This document shows, piece after piece, positions 1 to 64,000 of a DNA stretch of 64,000 nt. Positions within the stretch are counted from its first letter, which is position 1. Every line of letters starts with the position of its first letter. The notes below the pieces were generated by a model. That model saw only the letters and a program-made list of their open reading frames with translations, did not search any database and was not told the DNA's origin. Where the stretch lies: positions 62,001 to 126,000 of the forward strand of contig CALZGM010000007.1 in assembly GCA_945787015.1 (NCBI GenBank), given 5' to 3'. The stretch is from an uncultured Roseburia sp. Lineage in GTDB: Bacteria; Bacillota; Clostridia; Lachnospirales; Lachnospiraceae. Both the position numbers and the translations under genes were made by a program.

Positions 1-1592
1 TCGATGTTGAAATCCTCCAGATTCTGGCTGGCCAGAATGACCGCGCTGTCCTTCTTACGCACACGTTTCATAAAGTTGCGGATGTATTCCACCGCTGTCA
101 GGTTCGTAAGGAACAGATAAAATTCATCGATGCTGGCTGCCGTATGCCCGTTGGTCAATAACTCATTGGACATATAAGAGAGGATATTAAACAGCATGGC
201 ATCCTTCACATTCCGGCTTGCCTGAAGCAGTCCTTTTACGCCAAAGGTTAAGAAGCTGCTGTCCGTGATATTGGTATGTCCGTTAAAAAATTTGGACTCC
301 GCTCCTTTACACATGGAGTGAAGTCCTAAACAGATTTCCTGCAGCAGTTCTGCGGTATAAAGTTGTTTCTTCTTGGGATCGTAGTGCTTGTATTCCTCTT
401 CCATCAGTTCATAAAGGTCGGAAAGGATTGGGTAATCCTCCGGCTTTAACTGTGAGAAATCTGTATCATCACGGATGTTCCATTTCTCATACAGCTTCGC
501 AAGCATGATTTCAATCGTATCAACCTGGCTGTCCGTAAAGTTCTTATAGGTTCTGAAAAAGTCCTTTAAAAAGGAAATGTGCTGGCTTAACTTTGAGGAA
601 CACCGGAATGTATAAGGTGCATCCGTATCCTCCGGGCTGCCGTTCTCATCCCATGACTTTGGTTCCAGAACATTGATGATGTACTCCCCGCTCATCAGAT
701 CCACAAAACACCCGCCCAGATTGCCTGTTAGGTCGATATATTCATGCTCCGGGTCCAGGCAGATGACCTTCATTCCGGATTCCCTGAGAATGGTCAGAAT
801 CAGCTTTAACAGATAGGATTTTCCCTGTCCGGAGTTTCCGAGGATCAGGATATTGGCATTGGTCTTATCGTCCGACCTCTGGTTAAAGTCCACAATGACA
901 TTGCTGCCAAACTTATCCCTGCCGATATAGAATCCGTTCTTATCCGTCTTGCCGGAATAATTAAAGGGGAACAGGTTTGCCACGCTGGATGCAGGCAGCG
1001 CCCTTTCAAACTGTTCCAAAAATACATTTCTGCCTGCCGGATGTACACACATAAATCCCTGCTTCTGGCGTAGCAGGAGTTTGTCCACATTTAACTTGGA
1101 TCGTATCAGTTCCGTCAGCACCTCCGTCTGCAACAGTTTTAACTTCTCCATATCCGGAGCAGATAACTCCAGAAACACAGCCGTGTGGAGAAGCGGCTCC
1201 CTGTTGCGGTGCATGGTGGCTATGATATTGGTCACATCCTGAAGATTGCTCGCGGCTGTAACGGTTTCCTGTAAATTCTCCGTATTACCCTGCTTCATGC
1301 GGTTCTTATTTGCCGCATTGCTGATGATTTTTTTCTCCTCTGTCGGTGTCACCTGTCTGGTATAAATTCGGAGGGTGACTCCATCCTTTTCTCCCAAGTG
1401 TCTTAAGATTGCCTGTTCGTCCGTAGCAGTAGGGTACTCCCTGAGTGCCCACACACTTCGGAATGTATTACCGCAGATATAGTGATCCGTATAAAACTGG
1501 ATGACCGATGGGGCAATCATATCTAAAAACCCTTTCAGTTTTTCTTCGGCCGGTGTCTGCACCTCGGCGTTTTTCTTTCTGTTTTTATTCAT
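1..1592 (-). CDS. VirB4-family conjugation ATPase (partial, C-terminus off window)
   Basis: This is the motor ATPase of a type IV secretion channel that powers conjugative transfer at the cytoplasmic membrane. About 530 residues are visible and the frame is open to the left edge. A Walker A motif (GNSGQGKS) lies near residue 250 and a Walker-B-like IDEFYLFL near residue 485, followed by a conserved segment ending ILASQNLEDF. The start is ATG at 1592, overlapping the upstream gene by 8 bp, which suggests coupled translation. The N-terminal domain typical of VirB4 appears to be encoded by the preceding separate gene. The family assignment is firm; the length of the missing part is unknown. Confidence 0.9.
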   Translation of the reverse strand, partial: MNKNRKKNAEVQTPAEEKLKGFLDMIAPSVIQFYTDHYICGNTFRSVWALREYPTATDEQAILRHLGEKDGVTLRIYTRQVTPTEEKKIISNAANKNRMKQGNTENLQETVTAASNLQDVTNIIATMHRNREPLLHTAVFLELSAPDMEKLKLLQTEVLTELIRSKLNVDKLLLRQKQGFMCVHPAGRNVFLEQFERALPASSVANLFPFNYSGKTDKNGFYIGRDKFGSNVIVDFNQRSDDKTNANILILGNSGQGKSYLLKLILTILRESGMKVICLDPEHEYIDLTGNLGGCFVDLMSGEYIINVLEPKSWDENGSPEDTDAPYTFRCSSKLSQHISFLKDFFRTYKNFTDSQVDTIEIMLAKLYEKWNIRDDTDFSQLKPEDYPILSDLYELMEEEYKHYDPKKKQLYTAELLQEICLGLHSMCKGAESKFFNGHTNITDSSFLTFGVKGLLQASRNVKDAMLFNILSYMSNELLTNGHTAASIDEFYLFLTNLTAVEYIRNFMKRVRKKDSAVILASQNLEDFNI

Positions 1593-2157
1593 TTAAGATA
1601 ATCCACCTTTCTCCATCAAATTCCTCAAACTTCTCTGTTGTCACGTTCTGCTCAAAGTAAACAGCCAGTATTCTGCGGATGTCCTCCTCATCTGCTCTCT
1701 TTGCCTTGAACCCCTGCTCCACTAACATCTTCTCAATCCGGTTCAGGTAGGAAAATATCTCGCTTTCCTTTTGGTTCCTTAAACGGATGATCAGCAGAAA
1801 TTCCCTAGCTGTTGCCATCTGTACCTGCATACGGTCAAGATGTCCTGCATCCAGTTCCAGAAGCTTTCGTATGGTCGGGTTATTTTCCTCCTCTGCACGC
1901 TTCTTCAGATACCTCTTGTTATCCTCAAAGTTCTCACGGGAATTTAAACACATCATTTCGATTTCCGTGATGCCTTTAAGTACAGTCATCAGTCCGTAAA
2001 TTCTGGCGGAAAGGCTCTCCTCAGACAGTACGGATATATTACTTGGCTGGATCATAAAATACACCAGTTCATCCTTCCTGTAGGTACGGATACTGTAATC
2101 CGTCAGTTCCTTTGTTCCCATCAGTTCCCTTGTGGACTGCTCATTCTTTCTGCTCAT
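1585..2157 (-). CDS. Stand-alone VirB4/TraC N-terminal-like protein
   Basis: The protein has about 190 residues and no membrane segment. The central part (an IQPSNISVLSEES-like strand, then ENNPTIRKLLELDAGHLD and the helix REFLLIIR) resembles the N-terminal domain of VirB4/TraC-type conjugation ATPases, in which a helical arm precedes the motor domain. It lies directly upstream of, and overlaps, the gene for the motor domain, so the two products probably work as one split ATPase. The ATG at 2157 is chosen because GGAGG lies 10 nt upstream; an in-frame ATG at 2178 lacks a ribosome site. It overlaps the PrgI-like gene by 17 bp. The domain match is by eye. Confidence 0.7.
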   Translation of the reverse strand: MSRKNEQSTRELMGTKELTDYSIRTYRKDELVYFMIQPSNISVLSEESLSARIYGLMTVLKGITEIEMMCLNSRENFEDNKRYLKKRAEEENNPTIRKLLELDAGHLDRMQVQMATAREFLLIIRLRNQKESEIFSYLNRIEKMLVEQGFKAKRADEEDIRRILAVYFEQNVTTEKFEEFDGERWIILNE

Positions 2158-2419
2158 CCGGTGTGTACCTCCATTCAAAATATTGCTGCTCCGTTAAAAA
2201 GTAAGCACAGGCATAGCGGATAAACTTAAGAATCGTTGTATCCTCTACCTGTATGGTTAAAAAGGCATAGACTCCGGCGATGATCATTGGGAACCATAAG
2301 CCTGCATATGCTAATGTAAACACAGCTATCAGAATAATGATGCCGGTTACTGCAAGGTCTTTTAGCTCCCACAGCCACATGGTTGCCTTTGATTTTAAGT
2401 TATCGGGGTAGATATACAT
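2141..2419 (-). CDS. PrgI/VirB3-like conjugal transfer membrane protein
   Basis: This 92-residue protein has two closely spaced hydrophobic segments at about residues 22-58, preceded by an N-terminal amphipathic stretch and followed by a charged tail ending FEWRYTPDEQKE. The size, topology and position immediately before VirB4 match PrgI-type proteins of Gram-positive ICEs, which replace VirB3 in the inner-membrane part of the channel. A GGAGG ribosome site precedes the ATG. It belongs to the same leftward operon. Confidence 0.75.
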   Translation of the reverse strand: MYIYPDNLKSKATMWLWELKDLAVTGIIILIAVFTLAYAGLWFPMIIAGVYAFLTIQVEDTTILKFIRYACAYFLTEQQYFEWRYTPDEQKE

Positions 2420-2502
2420 TCCCTGCCTCCTTCCTCCAAAGGTAAAAAATAAGCAATGCCGTCAAACAGGCTTCCTAATCTCATCTCGATAGTATCACCG
2501 CC

Positions 2503-3360
2503 TTATGCCACTGCCTTGACCACAGTTCTGGAGATATTGATTGCGGTCTGTGCCGCATAGACTCCGCTCATCAGGTTTGCCTTTGTACTGGTATCCAGAC
2601 CAAACTGTCCGGCAATACGAGGCACTTCTGTGCTGGATAACATCACGCCAAGTCCCAGAAGCGGATGGTCTTTGAACACCATCAAGCCTGCCGTCAGGAT
2701 TGTTGACTGTAAAAAAGCCGTGATACAGATGCCGATGACCTGTTTGCACCACTGCGTGAATCCATCGATATATCCTCTTGGTACGGAGAACATATACAGG
2801 CTTCCAACCGCAATCTGGATTAAGAGGATTCCTCCTCTTTTTAAGTTTGCGAAGAACACTTTGATTACGGCATATCCCATCATGATTGCACAGAATATCT
2901 GCATGATTGGGTTACCAATTCCCAGCATCGATGCTGACATCAGGACCTCTTGTGCTGTCATACCAATGCTTTCTGTATTCGTAATCCCGGAAATAGCCGA
3001 TCCAAAGGAACTTTGAAGGGATACGCACAGTGAATACAGGTTGACCGGCAGAACCGTGAACAGGCTGACTGCCATAAATCCTTTGACATAGTTCAGCGCT
3101 GTATCCTTTACGCTTCCCCTGCCTCCCTGATATTCAATGGCACATTCAAAGGCTCCAACCACAATCCCCACTACAAAAAGCGCCCATCCAAGGTAACTAA
3201 AAAAAGTGGTAATTGCCTGGACCCAAGGCAGGTCAAACAATTCCACTCCCATGTTGTTCATCATGGCAAAAAAATCATTTAAAAATCCGATGATTTTACC
3301 ATATATCCAGTCCACGATCTGGTCTAAGACCGTGCTTGCCACAAAATCAAATATAAACAT
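2503..3360 (-). CDS. VirB6/TrbL-like conjugal transfer channel protein
   Basis: This 285-residue polytopic membrane protein has hydrophobic segments near residues 50-75, 95-113, 150-172, 178-195 and 208-230. Its size, topology and operon position match the TrbL/VirB6 family, which forms part of the inner-membrane translocation channel. A GGTGG ribosome site lies upstream of the ATG. The neighbouring PrgI-like and VirB4 genes support the role. Homology is inferred from topology and context rather than a signature motif. Confidence 0.75.
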   Translation of the reverse strand: MFIFDFVASTVLDQIVDWIYGKIIGFLNDFFAMMNNMGVELFDLPWVQAITTFFSYLGWALFVVGIVVGAFECAIEYQGGRGSVKDTALNYVKGFMAVSLFTVLPVNLYSLCVSLQSSFGSAISGITNTESIGMTAQEVLMSASMLGIGNPIMQIFCAIMMGYAVIKVFFANLKRGGILLIQIAVGSLYMFSVPRGYIDGFTQWCKQVIGICITAFLQSTILTAGLMVFKDHPLLGLGVMLSSTEVPRIAGQFGLDTSTKANLMSGVYAAQTAINISRTVVKAVA

Positions 3361-3394
3361 CTAACACCACCTTTTCTCTCCTGCCTTCGGACAG

Positions 3395-3835
3395 TCAGGG
3401 AATCTGCTGCATTCCGCCATCCTGCTGTTCCTGTGCCAGTGCCATGTCCTGAAAAACAGACAGATAGTTCTCAATTCCAACTGCCAGTTTCTGATAGTCT
3501 GCCTTCCCCGGCTTAAACACATACCATTCGCTTTTTCCATCGCAAGTCCATATATGGGGATTAACACCGTTCTTAAAGTTGGGATTGTTTACCTTCGGTT
3601 TTCCCAAAATATCAGAAAACCGAATCAGCATGCTGTCGACCACTCCCTCCTTTCTGTTGATAACCGAGGTTTTAATTCCTGCATAATGGTCGCAGACACC
3701 AAGCGTTACGAACTCAATTCTGGCACGAAGTTCATCACTGATCGTCCCGTAGCAAAGCCTTCCTACATACTTCTGGTCCTTTAAAACAGTACTTTCTGCC
3801 ATGATTTTTTTTAATTCTGCTTCAAAGAAATTCAT
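3395..3835 (-). CDS. Conserved ICE protein of unknown function
   Basis: This 146-residue soluble protein has no signal peptide or membrane segment. It is mixed alpha/beta, with Trp/Tyr in the C-terminal third (HIWTCDGKSEWYVFKPG) and a Gln/Met-rich tail. AGGAGG precedes the ATG. It sits between the VirB6-like and VirB2-like genes, so it probably belongs to the transfer apparatus or its regulation. I do not recognise a domain. Confidence 0.7.
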   Translation of the reverse strand: MNFFEAELKKIMAESTVLKDQKYVGRLCYGTISDELRARIEFVTLGVCDHYAGIKTSVINRKEGVVDSMLIRFSDILGKPKVNNPNFKNGVNPHIWTCDGKSEWYVFKPGKADYQKLAVGIENYLSVFQDMALAQEQQDGGMQQIP

Positions 3836-3845
3836 GTAGCACCTC

Positions 3846-4184
3846 CTACATTCCGAGAATTTTCCAGATATATGTCGGTGCTGTCAGGGTAAACACAAGG
3901 CAGGCAAACAGAATCGCCGGAGCTGCCCACTCAAACTGGCCGTGTTTTCTGTAATCAAAATATGCAGTACCAAGCTTTGCAAAAAAGAATACTGCGAGGA
4001 TCAGGTCAATTGCCGGAAACACTACTTTATTTACCACGGACTTAATCTGGTCAGAGGCATCGTTCCATGTTCCTTCAATGGCTCCAGCCACATCACCAGT
4101 TCCTGCAGCACATACTGTGGTGCCGAACATAAGAGAGAGTGCAAATACCATAATCATCATTACCATCCATTTCTTTTTCTTCAT
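3846..4184 (-). CDS. Small VirB2/TrbC-like membrane protein
   Basis: The protein has 112 residues: a signal peptide (basic KKKKW start, hydrophobic core, cleavage likely after VCAA), a short extracytoplasmic stretch, then two hydrophobic helices separated by a charged loop (YRKHGQFEW). A signal peptide plus two helices is the layout of VirB2/TrbC conjugative pilins and of small channel proteins in Firmicute ICEs. The ATG at 4184 has AAAGGA eight bases upstream; an in-frame ATG at 4211 has no ribosome site. The pilin function is an inference from topology and operon position. Confidence 0.65.
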   Translation of the reverse strand: MKKKKWMVMMIMVFALSLMFGTTVCAAGTGDVAGAIEGTWNDASDQIKSVVNKVVFPAIDLILAVFFFAKLGTAYFDYRKHGQFEWAAPAILFACLVFTLTAPTYIWKILGM

Positions 4185-4277
4185 CTTTTCATCCTTTCCT
4201 TTTCCGGGCATATCTCAAGCCCATGAAAATAGGCCGCATTACTGCAGCCCTTTTCTTCTCTGTTTTCAGTTACTATG

Positions 4278-6044
4278 TCATCTCGCATTCTGCGGAGCAA
4301 TGTGCCAGTCATCCCATAAATCCCCGGATATCTGAACGGAGTCTGTCAGATTCATACACAGCATTCCATCCGGAGTCCAGCAGTCAAGCAGGTAAGTATA
4401 CACCTTATATTCTCCGTCCGGCATCCAGATAGGCGTAAAATGGGTACGGCGGTTATAGGTTGAATAATGGTTGTTCTGAAATTCAAAGACAGCACCATAT
4501 CCGCTTCTTGTCCTCTCTAACAGCCTCCAGTATGTCTCATAGTAAAACTCTGGGAAATAGCTGACCGCTGTCTGGGGCGGAGTCGTGGCAGAGGACTGGC
4601 TTGTAGATGCCCTTGCATTCACAGTCACATTCACACCATATCCACTTTTTATAGTGGTATCCGTGGCCGTTGGTGACTTCTCATCAGTACTGAGTGTCAT
4701 ATTCCCTGTAAGGGATGCAGAGTACCTGTCTAGGTCAAACTCCCACCATCCCTCATCCACATATTCTCCCTCATCTTCCCAATGCCCGTGGTTGATTGTA
4801 CATCCAACCGGACAGGAATCAGAATGAGAGTCACTATGCCATTGCCAGTCACTATGCCATACCCAATATTCCTTCCACCACGGGCGCCATACGCTCCAAG
4901 CCGCTGAAGTCTTCTGCACATTATCCGGTATAATGGCATTTCCTGCCCGGTACGAGTCATTTCTGTCATCTGCCACAGGATTGGGCGGCGGGTTCTTATC
5001 TAAATCTACGATATTCGCAGTAATGGTTCCCCTGCTTGCACTTCCTCCTCCGCTTACACTGACGCTGATGGTGATATACTGTTCTGTGGATGGCGTATGC
5101 CATTTCACCCATACAAGCTGCTGACCTTCTTCCGGATAATACACATTTTCCACTGTATAGGTGTTTCCAAGAATGGAAAAGGACACGCTTACCGGATGAT
5201 CCGGGTCGCTTTGACCTCCGCTAACGGTTACCGCTGTTACCACATCCGTATTCACCCGGTATTCATAGTCTGCCGCAATCACTTCCGGTGTGATGATTTC
5301 ATTAAACCTTACAATGCCGAGTCCTAACGAACTGATGATATCCTCATCCGATGCTTTATCTGTTTTGGAACCGCCCCACGCCGGATACCCTAAGTCTGAG
5401 GTTTCTAAAAACATGGCGAGCGGCAGGTTCTTATGGGTCAAGGACGGCATCTTTTTTCTGAGCATTCCTCCTCTTATCTGGTTATACTTTGCCGCCTCTG
5501 TTGCAGTGAACGCTGTTCGTACTCCTTCAAATGTCACATAGGCAATCGGTTCAAGCAGAAGCTTATAGTTCCCGTTTGTCAGTGTTTCAAAATCCATGCC
5601 TACATATCCTGCAATCGCCCTTATGACCTGCTCATCCGTAAAATACCGCTTGATGGCTGCCAGATTTGCACCACCGCTTGATGTGCTGATAATCTGGGGC
5701 AGAGGCTGGGCCGGATTGATATAGGTGTAACCGCCCACTCTTGCAGAAAGTCCTGTTCCGTTTTTATAGGCAGTCTTACACACTTGCCCGAAATGCACCT
5801 TGATATCCGAAGGACTTTTATTCGTCAGATCAATTGAGGAAGACACCACACTTCCATCCGATGCATTCACTACAGTAACTCTTACTCCTTCGTCATGGCT
5901 GCTCCAGTAATTCGTACTGGTTCCGCTTCCTAAACTTCCGCCTCCGTTATCAATGTTTCCATCTCCGGTCGCATAGACTGTCATGGGCGCAACTAAGGAA
6001 AACAGCAGAACGGAAAGCAGGAGTGCTTTTCTTATATATTTCAT
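4278..6044 (-). CDS. Large secreted ICE protein with a Trp/His-rich segment
   Basis: The protein has 588 residues with a clear N-terminal signal peptide ending near VYA and no C-terminal anchor. The mature part begins Gly/Ser-rich, continues as beta-rich domains, then has an unusual Trp/His-rich stretch (WSVWRPWWKEYWVW, then HSDWQWHSDSHSDSC) at about residues 378-430 with a Cys-x3-Cys and an SDSHSDSC motif. The C-terminus is aromatic and beta-rich. I do not recognise the family. Export and position among channel and pilus genes suggest a cell-surface or mating-contact factor. GGAGG precedes the ATG, and a strong intrinsic terminator lies just upstream. Confidence 0.75.
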   Translation of the reverse strand: MKYIRKALLLSVLLFSLVAPMTVYATGDGNIDNGGGSLGSGTSTNYWSSHDEGVRVTVVNASDGSVVSSSIDLTNKSPSDIKVHFGQVCKTAYKNGTGLSARVGGYTYINPAQPLPQIISTSSGGANLAAIKRYFTDEQVIRAIAGYVGMDFETLTNGNYKLLLEPIAYVTFEGVRTAFTATEAAKYNQIRGGMLRKKMPSLTHKNLPLAMFLETSDLGYPAWGGSKTDKASDEDIISSLGLGIVRFNEIITPEVIAADYEYRVNTDVVTAVTVSGGQSDPDHPVSVSFSILGNTYTVENVYYPEEGQQLVWVKWHTPSTEQYITISVSVSGGGSASRGTITANIVDLDKNPPPNPVADDRNDSYRAGNAIIPDNVQKTSAAWSVWRPWWKEYWVWHSDWQWHSDSHSDSCPVGCTINHGHWEDEGEYVDEGWWEFDLDRYSASLTGNMTLSTDEKSPTATDTTIKSGYGVNVTVNARASTSQSSATTPPQTAVSYFPEFYYETYWRLLERTRSGYGAVFEFQNNHYSTYNRRTHFTPIWMPDGEYKVYTYLLDCWTPDGMLCMNLTDSVQISGDLWDDWHIAPQNAR

Positions 6045-6062
6045 GTATCCTCCTTGCGAACG

Positions 6063-6091
6063 AAAAAAGCACAGCTTTTCACTGTGCTTTT
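6063..6091 (-). terminator. Intrinsic terminator inside the ICE operon
   Basis: On the minus strand GCACAG and CTGTGC pair around a 7-nt loop and are followed by six U residues. It lies just after the gene ending at 6105 and only about 20 bp before the ATG at 6044, with no room for a promoter between. It should lower expression of the secreted protein and the transfer channel genes beyond it. Confidence 0.75.
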
Positions 6092-6104
6092 ACGCTTACT
6101 TTAT

Positions 6105-6653
6105 TTAATCCATTATTCCGATCTTGTTGCCATTCTCATACATATCTTCGGCATAAGTTCCGGAACCTTCTCCTTCATCCGGTATCCATCCGAAACCTTC
6201 CACATACACCATACCATCTTTGGTATCTCCGGTCTTGGGCGTTCCGCTATCCGTTGATGGCTGCTGCTCCAGCTCCTTTGTTTCCTCATAAGCTGGCGGT
6301 GTATCCGGATTATCCGTATCTGTTCCTTCCGCTAATGCAGGTGCTTCACTTGGTTTTTCGTCCTCTGTCTTTTCCGGATCAGGCTGGATTTCCTGTTTCT
6401 TGTCATTCACTGTGTTTTCCGTCTGCACCTCGATTACAAAGGGTTCCTCCGTATCCGGCTCTACAGCTTCTGTCTGCGGTGTATCCGGATTTTCCATTTC
6501 GACAGTTACTTTTGTTTCTTCAGTCTCCTGCTCACTCATCTTGGTCTGCGTCACAGGTTCCTTATAAAGTACCCTGCTGATTCCGAAGATGAGTCCGATA
6601 CATACCACTGCAAGCCCTGCGATTACAAGCCATTTTTTTGTCTTTTCCTTCAT
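6105..6653 (-). CDS. Membrane-anchored acidic Pro/Thr/Glu-rich protein
   Basis: This 182-residue protein has one N-terminal membrane helix (about residues 8-27) after a lysine-rich start, then a low-complexity acidic region rich in Glu, Thr, Pro and Asp to about residue 145. A short C-terminal segment reads KDGMVYVEGFGWIPDEG. The layout suggests a membrane-tethered stalk outside the membrane with a small terminal motif. Similar proteins occur in clostridial ICEs without a known role. GGAAGG precedes the ATG. It is separated from the next gene by an intrinsic terminator. Confidence 0.7.
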   Translation of the reverse strand: MKEKTKKWLVIAGLAVVCIGLIFGISRVLYKEPVTQTKMSEQETEETKVTVEMENPDTPQTEAVEPDTEEPFVIEVQTENTVNDKKQEIQPDPEKTEDEKPSEAPALAEGTDTDNPDTPPAYEETKELEQQPSTDSGTPKTGDTKDGMVYVEGFGWIPDEGEGSGTYAEDMYENGNKIGIMD

Positions 6654-6725
6654 GGCAATACCTTCCTTTATGTAATTTTCTCATTCAATAATTGACTTCC
6701 TTTCAAGTCACAACCTATCACACAA

Positions 6726-6747
6726 ATTTTGATAAGTCTATCAAAAT
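6726..6747. promoter_or_regulatory. Perfect 9-bp inverted repeat, candidate operator
   Basis: ATTTTGATA and TATCAAAAT flank a 4-bp centre in the 126-bp gap before the gene starting at 6653. There is no U-tract beside it, so it is more likely a protein-binding site than a terminator. Function not shown. Confidence 0.35.
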
Positions 6748-6779
6748 GTAATAAGTATCATGATAACTGTAACATCTTA

Positions 6780-7301
6780 CTAAAATTTCTCCTTGTAAGC
6801 TGCCCGTACCCTTAGCTTTATTGACATATTTGACACGATTTTTCCGGCGAACCGGACCGGTACCTCCATCGTGATGGATGCATCTGCATAGAAAGTTCCT
6901 CCGGGAGATGCAATAGCCGTATTGGGGATACTTACCTGCAATCCGCTCAGCCGGTATTCCTTTTCCCCGCCGTTATTGATCCGCACATATCCATCCCCGT
7001 CTTCTTCCAGACCGAGTAAAAAGCACAGCCTCCCATAGATATCTCCATAGTCTACACTGGCTTCAAAACCCTCTCCATCCGGCTCATAACCGGCGGCATA
7101 GCCTTCCCGGACACTGTGATAGACCTCATTGTAATTGTCATTTACAGTGGAAATCACGGCAGATTCCATTGCGTCCTTGATTCCGGCTGCGGTAATGACC
7201 AGTCTCATATATTCGCTGATACCAAGAATGATAAGCAGCATCACGATTGTGACTGCCACCGCAAGGGGAACCATACTGCCATTATTGTCCTTCCACAGCA
7301 T
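6780..7301 (-). CDS. TadE/TadG-like pseudopilin
   Basis: The protein has 173 residues with one N-terminal hydrophobic helix after a short polar start (NNGSMVPLAVAVTIVML), then an extracytoplasmic beta-rich domain. A short polar leader, small residues and then a long hydrophobic helix is the design of TadE/TadG minor pilins. Its place next to TadC and TadB fits that role. The ATG at 7301 has GAGGAAGA just upstream; a GTG at 7328 overlapping the previous stop is the alternative start. Confidence 0.65.
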   Translation of the reverse strand: MLWKDNNGSMVPLAVAVTIVMLLIILGISEYMRLVITAAGIKDAMESAVISTVNDNYNEVYHSVREGYAAGYEPDGEGFEASVDYGDIYGRLCFLLGLEEDGDGYVRINNGGEKEYRLSGLQVSIPNTAIASPGGTFYADASITMEVPVRFAGKIVSNMSIKLRVRAAYKEKF

Positions 7302-7324
7302 TCTTCCTCTTTTCAAACACTTTC

Positions 7325-7729
7325 TCACTTCCAGTACACCTCACTTTTTCCGGATGCTCTTGCCCGAATGGTCACGGGGAAAGAACCGAGCCTGCCAAAC
7401 AGTCCCAAGTCTCTTTGCAGCACCAGTGTCACTGTCACCTCCTCATTTAACTGGATGTTTCCGCTAGATGACCAGTACACTTCCGGATGCAGTCCCGTCT
7501 TTTCTTCCAAAACCCTTTGTCTGGTAGCTGTTTCACTTCCTACCCTGCCGCTGATTTCTGCCTCTCTGACCAGTTCATCCGCAAAGTTATCAAGCTGTAT
7601 CTTTGTAATAAAAACAGGAAATACCCTTACACCGAGGGCGATAACTAACATCACGCAGAACACAATGACTGCCACATCGATGTACCCCTCGCCCCTCCTG
7701 TCTTTTAAAATCTTTCTAATCGGTTTCAT
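7325..7729 (-). CDS. Pilin-like protein with RGEGYIDVAV leader
   Basis: The protein has 134 residues: a basic leader of about 10 residues, then RGEGYIDVAVIVF followed by a hydrophobic helix and a C-terminal globular part of about 95 residues. The leader-helix join closely matches that of the small pilin-like peptide at 13450-13680 (RGENYVDTAV), which suggests both are processed by the prepilin peptidase encoded at 12602. It resembles proteins of the DUF4320 type found in clostridial ICEs. AAGGAG lies 6 nt before the ATG at 7729. It overlaps the next gene region by a few bases. Confidence 0.65.
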   Translation of the reverse strand: MKPIRKILKDRRGEGYIDVAVIVFCVMLVIALGVRVFPVFITKIQLDNFADELVREAEISGRVGSETATRQRVLEEKTGLHPEVYWSSSGNIQLNEEVTVTLVLQRDLGLFGRLGSFPVTIRARASGKSEVYWK

Positions 7730-7764
7730 TTTTTCTCCTTCCATGCCGCTTTCCGATTCTTCCT

Positions 7765-8637
7765 TTAGAACATCGTACCCATAGACCTGATGATCTCAAA
7801 GATGATAATGGTGAAATAAGTCGCCAGAAAACAGATCAGCATAACAAAGGAGAACACTCTGATCTTGGGTGGTATCTTTGCCGCTTTCGCTTTCAGTCTC
7901 TGCAGCTCTGCCTGTTTGAAATCATGGGTAAGCATCTGAAAATACACGGCTCCGTCATCACCACGAAGCACACCCACAAGCCCTCTGACCACATCGGATA
8001 ACTGTGGGGAGTTTAAACGTGCTTCAAACCGGGTAAGTGCCGCTTCATAGCTGCTGGATCGCATATCCGCACACACAATATCCAGTTCCTTCCGAAATGC
8101 AGGGCCCGCATTGCCTTTATAGTGTTCTAACATGGACAGCACATCCCTGCTGTTCTTCAATTCCTGCGTAATGGTAGACACGAACCGGTACAGTTCTCCT
8201 TCAATCTGCTCCCTCTTTTCCCGTAGCATTTCCTCTGCTTTCCTAGTTTCCTTGTAGTAGACCATGACTCCTAACAGCACCAGCAGGATCGCAAGCAGTG
8301 GAAACACATATAACGCCGGAATGATCAGTACAAAAATACTCCCGGCCTTTAGATAGGCATATGCCATATAGACTTCCGGCGTCATGCCAAGTCCGGACGC
8401 TGCCAGCACATGGCTCATCCTGCTCCTTTTATATTCATTCATATGGATATAGCCTGCCACTTTGGTCGCGCCGTCCATATACAGGGCATCAATGGTCTTT
8501 GCCAGTTTTTTGTCTTCCCTGCCGGTGTTCATCATGGCCTTGCTGGTTCTAAGGGTCGGCAGTCGGAGAAGTCCTGAGAGAAGCAGGAAAAGACCTATGG
8601 CAAACAAAATAAACACGAATAATAAAATCAGTCTCAT
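7765..8637 (-). CDS. tadC: TadC-like type II secretion F-family protein
   Basis: This 290-residue inner-membrane platform protein of a Tad-type pilus has hydrophobic segments near residues 1-22, 95-125 and 262-285. A cytoplasmic T2SF-type helical domain (about residues 140-260) lies between them and includes NSRDVLSMLEHYKGNAGPAF. In the family, paired TadB/TadC proteins couple the TadA ATPase to pilin polymerisation. It lies directly downstream of the TadB-like gene with a 13-bp gap. AAGGAGG precedes the ATG. Confidence 0.8.
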   Translation of the reverse strand: MRLILLFVFILFAIGLFLLLSGLLRLPTLRTSKAMMNTGREDKKLAKTIDALYMDGATKVAGYIHMNEYKRSRMSHVLAASGLGMTPEVYMAYAYLKAGSIFVLIIPALYVFPLLAILLVLLGVMVYYKETRKAEEMLREKREQIEGELYRFVSTITQELKNSRDVLSMLEHYKGNAGPAFRKELDIVCADMRSSSYEAALTRFEARLNSPQLSDVVRGLVGVLRGDDGAVYFQMLTHDFKQAELQRLKAKAAKIPPKIRVFSFVMLICFLATYFTIIIFEIIRSMGTMF

Positions 8638-8650
8638 ATTTCCTCCTTCT

Positions 8651-9580
8651 CTATGAACGGTATTCTATCGGCTTTGTCAGCTTGACCACATACGCTGCCG
8701 ATACAAAGATGATGATTCCCGTGATGCTTAACATAATCTGACCGGGAATCGTGTGCATTAGGGTGTCATACCATGACTGGTTCAAAAAGTATAAGAGCGG
8801 AATGTTCCCCACTACAAGCAGCACCATCGTGATATATTCCTTTCTTGGCTCAAACACCAGATACTCCAGTTCTGCATTCACGATACGCATATCGGACAGC
8901 TTCGCCACAATCGGTGTTAACGTGGTCTTTAAAGACCTGTCATACAGGCAGGCTTTCAGTGCATCTACCCATTCTTCAAATACATCATTGGCAATCTTAC
9001 CCTTTAAGTCCTCCAGCGCCGACTCCAAATCTGAATCAATGAGCCGGATTCTTGCCACAAAGTCCTGAAACACATTCTTAACCGGCGGATTCAAATATTC
9101 CAGATTTTCCTCCACCGAAGTCAGGATATCCTCACTCCGCAGGTAGGCGGTAGTAATGATGGACAGGGCGGTTTCCAGTTCCGCAGATACGTCCTTTTTA
9201 AAGTGGGAGGCTGTCAGCTTAATATACCAGAACGGCACGAACATAAAGCCTGCCACCGCAACCGGTACTAAAAAGAAGTTCCCGATCATTGCTGCCCCGG
9301 CTGCTCCGGCTGCAGACAAAAGCAGGGATACCGTGCATAACAGCGGAAACATCTCCTCCCGGTCCGTGGATTTTAGGATTTCCTGCACTTCTTCGATTTC
9401 CCTGCGGAAAAAGGACTTCTTTTTCTGCTTCGTTTCCTCCAGTATTTCCTCCCGGATTCCCTTCGGACCGTTCAAAAGCCGGTTGAAGATGTTTCCGGTA
9501 AAATCATGTAACCCTATCCGAAAAACCAGAAAGGAACCGATGATAATGCCTAAGCAGGCCATTACCTGTAATGTCAGCAT
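8651..9580 (-). CDS. tadB: TadB-like type II secretion F-family protein
   Basis: This protein of about 309 residues is the second platform protein of the Tad system. It has an N-terminal membrane helix (LQVMACLGIIIGSFLVF), a cytoplasmic region, two hydrophobic segments around residues 85-125, a T2SF helical domain and two C-terminal helices. The ATG at 9580 is preceded by GGAG at 8 nt and overlaps the end of the ATPase gene by 7 bp, indicating translational coupling. A longer reading frame upstream lacks a better ribosome site. Confidence 0.8.
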   Translation of the reverse strand: MLTLQVMACLGIIIGSFLVFRIGLHDFTGNIFNRLLNGPKGIREEILEETKQKKKSFFRREIEEVQEILKSTDREEMFPLLCTVSLLLSAAGAAGAAMIGNFFLVPVAVAGFMFVPFWYIKLTASHFKKDVSAELETALSIITTAYLRSEDILTSVEENLEYLNPPVKNVFQDFVARIRLIDSDLESALEDLKGKIANDVFEEWVDALKACLYDRSLKTTLTPIVAKLSDMRIVNAELEYLVFEPRKEYITMVLLVVGNIPLLYFLNQSWYDTLMHTIPGQIMLSITGIIIFVSAAYVVKLTKPIEYRS

Positions 9581-10926
9581 GTTTCTTCTCCTTTCGAAAT
9601 TTTTTGCAGCACTTCTTTGGGCATGCCGTTTTCCAGAAACCTCTTTTTCAGGCTCTCGGAAATACCGCATACTTTTTTATGAGTTCCGTTGATGATAAAC
9701 TGATCCCCTTCCACCCGGTTCTCCGTAATCTCATAGCGGTACAGGGAATTAAATTTCCGTTTCCCGTCCCTTGTGATCTCACACTCCATGATTTCCATCA
9801 GCCTTCTTTTTTTGTTTTCTAGCTGCTTGGTGAACACCACGATAGGGAATGCCTCGGTTACCAAGTCCATCAGCACATCATCATCCATATCGTATTTTCT
9901 TTTACACAGCGTCCTCATTCGGCTGTAGGTGCTTTCACAACTGTTACTGTGGATCGTAGTCAGCACGGTATGTCCGGTTCTAGCCGATTCCTGTGCGGTA
10001 TAAGCCTCCGAGCTTCTCATCTCTCCTACACAGATGATTTCCGGGTTGAAACGCAGGGCCATATCAAGGAGCATATCCTGATCGATGTTCTGTTTCTCAT
10101 TCTCGCTGTATCTGGTCAGTGTATGCACAACGCTGTTTGTTACTTTTCCATCCTTTTCCCTAACCAGTGCCAGTTCCCGGCTTCCGTTCTCGATGGTAAA
10201 GATTCGCTTGTTATCGGGAATGGTCGTAAGGAGCCACCCGGCAAGGGTTGTCTTTCCGGAACTTGTGGCACCCGCCACACAGATACTGATGCCATAACGC
10301 AGGCACTCTGCAAGGAAATCCAGCATTTCCCCGGTTGCTGTTCCTCCCTCCACAAAATCCTCTTTTTTCAGATTCTGCGGATTCACGATTCGGATGGAGG
10401 CTGCAATCCCCACATCCTCATCCACCAGTGGTGTCTTTAACACGGCAATACGGATGTTCTTGCTTAAGTGTCCCAATACTGCCGGGGATGCGTTATCCAG
10501 CACCATGCCGGAGACATGGAGCATACGGCGGATTACATTGATGGCATGGTCCGGGGATTCAAAGTGTTCGTCTAGTTTCTCACACCTCCCGTCACTGTAC
10601 TGTACCTCGATATCTTTCCACGAGTTGATATCAATCTCCTCGATGCCGGTTCCGAAGATGTACTTGGTGAGGAAAGAAAACTCTGCCATTTCGGTATAAA
10701 GGTCATCAATGAGCTGCTCCTGTGTCTTTCCTTTTACCGTGATTCGGTAGTCACAGATGTACTTGGTAATGTAACGCTTTACCTGTTGTTTTACTTCTTC
10801 ATTGCCACCCTCCACCATGAGCGTGGAATATTTGCTTGAAATGTATTCCTGTACTTCCTTTAAGACATCGGTAAACGCCCTGCCCTTTTCCTCCGGGGCA
10901 AAGAAGAGACTCTGATTATTTTTCAT
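9574..10926 (-). CDS. tadA: TadA/CpaF-family pilus assembly ATPase
   Basis: This 450-residue secretion ATPase of the TadA/CpaF/VirB11 group is predicted to energise pilin assembly from the cytoplasmic face. Walker A is GATSSGKTTL near residue 218. An acidic Walker-B-type segment IICVGEMRSSEAY follows near residue 300, and a His-box-like GHTVLTTIHSN near residue 320. The N-terminal region contains the usual FGTGIEEIDIN segment. Its ATG overlaps the stop of the CpaE-like gene and has GGAGG upstream. VirB11 conjugation ATPases share the fold, but flanking TadB, TadC, prepilin peptidase and CpaB-like genes support a Tad role. Confidence 0.9.
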   Translation of the reverse strand: MKNNQSLFFAPEEKGRAFTDVLKEVQEYISSKYSTLMVEGGNEEVKQQVKRYITKYICDYRITVKGKTQEQLIDDLYTEMAEFSFLTKYIFGTGIEEIDINSWKDIEVQYSDGRCEKLDEHFESPDHAINVIRRMLHVSGMVLDNASPAVLGHLSKNIRIAVLKTPLVDEDVGIAASIRIVNPQNLKKEDFVEGGTATGEMLDFLAECLRYGISICVAGATSSGKTTLAGWLLTTIPDNKRIFTIENGSRELALVREKDGKVTNSVVHTLTRYSENEKQNIDQDMLLDMALRFNPEIICVGEMRSSEAYTAQESARTGHTVLTTIHSNSCESTYSRMRTLCKRKYDMDDDVLMDLVTEAFPIVVFTKQLENKKRRLMEIMECEITRDGKRKFNSLYRYEITENRVEGDQFIINGTHKKVCGISESLKKRFLENGMPKEVLQKISKGEETC

Positions 10927-11732
10927 ACGCCGAACACCTCCCTGCCAATCTTCTCAATCTCTTTCCGGAATGCCCGGCTTTCTTTCAGACACAGCTCCCC
11001 AAGCATTTCTCCCTCTAAAAACTGTGTTTCCACTTCGCTGCTATATGGAATCTGAAATGCCACATTTCCAAGCACCTGCTCGATATGGCTGCTGGCCTCC
11101 TGCTGTTTTACGTTGGAGGCTACCTTTAACTGTTTGTCTGCATCCCATTTGTTATCCTTAAGCAGGGGAAGCTGGGAGGAAAGGTAGCTTATGGATTTCA
11201 AATCACAGTTCACCAGCCGAAGCACCGTATCCGCTTCCATCAATGCCACCGCCGATAAGATATCCGATGCAATGGTGCTGGTACAGTCAATGATGACAAA
11301 AGGTGCGACATCCCTTGCCTGCTCAATCAGTTCTGCAGCCTGTGTCTGCTCGTAGGGCGGATAGGTGAACACGTTCTCTCCCTTTAACATCCCCACCATC
11401 GACAGGTAATCATTCTTTTTGTAGAACATACAGTTCTTCTTGATGAGATTCTCCGTCACATGTGTGGCTGCAAGGATGCTGCCCAGGGACTTTTCCCCTT
11501 CAAGGTCTGTGGATGCACAGATACAGGGCAGGGGCGGGGTAGTCATGTCAGCAAAAATAAGCAGTACATTGTGTTTCTTTCTGGCCAGGTATTCAGCCAG
11601 TTTCACAGACACCACAGTCTTTCCTGATGCCGGACTGCCCCATACCGCCAGAACACCGCCTTCCGGCTCACTTCTGTTATCTTCTTCCGGTTCCAAATTT
11701 CTCTGGAACAAAGAATTTCTGGTAAAATTCAC
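10923..11732 (-). CDS. CpaE/TadZ-like P-loop ATPase
   Basis: The protein has 269 residues. A deviant Walker A motif (WGSPASGKTVVSVKLAEYL) lies near residues 31-49. The second P-loop features of the MinD/ParA group follow: an aspartate in LLIFADMTTPPLP and VIIDCTSTIASD near residue 150. CpaE/TadZ proteins localise Tad pilus machines at the membrane or pole. The GTG start at 11732 has GGAGG upstream. It overlaps the TadA gene by 4 bp. A ParA-like partition role is less likely because there is no ParB partner nearby. Confidence 0.75.
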   Translation of the reverse strand: MNFTRNSLFQRNLEPEEDNRSEPEGGVLAVWGSPASGKTVVSVKLAEYLARKKHNVLLIFADMTTPPLPCICASTDLEGEKSLGSILAATHVTENLIKKNCMFYKKNDYLSMVGMLKGENVFTYPPYEQTQAAELIEQARDVAPFVIIDCTSTIASDILSAVALMEADTVLRLVNCDLKSISYLSSQLPLLKDNKWDADKQLKVASNVKQQEASSHIEQVLGNVAFQIPYSSEVETQFLEGEMLGELCLKESRAFRKEIEKIGREVFGV

Positions 11733-11735
11733 ACC

Positions 11736-12599
11736 CTATTCCTCCCTGTCTGTCGTTTCTGATTCTTTTGTCTGTCCGGACTCCTCTTCGGTATGACAGT
11801 CCAGATCAGTCTCACCTCCGGACACAGGCACGTCATTTTTTACAACGGATACTTCTTCCTCCTCTGCGGATTCATCCTTAAACATTTCATCTAACACCTG
11901 ATCCTGTGCCTCAATGAACTTCGCTGCCTTTTCACTCTCTCCCCGGTACACCAGTGCCAGATGGATTTCTCCCTCGGCTTCCAGTCTGGCAAGGAGTCTG
12001 CTCTGATCCGGGCGTACCAGTACCGTAACGGTGGAAGGAAGTTCCTTTTCTTCCTCTGACTGTTCCCCCGTATTGGCATCGTAGCCGGATTTGGCAGTCA
12101 CGGCGATGACCTCTACGAATTTTAATTCTGCCGGAATGACGGTTTCTCCGCTGCCGAGATAGTCCGGTGCAATGACGGAGACAATGTCACCGCTCTTTAA
12201 CTTGCCGGACAGTCCTTCCGCAAATGAACTGATGGTGATGGACATGGCCTGTTTTTCCCCATTCAAGCTGTACAAATATTTATTCTCTGCCGCCGGTTCC
12301 TCGGACAATTTCTCTGATACGATATAATCTCCCGCATAAACATCCGCAGTCAGATATTTTCCCTCCACCTCTGCGATGCTTCTGACCACATTTTCGGGCA
12401 GGTTGTATCCGCCTACCTCTACCTCCTGCACCATACTTCTCTTGATCTCCTCGCCTGCCTTTGCAGGTTTTACAAAACGCACGATGGTTGCTTTTTTTGA
12501 CAATCCTGAATTGATTAACGGTGTGATTGCAAAGCAGATCAACAGTGATACTGCAATGCAGAAAATACCAAGTACAGTCCGGTTCTTAAATAATTTCAT
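11736..12599 (-). CDS. CpaB/RcpC-like SAF-domain pilus assembly protein
   Basis: This 287-residue protein has one N-terminal membrane helix (about residues 8-28), then an SAF-type domain at about residues 38-115 (ATIVRFVKPAKAGEEIKRSM, then LTADVYAGDYIVSEKL). A beta-rich domain resembling RcpC/CpaB follows (SGKLKSGDIVSVIAP), with an acidic C-terminal tail. CpaB-type proteins act outside the membrane in Flp pilus assembly. The ATG at 12599 has AGGAGG upstream, overlapping the end of the peptidase gene. In a Gram-positive host there is no secretin, so it may act in the cell wall. Confidence 0.75.
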   Translation of the reverse strand: MKLFKNRTVLGIFCIAVSLLICFAITPLINSGLSKKATIVRFVKPAKAGEEIKRSMVQEVEVGGYNLPENVVRSIAEVEGKYLTADVYAGDYIVSEKLSEEPAAENKYLYSLNGEKQAMSITISSFAEGLSGKLKSGDIVSVIAPDYLGSGETVIPAELKFVEVIAVTAKSGYDANTGEQSEEEKELPSTVTVLVRPDQSRLLARLEAEGEIHLALVYRGESEKAAKFIEAQDQVLDEMFKDESAEEEEVSVVKNDVPVSGGETDLDCHTEEESGQTKESETTDREE

Positions 12600-12601
12600 C
12601 T

Positions 12602-13033
12602 TCAAAAAATTCCTCCTGTTCCGATGCCTAACAGCATCCCAATCCAAAGAAAAGGAACAAGCGGATATGCCTGCTCCTTTCCCGTTTTCGATTTCTTTTT
12701 AATGATTTTTCCCATACTCATGCAAACACCATGCCAGATCAGCATCAGTAATAAGGCGGCAAGCAGTCCGATAAAGGCGGCACGGAGTCCAAGTACTACG
12801 CCGCAGGCTGCAGTCAGCTTCACATCCCCTCCGCCAATACCTCCTGTCGTAATCCCTGCTATCAAAAGCGGCAGGCATGCAAGAAGTCCTAATATACTTG
12901 GCTTTCCCGGCGGGATCAGACTTACGGCTGCCACAAGGCAGGGTATCCAGTCCGGTATGATCCGTTTCCTCACATCAGAAACTGCCGCCAAAGACAGAGC
13001 AAGAAAAAATAAAATCGTTCTGACCATCCACAT
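12602..13033 (-). CDS. Prepilin peptidase, TadV/CpaA type
   Basis: This 143-residue integral membrane aspartyl protease of the A24 family lacks the N-terminal methylase domain of PilD, as is usual for TadV/CpaA. The two catalytic aspartates are visible, in AVSDVRKRIIPDW (about residue 20) and GGGDVKLTAA (about residue 74). It should cleave the leaders of the pilin-like proteins encoded on both sides. The start has no strong ribosome site and follows the SpoVG-like gene by 5 bp, so translation may be coupled. Confidence 0.85.
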   Translation of the reverse strand: MWMVRTILFFLALSLAAVSDVRKRIIPDWIPCLVAAVSLIPPGKPSILGLLACLPLLIAGITTGGIGGGDVKLTAACGVVLGLRAAFIGLLAALLLMLIWHGVCMSMGKIIKKKSKTGKEQAYPLVPFLWIGMLLGIGTGGIF

Positions 13034-13038
13034 CAGAA

Positions 13039-13434
13039 CTACATTCCCATGCTCATGCCGGGGGCGTCTTCCTGTTCCATTCCTTCCTCCGGCTCATCCA
13101 CATCAAGCACCTGAGAGAGAATGCTGTCCTGATAGGCTTTTTGTACGATCTGGTCAAACTGTTCCTTCAGACTCTTGTCAGTAAAAAAGACAGAGTCTTT
13201 ATACTCATCCGTATGGGGCATCTTGGTGCGGGGCATGGTAACCGTCAGCCCGTAGTCATCTTCCTTAATCTTCACGTTACGGATGGTCATGATATCTCCA
13301 ATCTTCACATCCGCAGTTGCAAGGACTCCCCTTTCCGGATTCTGTTCCTTGATAAGCGCCTCCATCTTTAACTGCTCCATGCTGCTTTCCGTTTCGGTTT
13401 CCTGTGTTCTATTCTGATTTGTTGTTCTGGGCAT
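13039..13434 (-). CDS. SpoVG-like protein
   Basis: This 131-residue protein has a SpoVG-type core at about residues 38-108: an ADVKIGDIMTIRNVKIKEDD strand pair, a GLTVTMPRTK segment aligning with the NGLFVAMPS-type core of SpoVG, and a C-terminal helix. SpoVG proteins are small nucleic-acid-binding regulators. A Met/Glu-rich tail (GMEQEDAPGMSMGM) is extra. AGGAGG precedes the ATG. It lies between the pilin-like peptide and the prepilin peptidase, so it may regulate the operon. A second SpoVG-like gene is at 13723. Confidence 0.65.
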   Translation of the reverse strand: MPRTTNQNRTQETETESSMEQLKMEALIKEQNPERGVLATADVKIGDIMTIRNVKIKEDDYGLTVTMPRTKMPHTDEYKDSVFFTDKSLKEQFDQIVQKAYQDSILSQVLDVDEPEEGMEQEDAPGMSMGM

Positions 13435-13449
13435 CTTCGTTTCCTCCTA

Positions 13450-13680
13450 TTAACCTGCGTAGTTGAACATTTCCTGAATTCTCCGGGTAAGGGTAGGCAT
13501 TACCACATCCCCAAACAGTGCATAAAGGCCGGCAAGCAGGAGCGCACCAAGCACTACGGCAATCAGAATCTTGACTGCGGTATCCACATAGTTCTCTCCT
13601 CTTGTGTCCTTCATCAGCATGACAGCCTTTCTTGCTGTTTTCTTTACGTTACCCGTTACTTTCTGCATCATTTTTCTCAT
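13450..13680 (-). CDS. Flp-like pilin peptide
   Basis: The 76-residue protein has a long basic leader of about 27 residues, then RGENYVDTAVKILIAVVLG, a single hydrophobic helix, and a short tail with an aromatic end (MFNYAG). The size and one-helix design fit the major Flp pilin of Tad systems. The cleavage site would be after the Gly of TRG, which places the conserved acidic residue differently from a canonical Flp pilin. GGAGG precedes the ATG. It is encoded near the prepilin peptidase. Confidence 0.65.
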   Translation of the reverse strand: MRKMMQKVTGNVKKTARKAVMLMKDTRGENYVDTAVKILIAVVLGALLLAGLYALFGDVVMPTLTRRIQEMFNYAG

Positions 13681-13722
13681 TTCTTTTTTCCTCCATTATG
13701 TTTTAGTTGATTATGGTTTTCC

Positions 13723-14136
13723 TTACATTCCTGACATTTCCATAGCCTGTCCCTCCGGGGCCTGCTGCATTTCATGGTGTTTTGCCACCGTATTCTGACC
13801 CTGTGCAACCGCCTGTTCATAGGCACCAATCACTGCCTCATGAAGCTTCTGTCTGCATTCTGCCGTGATTGGGAAACAGATATCCTTATACTCGCTTCCG
13901 ACCTTATAGCTCGGCATGGAAACAAATAAACCATTTGTCCCATCAATAATCTTCACTCCGCGGATTGCAAATGCCCCGTTAATGTTCACGGATGCGGTAC
14001 CCTTGATAGAGTCATTCGGCTTAATGGAATGAATGCGGACATCAAACTGAAGCGGCAGTGCATTGGTTCCTCCCATTTCCTGTGCCGTATTCTCTGCCCT
14101 GCTCTGTGTGTTTCTTGTACTTTTTCCTGTTGCCAT
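13723..14136 (-). CDS. SpoVG-family regulator
   Basis: This 137-residue protein has a clear SpoVG core (about residues 28-100): FDVRIHSIKP, GTASVNINGAFAIRGVKIID, GTNGLFVSMPSYK, then a helix ending VIGAYEQAVAQ. SpoVG homologues bind nucleic acid and act as global regulators. A Gln/Met-rich tail follows. The ATG at 14136 has AAAGGAG at 5-6 nt upstream; a longer frame upstream overlaps the YodL gene and has no better ribosome site. Presumably it regulates the pilus or transfer genes. Confidence 0.8.
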   Translation of the reverse strand: MATGKSTRNTQSRAENTAQEMGGTNALPLQFDVRIHSIKPNDSIKGTASVNINGAFAIRGVKIIDGTNGLFVSMPSYKVGSEYKDICFPITAECRQKLHEAVIGAYEQAVAQGQNTVAKHHEMQQAPEGQAMEMSGM

Positions 14137-14152
14137 GTTTCTCCTTTCTGCC

Positions 14153-14695
14153 TTATGGCTGATTGTTTCCCTTGAAAAATTCAATTTCTTCATAGCCTGC
14201 CGGTTCCACATAAAAATAGCGGCTGGTATCTCCATCCGCAAATTCAATCACATCTGATATGGATAATGCATGACCTTTGAAATCTGCCGGAACTTTTCTT
14301 CCAAATTTATCCCAGACAGCTTCCAAATCAAATTTTTCAATCTCTCCTTCATAGACAAGGACATATTCCTCTCTCTGCGGCTGTGCATATCCTCTTTTCC
14401 TTCTCTCTGCCAGACTGACAAACCGCATCATAATCGGACTCTCCTGTCCCAACTGGTAAATCTTTACCGTTCTGCCTTCTTTCGGAGCTTCTCTTTCTTC
14501 AATTTCTCCTCCTTCTGACAAACGGTCATATACCCCTTCCCTGATTTCCACTTCTGCCTGCTCTTTTTCTCTGATGAAGCGGATCAATTCCTCTTTCTGA
14601 AAGAGCGAGTCCAGTATCACGGTTCCACCATGCAGATATCCTGCCGGATTTCCATAGTAGAAAAGGACTCCATTCTGAATAAAAATCTGTCTCAT
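14153..14695 (-). CDS. YodL-domain protein
   Basis: The 180-residue soluble protein has a C-terminal half resembling the YodL domain: YVLVYEGEIEKFDLEAVWDK, then FGRKVPADFKGHALSISDVI with the typical P-x-D-F-x-G-H-x-L-S-x-S-D signature, then a terminal FYVEPAGYEEIEFF. Such domains are common in Firmicute mobile elements; their biochemical role is not established. The N-terminal half is unrecognised. The ATG overlaps the stop of the upstream gene (ATGA). Confidence 0.75.
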   Translation of the reverse strand: MRQIFIQNGVLFYYGNPAGYLHGGTVILDSLFQKEELIRFIREKEQAEVEIREGVYDRLSEGGEIEEREAPKEGRTVKIYQLGQESPIMMRFVSLAERRKRGYAQPQREEYVLVYEGEIEKFDLEAVWDKFGRKVPADFKGHALSISDVIEFADGDTSRYFYVEPAGYEEIEFFKGNNQP

Positions 14696-14970
14696 CCACT
14701 CTCCCCGCTTATGCTGCGAAGATACGGAATCAACTGCTGGTCCAAAAGCATCCTGTCCTCGCAGTATAAAAAAAGTTTGGAAAGCCCAAGCAGGAAAGGC
14801 TCACCGTCAAGCGTATGGATGGTGATAATGCTTCCTTCATGACAGTTTCGGATAAAGTCAGCAATGGAGAGCAGGTTTCCATCCACCAGCATCTGGCTGA
14901 CCTTATCGTCTCTGATTTCAAAAGCCTTGTACTTACTTTCTAACAACCTCTTCCCCTTCCTCCTGTGCAA
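14692..14970 (-). CDS. Small ICE protein of unknown function
   Basis: This small soluble protein is up to 92 residues long, with a helical N-terminus and a C-terminal segment with ITIHTLDGEPFLLGLSKLFL. No domain is recognised. The start is uncertain: the ATG at 14970 has no good ribosome site, whereas a TTG at 14946 lies about 12 nt after AGGAGG. It overlaps the end of the AbrB-like gene. Confidence 0.55.
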   Translation of the reverse strand: MHRRKGKRLLESKYKAFEIRDDKVSQMLVDGNLLSIADFIRNCHEGSIITIHTLDGEPFLLGLSKLFLYCEDRMLLDQQLIPYLRSISGESG

Positions 14971-15226
14971 GTTTCAGGATTCTTGCCGCCAGAGCCACCT
15001 GCTTCTCATGGCTCATGGTCTTTACTGCAGCATTCACATAGGCTTCCACTGCTTCCGGGTCCTGGCTTCCAATTTCCACGATATCCACTTTGACTATGGA
15101 AAGTTTTCCACCACATACGGACAGCTTTAAGATATCACCATATTCCATTTCCGCTTTCTGGCGGAGTTCTTTGGGAATCAGAACCCGGCCCTTCTCATCC
15201 AGAAGCTTATACACCGGCTTTTTCAT
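14933..15226 (-). CDS. AbrB/SpoVT-type DNA-binding protein
   Basis: This 97-residue protein has an N-terminal swapped-hairpin AbrB domain (residues 4-45: YKLLDEKGRVLIPKELRQKA, then YGDILKLSVCGGKLSIVKV). A helical C-terminal half probably makes contacts between subunits. Proteins of this family are dimeric transcription factors or antitoxins; no partner toxin is seen. GAGGAGG precedes the ATG. It overlaps the second AbrB-like gene by 20 bp. Confidence 0.8.
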   Translation of the reverse strand: MKKPVYKLLDEKGRVLIPKELRQKAEMEYGDILKLSVCGGKLSIVKVDIVEIGSQDPEAVEAYVNAAVKTMSHEKQVALAARILKLAQEEGEEVVRK

Positions 15227-15656
15227 CTGTTTCCTCCTCTGTCGCTCGCAATATAATCTTTACCTTATCCTCTGAAACCCCAAACTCCTTGCAGATCATA
15301 AGCAGTTCTTCCGGAATCGGAGTTTCGTCTGCCATCTGGGCAGGCAGGATGATAATCTTTTGTTCCTGACACACAATATCAAGGTCTGCATCCATAGGTA
15401 TCCCTGCATCCTGTAAGAGTTCCTGCGGAATCTGGAATACAATGTTCTGTTCCTTCATCAGTTCCTCTGATGCATCCTGTTCTGCCCTTACGAGCAGAAA
15501 CTCCTTTGATTCATTCTTAAGTTCTTCTTCCTCTGCCATATAAATCAGCTTGACCGCTTCCCCGGTCCGGATGCCTGTCTGCTCTAACATCACCGCAGGA
15601 ATTTCGATGCACCCTTTCTCATTCAACTTTCCTTCCATCTCCACTAACTGAAGCAT
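15207..15656 (-). CDS. AbrB-like regulator with two beta-hairpin modules
   Basis: The protein is about 149 residues. Two similar modules follow each other: residues 1-45 (LVEMEGKLNEKGCIEIPAVM, TGIRTGEAVKLIY) and about residues 63-100 (IVFQIPQELLQDAGIPMDAD, LDIVCQEQKIIIL). Both have the AbrB/MazE hairpin pattern of a 'resist or accept' strand followed by LxxxGI. The C-terminus is a helical tail. The ATG at 15656 is preceded by GAGAGGAAGG; it overlaps the methylase C-terminus by 38 bp in another frame. The role is likely transcriptional regulation of the element. Confidence 0.65.
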   Translation of the reverse strand: MLQLVEMEGKLNEKGCIEIPAVMLEQTGIRTGEAVKLIYMAEEEELKNESKEFLLVRAEQDASEELMKEQNIVFQIPQELLQDAGIPMDADLDIVCQEQKIIILPAQMADETPIPEELLMICKEFGVSEDKVKIILRATEEETDEKAGV

Positions 15657-16674
15657 GTCCTTCCTCCTCTCTTTCCTCCGGACTCTCGTCCGAATTTGCT
15701 GCCGTATCCTGTAATCCTGTCGGGGCTTCCCTTCCCCGCCAGAGAGAGCCTTTTGATTCCCCGTACAGTTCAAACAGGCTCATCTGCACCGGCAGACTGT
15801 TGCGTCTTTCATTCATGTCATAGTTGGCGATCAGCACCTCCGGATACTCACAGCCATTGTCATACCTCTGTGCAAGGTTGTTGATCCGCTTTACCGATTC
15901 AATCTGAAAGTCCTGATACAGTTCTCTGATATATTCACAGTCGTTATAGGACACCATAAATTTTCCTTGAATGCCTGCAAGGGTATCCCGAAGCCTCACA
16001 TGATCCTCTTTCCTAAACACCACCTCATAGTGTCCTTCCGTTTCAAAATACGGTGGATCGCAATAAAAAAAGGCATTCGGTCTGTCGTACTGACGGATGA
16101 GTGCCTCAAAATCTTTATTTTCTATGACTGTATCTTTCAGTCTTCGGTTCGCCTCCCATATGATGGTAAAGGTCTTTCGGATGTCAAAGGGCTGGCAGCC
16201 ATAGGAAGTACATCCGCTTCCGTAGCTGTATCGGATGATCTTATAAAAAGCCGCAGCCCTCTGCACATCTCCAACCTTTGCTCTCTCCATCAGAATTTGC
16301 CTGATTTCTTCTGCCTCCGGCTCTTTCAAAAAGTGTGTGGCAATCTCCAGTTCCTCAGAGAGATGCTCACTCTTGAATTCTTCCATCGTCAGAAATTTCC
16401 GCAGGGTTACAAATTCATCCCTTGAATTCAAGGGAAGGAAAGCCAGTTCTTTTAAAAGTGCCATCGGTCTTTCCTTGACACAATAAAAGAGGTTTGCAAG
16501 ATTCGAATTGAAATCATTGTAAACCTCCATGCATTTATCCGGCGGCTTTCCGAATAGAACCCAGCCGCCTCCACCGAATACTTCTATGTACCGGTCATAT
16601 TCTGTGGGCATGCGCAGGTAAATCAGATCACGGAGTGCTTTCTTACCGCCTACCCAACTGATGATGCTGTTCAA
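15619..16674 (-). CDS. D12-class DNA adenine methyltransferase
   Basis: The 351-residue N6-adenine methyltransferase resembles Dam. The AdoMet-binding FxGxG-type motif is VFGGGGWVLF near residue 34, the catalytic motif is CDPPY near residue 202, and the N-terminus SIISWVGGKKALR is the usual motif X. No restriction endonuclease is adjacent, so it is best described as an orphan methylase that may protect element DNA from host restriction or mark it. The start is TTG with GGGAGG 6-7 nt upstream. The final ~35 residues look like an extension reading over the AbrB gene start. Confidence 0.9.
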   Translation of the reverse strand: MNSIISWVGGKKALRDLIYLRMPTEYDRYIEVFGGGGWVLFGKPPDKCMEVYNDFNSNLANLFYCVKERPMALLKELAFLPLNSRDEFVTLRKFLTMEEFKSEHLSEELEIATHFLKEPEAEEIRQILMERAKVGDVQRAAAFYKIIRYSYGSGCTSYGCQPFDIRKTFTIIWEANRRLKDTVIENKDFEALIRQYDRPNAFFYCDPPYFETEGHYEVVFRKEDHVRLRDTLAGIQGKFMVSYNDCEYIRELYQDFQIESVKRINNLAQRYDNGCEYPEVLIANYDMNERRNSLPVQMSLFELYGESKGSLWRGREAPTGLQDTAANSDESPEEREEEGHASVSGDGRKVE

Positions 16675-16751
16675 TTTTTATCCTCCCTCCTTTTCTTAGG
16701 GCACACATTACTACAGACTTCTTCAGATATCTAGCAGAACTTTTCCACATT

Positions 16752-18386
16752 TCAAAAAGACATCTGCATGCCTTGCTCCTGCACCACGGCCAGTTCTTCA
16801 GCAGTCATAACACTCCAAAAACTTTCACTGTTCCAGAAGCTAACATATAATTCCCCTTCATCAATCTTAATAGGATGCTGTTCAAAGCCTTCTCCCCATC
16901 CATCACTCATCTGTCCGGTCCAATAATCTTTCAGTACTTTGATATCTTCCTCTGTCATCGGTTCGCTGATTTTGCATTCCAGAACACCATAGAGTTCGCC
17001 ATTCAGCACTTGTACAGCAGGGGTTGCCCTTAGAACCTTTCCGGCTACCTCCCTGCTTTCGTCAAAGTAATGCATGAGTCCTCTTGCTTCCTCGCCAATA
17101 CATTCTTCGTTTCTGATGGCCTCCATAATCTCCTCTTCATAAGGCGTCAGGTCACTCCGGTAAAGATTTCCTGCGTCCTCTCCATCCACATATAACTGTC
17201 CGGTCAGTGGACTGAATAAACGGAATGTCTGAAAGCAGTCCTCATCAATCTCCAGTGGATCAGCAAACTCGCCTTCGTATTCCATGTACTCATGAATATC
17301 TCTGTTTGCTCCCACAAACCCTTCAGAAACATATCCACTGTCTGTCAGCGTTCCCTGTCTCTTATCACGGGCAAGACCTGCATAATCGATATGCGGAAGC
17401 AGAAGGTCATCCACATCAAACAGTCCTTCATCCGAAACAAGATATTTCCCATACTCCTCATCCGAATGAATTCCCGGATGAATTTCAAACTCAGAAAGAG
17501 TTCTGGCGATATATGTCATGTCCGTAAAATCTTTTATACCCACAAACTCTACAGCCATGGAAAGCTGTTTCATTTTTTGTTCATCGAAGCGACAAATATT
17601 CTGGCACAGTTCATTAAAAAAAGTCAGGTCTTCAATACACTTGATATCCTCCGGCCTCGGCAGGATGCTGTCAGGGATATGAAAGTTATGGACTCCTTTC
17701 ACTTTGCACTCCCAGAAATCCTGAACCTGCAATCTAGCTTTCATCTTATTGACAGAGCAGATATCTGTGGGCAGATACAGATATTCCGTATCCCCTCTCT
17801 GATTCTGAATTTCCAGCGCTGCTACCTTATCTGAGTCATAACAATAAAGCGGAAAAGTCCTGCCGTTGTAAACCTCCTGCATTTCAAAACCATGTTCCAC
17901 CCACACACCATAAGGCAGAATTTTACAGGACTGTTCTGAAAAGGTTTTCTCTGCGAACTCGGTAAAATTGATCTGTCTGCTTTCTTCCTCAGACATTCCC
18001 AAAAATTCATCCAGATAAAGTCGCTTTCCAACCTGTTCTCCATCCGAAAAATCCGTGATAAGGGAAAGGCCTTTTAAGCTGAACGTGAGATTAATCAGAT
18101 CTTTGATTTCCTCTACACCACGTTCCGTTACATAGGCGTCCATTACATTTCGTTCATAGTCGGTAAGGCTTTCCATCCGTTTCGCAAGGAAATTCAGTTC
18201 ATCCATGTTTACAGTCTGGCCGATAAATGGTGCAAGCGGATTTCCCTTCTCCCATACTTCAAGCAGCTTACATTTCGGAATGCTCTCATCTACACCGATC
18301 TGTTTCATATGAAGGGTCAGTTCCGAATCACTCATTGGTAATTCCACGTCACGGCGGTTCATCCCATTCGTTATCCTAATTTTCAT
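16752..18386 (-). CDS. ArdA-related antirestriction-type protein
   Basis: This acidic protein of about 544 residues is much longer than classical ArdA (about 165). The region near residues 200-330 carries ArdA-like features, including a segment ending DYAGLARDKRQGTLTDSGYV, which resembles the C-terminal Gly/Tyr motif of ArdA. ArdA is a DNA mimic that blocks type I restriction enzymes. The C-terminal 200 residues contain a further acidic domain. The ATG at 18386 has GGAGG 6 nt upstream. Adjacent adenine methylase supports an anti-restriction role. Confidence 0.65.
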   Translation of the reverse strand: MKIRITNGMNRRDVELPMSDSELTLHMKQIGVDESIPKCKLLEVWEKGNPLAPFIGQTVNMDELNFLAKRMESLTDYERNVMDAYVTERGVEEIKDLINLTFSLKGLSLITDFSDGEQVGKRLYLDEFLGMSEEESRQINFTEFAEKTFSEQSCKILPYGVWVEHGFEMQEVYNGRTFPLYCYDSDKVAALEIQNQRGDTEYLYLPTDICSVNKMKARLQVQDFWECKVKGVHNFHIPDSILPRPEDIKCIEDLTFFNELCQNICRFDEQKMKQLSMAVEFVGIKDFTDMTYIARTLSEFEIHPGIHSDEEYGKYLVSDEGLFDVDDLLLPHIDYAGLARDKRQGTLTDSGYVSEGFVGANRDIHEYMEYEGEFADPLEIDEDCFQTFRLFSPLTGQLYVDGEDAGNLYRSDLTPYEEEIMEAIRNEECIGEEARGLMHYFDESREVAGKVLRATPAVQVLNGELYGVLECKISEPMTEEDIKVLKDYWTGQMSDGWGEGFEQHPIKIDEGELYVSFWNSESFWSVMTAEELAVVQEQGMQMSF

Positions 18387-18987
18387 TCCACACCTCCTGC
18401 CTGGTAATATCCACACCGCACTTTTCAATCACGAAAGCATTCACGATTAAGCGAAGCACCTCATCCGGTATCAGTTCCCGGTCTGTCAATTCTGATAAAC
18501 GGATATGCTTCGTTCCGTTATAGACATCCTTTGCCGCATGAAAAAGGATATACTGTTCCAGCGTAACCCCTCCGAACCGGATACGGTCAAAGTATATTCC
18601 TGTATCCAGCACCTGCCGATGCACCTTATCCCAGAGTTCCTCATCCGCAGACAATAAGAAAACTGCAGCCGCATAATTCGGATACATGCATAGGTTTTTC
18701 CCTCTTCTGCCTGTCAGTAGGAAATAGAAATCTTTTCGATGTTTCATACTTCCGAAAATCATTTCCTTATCCGCTTTTTCAAAAATTTCACTTATCCTCT
18801 TTTTCAGATGTTCCATTTGCATACTGCTGATCACACAATCCACAAGCTCGGTATAATTCCCCCGGCTTTTCCATTCTTCTGCATTCATGATACAGATTCC
18901 CTGTCCTCTCAGACGATACCCCGGTGGCTGCTGCATTTGTCTCTCCAGCATGCAGAGCTGCGGGCTGCTACAAAATAATCCCGACAT
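18376..18987 (-). CDS. First gene of the ICE operon, unknown function
   Basis: This 203-residue soluble protein has no signal peptide or membrane helix. Its Cys-containing N-terminus (MSGLFCSSPQLCMLERQMQQ) is followed by a helical domain with a conserved-looking KHRKDFYFLLTGRR and YPNYAAAVFLLSADEELW. I do not recognise the family. AGGAGG lies 6-7 nt before the ATG. It is the promoter-proximal gene of the leftward operon and lies next to an extended leader hairpin. Confidence 0.6.
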   Translation of the reverse strand: MSGLFCSSPQLCMLERQMQQPPGYRLRGQGICIMNAEEWKSRGNYTELVDCVISSMQMEHLKKRISEIFEKADKEMIFGSMKHRKDFYFLLTGRRGKNLCMYPNYAAAVFLLSADEELWDKVHRQVLDTGIYFDRIRFGGVTLEQYILFHAAKDVYNGTKHIRLSELTDRELIPDEVLRLIVNAFVIEKCGVDITRQEVWNEN

Positions 18988-19012
18988 TTTTCTTCCTCCT
19001 GTTCTTTTGACA

Positions 19013-19056
19013 ATAAAAATGGCGGTACCTATTTCATTTCTAAAATAAGTACCGCC
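19013..19056 (-). terminator. Leader hairpin / attenuator upstream of the ICE operon
   Basis: On the minus strand GGCGGTAC and GTACCGCC pair across a 20-nt AT-rich interior, with extra pairing of the inner AAAT/ATTT. A U-rich stretch (ATTTTTATT) follows. It ends about 25 nt before the start codon at 18987. An orphan AGGAGG lies upstream at 19088-19093 (minus strand). It could be an attenuator controlling the operon or an ordinary terminator. Confidence 0.5.
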
Positions 19057-19154
19057 TCACATATTCATCTGCAATTTACTTTTGTTTCCTCCTCTCTTTT
19101 TTCTCAAATCACTCCAACACCTCGTTTTTACCCCACTGCATCTATAAAAATGGG

Positions 19155-19202
19155 CAAAAAAATCGGGCAAAAACTGGTCGATTTTCGCTCCAATTTTTGC
19201 CC
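19155..19202 (-). terminator. Intrinsic terminator after rlmD
   Basis: On the minus strand GGGCAAAAATTGG pairs with CCAGTTTTTGCCC, one mismatch, with a 12-nt loop, followed by GATTTTTTT. It lies 32 bp after the rlmD stop codon. Confidence 0.75.
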
Positions 19203-19205
19203 TCA

Positions 19206-19225
19206 AACCACAACATCTTGTGGTT
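19206..19225. repeat. Perfect 8-bp inverted repeat at the element/rlmD border
   Basis: AACCACAA and TTGTGGTT flank a 4-bp centre, 9 bp from the rlmD stop. There is no U-tract directly after it. It may be part of the terminator region or a recombinase binding site at the ICE end. Confidence 0.45.
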
Positions 19226-19233
19226 GAACCCGT

Positions 19234-20463
19234 CTATTTCTTCTCTTTTCCACAATACTGCATCAGAACCACTGACTCAACGTGTTTTGTAAAAGGAAAC
19301 ATATCTACAGGCTGGCAAGCCCCGGCCTCATACCCATGCTTCTTTAAATACTTCAAATCTCTTGCTAACGTTTCCGGATTGCAGGACACATAAACCACCT
19401 TCTTCGGCGCAAGTTTCACAACAGAAGCTAAAAATGCTTCATCACTTCCGGCACGAGGCGGGTCCATAAATACGACATCTACCTTCTTTTTCTGCTCTGC
19501 AAGCTCTACCATAAATTCTCCCGCATCTGCATTGTAAAACTGTACATTCTTAATTTGGTTGCGTTTTGCGTTAGCAATTGCATCTCGCACTGCATCCTTA
19601 TTCAGTTCAACGCTGATGACCTCTTTTGCCTTATCGGATGCAATCATCCCAATCGTTCCAATACCGCAGTATGCATCAATTACCGTCTCTTTTCCGGTCA
19701 GACCTGCTGCTTCAATCGCCTTCCCATAAAGCACTTCTGTCTGAACGGTATTAATCTGGTAAAAAGACTTTGGTGAAATGCGAAACACCTTGCCACACAA
19801 AGTGTCTTCAATGAATCCTTTTCCGTAAATCGTTGTTTCCTTTTCGCCAAGCACCATGCTTGTCCGCTTATCATTCACATTGATTACCACAGTCGTAATC
19901 TCAGGGTGAAGCTTCCGCAAAGCTTTCACAAAATTGTTTTTTGATGGCAGAATCGGGGAACCCAGCACTAATACTACCATAATTTCTCCGCTGTAATGTC
20001 CCTTGCGAATCAGCACATGCCGCAGTAAACCATAGCCGGTATCCTCATCATAGGTCTTTATCTTAAAGGAGCGGAGTAAACCGCGGATATCACGGATAAT
20101 TGCATCTGCTTTTTCGTCTTCAATCATGCAGTCATCTATATTTACCACGTCATGCGTACCGGCCTTATAGACTCCGGAAATAATCGTTCCCGGTGCTGCG
20201 CCGCTGATTTTGCTTTTCACCCCTCTTTGTGTCGTATGTTTTCCGCCTTTCACAATGTCAAACACCGCATGCACCTTATTCCGATAATGGTATGGATTTT
20301 CCATTCCGATAATCGGGCGTACTTCGCAGATTCCCTGCAATATCTTTCTTACATAGTCCTGTTTCTCTTTTAGCTGTTCTTCATAAGGCTTACCCTGATA
20401 CTCACAGCCGCCACATTTTTTTGCATACGGGCAGGCATTTGTTTTCTTATTCTGTTCTGCCAT
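19234..20463 (-). CDS. rlmD: 23S rRNA (uracil-5-)-methyltransferase RlmD
   Basis: This 409-residue SAM-dependent methyltransferase of the TrmA/RumA family modifies 23S rRNA (U1939 type). An iron-sulfur cluster Cys set is at the N-terminus (CPYAKKCGGCEYQ). AdoMet motif is VIDAYCGIGTIG near residue 280, the catalytic Cys is in SCNPETLARD near residue 366, and the C-terminus has the conserved D-x-FPxTxHVESVVLM. The ATG at 20463 has GAGAGG about 9 nt upstream; a frame open to 20505 exists. Its 3' end borders the ICE. rumA-type genes are known insertion targets for ICEs, though here the coding end is intact. Confidence 0.95.
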   Translation of the reverse strand: MAEQNKKTNACPYAKKCGGCEYQGKPYEEQLKEKQDYVRKILQGICEVRPIIGMENPYHYRNKVHAVFDIVKGGKHTTQRGVKSKISGAAPGTIISGVYKAGTHDVVNIDDCMIEDEKADAIIRDIRGLLRSFKIKTYDEDTGYGLLRHVLIRKGHYSGEIMVVLVLGSPILPSKNNFVKALRKLHPEITTVVINVNDKRTSMVLGEKETTIYGKGFIEDTLCGKVFRISPKSFYQINTVQTEVLYGKAIEAAGLTGKETVIDAYCGIGTIGMIASDKAKEVISVELNKDAVRDAIANAKRNQIKNVQFYNADAGEFMVELAEQKKKVDVVFMDPPRAGSDEAFLASVVKLAPKKVVYVSCNPETLARDLKYLKKHGYEAGACQPVDMFPFTKHVESVVLMQYCGKEKK

Positions 20464-20534
20464 TCTCGCTTTCCTCTCATTCCAGGCACATAGTGTTCTG
20501 CACATAGCCCTCTACTTTTCTCAGAATAGCACGC

Positions 20535-20624
20535 TTTTTACAAAATACGCAAGTATAAAACACCCTATATTGCATGGAGTGCGCAGGTATAAGGCATCTC
20601 ATTTTTTACAAAGTGCGCAGGTAA
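20535..20624. repeat. Imperfect direct repeats upstream of rlmD
   Basis: Two copies of a 22-23-bp sequence starting TTTTTACAAA and containing GCGCAGGTA or ACGCAAGTA lie at about 20535-20557 and 20602-20624, and a partial GCGCAGGTATAA lies at about 20581. The 250-bp gap between rlmD and the CPBP gene contains nothing else coding. They could be binding sites for a regulator of rlmD, or remnants. Confidence 0.4.
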
Positions 20625-20663
20625 AGTCTGTGCCGGACACAAACATGCGCCGCTAGGCGCACC

Positions 20664-20692
20664 TAAAAAAAGAAACCCGACTAGCGGATTTC
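20664..20692 (-). terminator. Intrinsic terminator after the CPBP protease gene
   Basis: On the minus strand GAAATCCG pairs with CGGGTTTC, loop CTAGT, followed by seven U. A second hairpin (TGCGCC/GGCGCA) lies just beyond at 20646-20661. Confidence 0.8.
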
Positions 20693-20713
20693 TTTTCTTT
20701 ATCAATTATGTAA

Positions 20714-21784
20714 TTATACTGTTTCTTTAGAAACGTTTTCTTCTGAAACTTTTTCTTCTGAAACACTTTCCTCTACTGCTTCTGCAACCGGTGTCCCGAA
20801 TTCCTCTGAAACTTCCACAACCTCCGGTGCCACATCCTTCGCCTGCATAGTTAGCAGGAATAAAATACCCGCTACAAGCACGATGGTCACTGCAATGCTG
20901 CCTTCCAGTCCAAATGCACCACCATTTAAAAAATCTTTTCCCTCAACTGACACACTTTCCAGTACGCTGCAGGAAGTGTTCATACCGCTTACCTTGATTC
21001 CGAAAAAATTACCCTGGACAAAATTCCAGATAGAGTGAGCAGCAGCGGCTCCCCAGATACTTCCCCGCTTTACAAAATAAACGGATTCAAAAATGCCAAA
21101 CAATGTCAGGTTGATAAGTGCCAATACGCTGATGCCGCTATTTCCCAAATGCAATGCCGCAAAGAACAGTGCATTTAAAACAACTGCCACCCAGATTGGA
21201 TAACGTCTGCCGATGGATACCATGAAGTAGCTACGGCATAGCACTTCTTCTGCCATACCCTGAACCATAAAACCAAGCCCGAATAAGAGGAAGGTTCCCA
21301 GTGCAAATGTGGATGAGAAACCGTTAAGCTTTAATCCACCGGTCAGCATACTGATTAGTACAGCAATGGTAAAAATGCCAAAACCAACTACCAAACCAAT
21401 TCCATATTCCTTGAACATATCCTTTTTTACAAAGCCAAGGCTGTTCATCTTCCGTTTCTGAATCAGTTTACAAAACAGCATGGTAATCAGAATCATTCCA
21501 ATTGTTGAAAAAAGAGAGCCGATGACCAATGCATCGCTGCTTGCCAAGCGCATGGATTCTTCCATAATCCGATTCATGTCGCCTGATGCAGCAGCCTCCA
21601 TATATCCTTTGTCGGTAAACATGACCGTCAGTTCAATCGGCATCATCACAAGCACCTGTGCGATGGTTGCAACAATAAATACTGCTACAAATACGAGTAG
21701 TTCTACAAACCAGTTCCAGCCCTTTTTACTTTCACGGGCGCGCGCCACTACTCCCGGCGTTTCCAAATTAAAATTAATCTTCAT
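20714..21784 (-). CDS. CPBP-family intramembrane glutamic endopeptidase-like protein
   Basis: The protein is about 356 residues with seven or eight hydrophobic segments and a Glu/Val/Ser-rich low-complexity tail. The CPBP (Abi, CAAX protease) signature is visible: MAEEVLCRSYF near residue 185 (EExxxR), FxxxH-type LFFAALHLGN near residue 215, and a third motif with GSIWGAAAAHSIWNF near residue 250. Family members process membrane proteins or bacteriocin-related peptides; the substrate is unknown. The ATG at 21784 has GGAGG about 8 nt upstream; ATG at 21799 is an alternative. Confidence 0.85.
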   Translation of the reverse strand: MKINFNLETPGVVARARESKKGWNWFVELLVFVAVFIVATIAQVLVMMPIELTVMFTDKGYMEAAASGDMNRIMEESMRLASSDALVIGSLFSTIGMILITMLFCKLIQKRKMNSLGFVKKDMFKEYGIGLVVGFGIFTIAVLISMLTGGLKLNGFSSTFALGTFLLFGLGFMVQGMAEEVLCRSYFMVSIGRRYPIWVAVVLNALFFAALHLGNSGISVLALINLTLFGIFESVYFVKRGSIWGAAAAHSIWNFVQGNFFGIKVSGMNTSCSVLESVSVEGKDFLNGGAFGLEGSIAVTIVLVAGILFLLTMQAKDVAPEVVEVSEEFGTPVAEAVEESVSEEKVSEENVSKETV

Positions 21785-21837
21785 ATCCTTTACCTCCATT
21801 TCTCCACTCTACCACAACAGAGTGCGGGTGTAAAGGT

Positions 21838-22707
21838 CTAAATATGTGCCATTTTTTCTCTGATTTCTGCACCGGTCGGCGTACCGGCCAATCCGCCCTT
21901 TCCTGTCTCGCGAATATCTTCATTCATACTACGACCAACGCTTCTCATCGCATCAATTACCTCATCCGGCGGAATTTTGCTAAAAATCCCCGCCATCGTC
22001 ATATCTGCTGCGGTCAGTGCATTGACCGCACCGATTACATTTCTCTTAACGCACGGTACTTCTACGAGACCGGCTACCGGGTCACAGGCTAGTCCAAGTA
22101 AATTTTTAAGAGCTAATGCAGAAGCATTTGCAATTTCTTTTGCATTGCCACCCATCAAGTAGGCAAGCCCGCCTGCTGCCATTGCTGAAGCCGAACCAAT
22201 TTCTGCCTGGCAACCGCCTGCTGCGCCGGAAAGAAAGGCGCGGCTTGCAATCACACCACCAATACCTGCTGCCACATAAAGTGCCTCTACCATTTTATCT
22301 TCTGAAAAATGTTTCTCCTCCTGCACAGTTAAAAACACCGCCGGTACTACACCACAGGAACCGGCTGTCGGTGCAGCTACAATTCGTTTCATACAGGCAT
22401 TGGATTCGCCTGTTTTTAATGCTTTTTCCATCACCTTTGCCACAAGATTCCCACAAATTGTCGTTCCGGCCTCTCTGGCTTGCTGCATCTTTTTTCCCTC
22501 TGTACCTACGAGTCCGCTGGCTGATATCTGGCTTCCGTCATACTGCTCGTCTGCATCCTGCATGGCATGATACATAGCACGCATCTGCTCAAAGGAGTCC
22601 CTATCTGCCACCCCACGCTCTGTGCAGTCATCCTCCTGCACAATTTTCCAGAATGGAAGGCCTGTTCTTTTTTCTGTTTCACATATTTCCGCTAACGATT
22701 TATACAT
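21838..22707 (-). CDS. sdaAA: L-serine dehydratase, alpha subunit
   Basis: The 289-residue protein is the catalytic iron-sulfur subunit of the two-subunit anaerobe-type L-serine ammonia-lyase, converting serine to pyruvate and ammonia. Cys residues for the 4Fe-4S cluster lie in APTAGSCGVVP, LLGLACDPVAG and VEVPCVKRN. The Gly/Ala-rich segment FLSGAAGGCQAEIGSASAM is typical. The beta-subunit gene lies 18 bp upstream on the same strand. Confidence 0.95.
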   Translation of the reverse strand: MYKSLAEICETEKRTGLPFWKIVQEDDCTERGVADRDSFEQMRAMYHAMQDADEQYDGSQISASGLVGTEGKKMQQAREAGTTICGNLVAKVMEKALKTGESNACMKRIVAAPTAGSCGVVPAVFLTVQEEKHFSEDKMVEALYVAAGIGGVIASRAFLSGAAGGCQAEIGSASAMAAGGLAYLMGGNAKEIANASALALKNLLGLACDPVAGLVEVPCVKRNVIGAVNALTAADMTMAGIFSKIPPDEVIDAMRSVGRSMNEDIRETGKGGLAGTPTGAEIREKMAHI

Positions 22708-22725
22708 ATGTTTCTTCTTTCTCCA

Positions 22726-23385
22726 TTATTTCAAACTTAAATAGGTTACTTTTAAAATACCCTCTAATCCTTCTAACCATGCAACTGCTTCCATTGGCAC
22801 TTCCTGGTCACATTCTACCACCATGACCGCTTCTCCGCCACGCACGGTGCGATACAGCTTCATACCTGCAATATTGACGCCCTTTTTCGACAACATACTG
22901 GTAACTGCCGTTACACGTCCGGGCACATCCAAGTGATTAACAATCAGCGTCGGATAATCCCCGCCAAAGCTTGCCGACAACCCATCGATTTCACAAATTT
23001 CTATCTGTCCTCCGCCGACAGATGCCGCTATTACCTCTATCTTTTTCCCGGAAATACCGGTCAGATTCAGTTTCACGCTATTCGGATGGACATCCCCTAA
23101 ATCAATGCCGGAAATATGGAATTCCAGTCCTTCCTTTTTTGCAATTTCAAAGCTGTACGGAATATGTGGATCATCCACCGCCATCCCTAGCAGTCCTGCC
23201 ACAAGTGCCTTATCCGTTCCATGTCCTTTTCCCGTTGCTAAAAAGGAGCCATGCAGGAAAATATCCGCACGCATTACCTTCTCTGCAATCAACTTTCGTG
23301 CTACCTGTCCTATTTTTACTGCTCCGGCTGTATGGGAGCTGGATGGTCCTACCATCACCGGTCCAATAATGTCTAATAAATTCAT
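22726..23385 (-). CDS. sdaAB: L-serine dehydratase, beta subunit
   Basis: This partner subunit has about 219 residues. The signature LDIIGPVMVGPSSSHTAGAVK lies at the N-terminus (substrate-binding domain), and an ACT domain lies at the C-terminus (LIVNHLDVPGRVTAVTSMLS, then IAGMKLYRTVRGGEAVMVVE). It forms an operon with sdaAA. The start is likely the ATG at 23385 (GAGGG upstream); an ATG at 23394 is possible. A -10 TATAAT / -35 TTGCAC promoter lies at 23426-23454. Confidence 0.95.
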   Translation of the reverse strand: MNLLDIIGPVMVGPSSSHTAGAVKIGQVARKLIAEKVMRADIFLHGSFLATGKGHGTDKALVAGLLGMAVDDPHIPYSFEIAKKEGLEFHISGIDLGDVHPNSVKLNLTGISGKKIEVIAASVGGGQIEICEIDGLSASFGGDYPTLIVNHLDVPGRVTAVTSMLSKKGVNIAGMKLYRTVRGGEAVMVVECDQEVPMEAVAWLEGLEGILKVTYLSLK

Positions 23386-23425
23386 CGTTCTCATCCCTCA
23401 TATGGTCTTTACAATTTCTTTTACT

Positions 23426-23454
23426 ATTATAATCGCTTTTTGTGGGAGGTGCAA
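23426..23454 (-). promoter_or_regulatory. Sigma-A promoter of sdaAB-sdaAA
   Basis: On the minus strand TTGCAC and TATAAT are separated by 17 bp, about 30-40 bp before the sdaAB start codon. It is divergent from the LTA synthase-like gene promoter. Confidence 0.65.
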
Positions 23455-23525
23455 TAAGGGACGTTTCTTAGCTAGTTTTTATACAAAATTGCCAAAATCC
23501 TCCTCTTTTTCATTCATCTTTCCGA

Positions 23526-23554
23526 TTGATTTTTGTGCGATTTCGATATATATT
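23526..23554 (+). promoter_or_regulatory. Promoter of the LTA synthase-like gene
   Basis: TTGATT and TATATT are separated by 17 bp, about 30 bp before the start codon at 23585. Confidence 0.55.
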
Positions 23555-23584
23555 CTCTAAGTATTAAATTTTGAGGTGATTTAC

Positions 23585-25606
23585 ATGAAAGAAAAATTAG
23601 TAACTGTATTTAATCGTTATTCTATTATTTTTCACTTTCTCTTAGCCTGTATACTTACATTTATGATAGAAACAATTTCCAGACACAGCATTATGTCCGC
23701 TTTCGCTTTTCTGTTCGGACACACTCTTGCATTCTTATATAATGCCTTTATTATTTTTGTAACGCTGTCTCTGGTATATCTATTCAAATGCAGAGCTCAG
23801 ATGAGAGTACTAATCAGTGCCATCTGGTTGTTTCTTGGAACCATCAATGGTTGTCTGCTTGCTAATCGTGTTACACCGTTTAGTTACACAGATTTAAAAC
23901 TGATTCCGGACCTGTTTGCTATGCAGAACACTACGTATTTTACAAAAGAAGAGGCTGCTGTCGTGGTCATTGTGGTTGTTAGTTTTCTAATTTCCCTGGT
24001 TTTTTTCTTTATTAAAGGACCTCGTTTCCAAGGGAAGCGCCACGCTATCATGGCACCTGTACTGATTTCCTGTTTAGCATTAATTGGTCTTCCGGTTACA
24101 ACACATGCCGCACAGAATTCCAACGTGCTGGCAACCTATTTTTCCAATATTGCACAGGGATATGCCGACTATGGTTTTGTTTATGGCTTTTCTACCAGTG
24201 TTGTTGACCGTGGCATGAGTAAGCCGAATCAGTATTCAGAGAATACGATTACTGCAATTTTGGAAGAAACAAATCAAGCTTCCGTACCTACCACCGTTAC
24301 TGCTGAAAACGCACCAAATATCATCTGTGTCCTGTTGGAATCCTTCTGTGATCCTTATGAAGTGAATTTTCTTGAGATGTCAGAAGACCCGGTTCCTACC
24401 TTCCATTATCTGGAGCAAAATTTTTCCAGCGGTTATTTGACCGTACCGGTAATTGGTGCCGGAACCGCTAATACGGAGTTTGAAGTATTAACCGGTATGA
24501 GCATGCAGTATTTTGGTGTAGGGGAATACCCATACAAAACCATTTTAAAACAAACCGATTGTGAAAGTATCGCTTCCGTTTTATCCCGTATTGGTTATGG
24601 GACACATGTGGTGCACAATAATACTGCAACGTTCTATAGCAGAAACAATGCATTTTCCATGATGGGCTTTGACACTTTTACAAGCAAGGAACTAATGAAT
24701 ATTACCGAGTTCACTCCGACCGGAAGCTGGGCAACAGACAGTATTCTGGTAGAGGAAACAATAAAGGCAATGGATGCCACAAAAGATCAAGCTGATTTCG
24801 TATACACGATTACAGTAGGCGCACACGGTGACTACCCAACCGAAAAGGTCATTGAAAATCCGGCTATTATCGTAAATACCGGAAAAGATACGGCTACAAA
24901 CAATCAGTGGGAATACTATGTAAACATGCTACACCAGGTAGACCAGTTTATCGCCGATTTGATTGCAGCTGTTGAAGAACGTGGCGAAGATACCATTATC
25001 GTTATGTTTGGTGACCATCTGCCAACGATGGGACTTACTAATTTTGACATGAAGTCCGGAGATATTTTTAAGACAAAATACATCACCTGGAACAATATGG
25101 GTTTGGGAAAAGAAGATGCACAGTTGACTTCTTATCAGCTTCTTTCGCAGATTACAGACCAGGTTGGCATTCACGAGGGAACGATTTTTAAATACAGTCA
25201 GACACATGCCGACAAATTCACTTATCTGATAGGATTGGAGCAATTACAATATGACTTGTTATATGGCAGACGTTATGCTTACGATGGTGAAAATCCATAT
25301 CCCGCATCTGATTTGGTTATGGACGTCGAAGATATCACAATATCCTCCGTTCACTACAGCGCATCAGAAAACCGCATCATTGTTTATGGAACAAACTTTA
25401 CCAGAAATACAAAAATCTTTGTAAACGGTGAGAAAGTAGCTACCACCTTTGTCACACCTTCAATGATTACTACTTCTGTTGGAAACGTGGCAGACGGTGA
25501 TACCATTACGGTAAAAACCCTTGGTTCAAAGGGCATTATTCTTCGGGAAAGTCCGGACGAATTTATCTATCACGCACCGGCGCCAAAGTTTGTGCCCGAA
25601 ATTTAA
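23585..25606 (+). CDS. LTA synthase-like sulfatase with C-terminal Ig-like domain
   Basis: The 673-residue protein has an N-terminal membrane domain with several hydrophobic segments up to about residue 185, then an extracytoplasmic sulfatase/phosphatase fold like LtaS. Active-site features: NIICVLLESFCDP with the first metal-binding acidic residue; GTANTEFEVLTGM (a Thr nucleophile is expected in this region), TVGAHGDYP and MFGDHLP. The last ~80 residues form an IPT/TIG-like Ig domain (ITISSVHYSASENRIIVYGT then FVNGEKVATTFV). It probably transfers or hydrolyses glycerophosphate on a wall polymer. The start with GAGGTG just upstream is the ATG at 23585. Confidence 0.85.
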   Translation: MKEKLVTVFNRYSIIFHFLLACILTFMIETISRHSIMSAFAFLFGHTLAFLYNAFIIFVTLSLVYLFKCRAQMRVLISAIWLFLGTINGCLLANRVTPFSYTDLKLIPDLFAMQNTTYFTKEEAAVVVIVVVSFLISLVFFFIKGPRFQGKRHAIMAPVLISCLALIGLPVTTHAAQNSNVLATYFSNIAQGYADYGFVYGFSTSVVDRGMSKPNQYSENTITAILEETNQASVPTTVTAENAPNIICVLLESFCDPYEVNFLEMSEDPVPTFHYLEQNFSSGYLTVPVIGAGTANTEFEVLTGMSMQYFGVGEYPYKTILKQTDCESIASVLSRIGYGTHVVHNNTATFYSRNNAFSMMGFDTFTSKELMNITEFTPTGSWATDSILVEETIKAMDATKDQADFVYTITVGAHGDYPTEKVIENPAIIVNTGKDTATNNQWEYYVNMLHQVDQFIADLIAAVEERGEDTIIVMFGDHLPTMGLTNFDMKSGDIFKTKYITWNNMGLGKEDAQLTSYQLLSQITDQVGIHEGTIFKYSQTHADKFTYLIGLEQLQYDLLYGRRYAYDGENPYPASDLVMDVEDITISSVHYSASENRIIVYGTNFTRNTKIFVNGEKVATTFVTPSMITTSVGNVADGDTITVKTLGSKGIILRESPDEFIYHAPAPKFVPEI

Positions 25607-25653
25607 GGGACGGTTCTTCTGTCTTGAAAAACAAGACAGAAGAACTGTCCCTT
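25605..25653. repeat. REP-like hairpin repeat copy 1, bidirectional terminator
   Basis: Arms of 22 bp (AAGGGACGGTTCTTCTGTCT-type) pair almost perfectly around AAAAA between two convergent genes. The start overlaps the last two bases of the upstream stop codon. The same GGGACGGTTCTT core occurs at 39046 and a related one at 44489. T-rich sequence follows the right arm, so it can terminate transcription. Confidence 0.75.
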
Positions 25654-25656
25654 ATT

Positions 25657-26814
25657 TTATTTCTTGTCTACTTTTACCACTGTAAAGAAGGTATTTCCCA
25701 TCTTTTTTTGTACTTGCTCAAATATCTCTTTTACCAGTTCTTCATCATTCAAGCGGAAATCAAACGGTGCAACCACATCGAAAATCAAATTTGTATGGCT
25801 CGGTCCGTCTACCATTCGAAAATCATGCAGATTAAGTCGTTCATCAATGGATCTCACTATCTCATATACTGTTGCCTTTGTTTCAGATACATGTGCATCA
25901 TTCGTAACAATAGGGTCCATATGAATCGTTGCATCACAGCCCAGTTTTTCGCGAAGTTCCTTTTCTACATTGTCTATCACATCGTGGATTGCCATAATAT
26001 CCGAATCTGCAGGTACTTCCGCATGTAATGAGATAATCTGTCTGCCCGGTCCATAGTCATGTACATACAAATCATGGATGCCACAGATTTCCTCATGTGC
26101 CATTACCAGGTCTTCTATTTCTTTTTCGAATTCCTCTGAAGCCTTTTGACCAAGCAAAGGATTTAAGGTATCTCTTGCCGCCGTAATTCCTGCATAAAAA
26201 ATCAAGATTGCCACCAACAGTCCACAATAACCATCGATATGTAAACCGGAGTAGTGTCCTACAACTGCTGATAGGAAAACCACTACTGTGGAGATACAGT
26301 CACTTAGACTATCCTTTGCCGTCGCCAGCATCGTCGGTGAATCAATTTTCTTTGCTACGGAACTATTATAGAGGAACATATATAACTTGACACAAATCGA
26401 TGCCACGAGAATCAATACCACAAGGATTGAAAATGACGTCTCCTGCGGATGAAGAATCTTATCCAGCGAATCCTTCGCAAGCTCATATCCCATCAATAAA
26501 ATGGCTGCTGACACAACAAGACCTGATACATACTCCATTCTGCCATGGCCAAACGGATGCTCCGTATCCGGTTTTTGTCCCGCCAGTTTGAATCCAATCA
26601 GTGTAATGATAGACGAACCTGCATCGGACAGGTTATTAACAGCATCTGCCGTAATCGCAATGGAATTACTGATTTGTCCTGCAATTAATTTTCCAGTAAA
26701 TAATGCCACATTAAGCATAATACCGAGAATGCTGCAAAGCATGCCATATGCCTGCCTCATTTTGTTTTTATCTTCTGTTTCTCGAACAAACAGCTTTGCT
26801 AATAATGTAACCAC
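25657..26814 (-). CDS. Cation diffusion facilitator (CDF) efflux protein
   Basis: The 385-residue protein has an N-terminal six-helix cation efflux domain and a C-terminal cytoplasmic alpha/beta metal-sensing domain. Metal-site residues are recognisable in ITADAVNNLSDAGSS (HD/ND pair variant), GHGRMEYVSGLVV and DSLSDCISTVVVF. It should export Zn, Fe or Mn with proton antiport; the substrate cannot be told from sequence. The start is a GTG with GGAGG eight bases upstream. The C-terminal domain extends beyond the minimal CDF size. Confidence 0.9.
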   Translation of the reverse strand: MVTLLAKLFVRETEDKNKMRQAYGMLCSILGIMLNVALFTGKLIAGQISNSIAITADAVNNLSDAGSSIITLIGFKLAGQKPDTEHPFGHGRMEYVSGLVVSAAILLMGYELAKDSLDKILHPQETSFSILVVLILVASICVKLYMFLYNSSVAKKIDSPTMLATAKDSLSDCISTVVVFLSAVVGHYSGLHIDGYCGLLVAILIFYAGITAARDTLNPLLGQKASEEFEKEIEDLVMAHEEICGIHDLYVHDYGPGRQIISLHAEVPADSDIMAIHDVIDNVEKELREKLGCDATIHMDPIVTNDAHVSETKATVYEIVRSIDERLNLHDFRMVDGPSHTNLIFDVVAPFDFRLNDEELVKEIFEQVQKKMGNTFFTVVKVDKK

Positions 26815-26836
26815 GTATTCTGCCTCCGGCCTTCTA

Positions 26837-27532
26837 TTATTTTACTGCTCCAAAATCTGCAAAAGGCCAATAAATGAAAATTGCCTTACCTTTTATCTTG
26901 TCAGCGTCTACATATGTATTAACCCAGTACCTTGCATCTTTTGAATCATTACGGTTATCACCCATAACAAGATAACTTCCATCCGGAATCTCAAATGTAT
27001 AAGGTCCTGTTCCGACCACCCATTCTTCCTTCAGATATGGTTCCTCAAGCAACGTCTTTGTTTCGTCTGTCCCAATATAGACTTTTGCATCCTCAATTGT
27101 CACAGTCTCCCCCGGCATACCGATGATACGTTTGACAAACAACTGGGTTTCATCATCCGGATACTTAAAAATAATAATATCCCCACGTTCCGGCTCGCCA
27201 AATAAATATGCCAAACGATTTCCAATAAGTCTGTCACCGGTCATAATGGTATTTTCCATGGAGCCGCTCGGAATATCTGCATTAATAATAATATATTCCT
27301 TTAGGAAAAAGGCGACAAGGAATGCCAAAACAAAGGGACCAACAAAGCTTCCGATTTCCTTCCAGATATTGATTGGTTCATCCTCTTCTATTTCCGTCTT
27401 GGGTTTTACTGCTTTTTTATATGTCTGATAAAGGTCGATTTCCTCAATCCCAAAATCATCCTCATCCATCTTTTCGATATCCTGTTCTGTCATCCTGCTA
27501 CCATACCTTTCCAACACTTGACTGTTTCGCAT
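26837..27532 (-). CDS. lepB: Signal peptidase I
   Basis: The 231-residue type I signal peptidase has a cytoplasmic acidic N-terminal extension of about 65 residues, one membrane helix (VGPFVLAFLVAFFLKEYII), then the catalytic domain. The Ser nucleophile is in IPSGSMENTIM and the Lys base in FVKRIIGMPGE; the conserved GDNRNDSKDARYW box follows. It removes leader peptides from secreted proteins. The start is uncertain: the ATG at 27532 has no ribosome site, and an ATG at 27493 is an alternative. Confidence 0.95.
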   Translation of the reverse strand: MRNSQVLERYGSRMTEQDIEKMDEDDFGIEEIDLYQTYKKAVKPKTEIEEDEPINIWKEIGSFVGPFVLAFLVAFFLKEYIIINADIPSGSMENTIMTGDRLIGNRLAYLFGEPERGDIIIFKYPDDETQLFVKRIIGMPGETVTIEDAKVYIGTDETKTLLEEPYLKEEWVVGTGPYTFEIPDGSYLVMGDNRNDSKDARYWVNTYVDADKIKGKAIFIYWPFADFGAVK

Positions 27533-27610
27533 CTGCTAGTATACCACATTTCGCCAGAAATAGAAACTACCACGTTTAAGAAAAAATTAATATGCAAAGA
27601 ATTAGAAAAA

Positions 27611-27619
27611 TGCTATAAT
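27611..27619 (+). promoter_or_regulatory. Extended -10 promoter of lgt
   Basis: TGCTATAAT is an extended -10 element 37 bp before the lgt start codon; no good -35 is visible. Confidence 0.55.
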
Positions 27620-27655
27620 TGAACAGATATTTATGATAAGGAAAAGGATTTTATT

Positions 27656-28414
27656 ATGCACAACGAACTTTTTACCATTGGACCTATTACTATATATGGC
27701 TACGGCTTAATGATTGCCATCGGTATACTCGCCGCTTATTTCAATACCGAGCGTCTTGCAAAAAAGGCCGGTCAAAGTCCGGAACCGGTTTTTAATATAT
27801 TAATTATCGGTGTCGGTTCCGGCATCATCGGGGCAAAATTGATGTATTACATCACCGTCTTGGACGAGATTATTGCTAATCCGAGAACCTTGCTAAATCT
27901 TACTGAGGGATTTGTGGTTTACGGCGGCATCATTGCCGGAATTCTTGGTGCATGGGCTTACTGCCACTTTAAAAAGCTTCCGTTTCTAAATTATCTGGAT
28001 GCTGCGGTGCCTTCCGTTGCCCTCGCGCAGGGCTTTGGGCGCATCGGTTGTTTTCTTGCAGGATGCTGTTACGGAATGGAAATGGATGGTCCGTTTTCCA
28101 TTACTTTCCCCCATTCCGCCTATGCTCCGAATAACGTGCCACTATTTCCATCCCAGCTAGTTTCCAGTGCCTTTGACTTTATACACTTTTTTGTATTGTG
28201 CGCTTTGTTTAAGCGCAATAAGACACCCGGAAAAATTGGTGCCTTTTATCTCATTTTTTATAGTATAGGCCGCTTTATCATTGAATTCTTCCGCGGAGAT
28301 TTGGAACGCGGTAGTGTGGGTGTGCTTTCTACTTCTCAGTTTATTTCTATCTTTGTTGCGATTGCGGGAATTGCAATGGTGGTTCTTCTGGGAAGAAAGA
28401 AGAAAGCGAATTAA
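27656..28414 (+). CDS. lgt: Prolipoprotein diacylglyceryl transferase
   Basis: This 252-residue polytopic membrane enzyme transfers diacylglycerol to the lipobox Cys of prolipoproteins. The Lgt signature GRIGCFLAGCCYG is at about residue 125, with the conserved Arg in FGRIG; VYGGIIAG and the C-terminal YSIGRFIIEFFRGD are also family hallmarks. GGAAAAGGA precedes the ATG. It is monocistronic, followed by the iron-sulfur operon promoter. Confidence 0.95.
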   Translation: MHNELFTIGPITIYGYGLMIAIGILAAYFNTERLAKKAGQSPEPVFNILIIGVGSGIIGAKLMYYITVLDEIIANPRTLLNLTEGFVVYGGIIAGILGAWAYCHFKKLPFLNYLDAAVPSVALAQGFGRIGCFLAGCCYGMEMDGPFSITFPHSAYAPNNVPLFPSQLVSSAFDFIHFFVLCALFKRNKTPGKIGAFYLIFYSIGRFIIEFFRGDLERGSVGVLSTSQFISIFVAIAGIAMVVLLGRKKKAN

Positions 28415-28435
28415 ACAGTTCCTTTGTTTTACCCC

Positions 28436-28492
28436 TTGACAAGGTAGGTAATTCGTGTTATTACTTAATTGCCCCCTATTTGGGTAGGTAAT
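28436..28492 (+). promoter_or_regulatory. Promoter and repeat element of the iron-sulfur operon
   Basis: TTGACA at 28436-28441 and TATTAC at 28459-28464 are 17 bp apart. The 10-bp repeat GGTAGGTAAT occurs twice, at 28443-28452 (inside the spacer) and 28483-28492 (downstream of -10). Because a Rrf2 regulator is encoded in the operon, these repeats are the best candidate operator. Binding is not shown. Confidence 0.6.
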
Positions 28493-28512
28493 AATGAAAA
28501 GGAGCTACTATC

Positions 28513-29703
28513 ATGAATATATATGCAGATAATGCAGCAACGACCAAAATGAGTAAGGCAGCGATTGAAGCGATGCTTCCCTACATGGATGAAATTTATG
28601 GGAATCCATCCAGCCTTCACTCTGTAGGGCAGCGGGCAAATGAAGCCCTGGCGGATGCCCGTATGCGGATTGCTACTTTATTAAATTGTGAACCACGTGA
28701 GATTACTTTTACCTCAGGAGGCAGCGAAGCAGATAATCAGGCACTGATTTCCGCCGCTAAGCTAGGCGAACGTGTAGGTAAAAAGCACATCATTTCTACT
28801 GCATTTGAACATCATGCAGTTTTACACACCTTAGACAAGCTCGGAAAAATGGGATTTGAAATCACCCTCTTGGATGTTCCGGAAAACGGTTTAATTACAC
28901 CGGAAGAGGTGGAGGCGGCAATCCGCCCGGATACCTGTCTGGTATCTGTCATGTATGCCAATAACGAAATCGGAACCGTTCAGCCGATTACAGAAATCGG
29001 CGCTGTCTGCCGTGCACATGGAGTTCTTTTCCATACTGATGCAGTTCAGGCAGCCGGACATTTACACATTGACATAAAGGCACAGAATATTGATATGCTT
29101 TCTCTTTCCGCGCACAAATTCCATGGTCCAAAAGGGATTGGTGTCTTATATTCAAAAAAAGGAATCCTTCTTTCCAATGTGATTGAAGGTGGCGCACAGG
29201 AACGTGGTAAACGTGCGGGCACAGAGAACCTCCCGGCTATTATGGGCATGGCAGCAGCCTTAGAAGAAGCCTGTCATTCCATTGACGAGCATGCGGCGCA
29301 TCTGATCCCGTTACGCAACAAACTCATTGATGGCTTGGCACAAATTCCACATTCTATCCTTAATGGTGATAAGGACAAGCGTCTTCCTAGCAACGTACAT
29401 TTTTGCTTTGAGGGAATTGAAGGAGAATCGCTGCTACTTTTACTGGATGACAAAGGCATCTGCGCTTCCTCCGGTTCAGCTTGTACCTCCGGTTCTTTAG
29501 ACCCAAGCCATGTCTTATTGGCAATTGGACGTCCACATGAGATTGCACATGGGTCCTTACGTCTTTCCTTATCTGAAGATGTCACAGAGGAAGAAGTGGA
29601 TTACATGATACAGGCAGTAACTGATGTTGTAACCTACTTGCGTAACATGTCTCCGGTATGGCGCGAATTAACAAGTGGGAAAAGCGAATTTATTATAAAG
29701 TGA
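28513..29703 (+). CDS. iscS: Cysteine desulfurase
   Basis: The 396-residue PLP-dependent NifS/IscS-family enzyme supplies sulfur for iron-sulfur clusters. The PLP lysine is in SLSAHKFHGPKGIG near residue 203, and the active-site Cys in SSGSACTSGSLDPSH near residue 324. The N-terminus YADNAATTKMSKAAIEAM is typical of the family. It is followed 10 bp later by the scaffold gene and then a Rrf2 regulator, forming a minimal ISC operon. A NifS name is equally defensible. Confidence 0.95.
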   Translation: MNIYADNAATTKMSKAAIEAMLPYMDEIYGNPSSLHSVGQRANEALADARMRIATLLNCEPREITFTSGGSEADNQALISAAKLGERVGKKHIISTAFEHHAVLHTLDKLGKMGFEITLLDVPENGLITPEEVEAAIRPDTCLVSVMYANNEIGTVQPITEIGAVCRAHGVLFHTDAVQAAGHLHIDIKAQNIDMLSLSAHKFHGPKGIGVLYSKKGILLSNVIEGGAQERGKRAGTENLPAIMGMAAALEEACHSIDEHAAHLIPLRNKLIDGLAQIPHSILNGDKDKRLPSNVHFCFEGIEGESLLLLLDDKGICASSGSACTSGSLDPSHVLLAIGRPHEIAHGSLRLSLSEDVTEEEVDYMIQAVTDVVTYLRNMSPVWRELTSGKSEFIIK

Positions 29704-29713
29704 GGGAAATGAT

Positions 29714-30097
29714 ATGGCATTATATAGTGAAAAAGTAATGGATCACTTCCGTAATCCACGTAACGTTGGCGTGATTGAAAATGCGGATGGTGTAGGAAAA
29801 GTCGGCAATGCAAAATGTGGTGATATTATGGAGATTTATTTGAAAATTGATAACGATATCATTACTGACGCAAAATTTGAAACCTTTGGCTGTGGCAGTG
29901 CAATTGCTTCCAGTTCCATGGCTACCGAAATGATAAAAGGCAAACCTGTTTCCGAAGCAGCACAGCTTACCAATAAAGCTGTAACGGAAGCTCTTGATGG
30001 TCTCCCGCCACAGAAGATTCACTGTTCCGTATTGGCAGAAGAAGCCATTAAAAAAGCCCTAGATGACTACTATCAGAAAAATGGAGAATCCAAATGA
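29714..30097 (+). CDS. iscU: Iron-sulfur cluster scaffold protein
   Basis: The 127-residue U-type scaffold has the three conserved Cys in NAKCGDIMEIYLK, TFGCGSAIASSS and KIHCSVLAEEAI. It is the place where the desulfurase builds the cluster. The gene overlaps the start of the Rrf2 regulator by 4 bp. Confidence 0.95.
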   Translation: MALYSEKVMDHFRNPRNVGVIENADGVGKVGNAKCGDIMEIYLKIDNDIITDAKFETFGCGSAIASSSMATEMIKGKPVSEAAQLTNKAVTEALDGLPPQKIHCSVLAEEAIKKALDDYYQKNGESK

Positions 30098-30507
30098 TTG
30101 TTTCTACAAAAGGAAGGTACGCGCTCCGCGTCATGATTGATTTAGCGGAGCATCAGAATGAAACTTATATTCCAATGAAGGACGTGGCAAAGCGTCAGCA
30201 TATTTCTTTAAAATATATCGAAAAAATCATGCCCGTGCTCACCAAAAATCAAATCGTAGAAGGTGTACATGGCAAGGGTGGCGGCTACCGCTTAACTCGC
30301 GAACCGAAAGACTATACGGTTAGAGAAATTCTGGAATTAACAGAGGGCGACCTTGCACCGGTTGCCTGCTTGGAATGCGGTGCCACACCTTGTGATAAGA
30401 CAGAAAACTGCCGTACCCTTCCGATGTGGACCGATTTTTATAAACTCATCAACGAGTTCTTCGATGGCATTACCATTGCAGATTTGATGAAAGAAAATCA
30501 TGTATAA
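30094..30507 (+). CDS. Rrf2-family iron-sulfur transcription regulator
   Basis: This 137-residue winged-helix regulator is of IscR type. The DNA-binding part is at residues 1-80 (YALRVMIDLAEH, ISLKYIEKIMPVLTKNQIV, GKGGGYRLTR). Four Cys at 92, 95, 100 and 106 (ACLECGATPCDKTENC) can hold an iron-sulfur cluster and give feedback on the operon. The ATG overlaps the scaffold stop. Its spacing differs slightly from E. coli IscR, which has three ligand Cys. It probably binds the repeats upstream of iscS. Confidence 0.9.
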   Translation: MIVSTKGRYALRVMIDLAEHQNETYIPMKDVAKRQHISLKYIEKIMPVLTKNQIVEGVHGKGGGYRLTREPKDYTVREILELTEGDLAPVACLECGATPCDKTENCRTLPMWTDFYKLINEFFDGITIADLMKENHV

Positions 30508-30510
30508 CAA

Positions 30511-30556
30511 AAATGATACCCCTGTTAGGCAAATTCGCCCTACAGGGGTATTTTTC
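30511..30556. terminator. Bidirectional terminator between the isc operon and leuA
   Basis: ATACCCCTGTTAGGC and GCCCTACAGGGGTAT form a 15-bp stem with a 6-nt loop; T-rich tracts flank both sides. It separates convergent operons. Confidence 0.85.
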
Positions 30557-30569
30557 ATGATGATAGAAG

Positions 30570-32567
30570 TTACACTTCTCTACTCTTATGCCGATACTGC
30601 ATCGGTGTCATCTCAAAGGTCTTTTTAAAGGTCCTGTTAAAATGCTCCACGTTCTGATATCCTACGGCGTAAGAAATATTTTCAACGGTCATATTTCCAT
30701 TCTTTAGTAACGTTTTTGCCCGCTTCATACGGATGCTGGTGACATGCTCACCAAAGGTCTTTCCGGATTTATCCTTGATATATTTTGAGATATAAGGCTC
30801 AGAAAGATGGAACTGCTTTGCCATATCCTCTAATGTGATGCTATGATAATTTGTCTGAATATAGTTTAACATAGACACCAGTCTGTCATCCTTGCGGCTG
30901 TCATCTTTTTGCATCTGCGGCAGTTTATTAACTGCAACTACCAGTGCATGAATGGATGCCTTAATAATATCTTCATCCATACCGGCTCCCCAGTAGTTTT
31001 TGCCATCACAGGTAATGCCCACATACGCCATCGCCTTGGAAGAAGAACCTTGTGAAAGTGCATGTTCTTCGTAAGTAGACAGTTCATAACTGATGCCAAA
31101 GAACTGTTTAATGGTGTTGCTTACTGCATCCAGACGTCCGTTACCATTTGCATCCACAACGGTCTTCTTTTCGCCGCTTGCAATGGTAACCTCTGCCATA
31201 ATACCGTCATTCTGTTTAAAATGACACTCCATAATCTGAAAGTACGGCATTGGATTGACATAGTTCTCTTCGAAAATCTCGTATACCCACTGTGGTGACA
31301 GTTCCTTGTGTTCCTCGTCTGAAACCTGTTTTACCGCGTAGCCTACTTCCTCTCTCATCTTCTCCGGAATTGAAATAGAGAAATTCTGCTTCAGTATGTA
31401 GTTAATACCGCCCTTTCCGGACTGGCTGTTGATTCGAATCACATCCGCATCATAGGTTCTGCCCACATCCACAGGATCAATCGGCAGATATGGAACCGTC
31501 CAGGTCTTCAGATTCTTTTCAACACGCCATGCCATACCTTTCGCAATCGCATCCTGATGAGAACCGGAAAATGCGGTAAATACCAAGTCACCGGCATATG
31601 GCTGACGCTCATATACATGCATTCTGGTCAGGCGTTCATAGGTCTCACGAATCGCAGGCATATTAGCAAAATCCAGCTCCGGATCTATGCCGTAGGAGAA
31701 CATATTCATGGCGATAGTAATGATATCTACATTACCGGTTCTTTCACCATTTCCAAAAAGAGTTCCCTCGATACGGTCCGCACCTGCCAAAATTCCAAGC
31801 TCCGCATCACACACACCACAGCCTCTGTCGTTGTGTGGATGAAGGCTTAATACCACGTTATCTCTGTATTTCAAATTTTTGCTAACATATTCAATCTGTG
31901 TTGCAAACACATGCGGCATCGCTGTCTCTACTGTTGCCGGGATGTTGATAATAGCTTTATGCTCTGCATCCGGCTGCCATACATCCAATACTGCGTTGCA
32001 GACCTCTACGGCATATTCCACTTCTGTTCCGTGGAAGCTTTCCGGACTGTATTCAAAAGAGAAATCTCCATCTGTTTCTTCAGCTAACTGCTTTAACAGC
32101 TTGGCACCATCAATTGCTAACTGCTTAATCTGTGCCTTATCCTTTTTAAACACCTGCTCACGCTGTGCCACAGATGTGGAATTATACAAATGAATGACAG
32201 CATGCGGTGCACCCTTTACTGCTTCAAATGTCTTCTTGATAATATGCTCTCTCGCCTGTGTCAGCACCTGCACCGTCACGTCCGAAGGGATCATATCCCG
32301 TTCAATCAAGGTACGCATGAATACAAATTCCGTCTCCGATGCTGCCGGAAATCCTACTTCGATTTCCTTAAAACCGATATCCACCAACATTTGGAAAAAC
32401 TCCAGCTTTTCATCTAAGCTCATCGGCTCAATCAATGCCTGATTTCCATCTCGTAAATCTACCGAACACCAAATCGGTGCCTTTTCGATATGGTCCTTTT
32501 TCGCCCAGTCATACTCGCAAACCGGAGGCATAAAATATTGTCTTTCATACTTATCAACGTTCTTCAT
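30570..32567 (-). CDS. leuA: 2-isopropylmalate synthase fused to an AraC-type DNA-binding domain
   Basis: The 665-residue product is a fusion. Residues 1 to about 555 are a type-2 alpha-isopropylmalate synthase (leucine pathway): a TIM barrel with [20 protein letters not shown] and [25 protein letters not shown], followed by a LeuA regulatory domain ([30 protein letters not shown]). Residues about 565-665 are a complete AraC/XylS two-helix DNA-binding domain ([54 protein letters not shown]). The join is in frame with no stop or shift. It might regulate leucine genes or its own gene in response to leucine. The ATG at 32567 has AAAGGA about 9 nt upstream. Confidence 0.9.
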
Positions 32568-32693
32568 ACTACTAATTCCTTTACCATTCATTAAAATATA
32601 TCAAATTTAATGATGATATCTTATCACATGTGTGGAAGGAATGAAATGATTAAATTTATTCATATATATTGACATATTTTATTCTTTCTATAA

Positions 32694-32725
32694 AAAAACA
32701 GGCAGAGTTTCTATTTCTGTTTTCC
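32694..32725 (-). terminator. Weak terminator after the flotillin gene
   Basis: On the minus strand AAACAG and CTGTTT (6 bp) flank a 15-nt loop and run into a T7 tract. The stem is short, so support is modest. Confidence 0.35.
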
Positions 32726-32735
32726 ATCTATTCAT

Positions 32736-34238
32736 TTACTTTTCCGTTGTTTCGTCCTTCACAACCAGATTCACTGAGTCAATTCCTGACACATTGATGT
32801 TACGGTTTACCTTGGCATCATAAGAATCTGCATTAATGATTTCTGCAAGGTCAATGCCTGTTGCTTCTTTCATGCTTTCGAAAACCTTTGCCATGACCAC
32901 CGGCACGTTTCCTGCAACTTGGTCAACGCCGTTACCGCCATCACCACCACCGATAATCGTAATCTTATCAATCTGGGTAAGCGGTTCTGCAACCTTCGCT
33001 GCTATATCCGGTAATACCTTAATCATCATTTCTGCAACGGCTGCCTTATTGTACTTCGCATAAGCTTCTGCCTTCTTTTCCATTGCTTCGGCTTCTGCAA
33101 GACCTTTTGCCTGAATGGCTGCGGCTTCCGCTTCACCGACTGCACGAATACCGGCTGCTTCCTGTTCTCTGGCGAAACGTTCTGCTTCTGCCTGTGCCTT
33201 TCTCGCCTCTGCCTCTTTTTCATACTCGAACTTCTTGGCTTCGGCTTCTCTCTGACGCTGATATAATGCTGCATCTGCTTTCTGCTGTGCGGCATATTTT
33301 TCTGCTTCTGCCTGTTTCTTAATCTCAGCATTCAGAGCCTGCTCTTTTACTGCAACTTCCTTCTGCTTTAATTCAATCTCACGTTCCTGTTTTGCAATAT
33401 CTGCATTTGCAGTGGTGATTTCGATGGTTTTACGCTGTTCCTCTTTCTGAATCTCATAAGCGGCATCCGCCATCGCCTTTTTAGTATCAGCCTCCATCTG
33501 GAGTTCTGATTTCTTAATTGCCAGTTCATTCTGTTTCTTTGCGATTTCTGTCTGTGCTGCTACCGCTGCATCGTTGGATTCCTTATCTGCGGATGCCTGT
33601 GCCACCTTAATATCTCTTTCACTTTCTGCGCGCGCAATGGCTGCGGCTTTCTGGATTTTGACAATATTGTCGATACCGAGGTTTTCAATCACCTGATTGC
33701 CGTCCACAAAGTTTTGCACGTTAAAGCTGATGATATCTAAGCCCATGGCTGCAAGGTCCGGTTCCGCATTCTCTTTTACCAAAGTTGCAAACTTCTGGCG
33801 GTCGGAAACCATTTCTTCCAATCTCATCTTACCTACGATTTCACGTACGTTACCTTCCAGTACTTCTCTTGCAACACCTGCAATGTACTCCGTTGGCTTG
33901 TTCAAAAAGTTTTCTGCTGCAAGGCGCAATTTCTCCGGCTCGTTACTGATTTTAACGTTAACCGTAGCATCTACGTTAATGTTAATATAATCTGCTGTCG
34001 GAACCGCATTACTTGTCTTTACATCAATCGGAATCAAACGAAGGTTCAACTTATCCAGACGTTCAAAGAATGGGATACGGATACTTGCTTTTCCGATGAC
34101 AATTTTGGATTTTTTCTTAATACCTGAAATAATGTAGGCCATATCCGGTGGCGCTTTTACATACCCCATGCTTAAGAAAACGATTGCTAAGATAATTACT
34201 ACTAATGCAATAATTACCGGTGCTGGAATAAATGGCAT
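32736..34238 (-). CDS. Flotillin-like SPFH-domain protein
   Basis: The 500-residue membrane-associated protein has an N-terminal hydrophobic hairpin, then an SPFH/band 7 domain (about residues 30-200: IIGVKK-type start SGIKKKSKIVIGKASIR, FLNKPTEYIAGVAREVLEGNVR). A long Ala/Glu/Lys-rich coiled coil runs through about residues 205-420. The C-terminal region has a conserved KITIIGGGDGGNGVDQVAG. Flotillins form membrane microdomains. AAAGGGG precedes the ATG. The lysine/alanine-rich region is coiled coil, not a repeat insertion. Confidence 0.9.
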   Translation of the reverse strand: MPFIPAPVIIALVVIILAIVFLSMGYVKAPPDMAYIISGIKKKSKIVIGKASIRIPFFERLDKLNLRLIPIDVKTSNAVPTADYININVDATVNVKISNEPEKLRLAAENFLNKPTEYIAGVAREVLEGNVREIVGKMRLEEMVSDRQKFATLVKENAEPDLAAMGLDIISFNVQNFVDGNQVIENLGIDNIVKIQKAAAIARAESERDIKVAQASADKESNDAAVAAQTEIAKKQNELAIKKSELQMEADTKKAMADAAYEIQKEEQRKTIEITTANADIAKQEREIELKQKEVAVKEQALNAEIKKQAEAEKYAAQQKADAALYQRQREAEAKKFEYEKEAEARKAQAEAERFAREQEAAGIRAVGEAEAAAIQAKGLAEAEAMEKKAEAYAKYNKAAVAEMMIKVLPDIAAKVAEPLTQIDKITIIGGGDGGNGVDQVAGNVPVVMAKVFESMKEATGIDLAEIINADSYDAKVNRNINVSGIDSVNLVVKDETTEK

Positions 34239-34298
34239 AACTAAATCCCCTTTCTCTTTTGTATGTATATGCTTATACAGTCAAAAACTGTACACATA

Positions 34299-34961
34299 TC
34301 ATTGGTAAAGCAGTTTTTCCAAATCCCTCACGTGTTCCGGATAGTAGTCACTGTACTGCTTCATAAATTCCCGAATCATCGGTATCTGATTATCGGACCA
34401 GCCGGCACAGGCAAACGGGACGCCTGCTGCCTTTGCCATATCGTATCCGGGTTTCAAATCGTCTACCATCAGAAGCTCCTCCGGTTTCAAACCATAAATG
34501 CGCATCGCCTCTTCCAACGCAAACGGGTCCGGTTTTTTTCGCTCACATTCCCAGTCAAAAATATATTCCGGGATGGGTGCTCCTGCGGCCTCGTAATCTC
34601 TGATAATGTGCGCTTTTGCAGAATGGGAAGACACGCAGATTCTGCCTCCGTTTTCCACATACTCCCTTAACAGTTCGGGAAAGCCCTCATACATGCTCGC
34701 ACTCTTTTTCGCAGCGCCTTCTCTCCAGCACTGTTCCTGATACGCCATCTCCTCTTTGTTAAAGCCCAGAATGTCATAGCACATGGCTGAAAATCCCGGT
34801 GTAAAATTCCATTCGATAAACTGCTCGTAGGCAAGCTTCATCTCCGGCCTTAATTTTGAAAGTGCTTTGCAGAAGGATGGATAATGAATCTCCGGTGTAC
34901 TCTTTACCACGGTATCATCATGGTCCAACACCAGGCACTTAATTCTCAATTCTTTTTTCAT
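34299..34961 (-). CDS. HAD-superfamily hydrolase
   Basis: The 220-residue HAD phosphatase is of the phosphoglycolate-phosphatase-like type. Motif I is VLDHDDTVVKS, motif II is RICVSSHSAKAH, motif III Lys/Asp in WECERKKPDPFALEEAM, and the acidic DD motif is LLMVDDLKPGYDMAKAAG. Motif I has DHDDT in place of the usual DxDGT. The substrate is unknown. It lies just downstream of a CBS-domain gene on the same strand. Confidence 0.85.
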   Translation of the reverse strand: MKKELRIKCLVLDHDDTVVKSTPEIHYPSFCKALSKLRPEMKLAYEQFIEWNFTPGFSAMCYDILGFNKEEMAYQEQCWREGAAKKSASMYEGFPELLREYVENGGRICVSSHSAKAHIIRDYEAAGAPIPEYIFDWECERKKPDPFALEEAMRIYGLKPEELLMVDDLKPGYDMAKAAGVPFACAGWSDNQIPMIREFMKQYSDYYPEHVRDLEKLLYQ

Positions 34962-34979
34962 TTGTTTCTTCCTTTTCTG

Positions 34980-35378
34980 CTAAAGCTTCTTAGAAAAATG
35001 TAATAGGACATCCTTTCTGGTTACGATTCCGATAAAAATTTTATCATCATCGACAACCGGAACGAAGTTTTGATTAATCATCCGGTCGAACAACCCTTCA
35101 ATTGTCTCATGTACATTGACAGCTTTATTATCCCTGTGACGGTGAAGCACACCAATTGGAAGATCTTCCAGTTCATGCAGTTTCGGAAAATCGCGATCCT
35201 TTAAATACCACAGTAAATCCCCCTCTGTAACCGTTCCGATGTATTTTCCCTTTTTGCTTAATAGAGGAAGCGCTGTATAGCCATGATGCTCCATCTTTTC
35301 CAAAACCTGACGAAGTGTGTCGCTTTCTTCTATGTATGCAACCTCTTCCTTTGGGGTAAGAAAAAATAAAATATTCAT
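34980..35378 (-). CDS. CBS-domain protein
   Basis: The 132-residue protein consists of two CBS motifs (about residues 14-60 and 75-128), forming one Bateman module that usually binds adenine nucleotides. Hallmark stretches are HHGYTALPLLSKKGKYIGTV and NFVPVVDDDKIFIGIVTRKD. No enzymatic partner domain is fused. The gene is followed by the HAD hydrolase 18 bp later. It is likely a small regulatory sensor. Confidence 0.85.
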   Translation of the reverse strand: MNILFFLTPKEEVAYIEESDTLRQVLEKMEHHGYTALPLLSKKGKYIGTVTEGDLLWYLKDRDFPKLHELEDLPIGVLHRHRDNKAVNVHETIEGLFDRMINQNFVPVVDDDKIFIGIVTRKDVLLHFSKKL

Positions 35379-35474
35379 TCTTGTTTCCCTTCTCCTAAAT
35401 ATGTTGTTTTTCTTCTTCTATTTTAACAAATAAATAGGTCGGGTTCTATATAAAATATATGAAAGTTTTCTTAA

Positions 35475-36458
35475 TTATTTTCCGGACGAACACAGTTTAA
35501 TAATACCTGTTACCGCACCAAATAATACACCAGCAACCGGCCAGATAATCCAGCTGATACCCCAGTTCATCGTGATAAAGCTGTAGCCAAGATAAAGGGC
35601 TGTGATTACGCACCAGTAAATAGAAGCGAATGCATCTATTTTCTTATTTCCGCGCTTTTGTTCGATACTATAATCGCCTACCTGAAGAAGTTTCTGATAA
35701 CTCCCCCATACCATGGACACTTTAATAATCAGATAAACGCCTGCTGCCACAAAGAAGAAAATCAGGCAGGTTGCACAAACCAGAGGGAAATCTTCTTCTG
35801 TCACAATTGCCGTTGCTGCTACTGGAATAACGCTTAAAATACACAGTGCAACACCGATTGCAATGCCACGATGAAATTCATCCTCAAATTCATTCTTTTT
35901 CTTTTCAACGATTCCCTTTACTCCATAGATTAAGGAAATTTCATCTTTCTCAAGGTATTCATACTTGCTCAGTTTTAAGCCGTTCAAAATCAGAGTCACA
36001 ACAGCGATTGTAATGATCACAAGCAACGCAACCAACCCAATTCCGCCAGCCATATTTTCGGTCAGCACAGCCCCTGCTGTTTCGGAGTAACCGCCCAAAA
36101 AGATTAAAAGCACCGGTGATAAAATACATAGTACCACTCCGGTCGCTATCTTAGAGGCTACCTCACGCACCGTATCCATATAAGTGTTCGCTTCCTCTAA
36201 GGTTACGATTCTGTCATCATTTCTCTCTATGGTTTCCTCGCCCGTAAATGCGATTTCTTCCATTTCATCTTTTACAAGGTAATCCACACTCACGCCAAAG
36301 AGTTCACTCATTTTTACCAGTAAATCCATTCCCGGGATTGCTGCGCCGGATTCCCATTTTGATACGGACTGTCGGCTGACTGACAGCTGTTCTGCTAACT
36401 GTTCCTGTGACCAGTCGTTTTTCTTTCTTAACATTGTTATTTTTTCTGAAATAATCAT
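35475..36458 (-). CDS. XRE-family regulator with a multi-pass membrane domain
   Basis: The protein is about 327 residues. An N-terminal Cro/CI-type helix-turn-helix is at residues 1-60 (LRKKNDWSQEQLAEQLSVSR, QSVSKWESGAAIPGMDLLVK). The rest contains about six hydrophobic helices in two halves, with a charged stretch between (residues 190-215). This HTH-plus-membrane design occurs widely in Clostridia but is functionally unclear. The ATG at 36458 has GGTGGAG upstream; the frame extends to 36497 without a better start. It is divergent from the glucosidase. Confidence 0.85.
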   Translation of the reverse strand: MIISEKITMLRKKNDWSQEQLAEQLSVSRQSVSKWESGAAIPGMDLLVKMSELFGVSVDYLVKDEMEEIAFTGEETIERNDDRIVTLEEANTYMDTVREVASKIATGVVLCILSPVLLIFLGGYSETAGAVLTENMAGGIGLVALLVIITIAVVTLILNGLKLSKYEYLEKDEISLIYGVKGIVEKKKNEFEDEFHRGIAIGVALCILSVIPVAATAIVTEEDFPLVCATCLIFFFVAAGVYLIIKVSMVWGSYQKLLQVGDYSIEQKRGNKKIDAFASIYWCVITALYLGYSFITMNWGISWIIWPVAGVLFGAVTGIIKLCSSGK

Positions 36459-36513
36459 AACTTTCTCCACCTTTCTGTCTCGTTTCGACAATGCCACTAT
36501 AGCAATTATAGCA

Positions 36514-36550
36514 GTTGCGCACTACCAATTCCACATGGAATTTACGCAAC
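36514..36550. promoter_or_regulatory. Palindromic operator between the XRE regulator and the GH3 gene
   Basis: AATTCC-ACAT-GGAATT (36527-36542) lies inside a larger inverted repeat with outer arms GTTGCG and CGCAAC. It sits upstream of a leftward TGCTATAAT extended -10 element, at about -35 for the XRE gene. It may be the regulator's own operator. Confidence 0.5.
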
Positions 36551-36556
36551 CCGTGG

Positions 36557-36585
36557 TTGCAGAAGGACTTTTTTTACGATAAAAT
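36557..36585 (+). promoter_or_regulatory. Promoter of the GH3 glucosidase gene
   Basis: TTGCAG at 36557-36562 and TAAAAT at 36580-36585 are 17 bp apart, 28 bp before the ATG at 36614. Confidence 0.6.
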
Positions 36586-36613
36586 TAGTTCAAAAGTAAT
36601 AGGAGGGGTTTTC

Positions 36614-39040
36614 ATGCAACTATTTGATTATGAGAAACAACACATTGACTTATTAAGAGGTTCCTTGGCAGAATGTACGTTATTTTTAAAGCGTAATGAC
36701 CGGTTTCCTCTTTCTGAGCCGGGAAAAATCGCCGCATATGGAAATGGCGTCCGTCACACCATAAAGGGCGGAACCGGCTCCGGCGAAGTAAATTCCCGCT
36801 ACTTTGTTTCCGTGGAAGAGGGGCTTCGTGCTGCCGGTTTTACCATTACGACGAACCGCTGGCTTGATGCTTATGACCTTAAGCTTGCGCAGGCAAAGGA
36901 ACAGTTTGTCCGTGATGTAAAAGTGGCTGCCAAGAAAAAACATACCATTGCTCTTATGGAATGTATGGGCGTTATTATGCCGGAACCGGAATATGACCTT
37001 CCGTTAGATGGCGAAGGTGACACTGCCATTTATGTTCTCTCCCGCATTTCCGGCGAAGGTGCTGACCGCACTCCGATTGGCGGTGATGTTCTTCTTACCG
37101 AAACCGAAAAACGAACCATTTTACAATTGCAGGAACAGTATCCAAACTTCCTTTTAGTTTTAAATGTTGGCGGTGTCGTAGATTTATCCGGCTTAGAATC
37201 CGTTTCCAACATTTTGCTTCTTTCCCAGTTGGGCGTGGAAACCGGAAGCGTGTTGGCTGATATTTTATTAGGAAATGTCAATCCTTCCGGAAAGCTTTCC
37301 ACCACCTGGACTGCATGGCAGGATTATTGCACGATTGGTGAATTTGGGGACAAGGATGAAACCCGCTATAAAGAAGGCATTTATGTTGGTTACCGCTACT
37401 TTGATGCCGTGGGCAAAAAGCCTCTCTATCCGTTTGGTTTCGGCTTATCCTATACGGAATTTAAGCAGGAGGTACTGTCTGTTCTGGCGCAAAAGGATGT
37501 CATTACTCTGACTGCAAAAAGCACAAACACTGGCGCTTATGCCGGAAAAGACGTGCTATTTGCCTTCGTTTCTGCACCTGTCGGCAAGCTTGATAAACCA
37601 TATCAGAATCTGGCGGGATGGGCAAAAACAAAGCTTTTGCAGCCGGGCGAATCTGCAGAAGTCTCCATCACATTTTCCTTATCTGATCTGGCATCCTATG
37701 ATGAAGCAAGTGAATCCTATCTGTTAGAAAAAGGTGACTATGTCCTTCGTCTCGGGAAAGACAGCCGCGATACAACAGTTGCTGCTCTTTTAAAACTGGA
37801 TGCAGATGTCGTTGTCAGAAAAGTAAGAAATTGTCTTGGGAAACCTGATTTTACGGACTGGGTACCGGACCGGCGTTCTTCAGACGAGAGTTCAGACCGC
37901 ATTGTCTCTTTATCAGCTGCTGATTTTGAAACAACCACCATTGACCTTAACCCTTCCTATGACATTGACGAAAAAATCAAAGCCCTTAGTGATGAAGAGC
38001 TTACCTATATGAATATCGGTTCCTTCAGTGCGAAAGGAATCGGAAGTGTCATCGGAAACGGCAGTTCGCTACTCGCAGGCGGTGCCGGAGAAACGACCCG
38101 TGTATTAGAAAGCAAAGGCATTCCGTCGATTGTGATGGCAGATGGTCCTGCGGGCTTACGTCTTGCCAAAGAGTTTTATCGGGATGAAAGTGGTGCACAT
38201 GCCATTGGAGGCAATGCCTTTCCGGAAAGTATGCTTCCGTTTGTTCCGGGCATCCTAAAACTTCTGCTTCCGCTCCTTAGCGGTTCTTCCAAGCCGAAGA
38301 AAGGGCAAAGCATTGAATATCAATATGCAACTGCGATTCCGATTGGCACTGCCATCGCACAAAGCTTTAACATCGAACTGGCAGAAGCCTATGGTGATAT
38401 TGTCGGAACGGAAATGGAACGGTTCAAAGTAGACCTATGGCTTGCACCGGCACTTAATATCCATCGCGATATCCGCTGTGGTCGAAACTTTGAGTATTAT
38501 TCCGAGGACCCGCTTGTTTCCGGTAAAATTGCCGCAGCAATCACCCGCGGTGTGCAAAAGCATCCGGGCTGCGGAACAACGATTAAACACTATGCTGCAA
38601 ACAACCAGGAGACAAACCGTTATTGCAATAACAGCCAGGTGAGCGAGCGCGCCATGCGTGAAATCTACCTGCGTGGTTTCGGAATCTGCGTCCGGGAATC
38701 ACAGCCGCATGCAGTTATGACCTCTTATAACCTGCTGAATGGTGTCCATACCTCTGAGCACCGTGGATTAATCGAGGACATTTTACGCTGTGAATACGGT
38801 TTCCGCGGCATCGTTATGACAGACTGGATTCTTGCCATGACAGAAGATAAGACTTCCTTCCATCGCATGCCAATTGCTTCTGAGATTGCTGCTGCCGGTG
38901 GTGACTTACTCATGCCGGGTTGTAAGGCAGACTATGAAAGTCTTCTTTCTGCCTTAAAAGAAGGACGTATAAGTAAGACACAAATGCAAATCAATGCGAC
39001 CCGTGTTTATCGAAAAGCAAAAGAGTTAGCTTCGCATTAG
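36614..39040 (+). CDS. GH3 family beta-glucosidase with reversed domain order
   Basis: The 808-residue glycoside hydrolase has its domains swapped relative to typical GH3 enzymes. The C-terminal half contains the barrel, with GIPSIVMADGPAGLR (about residue 510), LAPALNIHRDIRCGRNFEYY and IKHYAANNQ, and the nucleophile Asp in GFRGIVMTDWI (about residue 737). The N-terminal half holds the alpha/beta sandwich domain (GDVLLTETEKRTILQLQEQY, YPFGFGLSYTEF) and an Ig-like fold. This permuted order is known for beta-glucosidases of Butyrivibrio and Ruminococcus. It probably acts on beta-glucosides or oligosaccharides. No signal peptide is seen, so it is likely cytoplasmic. AGGAGGGG precedes the ATG. 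Confidence 0.9.
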   Translation: MQLFDYEKQHIDLLRGSLAECTLFLKRNDRFPLSEPGKIAAYGNGVRHTIKGGTGSGEVNSRYFVSVEEGLRAAGFTITTNRWLDAYDLKLAQAKEQFVRDVKVAAKKKHTIALMECMGVIMPEPEYDLPLDGEGDTAIYVLSRISGEGADRTPIGGDVLLTETEKRTILQLQEQYPNFLLVLNVGGVVDLSGLESVSNILLLSQLGVETGSVLADILLGNVNPSGKLSTTWTAWQDYCTIGEFGDKDETRYKEGIYVGYRYFDAVGKKPLYPFGFGLSYTEFKQEVLSVLAQKDVITLTAKSTNTGAYAGKDVLFAFVSAPVGKLDKPYQNLAGWAKTKLLQPGESAEVSITFSLSDLASYDEASESYLLEKGDYVLRLGKDSRDTTVAALLKLDADVVVRKVRNCLGKPDFTDWVPDRRSSDESSDRIVSLSAADFETTTIDLNPSYDIDEKIKALSDEELTYMNIGSFSAKGIGSVIGNGSSLLAGGAGETTRVLESKGIPSIVMADGPAGLRLAKEFYRDESGAHAIGGNAFPESMLPFVPGILKLLLPLLSGSSKPKKGQSIEYQYATAIPIGTAIAQSFNIELAEAYGDIVGTEMERFKVDLWLAPALNIHRDIRCGRNFEYYSEDPLVSGKIAAAITRGVQKHPGCGTTIKHYAANNQETNRYCNNSQVSERAMREIYLRGFGICVRESQPHAVMTSYNLLNGVHTSEHRGLIEDILRCEYGFRGIVMTDWILAMTEDKTSFHRMPIASEIAAAGGDLLMPGCKADYESLLSALKEGRISKTQMQINATRVYRKAKELASH

Positions 39041-39045
39041 TAAAC

Positions 39046-39093
39046 AGGGACGGTTCTTTTTTCTCGGATATCCGAGACAAAAGAACCGTCCCT
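39046..39093. repeat. REP-like hairpin repeat copy 2
   Basis: Arms of 23 bp with one mismatch flank TA, starting AGGGACGGTTCTTTT. It lies between convergent genes, 6 bp after the GH3 stop, and doubles as a terminator. The core is identical to that at 25605. Confidence 0.75.
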
Positions 39094-39105
39094 ACTTTGC
39101 GCCCA

Positions 39106-40644
39106 CTAAAAGCGTTTGATTTTTTTCGTTGTATTTTTCTCAAACTCCACTTCACGGACTTTTAATTTGAAAATCCGCTTATATAATGGTGCTGTTTTAT
39201 TGTATGCATCAATGATTTCCTGAAGTTCTTTCTGCATGTCCTTGATTTTTTTCTTTGCTGCATATTCATAATCCGGGAAAATCTCGGCTTCAATCACGCC
39301 CTCGCTATCACGGACCAAAACCTCCTGTACCAATCGGTTTTCTCCCAGTTTATTCTCAATTTCCTCCGGAGAGATATTTTCCCCGTTTGGTGTGATAATC
39401 AGGTTTTTCTTTCTTCCGGTCAAGAAGACAAATCCGTCCTCATCCACATAGCCCAAGTCACCGGTTTTTAACCAGCCGTCCTCTAAGGTTGCCTTCGTCT
39501 CCTCCGGCATGTGGTAGTAACCCTGCATGACACTTGAACCTCTTACCCAAAGTTCCTCGTCTACGGTCTTTGCTTCGCAGTTTGGCATCAGCTTTCCGAC
39601 AGATCCTTCCTTATTGTTCCAGCTTAAGTTTGTACTGATAACAGGTGCGCATTCCGTCATTCCATAGCCCTGTAAAATGGTAATGCCATATCTCATAAAA
39701 ATGTCTATATATGCAGGATTTAAGTACGCGCCGCCGCTGCAGATAGTGTGGAACTGTTTTCCAAAAACCTTTGCTTTTACAAGCGGTGCAGGCATCCACG
39801 CTGCATCCTCCAGCTTTTTGGCAAGTGTCTCTATCATCAGCGGAACCATTAAAATCATGTTCGGCTCAAACAGCTTAATGTTCTTTGCCACGCGAAGCAA
39901 TGAATCATTAATACAGATGACGCTTCCTAAAGAAAGTGCCTTTAAAATATCCATGCTTAAGCAGTAAGCATGATGAATCGGCAGAACTGACATAATGACA
40001 GTGCCCGGTTCAATTCTCATATCAAGGCAGGTTGCATTTTCTGCCAGATTCCGGTGTGTAAGCATAACGCCCTTGCTTTTTCCTGTCGTTCCGGAAGTAA
40101 ACATAATGGTCGCCAGTTCCTCCGGAAGCGGCTCATAAGAGTAGCCCGGCTCCTGTTCCTTCAAAAGCTCCCAGAAGGATAATGCACCTTCTACGGATGC
40201 CTCTTCACTCATAGAAATCAAATGTTTTAATCCCGGGCAGGCAGTCTTTGCTGCTTCTGCTACCTGAGCTTTGCTTTCGTCAAATACCAGTGTTGTAACT
40301 TCTGCACGGTTTAACAAGTCACATAAATCCTCTGCCGGCAACTGTGCATCCAAAGGGACTGCTACGCTTCCGCTGTTAACGGTTCCCATGTATGCCACAA
40401 CCCATGCGTAAGAGGTTGCTCCGAGAATTGCGATATGACTTTTTTCTTCTCCAAACATTTTTAAGACTGCCGAAAAACGTTCTGAATCATTTTTCAAATC
40501 GCTATAAGTCTTCGTTTCAATGGCGGTTTCCTTTTTCCCGTCAGCACCGCTTTGCTTTACCTTATACCGGAAGGCATCCCAGGAGCCATAGGCCGCCTCA
40601 GACTTTACCAACAGTTCACGAATTGTACTGCTTAAGACATCCAT
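39106..40644 (-). CDS. Acyl-adenylate ligase (AMP-dependent synthetase)
   Basis: The 512-residue ANL-superfamily enzyme adenylates a carboxylic acid. Core motifs: TIMFTSGTTGKSKGVMLTHR (A3-like), YGMTECAPVIS (A5), LKTGDLGYVDEDGFVFLTGR (A7/A8), and the C-terminal Lys in TTKKIKRF (A10). It shares the general form of fatty acyl-CoA/acyl-AMP ligases. Its neighbour is a stand-alone ACP, so it probably loads an acyl or aminoacyl group onto that carrier. The ACP gene lies 15 bp upstream. The substrate is not predictable by eye. Confidence 0.9.
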   Translation of the reverse strand: MDVLSSTIRELLVKSEAAYGSWDAFRYKVKQSGADGKKETAIETKTYSDLKNDSERFSAVLKMFGEEKSHIAILGATSYAWVVAYMGTVNSGSVAVPLDAQLPAEDLCDLLNRAEVTTLVFDESKAQVAEAAKTACPGLKHLISMSEEASVEGALSFWELLKEQEPGYSYEPLPEELATIMFTSGTTGKSKGVMLTHRNLAENATCLDMRIEPGTVIMSVLPIHHAYCLSMDILKALSLGSVICINDSLLRVAKNIKLFEPNMILMVPLMIETLAKKLEDAAWMPAPLVKAKVFGKQFHTICSGGAYLNPAYIDIFMRYGITILQGYGMTECAPVISTNLSWNNKEGSVGKLMPNCEAKTVDEELWVRGSSVMQGYYHMPEETKATLEDGWLKTGDLGYVDEDGFVFLTGRKKNLIITPNGENISPEEIENKLGENRLVQEVLVRDSEGVIEAEIFPDYEYAAKKKIKDMQKELQEIIDAYNKTAPLYKRIFKLKVREVEFEKNTTKKIKRF

Positions 40645-40659
40645 ATTGTTCTCCCTTTC

Positions 40660-40887
40660 CTACTTTGAAATCTTTTCGAGATAATCAACTGCTTCCTGTA
40701 CGGTGCGGATATCTGCTGCTTCTTCCTGAACGATTTCTACATCAAGTTCGTCTTCAATCTCACCTAACATGCTCATGAAGTCAAAGGACGTAAATCCCAA
40801 ATCTTCCATGAAACGTGATTCCGGCTTAATGTCTTCTCTGTTTACTTCAACATAATTTACAATAATATCTGCTAATTTATCAAACAT
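40660..40887 (-). CDS. Acyl/peptidyl carrier protein
   Basis: The 75-residue carrier protein is a four-helix PP-binding domain, acidic (DVEIVQEEAADIRTVQEAVD). The attachment Ser is in DLGFTSFDFMSMLGEIEDE; the site reads TSF rather than the canonical DSL of primary fatty-acid ACPs. This divergent motif and cluster context suggest a dedicated carrier for the adjacent ligase and condensation protein, not the housekeeping ACP (which is at 52862). Confidence 0.9.
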   Translation of the reverse strand: MFDKLADIIVNYVEVNREDIKPESRFMEDLGFTSFDFMSMLGEIEDELDVEIVQEEAADIRTVQEAVDYLEKISK

Positions 40888-40904
40888 AACATTCTCCCCT
40901 TCTT

Positions 40905-42302
40905 TTAGATAAGTTTTAAAATATCACCGATTTTTAAGTTTGGTCTTTCAATTCCCTTGAACATAATCTTGCACATGTAATAGTAGAAGTACTCTAATGT
41001 TTCTCTTGAAACTGCCTCAACCTGATGTTCAAAGTTAAAATCCAGTCCGTTGTCTTCCGGTCTGTGCATGACTGTCAAATACATAGCCTGTGTGGTTGCC
41101 CCGTTTGGATACCACTTGGTTTTATACTTAATATCTCCCAACTGGCTTAATCCTTTTTCTTTTAATGTCATCGGCTGATAGGTCAAAGACATCGGCTCAT
41201 AAGTTTTTCCCGGATCTACCGGATATGTTTTGGCTCTGTATGCAAAATATTCTACCGGGTCAAAATTCGTATGACGGAAGGTCTCATTCTGTGCATCACG
41301 GATTGCATGAATACCCTCGAGGAAGGTCATGTCCTCTGAAATGATTGTCCGGAATGGGAAAGAATGAATTCTTGTTCCGCCGGATTTCTTCTCTGATAAG
41401 GTCGCTCTTCTTGCATAAGCTACATTGATGGACACATCATCATTTCCGTTCATTTTCTGCAGGTAGGTACGAATTCCCATAATTAACAGACACTGTAAGG
41501 AAATGTGCTGCTGCTCACAGAAATTCATCAAACGGGCAGTCGGTTCTTCTTCCAAATGGAAGATATCCAGTGCAGAATCCACGTTTGCGGAAAAGCAGTA
41601 CGCTGCTCTGGCATTCGGATTTTTCTTACGCTCTTCCTCAAGTGGTCCCGGACCGCTAATACCATTAAAAATCGGTTCGGACTGTTCAATCAGCTTGCGG
41701 AAATACTCACGGTCTCTTTCCTGTGCCTTGCTTCCGGCCTCGTATGCCAGGTCTTTTTCGAGCTGTTCGATATAAGATCGCATCTCTTTCGGATATTCCA
41801 CACCCTCATACATGGCATTACAATAGATTTCAATAATATCTTTCATAAAGCAAATCAAAGACTGTGCATCCAGAGTCAGGTGGTCGCCCAGCAGGTAAAG
41901 GCCCTGATTTCCGTCCGGAGTCTTAATGATGACAAGCCGGTTCATCGGAGAATCTTCTCTCACAAACGGAACACGGGTCCAGGACTTCATAATCTCTTCT
42001 GCCTCTTCCATGCTCTTTCCGGTAAAGTCAACGTATTCAATTTCCCGTTCCTCTTTTTCGACTATGTACTGATACCACTGTTTTTCTTTTTTATCATATA
42101 CAAAACGTATGCGCATTCCCTCACAACGCTCATAGGCTTTATAGATTGCCTGTCTTAGCACGTCAATATCCAGTTCATATTCAATGGTAAGACTTGTCCC
42201 TACGTTCACCACTTCCTTTTTCGGGCAGTTCTCCATGTAGAAGAAATGGAACTTCTGAGCCGCTGTTAACGGGTATGTTTTGTAACCTTTTCTTGTCTTC
42301 AT
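40905..42302 (-). CDS. Stand-alone condensation-domain-type acyltransferase
   Basis: The 465-residue protein has the fold class of NRPS condensation domains and chloramphenicol-acetyltransferase-like acyltransferases. The HHxxxDG-type active-site motif appears as LGDHLTLDAQS (about residue 140); the second His and Asp are kept, the first His is Asp and the Gly is Ala. The C-terminal third has the usual solvent-channel segment. A single C-domain without a fused A or T domain suggests it transfers the ACP-bound acyl group to a small acceptor. Product unknown. Confidence 0.8.
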   Translation of the reverse strand: MKTRKGYKTYPLTAAQKFHFFYMENCPKKEVVNVGTSLTIEYELDIDVLRQAIYKAYERCEGMRIRFVYDKKEKQWYQYIVEKEEREIEYVDFTGKSMEEAEEIMKSWTRVPFVREDSPMNRLVIIKTPDGNQGLYLLGDHLTLDAQSLICFMKDIIEIYCNAMYEGVEYPKEMRSYIEQLEKDLAYEAGSKAQERDREYFRKLIEQSEPIFNGISGPGPLEEERKKNPNARAAYCFSANVDSALDIFHLEEEPTARLMNFCEQQHISLQCLLIMGIRTYLQKMNGNDDVSINVAYARRATLSEKKSGGTRIHSFPFRTIISEDMTFLEGIHAIRDAQNETFRHTNFDPVEYFAYRAKTYPVDPGKTYEPMSLTYQPMTLKEKGLSQLGDIKYKTKWYPNGATTQAMYLTVMHRPEDNGLDFNFEHQVEAVSRETLEYFYYYMCKIMFKGIERPNLKIGDILKLI

Positions 42303-42321
42303 ACAATTCTCCTTTACTCTT

Positions 42322-43269
42322 TTACAAATCTTTTGTAAATTCGTCTAGTGCTGCTTCATATGCTTCCATATTTTTAAAATAGCTCTCGCCGTGCGCCGCG
42401 CCATCTACAATTAGTATCTTTTTGGGTGACGCACAACATTCATATAATTCATGACACATGCAAACCGGAACAAAGGTATCCTTCGAACCGTGGATAAAAA
42501 GAATCGGCACCTTGGCTTTTGCCACTTCCCGCTTGGCATTGCACTCATCCATGCCATAGCCTGCAAGTTTTTTGTTTACCACATTTGCTGCCGGAATGAC
42601 CGGAAATGCAGGCAGATGATACATACTATGTAACACATGAGTAAAGACTTCCTTCGGAGAAGTAAAACCGCAGTCTGATATGATTCCTTTTACCTGCGGT
42701 GGCAATTCCAAGCCGCTTGCCATCAGCACGGTTGCTCCACCCATGGAAATTCCGTGAAGGAAGATTTCCACATCCGGGCCGCATTTTTCCAGCACCCAGT
42801 CAATCCACTTTAGGGCATCCTTTCTGTCCAGACAGCCAAATCCAATGTACTCGCCTTCACTGTCTCCATGTGCTCTGGCATCCGGATGCAGCATCGCATA
42901 TCCGCGCTTAAAGTAGTAGTCAGTCAAGCCTGTAAAATCCGCCAGTCCTCTGCTGGTATATCCATGGAAGCAGATAACAATCCGCTTTTTTCCTTCGTTC
43001 TCTTTAATTGACGGAAAATATGCTGCATGAAGCTTTAATCCGTCAAAGGCGGTCTGGTACACATCCTCATGAGGCTGTGCAAGCATAAATTCTTTTCTCT
43101 TTGTCAGGATGTCCGTATATTGTGACCAGTCCGTTCCTGCCATTTTCATGGTTTGTTCCAGGTTCACCTTTTGTCTCTTCATGGTTCTTCCATAAAAGTA
43201 TGCGGTTTCCGCCGCTGTTGCTGCTAGAAGTGTTCCTGCACCTGCAACCCCGATTCCTAAAATTCCCAT
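42322..43269 (-). CDS. Alpha/beta hydrolase (Ser hydrolase)
   Basis: The 315-residue protein has an N-terminal hydrophobic helix (about residues 1-25) and a cytoplasmic or surface alpha/beta hydrolase domain. The oxyanion HG in FHGYTSRGLAD, nucleophile in LHGISMGGATVLMA, acid in HGSKDTFVPV and His in GAAHGESYF are visible. It may be the thioesterase or lipase of the cluster. The gene is 19 bp upstream of the condensation gene on the same strand. Confidence 0.85.
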   Translation of the reverse strand: MGILGIGVAGAGTLLAATAAETAYFYGRTMKRQKVNLEQTMKMAGTDWSQYTDILTKRKEFMLAQPHEDVYQTAFDGLKLHAAYFPSIKENEGKKRIVICFHGYTSRGLADFTGLTDYYFKRGYAMLHPDARAHGDSEGEYIGFGCLDRKDALKWIDWVLEKCGPDVEIFLHGISMGGATVLMASGLELPPQVKGIISDCGFTSPKEVFTHVLHSMYHLPAFPVIPAANVVNKKLAGYGMDECNAKREVAKAKVPILFIHGSKDTFVPVCMCHELYECCASPKKILIVDGAAHGESYFKNMEAYEAALDEFTKDL

Positions 43270-43283
43270 ACTGCCTCCATGCT

Positions 43284-43622
43284 TTACGCTTTTGTTTTTA
43301 ATTCAATGATTTCTTTTAAGCGAAGTGCCTTGTCAATATTTCCTTCTACCCTAAGCTTTCCTGTGGTAAAAGCCCCTACCGGATCTACCTTGCCTTCTGC
43401 GATTTTCATAAGCGTATCCGGGTCGGAAGTAAACATTGCATCTCTGTCATGATATTCATATGGTTCTACGAAAAGCTGTCCTTCTTTCGCTTCTACATAG
43501 AAAATACCACCTGCTTCCTCGTCCTCAATATTAAACTGATATGCAAGGTGTTCACGAATATCACTGATATCTGTTCCCATAAATCTGTTCTTGATTTCAT
43601 AAAAAAACTCTGCGTATGTCAT
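43284..43622 (-). CDS. SCP2 sterol-carrier-like domain protein
   Basis: This protein of about 112 residues is a single SCP2 domain, with the typical FYVEAKEGQLFVEPYEYH strand set and the C-terminal GKVDPVGAFTTGKLRVEGNI segment. SCP2 proteins bind hydrophobic ligands such as acyl groups. It is the first gene of the leftward acyl-ligase cluster. The ATG at 43622 is preceded by GGAGGG at 5 nt; the frame reaches ATG at 43634. The candidate TetR operators are directly upstream. Confidence 0.85.
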   Translation of the reverse strand: MTYAEFFYEIKNRFMGTDISDIREHLAYQFNIEDEEAGGIFYVEAKEGQLFVEPYEYHDRDAMFTSDPDTLMKIAEGKVDPVGAFTTGKLRVEGNIDKALRLKEIIELKTKA

Positions 43623-43637
43623 TTTTCCCTCCATCTT

Positions 43638-43694
43638 TCGACTAGTGGTCGATATGTTCTAAGCAAATACTAACACAGTGTTCGACCGTCGGTC
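43638..43694. promoter_or_regulatory. Two candidate TetR operators
   Basis: TCGAC-TAGTG-GTCGA (43638-43652) and GACCG-T-CGGTC (43684-43694) are palindromes in the gap between the SCP2 gene and the TetR gene. Palindromes of this size and GACCG core are usual for TetR-family operators. The divergent arrangement suggests the regulator represses the acyl-ligase cluster and perhaps itself. Confidence 0.55.
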
Positions 43695-43766
43695 AATTAT
43701 TAAAAGTGTAAAAATATTTACAAAATTTTTCCAAAAAATTGATTCTTTTTGTATCATTGTTCTCTA

Positions 43767-43795
43767 TTGTTTGCAATTTGCCGATATGGTACAAT
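43767..43795 (+). promoter_or_regulatory. Promoter of the TetR gene
   Basis: TTGTTT and TACAAT are separated by 17 bp. A perfect 8-bp inverted repeat (CAATTCTC/GAGAATTG, 43815-43838) follows in the leader. Confidence 0.55.
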
Positions 43796-43871
43796 ATAGG
43801 AACATAAATTTTGACAATTCTCACAAACAAGAGAATTGGCTTTTACGACAGAGGAAAGGTGGCTTCTGCTT

Positions 43872-44486
43872 ATGCCAGATTCAGGGAAATCAGAAAAAAT
43901 ACTGGATGCACTCCAGCAATTACTGGAAGAAAAAAGTATTCAACATATTTCAGTAAGTGAAATTGCCGAGAAAGCCGGCATTGGAAAAGGAAGTATTTAC
44001 TATTACTATCCTTCAAAGGATGCGATTGTAGATGCTCTCATCAAGCGTAGCTATGAGCAGCCTCTGCAGACTGCAAAAGCATTGGCAGAGCAGACAGATG
44101 TCTCTCCTTTCACTCGGATGGCAATGCTTTTTCAGGCATGCCAGAATTCTTCTGTTGCCTTTTTAAGGCAAAACCATAATGCATCTTCCAGTGTTCAGGA
44201 CCTGGCTTTTCTTCACCAGAAATACTTAAATTATGTCATTTCCGAATTAAAGCCTGCCTTAACGGAAATTATTTCTCAGGCAATCGCAAGTGGTGAGATC
44301 CATTTTGAACGTCCGGCAGCACTCGCTGAAATTGCATTAATCGTTCTCGCCGTTAAGCTGGACAACTCGCTTGTGCCTTCTACGCGTGAAGACGCAACAG
44401 ACACCTTAAAGGGTCTTATTGCGCTATTAGAAAAGGGCACCGGCGTACCTGCCGGAACCCTTGATTATTTGTCGATGATTCAGTAA
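43872..44486 (+). CDS. TetR-family transcription regulator
   Basis: The 204-residue protein has an N-terminal TetR helix-turn-helix (residues 10-55: ILDALQQLLEEKSIQHISVS, EIAEKAGIGKGSIYYYYPSK) and a C-terminal ligand/dimer domain. It is divergent from the acyl-ligase cluster and two palindromes lie between. It probably represses that cluster. The ATG at 43872 has AAAGGTGG about 9 nt upstream; a longer TTG-start frame lacks a ribosome site. The ligand is unknown. Confidence 0.9.
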   Translation: MPDSGKSEKILDALQQLLEEKSIQHISVSEIAEKAGIGKGSIYYYYPSKDAIVDALIKRSYEQPLQTAKALAEQTDVSPFTRMAMLFQACQNSSVAFLRQNHNASSSVQDLAFLHQKYLNYVISELKPALTEIISQAIASGEIHFERPAALAEIALIVLAVKLDNSLVPSTREDATDTLKGLIALLEKGTGVPAGTLDYLSMIQ

Positions 44487-44488
44487 CT

Positions 44489-44528
44489 GGGGACGTTCCT
44501 TTTGTATCGAGGCAAAAGGAACGTCCCT
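44489..44528. repeat. REP-like hairpin repeat copy 3
   Basis: GGGACGTTCCTTTTG and its exact complement flank an 8-nt loop. It starts next to the TetR stop, and its right arm overlaps the end of the convergent ABC permease gene by 2 bp. The core is a GGGACGTTCC variant of the repeats at 25605 and 39046. Confidence 0.7.
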
Positions 44529-45747
44529 ACTTTTTGTAAATACCATATAATACTGGCACTGCTGCCACAGATAAAACAAAATATAAAACCATGACAACAG
44601 GAACTGCTCCTACAACGCTTTTGCCAATCTGATACAAATTAAAATATTTCACTACCATATTCATCTGCAGCAATTGGTCCGGTAAAATCCCCAATATATC
44701 AGAAAGTACAGAAAAACCGCTTAAAAAGGACGGCAGAAATAGCAGAATAAAAGGAATTGCTACTGACAATACAGTGGAATGCGTTTTTGCAGACACTAAC
44801 ATGGAACATGTTAAAATAAATAAGCTTCCTATATATCCTCCAAACATCATGAGAAGATAATTTTCAAAATAAGTAATATGATAAAAACTTTTCCATCCAC
44901 CAAAGCCTGCCTGTATCGCACATTCTGCACCATCTGTCCCCAAAATTCCGATTACAATTGCAGAATACAATAGCATCACTGTCCAATATAGAAACGTGAT
45001 AATGAAATAACCGGCTCCTACTTTTGCTGCGACTGCTTTATCCCTCCCATATTTTGCAGAAAAGAAGATAGAATCTGCTTTTAGCTGAAATTCATTTGAA
45101 AAAATACCGGATACGAAAAAACCTGTAACTAACACCAGTAACATGCTGATTGATGGACCATACTCTAAAAGGGCGCTCCACCCATCCGCGTATTCGTAAT
45201 AAAGAGGTGTTTCAAGTTCTTCATACCGTTCTACTAAAAATTGCTTTTCCAAATCCGTATATTGATCCTTTGCTTCCTCTGAATTTAACCACTCTTTCAG
45301 ATTTAAAGTACGTCTGTTGTAAAACTCTTTCACTTCTTCCGTTGTAACGCTGTCCGCTCTATAATAATCATATTCTCTGAAACCGCAAAATGCCCGATTA
45401 ATCATATCCCTTATATCCGAAAGTCCCTGCTTTTTTGCGTATGCTTTATTATTTTCTGTTACATCCTTAGACTGATACTCGTCTGAAGCATTGATAGCAG
45501 CGTTTTGCTCAAGCACTTCCACAAGCACCTCTTCTGTAATATATCCTGCCCATTGATTTTTCACATCACGAAGTGTTCTCGCAGCTTTTATTCCGGTTTT
45601 TGTATTTCCATCTTCATCCACATATCCAACCTGTATTACTGCAAAATAGCTCACCACAGCAAGCATAACCGCTAATATCACAAGTCCCGCTTTATTTGAT
45701 GTCTTTGAAAAGACTTTTTTCACCTCATACCACAACATTTTCCTCAT
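44527..45747 (-). CDS. ABC transporter permease
   Basis: The protein is about 406 residues. A hydrophobic helix is near the start (AGLVILAVMLAVVSYFAVIQ), a soluble extracytoplasmic region with many charged residues covers about residues 40-195, and five further helices follow. This is the ABC-2 type permease design with a long loop. It is translated from the end of the ATPase gene (overlap). With the ATPase and the membrane protein it forms an exporter; bacitracin/lantibiotic-type exporters have this form. Substrate unknown. Confidence 0.8.
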   Translation of the reverse strand: MRKMLWYEVKKVFSKTSNKAGLVILAVMLAVVSYFAVIQVGYVDEDGNTKTGIKAARTLRDVKNQWAGYITEEVLVEVLEQNAAINASDEYQSKDVTENNKAYAKKQGLSDIRDMINRAFCGFREYDYYRADSVTTEEVKEFYNRRTLNLKEWLNSEEAKDQYTDLEKQFLVERYEELETPLYYEYADGWSALLEYGPSISMLLVLVTGFFVSGIFSNEFQLKADSIFFSAKYGRDKAVAAKVGAGYFIITFLYWTVMLLYSAIVIGILGTDGAECAIQAGFGGWKSFYHITYFENYLLMMFGGYIGSLFILTCSMLVSAKTHSTVLSVAIPFILLFLPSFLSGFSVLSDILGILPDQLLQMNMVVKYFNLYQIGKSVVGAVPVVMVLYFVLSVAAVPVLYGIYKK

Positions 45748-46612
45748 CCGCCTTTCCGCCAAAATAATACAAAAATACATCCTCCAGTGATGCCGGTACA
45801 CGTTGTGCATTAGGAAGCGGCTTTTTGGCAGAAATAATGCGCAGCTCTGCACCCTTTGCATCTGACTTCAGATTAGAAATTTTATGCTTTTTCATCATAT
45901 CATCTGCCATTTTCTTTTCCACAGTGCAAATCCAGACACTTTCCGGCATAGAATTTATAATTTCATCAACCGTTCCGTTCTGTACCAGTTTTCCATCTTT
46001 CATTAACCAGATTTCATTTGCAATATACTCAATATCCGAAACAATGTGTGTCGACAGGAGCACTAAACGTTCCTCGGAAAGTTCACTGATTAAATTACGG
46101 AAGCGGATTCTTTCATTTGGATCAAGTCCTGCAGTTGGCTCATCAAGTATCAGAATCTTCGGATCATTTAACATTGCCTGTGCAATTCCTGCCCGTCGCT
46201 TCATTCCTCCGGACAATTTTTTCATTTTTTTATTAGCAGCTTTATCAAGCCCTACTTTAGGCAGCAATTCCCTTACCCGTTTTCTCGCAGCTGCAGGCCG
46301 CATGCCCTTTATTGCAGCAATATAAAGGAGATAATCACTTACCGTGAACTCCGGATAAAACCCGAAGTCCTGCGGCAGGTATCCTAATAAATTTCTATAT
46401 TCTCCATCCATTTTAAAAATATCTTTGCCATCACAGGTAATGCTTCCACTCGTAGGCAAAAGTAAGGTACATAACATTCTCATCAGGGTAGTTTTTCCTG
46501 CACCATTTACTCCCAACAAACCATACACCCCTTCTGTCATCGTCAGATTCATATGATCTACCGCAGTAAAATCCCCAAATTTTTTCGTCAAATCAGTAAG
46601 TTTCAATTCCAC
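45725..46612 (-). CDS. ABC transporter ATP-binding protein
   Basis: The 295-residue ATPase has Walker A GVNGAGKTTLM near residue 34, the signature LSGGMKRRAGIAQAM, Walker B ILILDEPTAGLDP, and an H-loop in LLSTHIVSD. The C-terminal 80 residues are specific to exporter ATPases. The GTG start has GGGAGG upstream and overlaps the upstream membrane protein gene by 20 bp. The partner permease is downstream. Confidence 0.95.
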   Translation of the reverse strand: MELKLTDLTKKFGDFTAVDHMNLTMTEGVYGLLGVNGAGKTTLMRMLCTLLLPTSGSITCDGKDIFKMDGEYRNLLGYLPQDFGFYPEFTVSDYLLYIAAIKGMRPAAARKRVRELLPKVGLDKAANKKMKKLSGGMKRRAGIAQAMLNDPKILILDEPTAGLDPNERIRFRNLISELSEERLVLLSTHIVSDIEYIANEIWLMKDGKLVQNGTVDEIINSMPESVWICTVEKKMADDMMKKHKISNLKSDAKGAELRIISAKKPLPNAQRVPASLEDVFLYYFGGKADEENVVV

Positions 46613-47357
46613 TTATATTCACCTCCCAGTAATGATTACAATCATTTAATATCCTAAAAACAGTAACCGCCAAAAAGATAAGAGCCATTCCAAGTAACGT
46701 AATCCATAAAGGTAACGTAATAAAAGCATATACTTTGTCATTTAAAATAACAGTCAACCATATCGCACTCCATGCCAGACACATTATGATTGCAGCCGTT
46801 TCGCCAAACGGATATTTGCTGCACAATATTCCAAAACAAATACACGCTGTAACTACCATAGGAAAAATAAACTGTACCAACAGCTCTGACAGAGTTATGT
46901 TCATTGTTATGGAAGAGATTCCGCAAAAAATGGTAATGAGTAAAACATCTACCATACCAAACAGTATCATCCGTGCCGCATATATCCGGCGTAAGGAATA
47001 ATAAGAAGTAGCTTCAATTTCCATAAACCCACATGTTCTGCTTTTCCACAATTCCGGAATCATAAAAATCACAAACAATGTAGCTACCACTCCCATACTT
47101 CTTTGAATATGCTGTAGTGCCTGTAGTTCCGGCAACGCTACCCCTAATAGCAATAGGAGTAAAAATTGAAACAGCCACCATTTTTTTTGGATAAGTCCTA
47201 GCTGAACCCACAGAAATTCCCAATCATTCAACCGCTTTTCCTGCTCCCCTGCGTAAAACATATCTATTGATTTTTTAATTGTTTCCTGTATATGTTTTTC
47301 TTTCGGTTCAACATACATTTCTTTCTTACAATTCCTGATTTGTTCCTCCAGTTTCAT
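46593..47357 (-). CDS. Membrane protein in the sigma/ABC operon
   Basis: The 254-residue protein has a soluble helical N-terminus of about 65 residues, then six hydrophobic helices. It lies between an ECF sigma gene and the ABC ATPase gene, overlapping the latter. It may be a second permease-like subunit or an immunity or sensor protein. The sequence is not recognisable beyond its topology. GGAGG precedes the ATG. Confidence 0.7.
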   Translation of the reverse strand: MKLEEQIRNCKKEMYVEPKEKHIQETIKKSIDMFYAGEQEKRLNDWEFLWVQLGLIQKKWWLFQFLLLLLLGVALPELQALQHIQRSMGVVATLFVIFMIPELWKSRTCGFMEIEATSYYSLRRIYAARMILFGMVDVLLITIFCGISSITMNITLSELLVQFIFPMVVTACICFGILCSKYPFGETAAIIMCLAWSAIWLTVILNDKVYAFITLPLWITLLGMALIFLAVTVFRILNDCNHYWEVNISGIETY

Positions 47358-47383
47358 ATAGCTCCTCCTTCCTTAAAATTCTC

Positions 47384-47517
47384 GTAACTGTTCAGTACCT
47401 TCACAGTCACGATGAAAAAATCCATGAAAAGTCGTCTTCGACGATGGGATTTTTTCACTCCTCAATCACTTTTTTACGGTCTACGCGGTTCCGCTCCGAC
47501 CTGTTCTGAACAGTTAC
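47384..47517. mobile_element. 134-bp inverted-repeat element (MITE candidate)
   Basis: GTAACTGTTCAG (47384-47395) and CTGAACAGTTAC (47506-47517) are exact 12-bp inverted ends of a 134-bp segment. Inside is a hairpin with AAAAAATCC/GGATTTTTT arms and a GTCG-TCTT-CGAC tip. A short open frame in it does not look like a gene. It lies between the ECF sigma and its operon, so may act as terminator or attenuator. No target duplication is obvious, and copy number cannot be told here. Confidence 0.55.
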
Positions 47518-47530
47518 AAATCCTCTGCAA

Positions 47531-48028
47531 TTACATCTTTGCACGCCTCACACGATATTTTGCTAAAGGCAGACTTATTTGCAATACGCCTGCTATCTCT
47601 GTAAGTTTTAAGTCTTGAAAATAATAGAGGACAGCAACCTCATACAGTTCATCAGGCAGTTGCCTTAGTGCCCATTCTACCGTCATTTTATCCAAAATAA
47701 CCTCTTCATGGTTTCTACCCAAACCAAGCGCCTCATTTATCTCCTGTTCATCCATTGGATCTTCTTTTATCTTCTTGTAGTAATCCCTGCAAAGATTTCC
47801 TGCTATCGTATACAAATAGTTTTTGGTTTTCCCCACATAATGGTAATCAGATAATTTTGCAAAAAAACGCACGAAGGTTTCCTGTGTTAAATCTTCGGCA
47901 TATGTCCTATCAAAGCAATGGAAGCTGCAATATTTCAATATTTCTTCATAATACTTACGAACAAATACTTCAAATGCGGCTTCATCGCCTTGCTTCATTC
48001 TTTTTATTAAAAGGAAATCAGCATCCAC
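47531..48028 (-). CDS. ECF-type sigma factor
   Basis: The 165-residue sigma-70 family protein has region 2 at residues 15-80 (FVRKYYEEILKYCSFHCFDR, YAEDLTQETFVRFF) and region 4 at about residues 110-160 (LRQLPDELYEVAVLYYFQDL, LTEIAGVLQISLPLAKYRVR). The protein ends abruptly at RRAKM, shorter than most relatives. The start is GTG with AAAGGAGG at 5 nt. It heads a leftward sigma/membrane/ABC operon and may control it. No clear anti-sigma is present. Confidence 0.85.
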   Translation of the reverse strand: MDADFLLIKRMKQGDEAAFEVFVRKYYEEILKYCSFHCFDRTYAEDLTQETFVRFFAKLSDYHYVGKTKNYLYTIAGNLCRDYYKKIKEDPMDEQEINEALGLGRNHEEVILDKMTVEWALRQLPDELYEVAVLYYFQDLKLTEIAGVLQISLPLAKYRVRRAKM

Positions 48029-48144
48029 AAAATCCTCCTTTCCCGTTGGTGAAGTTCAAAACGTTTCTCACTTTCTATTCTGTATAACGAATCATAACCT
48101 GTAAAAGATAGTCTGAATACTGTTAAGTTGAATTTTTATTTTAC

Positions 48145-48196
48145 CATAAAAGAAAGCTCTCCATGAAGTTGTTTTCTAAACATCTTCATGGAGAGC
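48145..48196 (-). terminator. Terminator after the TSUP gene
   Basis: On the minus strand GCTCTCCATGAAG pairs with CTTCATGGAGAGC (13 bp, 15-nt loop), followed by TTTCTTTT. Confidence 0.75.
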
Positions 48197-48226
48197 ATTA
48201 CTCTGTCAAAGGTAGGTTCTCCTGTT

Positions 48227-49012
48227 TTACATAAATTTGTAGATATTATAAATATTGATTGCAATCATTCCAATCATTAAGGCAATAAATAATTTATCGA
48301 CGGTCTTTTCATCGATTTTCTTATTGATTCCTCGTCCGCAAATTCCTCCTGCGATTCCTCCTACAACCATAAGGATAAGCACTCCGATCTGGAATTCCGG
48401 TACACTTCCCGTCACAATCGTCGAAATCAAACTTGCAATCTGTGAAAAGAAAATGATGTAAAGTGAATTCTCAGCTGCAATCTTTGTGGACATAGAAAAA
48501 AAGAAAAACAACACTACTAAATTAATCGGGCCTCCGCCGATTCCAAGGAACGATGACATAATTCCAAGAAATATGCCTATTAAAATACAAACGACGGCAT
48601 TTTCCACCTGATAAGTCTTGATTTTTGCCTTATATATGGTATAGATTAGTGTTCCGAGCGTCACAATCAAAAGGCATAATGCCTGTACTGCTCCTACTTT
48701 ATTTGGATTACTACTCAATGACTTCACATAAGAAAACAGCCACTTTCCAATCAATCCTCCAGCTGCCGCACCAATTGCCAACGGAAAACCTGTCTTCATA
48801 GAAACATGGGATTCGCCACTGATTTTATTCTTCACAACGGAATAAGTCGTCATGGAAAGAACCGTACAACCAGAAAGAAAACTGATTGCTGTAACGTCAA
48901 GCACTCCAAAAGAATCCAGCACCGGCTTAATAATAACTCCTCCGCCGATTCCACAAATCGCACCGACAATAGATGCACCAAAACATACAATAAAAAAAAT
49001 AAGATAAATCAT
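48227..49012 (-). CDS. TSUP/TauE-SafE family membrane transporter
   Basis: The 261-residue protein has about eight hydrophobic segments in two repeated halves with the Gly-rich GAICGIGGGVIIKPVLDSFG and FLGIGGGPINLVVLFFF motifs of the TauE/SafE family. These proteins are linked to sulfite, sulfoacetate or other small-anion export or uptake. Substrate not known. It is a single gene with its own terminator. Confidence 0.9.
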   Translation of the reverse strand: MIYLIFFIVCFGASIVGAICGIGGGVIIKPVLDSFGVLDVTAISFLSGCTVLSMTTYSVVKNKISGESHVSMKTGFPLAIGAAAGGLIGKWLFSYVKSLSSNPNKVGAVQALCLLIVTLGTLIYTIYKAKIKTYQVENAVVCILIGIFLGIMSSFLGIGGGPINLVVLFFFFSMSTKIAAENSLYIIFFSQIASLISTIVTGSVPEFQIGVLILMVVGGIAGGICGRGINKKIDEKTVDKLFIALMIGMIAINIYNIYKFM

Positions 49013-49153
49013 AATACGTCTTTTCCTCTCTTACTATTTCGCAAATATTTCTTAATGACCTTACAAATTGTACTAAATCTATATTTCCATCATACACTTT
49101 ATTCCATTTTTATCAACTTTTTTTGTTTCTTCCAAAAGTGGTAGTTTATGTCA

Positions 49154-49185
49154 CAAAAAGGTTGCCCTTTCGGACAACCTTTTTC
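49154..49185 (-). terminator. Terminator after gdhA
   Basis: On the minus strand GGTTGTCC and GGGCAACC pair with a GAAA loop and run into TTTTT. Confidence 0.85.
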
Positions 49186-49228
49186 ATTTCCTTTGATGCT
49201 GATTTTTCTATTAACTACCAAACCTTAA

Positions 49229-50590
<1,362 letters not shown>

Positions 50591-50624
50591 TTATAAAGAT
50601 AGAAAGCGTGCCTGTGCGCGTCTT

Positions 50625-50672
50625 TACTAAAAAATTTACACTTATTTTAGTATAAAAAAAATCAATATGCAA
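50625..50672 (-). promoter_or_regulatory. Promoter and inverted repeat of gdhA
   Basis: On the minus strand TTGCAT (50672-50667) and TAAAAT (50649-50644) are 17 bp apart. A perfect 8-bp inverted repeat TACTAAAA/TTTTAGTA (50625-50632 and 50645-50652), 12-bp spacing, overlaps the -10 and start region, so a repressor or an RNA hairpin could act there. Confidence 0.55.
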
Positions 50673-50721
50673 CATTTTTTTCTTCATCAGACTAAATTAA
50701 TAAAGTTTTCATCATTTTATA

Positions 50722-50764
50722 TAAAAAAATGCAGATTCTCCGCAATAACACTTGGAAAATCTGC
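50722..50764 (-). terminator. Terminator after the DUF4321-like gene
   Basis: On the minus strand GCAGATTTTCC and GGAGAATCTGC pair with one mismatch and are followed by seven T. Confidence 0.7.
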
Positions 50765-50858
50765 CATAATTTCATTCTATCTTAGCCATAACCTGAGATA
50801 ATCTCTAAAAATATATCAAAGATTACATTGCCAAAATATGATAAAAAAAATCAACACA

Positions 50859-51122
50859 CTATATGAGACGATAGATAATAATCGCCAACAGCACACCAAT
50901 GATACTTGCTATGGTAATATTAATTGTTAAACCAAAAGTAAGCACCATAATCCCAAGGTCCAGAACAATCGGACTTGTTAATCCAAAGCTCTGTCCATAT
51001 GCTAACCAGCTAAGCCCCGATACGCCTGCTGCCAGGTTTCCGATAAATCCACCTAATACGATGCCTGCCAATAATAATAAAAATAATGCCCAGTTGTTCT
51101 TTCCGCTAATTCCTCTTGCCAT
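50859..51122 (-). CDS. Small two-helix membrane protein (DUF4321-like)
   Basis: The 87-residue protein has three hydrophobic segments and a Gly-rich first helix (LFLLLLAGIVLGGFIGNLAAG). It resembles DUF4321 membrane proteins of Clostridia, whose role is unknown. It is 14 bp downstream of the MarR gene and shares its strand. Confidence 0.75.
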   Translation of the reverse strand: MARGISGKNNWALFLLLLAGIVLGGFIGNLAAGVSGLSWLAYGQSFGLTSPIVLDLGIMVLTFGLTINITIASIIGVLLAIIIYRLI

Positions 51123-51136
51123 TTGTACCCTCCGCC

Positions 51137-51592
51137 TTATTTTTCTTCGTCAATTCCATATTGTGTCTGGAAATAGTCTATCAGCTTTGCCAGTGCATAA
51201 ATAAGAACCGTCGTCTCATGTTCATTGAGCTGTCCCTTTGCACGCGCAATCATATCATGGTGGAATTCCTCGTGATGCTTATAGGCAGCTCTCCCCTTCT
51301 CGGTTAAATACACCCATACCACACGTTTATCCTGTTTGCTGCGTTCCCTGATGACATAGCCTTTGTCCGTCAACCCGTCCATTGCCTTTGTCAGGGTGCC
51401 TGTGGTGACATCCATCAGGTTTGCTACTGTTTTCATACTTTTAGGCTCCTTCAGCCCAATCGCTTCTATTACATGGAAATCATTGTAAGTCAGGTCCTTA
51501 AATTCCCCGCTCACCAGACAGCGTCCTTCAATTTCCATAATATCTTTGAATATGCGTACCAGCAATTCATTTAAGGTTTCATCTGTTGTCAT
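51137..51592 (-). CDS. MarR-family transcription regulator
   Basis: The 151-residue winged-helix regulator has the usual DNA-binding segment (MKTVANLMDVTTGTLTKAMD, then GLTDKGYVIRERSKQDKRVV with the wing). Fatty acid operons in Firmicutes often encode FabT, a MarR protein, next to fabH and ACP, so it may be a FabT-type regulator. Here it follows a degraded fabH. The frame is intact. Confidence 0.85.
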   Translation of the reverse strand: MTTDETLNELLVRIFKDIMEIEGRCLVSGEFKDLTYNDFHVIEAIGLKEPKSMKTVANLMDVTTGTLTKAMDGLTDKGYVIRERSKQDKRVVWVYLTEKGRAAYKHHEEFHHDMIARAKGQLNEHETTVLIYALAKLIDYFQTQYGIDEEK

Positions 51593-51654
51593 CTAATATA
51601 CTCCTGTTTCCGGTAGACGGTATGCATTGACACCCGTCAAAAGGATACCAATGA

Positions 51655-52272
51655 CTACCATGAGAGCACCACTGCTCCCCACGTTAAGCCGGCACCGAAT
51701 CCGGCAAGAACGATTTTGTCTCCTTTACCTATCATACCATGATTATTGACTTTATCAAGTAAAATCGGTACACTTGCCGCAGAAATATTTCCACATTCCT
51801 GTAGATTTGTAGGAAACTTTTCCATCGGCTGCCCCAATCTTTTGGCAACTGCTTCGATAATACGATAGTTCGCCTGATGTAGGATAAAATACTTCACGTC
51901 ATCTGTCTTAATTCCCGCTTTCTCTATCGCCTGCGAAATGGCTTCCGGTACGGTTTTTACTGCAAATTTGTAGACCGCCTGGCCATTCATGTGCACATAA
52001 TCCAAAGAGGTATCATTCTTCTGATATGGATTATTTACCGGGCGGTTATTACAGCTTAACACACTTCCTCTGGCCCCATCAGAGCCCTGACACTCTGTAA
52101 TATTTATTTTGTCATTCTCCTCAAAGCAAAGGGATGCTACATCTAAGCCGGTTACTTCCGATGCTAAATCGTATACTGCTTTGCAAGCCGGAATCTGTTC
52201 GTAGAATTCCTTTCCCATGCCAATATACTGTGCGCCCTGTCCCGGGAAAATAAATGCTGTTTTCTTTTTCAT
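51655..52272 (-). pseudogene. FabD-FabH deletion chimera
   Basis: One open frame joins two gene pieces. The first about 60 residues are the N-terminus of FabD, malonyl-CoA:ACP transacylase (TAFIFPGQGAQYIGMGKEFY); it stops before the GHSLGE active-site region. From about residue 64 the sequence is the C-terminal part of FabH, beta-ketoacyl-ACP synthase III (SLDYVHMNGQAVYKFAVKTV, FILHQANYRIIEAVAKRLGQ, NISAASVPILLD): the His and Asn of the catalytic triad remain, the Cys is lost. It cannot have either activity. The join is in frame. Confidence 0.85.
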
Positions 52273-52277
52273 GTTTT

Positions 52278-52860
52278 CTACCTCTTCAAAAGTGCATCCT
52301 CTTCACTCATAAGTTCTTCGATGATTTCCGCACAGGTCTGCTCCTTCTTTACGAGTCCGACACTCTGTCCGGCCATACCACTTCCATTTACCACATCGCC
52401 ATCCATAACTGCTTTACGGAGTGCGCCCAATGTCAGCATCTCTAATTCCTCAAAAGAAGCTCCCTCTTTTTCTTTTTTCAGGTATTCTCTTGTCATCTGA
52501 TTGCGCAGTACACGAATCGGATGTCCCGTAGACATACCCGTCACTTCCGAATCAATGTCATGGTGGTCTGGGAACCGATGTGTCCGCCGGATTCCATTCC
52601 TTCTGCTACGATGGCATCTGCACCTGCGCGCTCCATCATCTTTGCCATAGCGACACTTGCTACAACCGGAATTACCACAATTCCGGCAGCTTTCCATGCA
52701 TCCATAAACTTTGCAGGACTTCCGGCTCCGGTTGTAACCACCTTTACGCCTTCTTCAATGACTACCTGTGCAACTTCTGTGGCATTCGGCAACCCATGCC
52801 ATACCACCCTGAATCACCGGGTATTTCACGTCTAGCAATTCACTTACTCTTGTCTTCATG
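52278..52860 (-). pseudogene. FabK remnant with two internal deletions and frameshifts
   Basis: FabK is the FMN-dependent enoyl-ACP reductase II. Its N-terminus (MKTRVSELLDVKYPVIQGGM) is intact for about 24 codons. The frame then shifts, and a second part (EEGVKVVTTGAG to ESGGHIGSQTTMTL) is read in another frame. A further jump leads to the C-terminal part (SEVTGMSTGHPIRVLRNQMT onward, ending at 52278) in a third frame. About 60 residues are missing at each joint, including central flavin-binding segments. The joints share short repeats (CCGAA; GACATTG). Confidence 0.85.
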
Positions 52861-52861
52861 C

Positions 52862-53095
52862 TTACGCCTCTACACCTTTATTCTTTAAATATTCCATAAC
52901 ATCATTTACGGTTGCGATAGATTCTAAATCTTCAGAAGGAATTTCTACACCAAATTCTTCTTCTAAAGCCATTACTAATTCAAATAAATCTAAAGAATCT
53001 GCTCCAAGATCTTCCTTGAAATTGCTGTCAGCCTGGATGCTGCCTGCGTCTACGCTTAACTGGTCTGCAATAATTGATTTCATTTTTTCTAACAT
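52862..53095 (-). CDS. acpP: Acyl carrier protein
   Basis: The 77-residue housekeeping ACP is acidic, with the phosphopantetheine Ser in DLGADSLDLFELVMALEEEF. It is the first gene of the decayed fatty acid locus. It is probably still expressed: its frame and ribosome site (AAAGGAGA) are intact. It should serve phospholipid synthesis enzymes such as PlsX or PlsY if fatty acids are obtained elsewhere. Confidence 0.95.
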   Translation of the reverse strand: MLEKMKSIIADQLSVDAGSIQADSNFKEDLGADSLDLFELVMALEEEFGVEIPSEDLESIATVNDVMEYLKNKGVEA

Positions 53096-53161
53096 ATTTC
53101 ATTCTCCTTTTTCTCTTACCATTATTGTTGTTCTGTCAAAATGTTTTGTCTTTCAAATATC

Positions 53162-53190
53162 TTGACAATCAAATCCGATACTGCTATATT
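53162..53190 (+). promoter_or_regulatory. Promoter of thiT
   Basis: TTGACA and TATATT are separated by 17 bp, about 40 bp before the riboswitch. Confidence 0.7.
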
Positions 53191-53221
53191 AATAGTCGTT
53201 AATAAAATACATAAGAATATT

Positions 53222-53310
53222 GATGCTAGGGGCGCAAAACGCTGAGAGATGATTTTTTTCATCGACCCTTATTACTTGAACCGGATAATACCGGCGTAAG
53301 GAAGCTATGA
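53222..53310 (+). promoter_or_regulatory. TPP riboswitch (THI element)
   Basis: The conserved blocks are in order: GGGGCGC near 53229, CTGAGAGAT at 53242, ACCCTTATTACTTGAACC, GGATAATACCGGCGTAAGGAA. They match the TPP aptamer consensus, and the next gene is a thiamin transporter. The decision hairpin follows at 53320-53353. Confidence 0.95.
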
Positions 53311-53319
53311 TTAAGAGAT

Positions 53320-53358
53320 AATCCCCCTTGCATGCATATTCACAAGGAGGATTTTTTT
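53320..53358 (+). terminator. Riboswitch expression platform: terminator with the ribosome site in its stem
   Basis: AATCCCCCTTG (53320-53330) pairs with CAAGGAGGATT (53343-53353), one mismatch, 12-nt loop, and runs straight into T7 and the thiT ATG. The AGGAGG in the right arm is the thiT ribosome site. It can both end transcription and block translation when TPP is bound. Confidence 0.75.
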
Positions 53359-54051
53359 ATGGATAAAATCGTGAATTTTTTTACCACTACAGAAGGTGCC
53401 TGGGATGACGGTTCTGTAAGACTGACTACCATCGGTGTCGTACTTGTAGCCATCGTGATTTTGGCACTTGTCGTTGTACCGGCAATTACGAATCACAGCA
53501 AATCAGAGAACAAAGCAAAATTAACAACCAAGCAGCTTACCTATTCCGCAGTAGCGCTTGCGCTTGCAATGGTATGCTCTATGATTAAATTTGCCAATCT
53601 GCCAATGGGCGGTTCAGTTACCCTTTGTAGTATGTTGTTTATCGTATTAATCGGCTACTGGTTTGGACCATATGTAGGTCTTACCACTGCGTTTGCTTAC
53701 GGTTTGCTTCAGTTTGTTGTAGAACCGATTTTCTACACACTGCCACAGATGCTTATTGACTACCCGTTAGCCTTCGGTGCACTTGGTCTTGCAGGCTTTT
53801 TTGCTGGCAAAAAACACGGTCTTCAGATTGGTTACCTCGTAGGTGTCATTGGCCGTTACATCTTTGCTGTTATTTCAGGTTTCGTATTCTTCGGCGCTTA
53901 CGCTCCGGAAGGCACCCCTGCCATCGTTTATTCTTTAGGTTACAATGCAACCTACATCGTACCGGAAGCAGTTATTACATTGATTATTATTTCTATTCCG
54001 GCTGTATCAAAAGCATTAGCACAGGTAAAAAAGCGTGCACTTGCTGAATAA
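53359..54051 (+). CDS. thiT: Thiamin ECF transporter substrate-binding component ThiT
   Basis: The 230-residue integral membrane S-component binds thiamin and works with the shared ECF module (not in this window). Six helices start near residue 60. The family segment after the second helix (YWFGPYVGLTTAFAYGLLQF, then DYPLAFGALGLAGFFAGKK) is visible. An extra N-terminal helix (residues 22-42) precedes a basic linker. The ATG at 53359 has AAGGAGG upstream and lies in the riboswitch hairpin. A terminator follows at 54096. Confidence 0.95.
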   Translation: MDKIVNFFTTTEGAWDDGSVRLTTIGVVLVAIVILALVVVPAITNHSKSENKAKLTTKQLTYSAVALALAMVCSMIKFANLPMGGSVTLCSMLFIVLIGYWFGPYVGLTTAFAYGLLQFVVEPIFYTLPQMLIDYPLAFGALGLAGFFAGKKHGLQIGYLVGVIGRYIFAVISGFVFFGAYAPEGTPAIVYSLGYNATYIVPEAVITLIIISIPAVSKALAQVKKRALAE

Positions 54052-54095
54052 GAAATCCCAAAAGACACTTTGACTGTTTGTGTCTGGATATAAAA

Positions 54096-54137
54096 ACGGC
54101 CCGGGTTTCATATTGAAATCCGGGTCGTTCCTTTTTC
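54096..54137 (+). terminator. Terminator after thiT
   Basis: A GC-rich stem (ACGGCCCGGGTTTC with GAAATCCGGGTCGT, wobble pairs) and TATT-type loop run into TCCTTTTTC. Confidence 0.7.
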
Positions 54138-54153
54138 TTCTTATCTGCAAAAT

Positions 54154-55026
54154 TTAATTTCCTTTTACCACATTTCCGTGATAACACAGAGCGATTGCTC
54201 CGGGACCGGTGTGTGCTCCGATGACCGGACCGATATCACTGATAAACACTTCTGTCGACGGATATGCTTCCTTCACCAGTTTTTCTACATACTGCGCGTC
54301 CTCAAGGCAGGCGCTGTGAGAAATAAATACAAAGTTTAATTCCTCCAGACTTGCATTGGTCTTCATGCGGTCTACTAATTCTTTCAACGCATTTTTTCTG
54401 CCTCTGACTTTACCGACGGTTTCCAGCTTTCCTTCTGCATTCACATCAATAATCGGCTTCACTTTTAATACAGAGCCGACAATCGCTGTTGCCGCATTTA
54501 ACCTTCCGCCTCTTTGTAAAAAGAACAAATCGTCTACTGTTACCTGATGATGAATATTTGCCATAACGGCTTCTACCTTGCTCTTTACTTCTTCAATTGT
54601 GGCACCTGCTTCTTTCAGCGTTGCTGCATAGTAAACCAATAATCCCTGACCAACAGATGCACACAGGGTGTCAATATCATATAATTTTCTTTCCGGGAAC
54701 TCTTCTCTTAATTCCTTCATCATCATGGCGCCATTGTAATAGGTTGTGGAAAGTCCGGAAGAAAAGCCAAGATACAAAATATCATCTCCGGCTTCCAGGA
54801 CAGCCCTCATGTTCTCTTCAAAAAAGCCTAAGGTAACAGCTGCGGTTTTCGCATTTGCTCCATCCTTAAGCTGTTCATAAAACTCCTTAATATCCACATC
54901 CTTATTCAGTACCGGTGGTTTATCATCAATGATTACTTCTAACTGCATTACCAGCAGATTGTACTTTTCAATCATCTCTTTTGTTAAATCACAGGATGAA
55001 TCTGTGAAAATCTGGTAATTGCTCAT
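54154..55026 (-). CDS. DegV-family fatty-acid-binding protein
   Basis: The 290-residue protein has the DegV N-terminal signature IFTDSSCDLTKEMIEKY and the ligand loop YLGFSSGLSTTYYNG. DegV/FakB proteins bind fatty acids for the kinase FakA, which feeds exogenous fatty acids into phospholipids. An adjacent acyltransferase (2 bp away) fits. No FakA is in the window. Confidence 0.9.
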   Translation of the reverse strand: MSNYQIFTDSSCDLTKEMIEKYNLLVMQLEVIIDDKPPVLNKDVDIKEFYEQLKDGANAKTAAVTLGFFEENMRAVLEAGDDILYLGFSSGLSTTYYNGAMMMKELREEFPERKLYDIDTLCASVGQGLLVYYAATLKEAGATIEEVKSKVEAVMANIHHQVTVDDLFFLQRGGRLNAATAIVGSVLKVKPIIDVNAEGKLETVGKVRGRKNALKELVDRMKTNASLEELNFVFISHSACLEDAQYVEKLVKEAYPSTEVFISDIGPVIGAHTGPGAIALCYHGNVVKGN

Positions 55027-55028
55027 TT

Positions 55029-55748
55029 TTATTCTCCTCTTTCCGCCTTAGCAATTCTCTCTTCGATTCTTGTATGCACCATTTCCGCAAGCTCTGTTGT
55101 ATTCATCCCCTGATACTCCTCGTAAGGAATCGGTTTTAAATAATGGAGTTGTACAGTTACTTGTTCCGTACTATTATGGTCTAATACGCGGTAACTGTCA
55201 ACTAATGCAAACGGTAAAATTGGACATTTTGATTTGATTGCACATTTGAAAGTGCCTCCATGAAATGGTAACATCTGATTACCATTTCTGCTTCTGGTTC
55301 CTTCCGGAAAAATCAAAAAAGCCCGTCCCTCTGTAATTTCCTTTGTAACCGCCTGAATCACTTTCATGGACTGCCTAATGTCCTCCCTATCCATAGGATA
55401 GGATTTTGTACAGGCAATGACCTGCTTTAAAAATGGAACCTTTGCCACTTCTTTTTTCATTACCACTGCCAATGGTCTGTCACAGGTGGCTGCAATTGGC
55501 AAGGAGTCAAACAAGCCTTGGTGATTTCCACACATCAAAAAGCCGCCTTCTTTTGGTATATTTTCCTGCCCGGTCACCTGTAAGTCAATATTTCCCGATT
55601 CGACTGCCAGTTTTAAAATATACTGAATATGTTTGTACTTTTCTTCAAAGGGGTATTCGTCTGTATGCTTTGCATAATGGCAAAGTTTAATCCAAGCTGC
55701 CGGAACCTTCCAAAAGTTTCTAAGTACCATTAGTAAAATCCGTTTCAC
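55029..55748 (-). CDS. plsC: 1-acyl-glycerol-3-phosphate acyltransferase (PlsC-like)
   Basis: The 239-residue membrane-associated acyltransferase has an N-terminal hydrophobic segment, the catalytic HX4D motif in CGNHQGLFDSLPI, and FPEGTRSRNGN. It uses ACP or acyl-CoA to make phosphatidic acid. It is 2 bp from the DegV gene, and both face a locus with a decayed fatty-acid synthase operon. Confidence 0.9.
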   Translation of the reverse strand: MKRILLMVLRNFWKVPAAWIKLCHYAKHTDEYPFEEKYKHIQYILKLAVESGNIDLQVTGQENIPKEGGFLMCGNHQGLFDSLPIAATCDRPLAVVMKKEVAKVPFLKQVIACTKSYPMDREDIRQSMKVIQAVTKEITEGRAFLIFPEGTRSRNGNQMLPFHGGTFKCAIKSKCPILPFALVDSYRVLDHNSTEQVTVQLHYLKPIPYEEYQGMNTTELAEMVHTRIEERIAKAERGE

Positions 55749-55766
55749 TTCTATTCCGTCCTTTGT

Positions 55767-56525
55767 TTAAATCTTCTTTCTCTTTTCAAAAAAATCATCA
55801 ACGGTTTTTACAATGTCTTCCGGCTTCATGGTTTTTAGCAAATACCCCTCCGGTTTTAAGGACATAACCTGTGTAATGCTTTCTCTGTCATTTTTACTGG
55901 TCAGGAAAATAACCGGTATGTCGGAAAATTCTGTCTCTGTTCGAATCATCTCAAGCACCTGCTTGCCATTTACCACCGGCATCTCATAATCGAGCAAAAC
56001 CAAATCCGGTCGGTTTAACGCCAAATACTTAATTGCCATCGCACCGGAATTCGCCAAAATCACCTGATAACGGTCCTCTAACCAACCCTTTACATTTCGA
56101 AGCATTGCCCCGGAATCATCTACGACAAGAATCTTTTTCTTGGTGTGTTTCCCATGATGTTGTACATATTCATCTACTTCATTTACCACATTCTTTACAT
56201 CAATCGGGCGGACAAATTTACTCTGCATCATGTGCGCCGGAATAATACCTCTGATATCATCAATGTCATTGCTGTCCCCAAGAATAAAGAACGGCGTATC
56301 TTCCTCTACTGCCTTATCACGCAAGAATATCAATGACTTTTGTTCCTTTAACAAGTCTGAATCCACATATAATAAGATGGCATCCTGCGGTTCTTTGATG
56401 ACACTGATTTCGTCAATATCCGCCTGTGTCTTTACAACCTGATACTCTTCCAGTCCTTTTAGTTGCTCTTCAATAGCGGTTAACAGGTAACTTTTTGTTT
56501 GTGAAACAATTAATATATTATGCAT
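55767..56525 (-). CDS. Response regulator without output domain
   Basis: The 252-residue protein has two receiver-like halves. The N-terminal one (residues 1-115) lacks the acidic pocket: LLYVDSDLLKEQKSLIFLRD. The C-terminal one is a good receiver with ILVVDDSGAMLRNVKGW, the phosphoacceptor in LVLLDYEMPVVNGKQVLEM and a Lys in FLTSKNDRES. No DNA-binding or enzyme output domain follows. It is downstream of the hybrid kinase and a small partner gene, suggesting a phosphorelay. Confidence 0.85.
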   Translation of the reverse strand: MHNILIVSQTKSYLLTAIEEQLKGLEEYQVVKTQADIDEISVIKEPQDAILLYVDSDLLKEQKSLIFLRDKAVEEDTPFFILGDSNDIDDIRGIIPAHMMQSKFVRPIDVKNVVNEVDEYVQHHGKHTKKKILVVDDSGAMLRNVKGWLEDRYQVILANSGAMAIKYLALNRPDLVLLDYEMPVVNGKQVLEMIRTETEFSDIPVIFLTSKNDRESITQVMSLKPEGYLLKTMKPEDIVKTVDDFFEKRKKI

Positions 56526-56538
56526 CTTACATCACTCC

Positions 56539-56790
56539 TCATGCTTCGTTTTTTAATTCTGCAATCAGTTCTTCGGAAAGCTTCATGACATCTTCCATTG
56601 CCACATCCGCCACATAGGCGCTTAAGTTTTCTAACTTCTCCTGATAACCATCCGGAAAAGCATAGCTTTCGATTTTCTTCATTGCTTCGTCTGCACCGTC
56701 TAAATCAAAGCTGTCCATAGCATCCTTAAGCGCTCCTAACGTCTGAATGATTTCTTCTATTAGAACCTTTTTCTTATCCTTCTCCTGCAT
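56539..56790 (-). CDS. Small helical protein in the phosphorelay operon
   Basis: The 83-residue protein is helical and acidic. The segment FDLDGADEAMKKIESYAFPD and the tail VADVAMEDVMKLSEEL recall the C-terminal part of some hybrid histidine kinases in Clostridia. It overlaps the kinase end by 31 bp in another frame. It could be a separate helper of the kinase. Confidence 0.6.
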   Translation of the reverse strand: MQEKDKKKVLIEEIIQTLGALKDAMDSFDLDGADEAMKKIESYAFPDGYQEKLENLSAYVADVAMEDVMKLSEELIAELKNEA

Positions 56791-59720
56791 TCTTCCATAA
56801 ACCGCAAAATCGGTTTATAGCTTCGGTACAATGTTAACACATCCGGCGTCTCAATTTCCAGTACTTTCTGCTCGCCGGCGTTGCCAAGCTGTTCCAAATG
56901 ATAAAACTTTTCCGACAGTTCCAATGCACCTATCATACGCGCTGTATTTTTCAACGCATGCACTTCAATCGTATAATCCCGCAGCATGCCATCCGCCAGA
57001 CATTTTTCAATTTTGGATGCTTTCTGGTCAATCAGCTTATAAAAATCACCTAGCAGACTGATGAATAATTCCTTCGAGCCGGAGTTTTCAATACCCGCAG
57101 CTACGTCTAAGCCTTCGATTACCGGCAGTTCTTCTTTTTCTACACCATCCGGCACGGTATCTTTGATAGCGCTTTTCTCCGCACTATGTATTTTCTCCTC
57201 CGGCAGCCATCTGCGAATGCATCTGCAGATTTCCCGCATCTTAATCGGCTTCGCCACAAAATCATTTAATCCATTCTCGCGGAAGCTTTCCTGTGCTTCT
57301 GTGGTTGCATTTGCTGTCAGTGCTACAACCGGCAGCTTTTCATAGTAACCGCCGCCCAATGCACGAATCGCCTTTGTTGCCTCGATACCATCCATTACCG
57401 GCATCATATGATCCATAAATACAATATCATACTGCTGCTTTTGTACCATCTGTACGGCACATTTTCCGTTTTCTGCCGTATCAATCTGAAGGTGTAATGG
57501 TTCCAGCAAACCAATCGCAACCTTTAAGTTCATCTCCGTATCATCCACAATCAGGATTCTTGCATCCGGAGCCGTAAAAGAAATTTCTCTTTCTTTTTCT
57601 TCATTATAAGAGATTTCTTCCCGATTAATTGCCTGGCAGAAATTCAGGCTGTACATTGGCTTATGAATAAGTGTTGCATGCTCGCCCGATAAATTTTGCT
57701 GCATTGGATTTTGTAAAACATAAAAAGATGTTTTCCATTCCTCTAACTGCCTTCGTTCTTCCATAGAAACGGAACCCGGATCATCGGTAAAGAATGTATC
57801 AATTTTTTTCTGTTCCAAAACAGCCTGTTCCAGTTTGATGTCACAGACACCATATTCACTGACCAGTTTTTCATACTGTCTTAATATCAGTTCATTATCA
57901 AATCGTCCGCTAACCACAACCTCTTCTGCCGGTTTTCTTCGAATCTGTGCTGCCGACTTTTCATTTCGTATCTTCTGTGGAATTACAAAATAGAAGGTGC
58001 TGCCTTTTCCGTATTCACTCTCTACTCCGATGGTTCCTCCCATCAATGTCACCAATTGTTTGCAAATCGCCAGTCCCAAACCGGTTCCTTCCTTATAACG
58101 ATTCTTTTTCGTATCCACCTGTTGGAAAGAGCCAAATAATTTTCCGATATCCTCCTCTCGGATGCCCTGTCCGGTATCCCTAATCTGAAAAAGCAGTATG
58201 GCTTCTTCCTGAGACCGTTTTTGAACAGACACTGTCAATTTCACATATCCTGTTTCTGTAAATTTTATTGCATTATTCATCAAATTGATTACTACCTGCC
58301 TAATACGCTGTGAGTCCCCATAAAGTTTTGATGGCAGTGTTGTGTCAATGTCATAAAGCAGTTCTACATTTTTATCGCCGATTCGGTTTAAGAAAATCAT
58401 CGATAGATCATGAAACATGGACATTGGTTCATAGTCATCCTCAATAATTTCCATCTTCCCGGATTCTATTTTCGAAAAATCTAAGATATCATTAATAATT
58501 GTAAGCAGTGCATTTCCTGAGCTCTTAATATTATTAAGGTATTCTCTTGTCTGCTCCGGAAGGTCTTCCCGCAGTAAGATGTCTGTCATACCCACGATAG
58601 CGTTCATCGGGGTCCGAATTTCATGGGACATGTTCGACATAAACATAGACTTCGCCTGGTTTGCTTCTTCTGCACGCTCCTTTTCCTCTTCTACCCGCTG
58701 TAAAAGTTCACACTGTTCTGTCACATCTACCAATAAGAGACTATATCCCTGTATTTTTCCATTTTCATCAATCGGCTCTATTTCTTTCGTATAATGATGC
58801 TCGTCAATATGTAAATTATATTCTTTTTCTAAAAACAATTCCTTTACACGTTCCGGTAACGGTTGATTTTTATTCAGAATGCGAAGTTCGGGGAACATCT
58901 GCTTTGCACATGGATTTGCATCCAGATAGCCATACAGGCTGTCTGCTATAATAAATGCATTGTCCGAATGTTCGATCACCCACTCTCTTCCCTGATCTGT
59001 TACATTGAAAAATTCACCCTTCAGCACGCCTAAAATAATAAACAAAATGGAACCTGATGCAAAAATCGGACGGATATCAATCGGAAGTTTCAAAAGGATG
59101 GTCAGACATAGAGACAAGCAGATTATCATCTCTGCGCCTACCAGCTTTGCCAGATTATTTCTCTCCGATTCTATTTTCATCCGGAGCATCTGTAGCAGTG
59201 TATAAATAATCATCCAGAATAGGATTATTGCCAGCATGGCATGACGAATCAGATATAACGGTCCCGGAATCGCCATCATGTAGGTCACACCCCACCTTCC
59301 AAGCTTTTCGAATTCCACCATTTTATATACCCAATGAAGCGGATCGCCTATCCACAAATTGCAGACCATTAACACATCCACGAATCCCCAACAAAGCAGG
59401 ATTGCTTTTGCCCATGCCCTATCGTGTATTTTAAGATAGGTCGCAATAAATACTAAAAAGTATATGTAAAATAGTACACTTCCGATGGACTGCATTTTAA
59501 GAGCAATCCATGCTCCTTCTTCCGTTTCCGACCATAGCAGAAGCCAATAGCTGGCATTCATAATCAGACATCCGATGTTCGTAATCATCAGACTCATGTT
59601 TGTAAAAACACGGCTCATAGAAGCCTTTATCTGCTCTCTTCGAAACATCACAATACAACCAATTAATGGTATCAGCACTCCCATCAGTTGTACAATTGGA
59701 ACAATCATTGTTAACCGCAT
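56760..59720 (-). CDS. Hybrid histidine kinase with receiver and Hpt domains
   Basis: The 986-residue sensor kinase has an N-terminal seven-helix membrane sensor (to about residue 235), a PAS-like segment and a short coiled coil. The HisKA domain has the phosphoacceptor in SNMSHEIRTPMNAIVGM (about residue 395), and the ATPase domain has NLMNNAIKFT, RDTGQGI and GTGLGLAI. A receiver follows (RILIVDDTEMNLK, VFMDHMMPVMDG), then an Hpt domain with HALKNTARMIGALE near the end. A further receiver-like region precedes it, degenerate. The ATG at 59720 has GGAGG upstream. It should phosphorylate the neighbouring response regulator. Confidence 0.9.
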   Translation of the reverse strand: MRLTMIVPIVQLMGVLIPLIGCIVMFRREQIKASMSRVFTNMSLMITNIGCLIMNASYWLLLWSETEEGAWIALKMQSIGSVLFYIYFLVFIATYLKIHDRAWAKAILLCWGFVDVLMVCNLWIGDPLHWVYKMVEFEKLGRWGVTYMMAIPGPLYLIRHAMLAIILFWMIIYTLLQMLRMKIESERNNLAKLVGAEMIICLSLCLTILLKLPIDIRPIFASGSILFIILGVLKGEFFNVTDQGREWVIEHSDNAFIIADSLYGYLDANPCAKQMFPELRILNKNQPLPERVKELFLEKEYNLHIDEHHYTKEIEPIDENGKIQGYSLLLVDVTEQCELLQRVEEEKERAEEANQAKSMFMSNMSHEIRTPMNAIVGMTDILLREDLPEQTREYLNNIKSSGNALLTIINDILDFSKIESGKMEIIEDDYEPMSMFHDLSMIFLNRIGDKNVELLYDIDTTLPSKLYGDSQRIRQVVINLMNNAIKFTETGYVKLTVSVQKRSQEEAILLFQIRDTGQGIREEDIGKLFGSFQQVDTKKNRYKEGTGLGLAICKQLVTLMGGTIGVESEYGKGSTFYFVIPQKIRNEKSAAQIRRKPAEEVVVSGRFDNELILRQYEKLVSEYGVCDIKLEQAVLEQKKIDTFFTDDPGSVSMEERRQLEEWKTSFYVLQNPMQQNLSGEHATLIHKPMYSLNFCQAINREEISYNEEKEREISFTAPDARILIVDDTEMNLKVAIGLLEPLHLQIDTAENGKCAVQMVQKQQYDIVFMDHMMPVMDGIEATKAIRALGGGYYEKLPVVALTANATTEAQESFRENGLNDFVAKPIKMREICRCIRRWLPEEKIHSAEKSAIKDTVPDGVEKEELPVIEGLDVAAGIENSGSKELFISLLGDFYKLIDQKASKIEKCLADGMLRDYTIEVHALKNTARMIGALELSEKFYHLEQLGNAGEQKVLEIETPDVLTLYRSYKPILRFMEECRRRIRKRF

Positions 59721-59772
59721 TCTACTACCTCCGCTTTTAATTAGTCCTAAAATATTATATATCCTAAGCAAT

Positions 59773-59826
59773 AAAAAAACCACCTTAATGTGATACCTAC
59801 ATCATATCACATTAAGATGGTTTTTC
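59773..59826. terminator. Bidirectional terminator between the kinase operon and the glucokinase gene
   Basis: Long arms (AAAAAACCACCTTAATGTGAT-type pairing with ATCACATTAAGATGGTTTTT) form about 18 bp of stem with A-run and T-run at the ends. It terminates the ROK gene and may act on the upstream strand too. Confidence 0.75.
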
Positions 59827-59837
59827 ACATTCCACTT

Positions 59838-60779
59838 TTATTCTTCTAACAACATCTGTACACAACCATACATTCCCGCATCATTGCCAAGTGAAGCCAA
59901 GGCAAACTTCGTATCACGGCAGGCAAAGAAGGATGTCTCCACAAAGTGTTTCTGAATACAGTCAATCAATATACTTCCTGCTTTTGAAACACCTCCTCCG
60001 ATTACAATTACCTCTGGATTCACAACACATGCCATATTAGAAAGTGCTGCACCTAATATTCCACACACTTCTTCTACAAGACTTAATGCTATTTCATCCC
60101 CTGCTTTTGCTTCATCAAATACATCTTTTGCAGTCAGCGGTTCATACTTTGTCAATGCAGTAGTAGATACTGTTTTAGCAAGCTTTCTCTTTGCGACGCG
60201 AACAATACCGGTCGCAGAGGTATACTGTTCCAGACAGCCATATTGTCCACAGTTGCATGCCTCAATCTCATCATTGTTCACGGTAATATGTCCGATTTCT
60301 CCACCTGCTCCGTTAAATCCTGCAACAATTTTACCGTCTACGATAATTCCACCGCCTACACCGGTTCCAAGCGTTACCATAATAACATCTTTGCAGCCTT
60401 TCGCACCGCCCTGCCACATTTCTCCCAATGCAGCTACGTTTGCATCATTTCCAACCTTCACCATTAATCCGGTAAGGTTTCCCAATTCTTCCGCAACATT
60501 TACGATTCCCCAGCCAAGATTTACGCAGCGGTTTACCACACCATTACTTTTTACCGGTCCCGGAACACCGATTCCGATTCCCTGTACTTCGTCCTTGCTG
60601 ATGCCTTCCTGTGCAAGCTTATTGTCAATTGCCTGTGCCACATCAGAAAGAATACTTGCGCCACCATTTTCCGTATTTGTGCGGATTTCCCATTTATCAA
60701 GCAGGACGCCTGCTGTCTCAAAGAAACCAATCTTACAGGTTGTCCCACCGATATCTACACCAAATGCATATTTTTTCAT
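59838..60779 (-). CDS. glcK: ROK-family glucokinase
   Basis: The protein is about 313 residues. The N-terminal phosphate motif is FGVDIGGTTCKIGFFE; the ROK zinc-binding CNCGQYGCLEQYTSA motif and the ATP segment GTGVGGGIIVDGKIV are visible. It phosphorylates glucose, feeding glycolysis. The ATG at 60779 has GGAG upstream; 60794 is an alternative start. It lies downstream of, but not in the operon of, the PBP gene. Confidence 0.9.
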   Translation of the reverse strand: MKKYAFGVDIGGTTCKIGFFETAGVLLDKWEIRTNTENGGASILSDVAQAIDNKLAQEGISKDEVQGIGIGVPGPVKSNGVVNRCVNLGWGIVNVAEELGNLTGLMVKVGNDANVAALGEMWQGGAKGCKDVIMVTLGTGVGGGIIVDGKIVAGFNGAGGEIGHITVNNDEIEACNCGQYGCLEQYTSATGIVRVAKRKLAKTVSTTALTKYEPLTAKDVFDEAKAGDEIALSLVEEVCGILGAALSNMACVVNPEVIVIGGGVSKAGSILIDCIQKHFVETSFFACRDTKFALASLGNDAGMYGCVQMLLEE

Positions 60780-60824
60780 ATCTTTCTTCTCCATTTCTTC
60801 TTAAGTAATTCTATCATAACGTTT

Positions 60825-62810
60825 TCATTCAAGACTGTCAATCTGTACCGCCTGACGAAACTCCAATATCGGAAGGTCTTTATGTGCAGCCTCCATAAAC
60901 CGCTTCCAAATCCACCCCGGATACGTATTTCCCTTTAAGTCCTTCATCGCCTTGGGCAAATCATATCCTACCCACACGCCGGTTGTATAATATCTGGTAT
61001 AACCCACAAACCAGCCATCCTTTTGATCATTTGTAGTTCCCGTCTTTCCGGCACATGGGATTCCCTCTAAATTCAATTCCTTTGCCGTTCCATTTTCCAT
61101 AACTCCGGTCAAAATTGTCGTCATGGCACGGGCTGCATTATGCTGATAAACCTGTACGCCCGTCTGGTCTGCCTCATAAATCACATTTCCCTTTGCATCC
61201 ACAATTTTTTCAATGCAGGTCGGTTCCCGATATACTCCGTCATTCGCAAGTGTAGCGAAAGCCGCTGTCATCTCAAGACTTGATGTACCATTTGTCATAC
61301 CGCCCAAGGCTGTTGTCAGTCGATAGTCGTTTTCATCCAAATGTGAAAAATTCATTTTTTTAAGATAAGAAAGTCCTTTCTGTGGTGTCAGTTCCTCAAA
61401 AAGCTTCCATGCAATCACATTTACCGACTTCTCTACAGCAGTCTGAATCGTGATTTCGCCCAAATACGTACCATTTGCATTCTTCGGCCCGCCTTCGATT
61501 TCCTCATCTACTACAATTGTTTCTGCTGTAAGCCCTCGCTCCAACATCGGCGTGTATACAATCAAAGGCTTTATCGCACTTCCCGGCTGGCGAAAACTCT
61601 GATAGGCACGATTTAACGTATAGAAAGAAAACTCCTGACTTCTTCCTCCTACAATCGCCTCCACATAACCGGTGTCGTTGTTCACACAGACTGCAGACGC
61701 CTGCAGCTTATATACCCCTTCGTCATTTACATCTGTATCATCCTTTAACGTTTCATCCACTGCCGTCTGCAATTCTGCCTGTAAATTTAGATTTAAAGAA
61801 GTATAAATCCGGTAACCTTGCGTATGAAGCCGTTTTTGGCACTCATTATAAAGTTCCTCATAGGCTTCCTCGTATTTTTCCTCTTCATAATCACTTACAA
61901 AGTCATATTGAAATGCAAATCCCTCCTGCTTCATCAATGCCCTTGTAGCGCAATAATACGCATAGGTTTCGATGGAGTCGCTTTTGACAACCGCTGCCGG
62001 ACGCTCAATTGTAATATCTTCGACAATCGCTCTGGCATAGTCTAACTCTGAGATTTTGCCATCATTTAACATATTTTTTAAAATACGATTCCGTCTTGCC
62101 ATTGTATTTTCTATGCTGGTTAACGGATCATAAATCGTCGGGTTATTTGGAATCGCACAAAGGAATGCTATCTGCGACAGGCTGAGTCTGTCTACGGTTT
62201 TATTAAAATATCCGCGGCTCGCCGCCCCAATTCCATAGTAACCATTTCCGAAGTAAATATTATTGATATAAAACTCCAGTAGTTCTTCCTTCTCATATTT
62301 CTTCTCCAGTTCCCAAGCAATAAAAATCTCCTGCACCTTTCTGCGCCAGTTTTTGTCCTGCGTCAAAAACGTATTTCGCGCCAACTGCATGGTAATGGTA
62401 CTGCCTCCCTGAGAGAATTCTCCCGTTTCCAGCACCTCCTTTGCGGCCCGAAGCAATGCCAGATAATCCACCCCGTCGTGGCGGTAGAACTTTTTGTCCT
62501 CGATACTGACAATTGAGGATTTCACTGCCAACGGTATATCTTCAGATTCTACATAAGTGGTGTCTCTGTCTCCCTTCAGCCTGGAAATAACCGTACCATC
62601 TGCTGCATATATTACACTAGTCTGGCTCAGTTTAAATGTGTTCTCATCGGAAGCGTTCACATACACCTTTGCCTGCTTTTGCATAGCGCGTAAGGTGTCT
62701 CCATAGCGCCAGTATAAAAAGGAAGCTATGGCGGTTACGGTAAGCAGCAGTAACACCGTTAGCAATCCAAAAAATTTCAGTAAAAGATGTCTCTTTTTCC
62801 GTCTTGCCAT
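60825..62810 (-). CDS. Class A penicillin-binding protein (bifunctional)
   Basis: The 661-residue protein has an N-terminal cytoplasmic basic tail, one membrane helix, then a glycosyltransferase domain (GT51) at residues 75-250 with EDKKFYRHDGVDY, GGSTITMQLARN and a KVQEIFIAWELE motif. The C-terminal transpeptidase domain has the nucleophile in PGSAIKPLI, the SVN box in VEKSVNVIAW and KTGTTNDQKDGW. It makes and crosslinks peptidoglycan. The ATG at 62810 has AAAGGAGG upstream; it follows the ATPase gene immediately. Confidence 0.95.
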   Translation of the reverse strand: MARRKKRHLLLKFFGLLTVLLLLTVTAIASFLYWRYGDTLRAMQKQAKVYVNASDENTFKLSQTSVIYAADGTVISRLKGDRDTTYVESEDIPLAVKSSIVSIEDKKFYRHDGVDYLALLRAAKEVLETGEFSQGGSTITMQLARNTFLTQDKNWRRKVQEIFIAWELEKKYEKEELLEFYINNIYFGNGYYGIGAASRGYFNKTVDRLSLSQIAFLCAIPNNPTIYDPLTSIENTMARRNRILKNMLNDGKISELDYARAIVEDITIERPAAVVKSDSIETYAYYCATRALMKQEGFAFQYDFVSDYEEEKYEEAYEELYNECQKRLHTQGYRIYTSLNLNLQAELQTAVDETLKDDTDVNDEGVYKLQASAVCVNNDTGYVEAIVGGRSQEFSFYTLNRAYQSFRQPGSAIKPLIVYTPMLERGLTAETIVVDEEIEGGPKNANGTYLGEITIQTAVEKSVNVIAWKLFEELTPQKGLSYLKKMNFSHLDENDYRLTTALGGMTNGTSSLEMTAAFATLANDGVYREPTCIEKIVDAKGNVIYEADQTGVQVYQHNAARAMTTILTGVMENGTAKELNLEGIPCAGKTGTTNDQKDGWFVGYTRYYTTGVWVGYDLPKAMKDLKGNTYPGWIWKRFMEAAHKDLPILEFRQAVQIDSLE

Positions 62811-62821
62811 AGTTCCTCCTT

Positions 62822-64000
62822 TCACATTCGAATCAAATGATATGGTATCTGTGCCTGTTCTAACAGCCCGCTTTCCCGCTTCTGGCAGGTAAAAATAAAA
62901 ATTTGTTTTCCTGTTTTTGCCAATGCCTTTAGCGTTTCCTCTAACCGGGTATCATCGTACATCGCAAAGGCTTCATCCAAAAAGATTGGCATATCCTCTT
63001 CCTGCATGACGACACTGCCAACAGCCAGACGCAATGCCAGATAAATCTGTTCTAGTGTGCCTCTGCTTAACGCCTCCGGCTCCATTTCACGATTGTCTGC
63101 CACAATCCAAAGTCTGCCGTCTTTTCCCAGTCTGGCACTATCATAGGTGCCGTTCGTCAAGAGTGAAATCCACTTTGAAATCTCTGCATTTAAGGTGTCC
63201 GCCACCTCAAGATAATACTCTTCCGAAAGCCGTTCCAGTTCCATCCGCGCGAGTTCCAATGCCTCAATATCTTGTCTTAGTTCTTCCTCCGGCGCAGAAG
63301 GCTGCTCTAATTCTTCCAGTTCTTCTTCTATATTAATCAGCTCGTTTTCACTTTCCTGTAATCGTTCCTTCATCTGACCAAGCATTGCCTGCGCATGAGT
63401 AAGAGCCTCGTCTTTTTCCTTTCCTACTGATACAGCTGTCAAAAGCAGTGCGCCAGCCAAAAGAATTCCTGTACCTAAGCTTACATACAAGACTTGGCTT
63501 CCTCCTTGATTTGAAAGATAAAGTGCCATGCATACCGCTAACACAATTCCCATCAGAATCGTCCCGGCAATTCCTGTTCTAAGCCTTTGTTTCTTTTTTT
63601 TCTGCCTGTCCGTTAACCTTTGTGCCAGTTCCTGCTGCTCTTCCTCAAACGACTGTATCTGTGTTCTCAATTTGGACACGTTTGCTTTTAAAATGTCCGC
63701 TTCCATTCTGTGTCTTGCAATTTTATCTGCCTTTTCTTCCTGCCCAAGTTTTTCCTCTGCCTGTAATTCTTTTTTTCTGGCAAGCAGATTCTTTCCCGCT
63801 TCCAGCACATGGATTTTACCATCACTTCCTGCCTCTGCTTCCGCCAGATAATTCGCCAAAAGCTCAGACATCGCACGCCCGGTCATCGCCCCGGCTTGCG
63901 GAATATCATAAGTATTACCAAATTCTTCCCGTCCTATACCACCAAGCAGCATATCCAAATCGCCATAGGCAACGTTAAGTTCTTCCCCATCAGCCTCATT
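62822..64000 (-). CDS. Coiled-coil AAA ATPase (YhaN-like), partial
   Basis: The C-terminal 392 residues of a larger SMC/RecN-type ATPase are visible, with the frame open to the right edge. A long coiled coil with two hydrophobic helices in the middle (about residues 140-190 of the visible part) precedes the signature SRGTLEQIYLALRLAVGSVV and the Walker B MPIFLDEAFAMYDDTRLEET. Proteins of this form, like YhaN, act with a SbcD-like nuclease that would be encoded just beyond the window. Two membrane helices in the coil are unusual for a soluble SMC protein and typical of YhaN. Confidence 0.8.
   Translation of the reverse strand, partial: NEADGEELNVAYGDLDMLLGGIGREEFGNTYDIPQAGAMTGRAMSELLANYLAEAEAGSDGKIHVLEAGKNLLARKKELQAEEKLGQEEKADKIARHRMEADILKANVSKLRTQIQSFEEEQQELAQRLTDRQKKKKQRLRTGIAGTILMGIVLAVCMALYLSNQGGSQVLYVSLGTGILLAGALLLTAVSVGKEKDEALTHAQAMLGQMKERLQESENELINIEEELEELEQPSAPEEELRQDIEALELARMELERLSEEYYLEVADTLNAEISKWISLLTNGTYDSARLGKDGRLWIVADNREMEPEALSRGTLEQIYLALRLAVGSVVMQEEDMPIFLDEAFAMYDDTRLEETLKALAKTGKQIFIFTCQKRESGLLEQAQIPYHLIRM

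Follow-up and report, generated by a model that had tools for sequence, protein, structure and literature searches.

The window, by which we mean the whole 64,000-nucleotide stretch of DNA analyzed, carries on its minus strand (13680-6105) the genes of a monoderm Tad machine, which run unbroken into VirB2-, VirB6-, PrgI- and VirB4-like genes (Table 1). The largest intergenic gap from 14247 to 1585 is at most 126 bp. The initial annotation had placed the Tad genes in one leftward operon with PrgI-, VirB6- and VirB4-like genes, and all of these are indeed present on the minus strand and read in the same direction. The three pilin-like peptides that it mentioned are the DUF6133 protein, the DUF4320 protein and the TadE/G-like open reading frame, the latter with a weak match. 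The extent of the block had to be corrected: the genes named were present, but the boundary was drawn too early, as the DUF6550 gene and the gene for a 588-aa secreted protein (p588) also belong to it. The right-hand backbone of the element is largely shared with a Tad-less element, G106. The Flp gene is flanked on either side by SpoVG-like genes.

Table 1. Genes of the Tad block, the type IV secretion system (T4SS) and the adjoining backbone in the window.
Feature	Position	Strand	Match or other basis
Right-hand backbone: SpoVG, YodL, AbrB-like, Dam methylase, ArdA and p203 genes	13723-18987	-	
Flp-like major pilin (DUF6133, 76 aa)	13450-13680	-	PF19629, E 1.4e-38
SpoVG-like protein, between Flp and prepilin peptidase genes	13039-13434	-	PF04026
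Prepilin peptidase TadV	12602-13033	-	PF01478, E 2.6e-11
CpaB/RcpC	11736-12647	-	PF16976, E 2.8e-15
CpaE/TadZ-like ATPase	10923-11732	-	AAA_31, E 8.7e-9
TadA/CpaF motor ATPase	9574-10926	-	PF00437, E 3.9e-26
TadB platform protein	8651-9670	-	position, length, family conservation; no T2SSF match
TadC platform protein	7765-8637	-	T2SSF, E 6.6e-4 (under curated cut-off); gene order
DUF4320 pseudopilin	7325-7744	-	E 1.3e-36; signature RG|ExYID
TadE/G-like pseudopilin	6780-7328	-	PF13400, E 0.053 (weak)
DUF6550 protein of Tad block	6105-6653	-	PF20187, E 2.2e-29
p588, secreted 588-aa companion of Tad block, possible adhesin	4278-6044	-	no Pfam, NCBIfam or PHROG family
VirB2-like DUF3852 protein	3846-4211	-	PF12963, E 5.1e-46; TrbC/VirB2, E 0.0013 (under cut-off)
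146-aa protein of T4SS block	3395-3835	-	no Pfam or NCBIfam match
VirB6-like TrbL_5	2503-3360	-	PF19511, E 1.3e-144
PrgI/VirB3-like membrane protein (92 aa)	2141-2419	-	position, conserved gene order; no Pfam or NCBIfam match
Separate VirB4 N-terminal domain (197 aa)	1585-2178	-	VirB4 model positions 97-288, E 1.8e-5
VirB4 ATPase (611 aa)	-243 to 1592 (243 bases past left window edge)	-	NF045975, E 8.9e-89 but under cut-off; AAA_10, TraG P-loop

The Walker A motif of TadA is intact (GATSSGKTT), and its Lys is invariant in all 76 aligned sequences, which include the chromosomal TadA of the host. Both catalytic Asp columns of the prepilin peptidase are unchanged in 70 of 70 sequences. The class III signal of the short Flp pilin consists of Gly at position -1 and Glu at position +5. 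The Flp-like pilins have Gly at -1 in 57 of 65 sequences and, at +5, Asp in 54 and Glu in 2 of them; the TadE/G-like pseudopilins have Gly at -1 in 83 of 86. Two adjoining membrane proteins occupy the place of tadB and tadC. The start listed for TadB overlaps tadA, and the real start probably lies further inside the gene. Furthermore, both CpaE/TadZ and CpaB/RcpC are present, as judged from AAA_31 and PF16976.

On the T4SS side VirB4 is split in two, with the 611-aa protein spanning model positions 285-893 and the smaller one the N-terminal part. A MobP3 relaxase (E 1.6e-118) and a CD1115-family VirD4 are encoded left of the window on the same contig, C7, which hence holds relaxase, coupling protein (VirD4) and VirB4 together. 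A search for integrases across this contig with PF00589 and PF07508 gave no match, and a comparison of window positions 18700-20600 with C7:1-62000 gave no exact repeat of more than 14 bp as a candidate attachment repeat; the left end of the element may lie beyond the contig. The initial designation of the element as an ICE agrees with the three conjugation genes. Judged from its sequence, the element is likely to be an ICE that is incomplete on this contig.

According to the initial annotation, the link between Tad and T4SS genes would be accidental if the two were rarely found together in related elements. They are found together often. Across 200 genomes from the family of the host, VirB4 occurs within 30 kb of 10 of the 12 places with TadA (E ≤ 1e-60), and the remaining two loci are ended by contig ends. 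Among 391 class-level genomes, 20 places hold a full-length TrbL_5, and at 13 of them TadA lies no more than 16 kb away. The collinear order Flp...TadA...p588-VirB2-VirB6-PrgI-VirB4 is repeated across Clostridia. In a collection with one genome per species, 379 of 417 pattern-matched stretches encode a p588 relative; the locus counts that follow are among the matches listed, 80 of these 379 loci. TadA is present in 52 of the 56 loci with at least 8.5 kb of upstream sequence (the exceptions are L082, L087, L115 and L126). With at least 9 kb downstream, 49 of 52 loci contain VirB2 and VirB6, and 35 contain VirB4; in L067, one of the 17 without it, VirB4 sits just past the 10 kb examined. Muricomes intestini DSM 29489 carries two of these loci, L067 and L068; in L051, from Roseburia inulinivorans DSM 16841, the reading frame of VirB4 appears broken. 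Three of the 52 (L056, L057 and L069) have none of five T4SS genes downstream of p588. Together, these data show that the linkage of Tad and T4SS genes is not accidental. More distant Tad blocks without an intact VirB4 occur in the regions G238 (55 kb), G470 (the whole 57-kb contig) and G346 (40 kb).

By inspection, the N-terminus of p588 is of the Sec type; the protein contains no pilin motif. It is present beside 19 of 20 near relatives of TadA. No p588 match was found within 20 kb at 15 of 45 non-fragment TadA places of the class sample, and because all but one of these 15 have less than 50% identity, p588 is confined to the nearer TadA relatives. The close company of p588 and the type II secretion-like nature of the platform and ATPase could also mean that the block is a secretion device, a pseudopilus that exports or displays p588 or another protein without a long pilus. 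We give almost no credence to this idea, since p588 bears a Sec-type N-terminus of its own and the Flp-like major pilin retains a conserved processing site.

Next to these linked blocks, the T4SS genes themselves vary. Similar Tad blocks adjoin unrelated T4SSs: TadA proteins that are 74% identical stand beside VirB4 proteins with 22% identity. The Tad block is carried by seven VirB4 groups with a mutual identity below 40%, one of which is the CD1110 family above cut-off. In the TadA tree the proteins of G164 (99, starred) and G046a (94) are nested among window-type TadAs. The Tad cassette is thus exchanged between unrelated T4SS backbones. The dN/dS values of TadA (0.024-0.049, four pairs) and VirB4 (0.025-0.039, two pairs) indicate similar purifying selection; of the Tad genes, the one for the prepilin peptidase is under the weakest constraint (0.21-0.31). 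Mobility is indicated by stretches of 39.7 kb at 99.99% identity and of 10.8 kb at 99.95% identity, which were found in two genera and in two families, respectively.

The place of the Tad block can also be examined from the side of the T4SS. Among 20 TrbL_5 loci of one family, seven have Tad/p588, ten a sortase, two only a protein ending in LPRTGY, one has neither and none has both. The two kinds, Tad/p588 and sortase/surface protein, occupy the same slot adjoining VirB2. Sortases also occur in G248, G388 and G317; in G106, which has the same T4SS, neither Tad nor sortase was found in the 40 kb examined. The labels Tad and sortase are explained by only three changes on the TrbL_5 tree, so that the mutual exclusion rests on about three switches and not on 20 independent loci. 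The idea of a mating contact is strengthened by the fact that sortase-dependent surface proteins fill the slot in most Tad-less relatives.

These data bear on two further explanations. The Tad motor and platform could be part of the DNA translocation path, in a PAPI-1-like chimera with TadA in place of the missing VirB11. Tad and VirB11 motors belong to one ATPase group (PMC12019362), Gram-positive T4SSs are described as lacking VirB11, and a chimeric channel has been proposed for PAPI-1 (PMC12857230). However, the close T4SS relatives G106, G248 and G388 persist without any Tad gene, and sortase systems are able to replace Tad, which makes such a path very unlikely. Less improbable, albeit still unlikely, is that mobile elements merely carry the block along as passenger cargo, as a pilus for adhesion or colonization from which the host benefits. 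In a comparison of type IV filaments, Tad was the one found most often on plasmids (PMC6668835), and for a tad plasmid of Cutibacterium acnes a role as colonization factor was considered possible (PMC5696575). Cargo usually sits at variable places, whereas the Tad block is fixed beside VirB2, occurs with several T4SS backbones and gives way to sortase adhesins at the same site; a colonization adhesin could, in principle, be swapped likewise.

The block is probably a complete cassette for a monoderm pilus of the Tad type (type IVc) and dedicated to conjugation, in which it would provide the mating contact. The best reading is a putative mating-contact pilus that is exchangeable with sortase adhesins. 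The recurrence of either a Tad block or a surface protein in relatives suggests that some Gram-positive bacteria build mating pili. With somewhat less assurance, we lean towards the broader view that clostridial ICEs and plasmids of one large family make a dedicated Tad mating pilus, which is motor-driven and has p588 as its recipient-binding part, and that this pilus and sortase-linked giant adhesins are interchangeable contact modules for the single slot that otherwise similar T4SSs have beside VirB2. In such a system the donor would process the Flp pilin with the element's own prepilin peptidase, and TadA, the motor seated on the TadB/TadC platform, would extend a thin pilus through the wall. 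CpaF of Caulobacter reportedly retracts its pilus, and on this model TadA could do the same. With p588 acting at the surface as the recipient-binding component, retraction would draw donor and recipient together; the separate VirB4/VirB6/PrgI/VirD4 channel would then pass the relaxase-bound DNA.

By analogy, Tad would do here what PrgB-type adhesins do for Gram-positive elements and thin pili for IncI plasmids and PAPI-1. The ICE PAPI-1 of Pseudomonas aeruginosa and the IncI plasmids R64 and TP114 encode a type IV filament that is used for donor-recipient contact; in the window the genes for the predicted filament are likewise encoded by the element. Pilin mutants of TP114 no longer transferred in broth and hardly at all in the mouse gut, but kept their transfer on a solid support (PMC9045228), and the PAPI-1 pilus has been proposed to recognize recipient LPS (PMC5297154). 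These systems are Gram-negative and of type IVb, whereas the block in the window is monoderm and of the Tad type (type IVc), with other pilins and another presumed adhesin; its components (PF16976, DUF6133, CpaE-like) are Tad-type and not type IVb pilus homologs. PrgB-type/LPXTG adhesins are element-encoded surface contact factors of Gram-positive conjugative elements (PMC12857230), and the sortase/SpaA blocks of the Tad-less relatives are of the same general kind. A PrgB-type adhesin is anchored in the wall, in contrast to the predicted motor-driven filament of the window.

Comparable in gene content are linear plasmids of C. acnes, in which a Gram-positive tad locus and conjugation genes (VirB4, TcpC) occur together as in the window (PMC5696575). 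These plasmids are actinobacterial, unlike the clostridial window, and are likened to it by description. Surface fractions reportedly contained a putative pilin, appendages were observed, and the authors call the link between pili and conjugation unclear (PMC5696575). Also likened by description, a Sulfobacillus region (pL15/pY0017 type) has MinD-, TadA- and TadB/TadC-like genes beside a relaxase, TraG and VirB4; the account of these genes calls them homologs of both T4SS and T2SS and gives the Tad part no mating role (PMC6803676). Among CD1110/CD1115-type clostridial elements, the window is connected by its VirD4, which belongs to the CD1115 family above cut-off, and Tad blocks also occur in elements with a CD1110-family VirB4 above cut-off (G046a, G324). 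The split VirB4 and TrbL_5 of the window represent another lineage, with a VirB4 that is 22-28% identical to the other groups and under the cut-off of the CD1110 model.

Among Gram-positive systems the Tad block would correspond to the conjugative pili of IncI plasmids and PAPI-1, and such a pilus would contradict the statement in a review that conjugative pili are not encoded by Gram-positive systems. Should the block make a mating pilus, this could account for the way in which these elements reach recipients in moving gut content, as with the pilus of TP114. Pilin, motor and p588 would then offer handles to see or block conjugation in commensals, and the alternation of pilus and sortase adhesin on one channel type would be a natural experiment on the needs of mating contact.

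The same genes are found on plasmids. Six plasmid records contain p588 (E ≤ 1e-5), the same six that contain this TadA (E ≤ 1e-40), and VirB4 is present in all five of those examined. All six plasmids are typed as non-mobilizable by PLSDB, yet three of them carry an annotated relaxase of the MobP2 or MobP3 type.

The window spans positions 62001-126000 of contig C7 in a 3.3-Mb draft genome. Its first 19 kb look like the right end of a conjugative element, and the chromosome appears to start at a tRNA uracil methyltransferase gene. The initial annotation had placed a Tad pilus machine in one leftward operon with PrgI-, VirB6- and VirB4-like genes; all of the named genes were confirmed on the minus strand. 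The scores of TadC and the TadE/G-like protein were below the Pfam cut-offs, TadB had no T2SSF match and the PrgI-like ORF had no family match. From the SpoVG gene to that of the VirB4 N-terminal protein all genes are co-directional and are separated by 126 bp at most. VirB4 is split between two genes, one for an N-terminal protein of 197 aa and one for an ATPase of 611 aa; the Tad-less relatives G106, G248 and G388 share this arrangement.

Features of the window and its left flank (window positions unless a locus is named)
Feature	Position	Remark
VirB4 ATPase gene	-243 to 1592	gene end falls outside window
VirB4 N-terminal gene	1585-2178	
p588 gene	4278-6044 (-)	between DUF6550 and VirB2/DUF3852 genes; absent from initial annotation
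DUF4320 gene	7325-7744	
DUF6133 (Flp pilin) gene	13450-13680	
SpoVG gene	14247	
tRNA uracil methyltransferase gene	19234-20505	
FabD/FabH-like ORF	51655-52697	
TPP riboswitch	53218-53319	ahead of membrane protein gene; ordinary
NlpC/P60 protein	left of window	
MobP3/MobL relaxase	left of window	with Sel1 repeats
Primase-like protein	left of window	
CD1115-family VirD4	left of window	
KS-KR-ACP polyketide synthase, acyltransferase, folE2, PTPS/QueD-like genes	L009:8450-18505 and L008:1447-3120	
Radical SAM, phosphopantetheinyl transferase, NusG-like genes	L009:8450-18505 and L008:1447-3120	

The Tad block is accompanied by the gene of a 588-aa secreted protein (p588), which matches no family in Pfam, NCBIfam or PHROG. 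Its conservation is good, with a mean column identity of 56% for 10 sequences and 71% for 40. When 200 genomes from the host's family were searched, p588 was present at 11 of 12 TadA places (E <= 1e-60); the sole exception, in G016, is on a contig of only 8,957 bp. Among 391 class-level genomes, with two TadA fragments excluded, p588 was within 20 kb of TadA in 19 of the 20 places with TadA of at least 50% identity. At 25 more distant TadA places, 11 had a partial p588 match, to the C-terminal part and mostly within proteins close to 1,000 aa long, and 14 had none.

The linkage test used p588, not Tad, as the query. A p588 relative is encoded in 379 of 417 pattern matches from a one-genome-per-species collection; the locus counts come from the best 80 of these relatives, i.e. 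the nearer ones, with some genomes repeated. Among the 56 of these loci with at least 8.5 kb upstream, TadA, TadB and TadC were each present in 52, prepilin peptidase, CpaB and CpaE each in 51, DUF4320 in 53, the TadE/G-like protein in 54 and Flp in 48. Likewise, VirB2 and VirB6 were each present in 49 of the 52 loci with at least 9 kb downstream, PrgI in 44 and VirB4 in 35. Gene order is collinear across the loci. Four lack TadA: insertion sequences interrupt L082 and L115, L087 is truncated and L126 is rearranged. Three others (L056, L057 and L069) had no VirB2, VirB6, PrgI or VirB4 in at least 9 kb downstream of p588. The proposed link between Tad and VirB4 also held in the family sample, where VirB4 was within 30 kb of TadA at 10 of 12 places; the other two were the short G016 contig and G013:C22, which ends just beyond VirD4.

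On plasmids, p588 and this TadA occur in exactly the same six records, and VirB4 is present on all five that were fetched. PLSDB types all six as non-mobilizable; contrary to this typing, three of them have an annotated relaxase and two an annotated pLS20-type transmembrane protein. The Clostridioides plasmids L134/L139 and L138 combine the Tad block with annotated multi-kb immunoglobulin-like domain proteins, so a pilus and a large surface protein may coexist on them.

The same block occurs with different channels. The VirB4 proteins of these loci form eight groups (40% identity, single linkage), seven of which occur with the Tad block; the window VirB4 shares 22-28% identity with the remaining groups. 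The TadA proteins of G046a and L068 are 74% identical, their VirB4 proteins only 22%; G046a VirB4 belongs to the CD1110 family above the cut-off, the window VirB4 falling below it. In a quick TadA tree, with long branches flagged elsewhere in it, G046a groups with three window-type rows (SH-aLRT 94), and G164, whose VirB4 has 829 aa and is 24% identical, groups with L102 (SH-aLRT 99). Distant Tad blocks (TadA 36-48%) accompany a CD1110-family VirB4 in G324 and a long VirB4 in G463. A related region in G238 has a VirB4 fragment only, and VirB4 was not found beside the distant Tad blocks of G470 and G346 (40 kb searched in the latter).

Tad-less loci reveal what else can stand beside VirB2. In G106 the T4SS and backbone are of the window type (VirB4 62%), and the 40 kb examined contain neither Tad genes nor p588 nor a sortase. 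G388 and G248 also lack the block; G388 has a sortase and a 1,842-aa SpaA-repeat protein immediately ahead of VirB2, and in G248 a thioester-domain/SpaA protein, another LPXTG-type protein and two sortases are encoded about 6 kb farther away. The VirB6-like protein TrbL_5 was found in 24 of 195 genomes of G248's family, which have 24 full-length places. Twenty entered the slot count; three others and G620, at a contig start, stood outside it. Seven of the 20 carry Tad/p588, ten carry a sortase (profile built from three sortases), two have only an LPRTGY-ending protein (705 and 2,374 aa) and no sortase, and L177 has none of these upstream. Tad/p588 and the sortase type occurred together in none of the 20. 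Pfam also confirmed five proteins from the sortase search, plus the sortase of G317. The end of p588 is within 0.6 kb of VirB2 in all seven Tad/p588 loci, and the terminal-LPRTG protein is within 1.1 kb of VirB2 in all 11 loci having one. The two states require three changes on the TrbL_5 tree, so that about three switches support a Tad-or-sortase rule. No sortase was found in the best 80 p588 loci, where about 10 kb upstream was covered, mostly Tad itself. Among 20 full-length TrbL_5 places in the class sample, 13 have TadA within 16 kb, one has p588 at a contig start (G545), three are sortase-type (G248, G388 and G317), one has a terminal-LPRTGY protein (G524:C63) and two were left unclassed.

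Three giant surface proteins that were scanned have 15-17 SpaA domains, one of them also a thioester domain. The giant SpaA-repeat proteins of the sortase-type elements L172, L173 and L179-L185 (e.g. L173:12892-18480) terminate in LPRTGY or LPRTGH; no hydrophobic tail follows this sorting motif, and a dedicated sortase adjoins.

The Tad-bearing elements, judged by shared sequence, are mobile. A 39.7-kb stretch found in G046 and G149, from two genera, differs by a single mismatch and a single gap. [Clostridium] viride (Oscillospiraceae) and Caproiciproducens (Acutalibacteraceae) share 10.8 kb at 99.95%, each on a long contig. This 10.8-kb stretch recurs at 99.94-99.96% on a contig assigned to Sinanaerobacter, of another order; being only 13 kb long, that contig could be contamination. 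A Tepidanaerobacteraceae MAG and Pelotomaculum share 21.6 kb at 97.7%. Two MAG records bearing the names Thermoplasmatales archaeon and Nitrospirae (L106 and L088) also have the cassette; L106 is probably misbinned, given its 99.98% identity with Anaeromassilibacillus DNA (L107). Pieces of p588 are also encoded on four fecal contigs that lack annotation and are deposited as 'Bacteriophage sp.' (H13-H16: MT839299, MT838517, MT835617 and MT839819); these are therefore probably conjugative elements, not phages.

TadA is under purifying selection similar to that on VirB4 (dN/dS 0.024-0.049 in four pairs versus 0.025-0.039 in two), and prepilin peptidase is under looser constraint than TadA (0.21-0.31); these ratios are rough because synonymous sites are near saturation. 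The Asp pair of prepilin peptidase is invariant (70/70). DUF6133 and DUF4320 both contain R-G|E-x-Y-[IV]-D, with Gly at -1 in 57/65 and 79/86 and Asp at +5 in 54/65 and 77/86, respectively, versus the usual Glu at +5.

Four properties make a mating-contact module the best reading of the Tad block: it is bound to the transfer operon, travels with that operon without breaking up, joins different channels as one unit, and gives way to adhesins in the same slot. The sequences themselves show the gene content, the linkage, the exchange, the constraint and the mobility. On this reading a Tad filament would form, the pilus would retract, p588 might act as an adhesin, and Tad would be needed for DNA transfer. 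Extension and retraction of pili by Tad motors have been reported, and in Gram-negative elements conjugative type IV pili serve as established contact devices (PMC12857230, PMC9045228, PMC5297154). Linkage of tad and conjugation genes on single plasmids has been noted before (PMC5696575, PMC6803676); for the C. acnes tad plasmid, the authors leave a functional link to conjugation open (PMC5696575). We found no published account of Tad as a recurrent clostridial conjugative module in a search with preprints and most subscription papers outside its scope. Like the known conjugative type IV filaments, the predicted one is element-borne; unlike them, it would be of the Tad type, belong to monoderms and be exchangeable for sortase systems, the combination that we call new.

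The polyketide synthase cluster is about 17-34 kb left of the window on the same strand, adjoins the conjugation genes and may be cargo of the element. The FabD/FabH-like ORF, preceded by an NMO-type protein fragment, has by reading a FabD-like start running into a FabH C-terminal part, and is a deletion or assembly collapse. Both the window element and the truncated L087 copy end near a tRNA uracil methyltransferase gene (window 19234-20505 and L087:5692-7128, respectively), which is perhaps the integration site.
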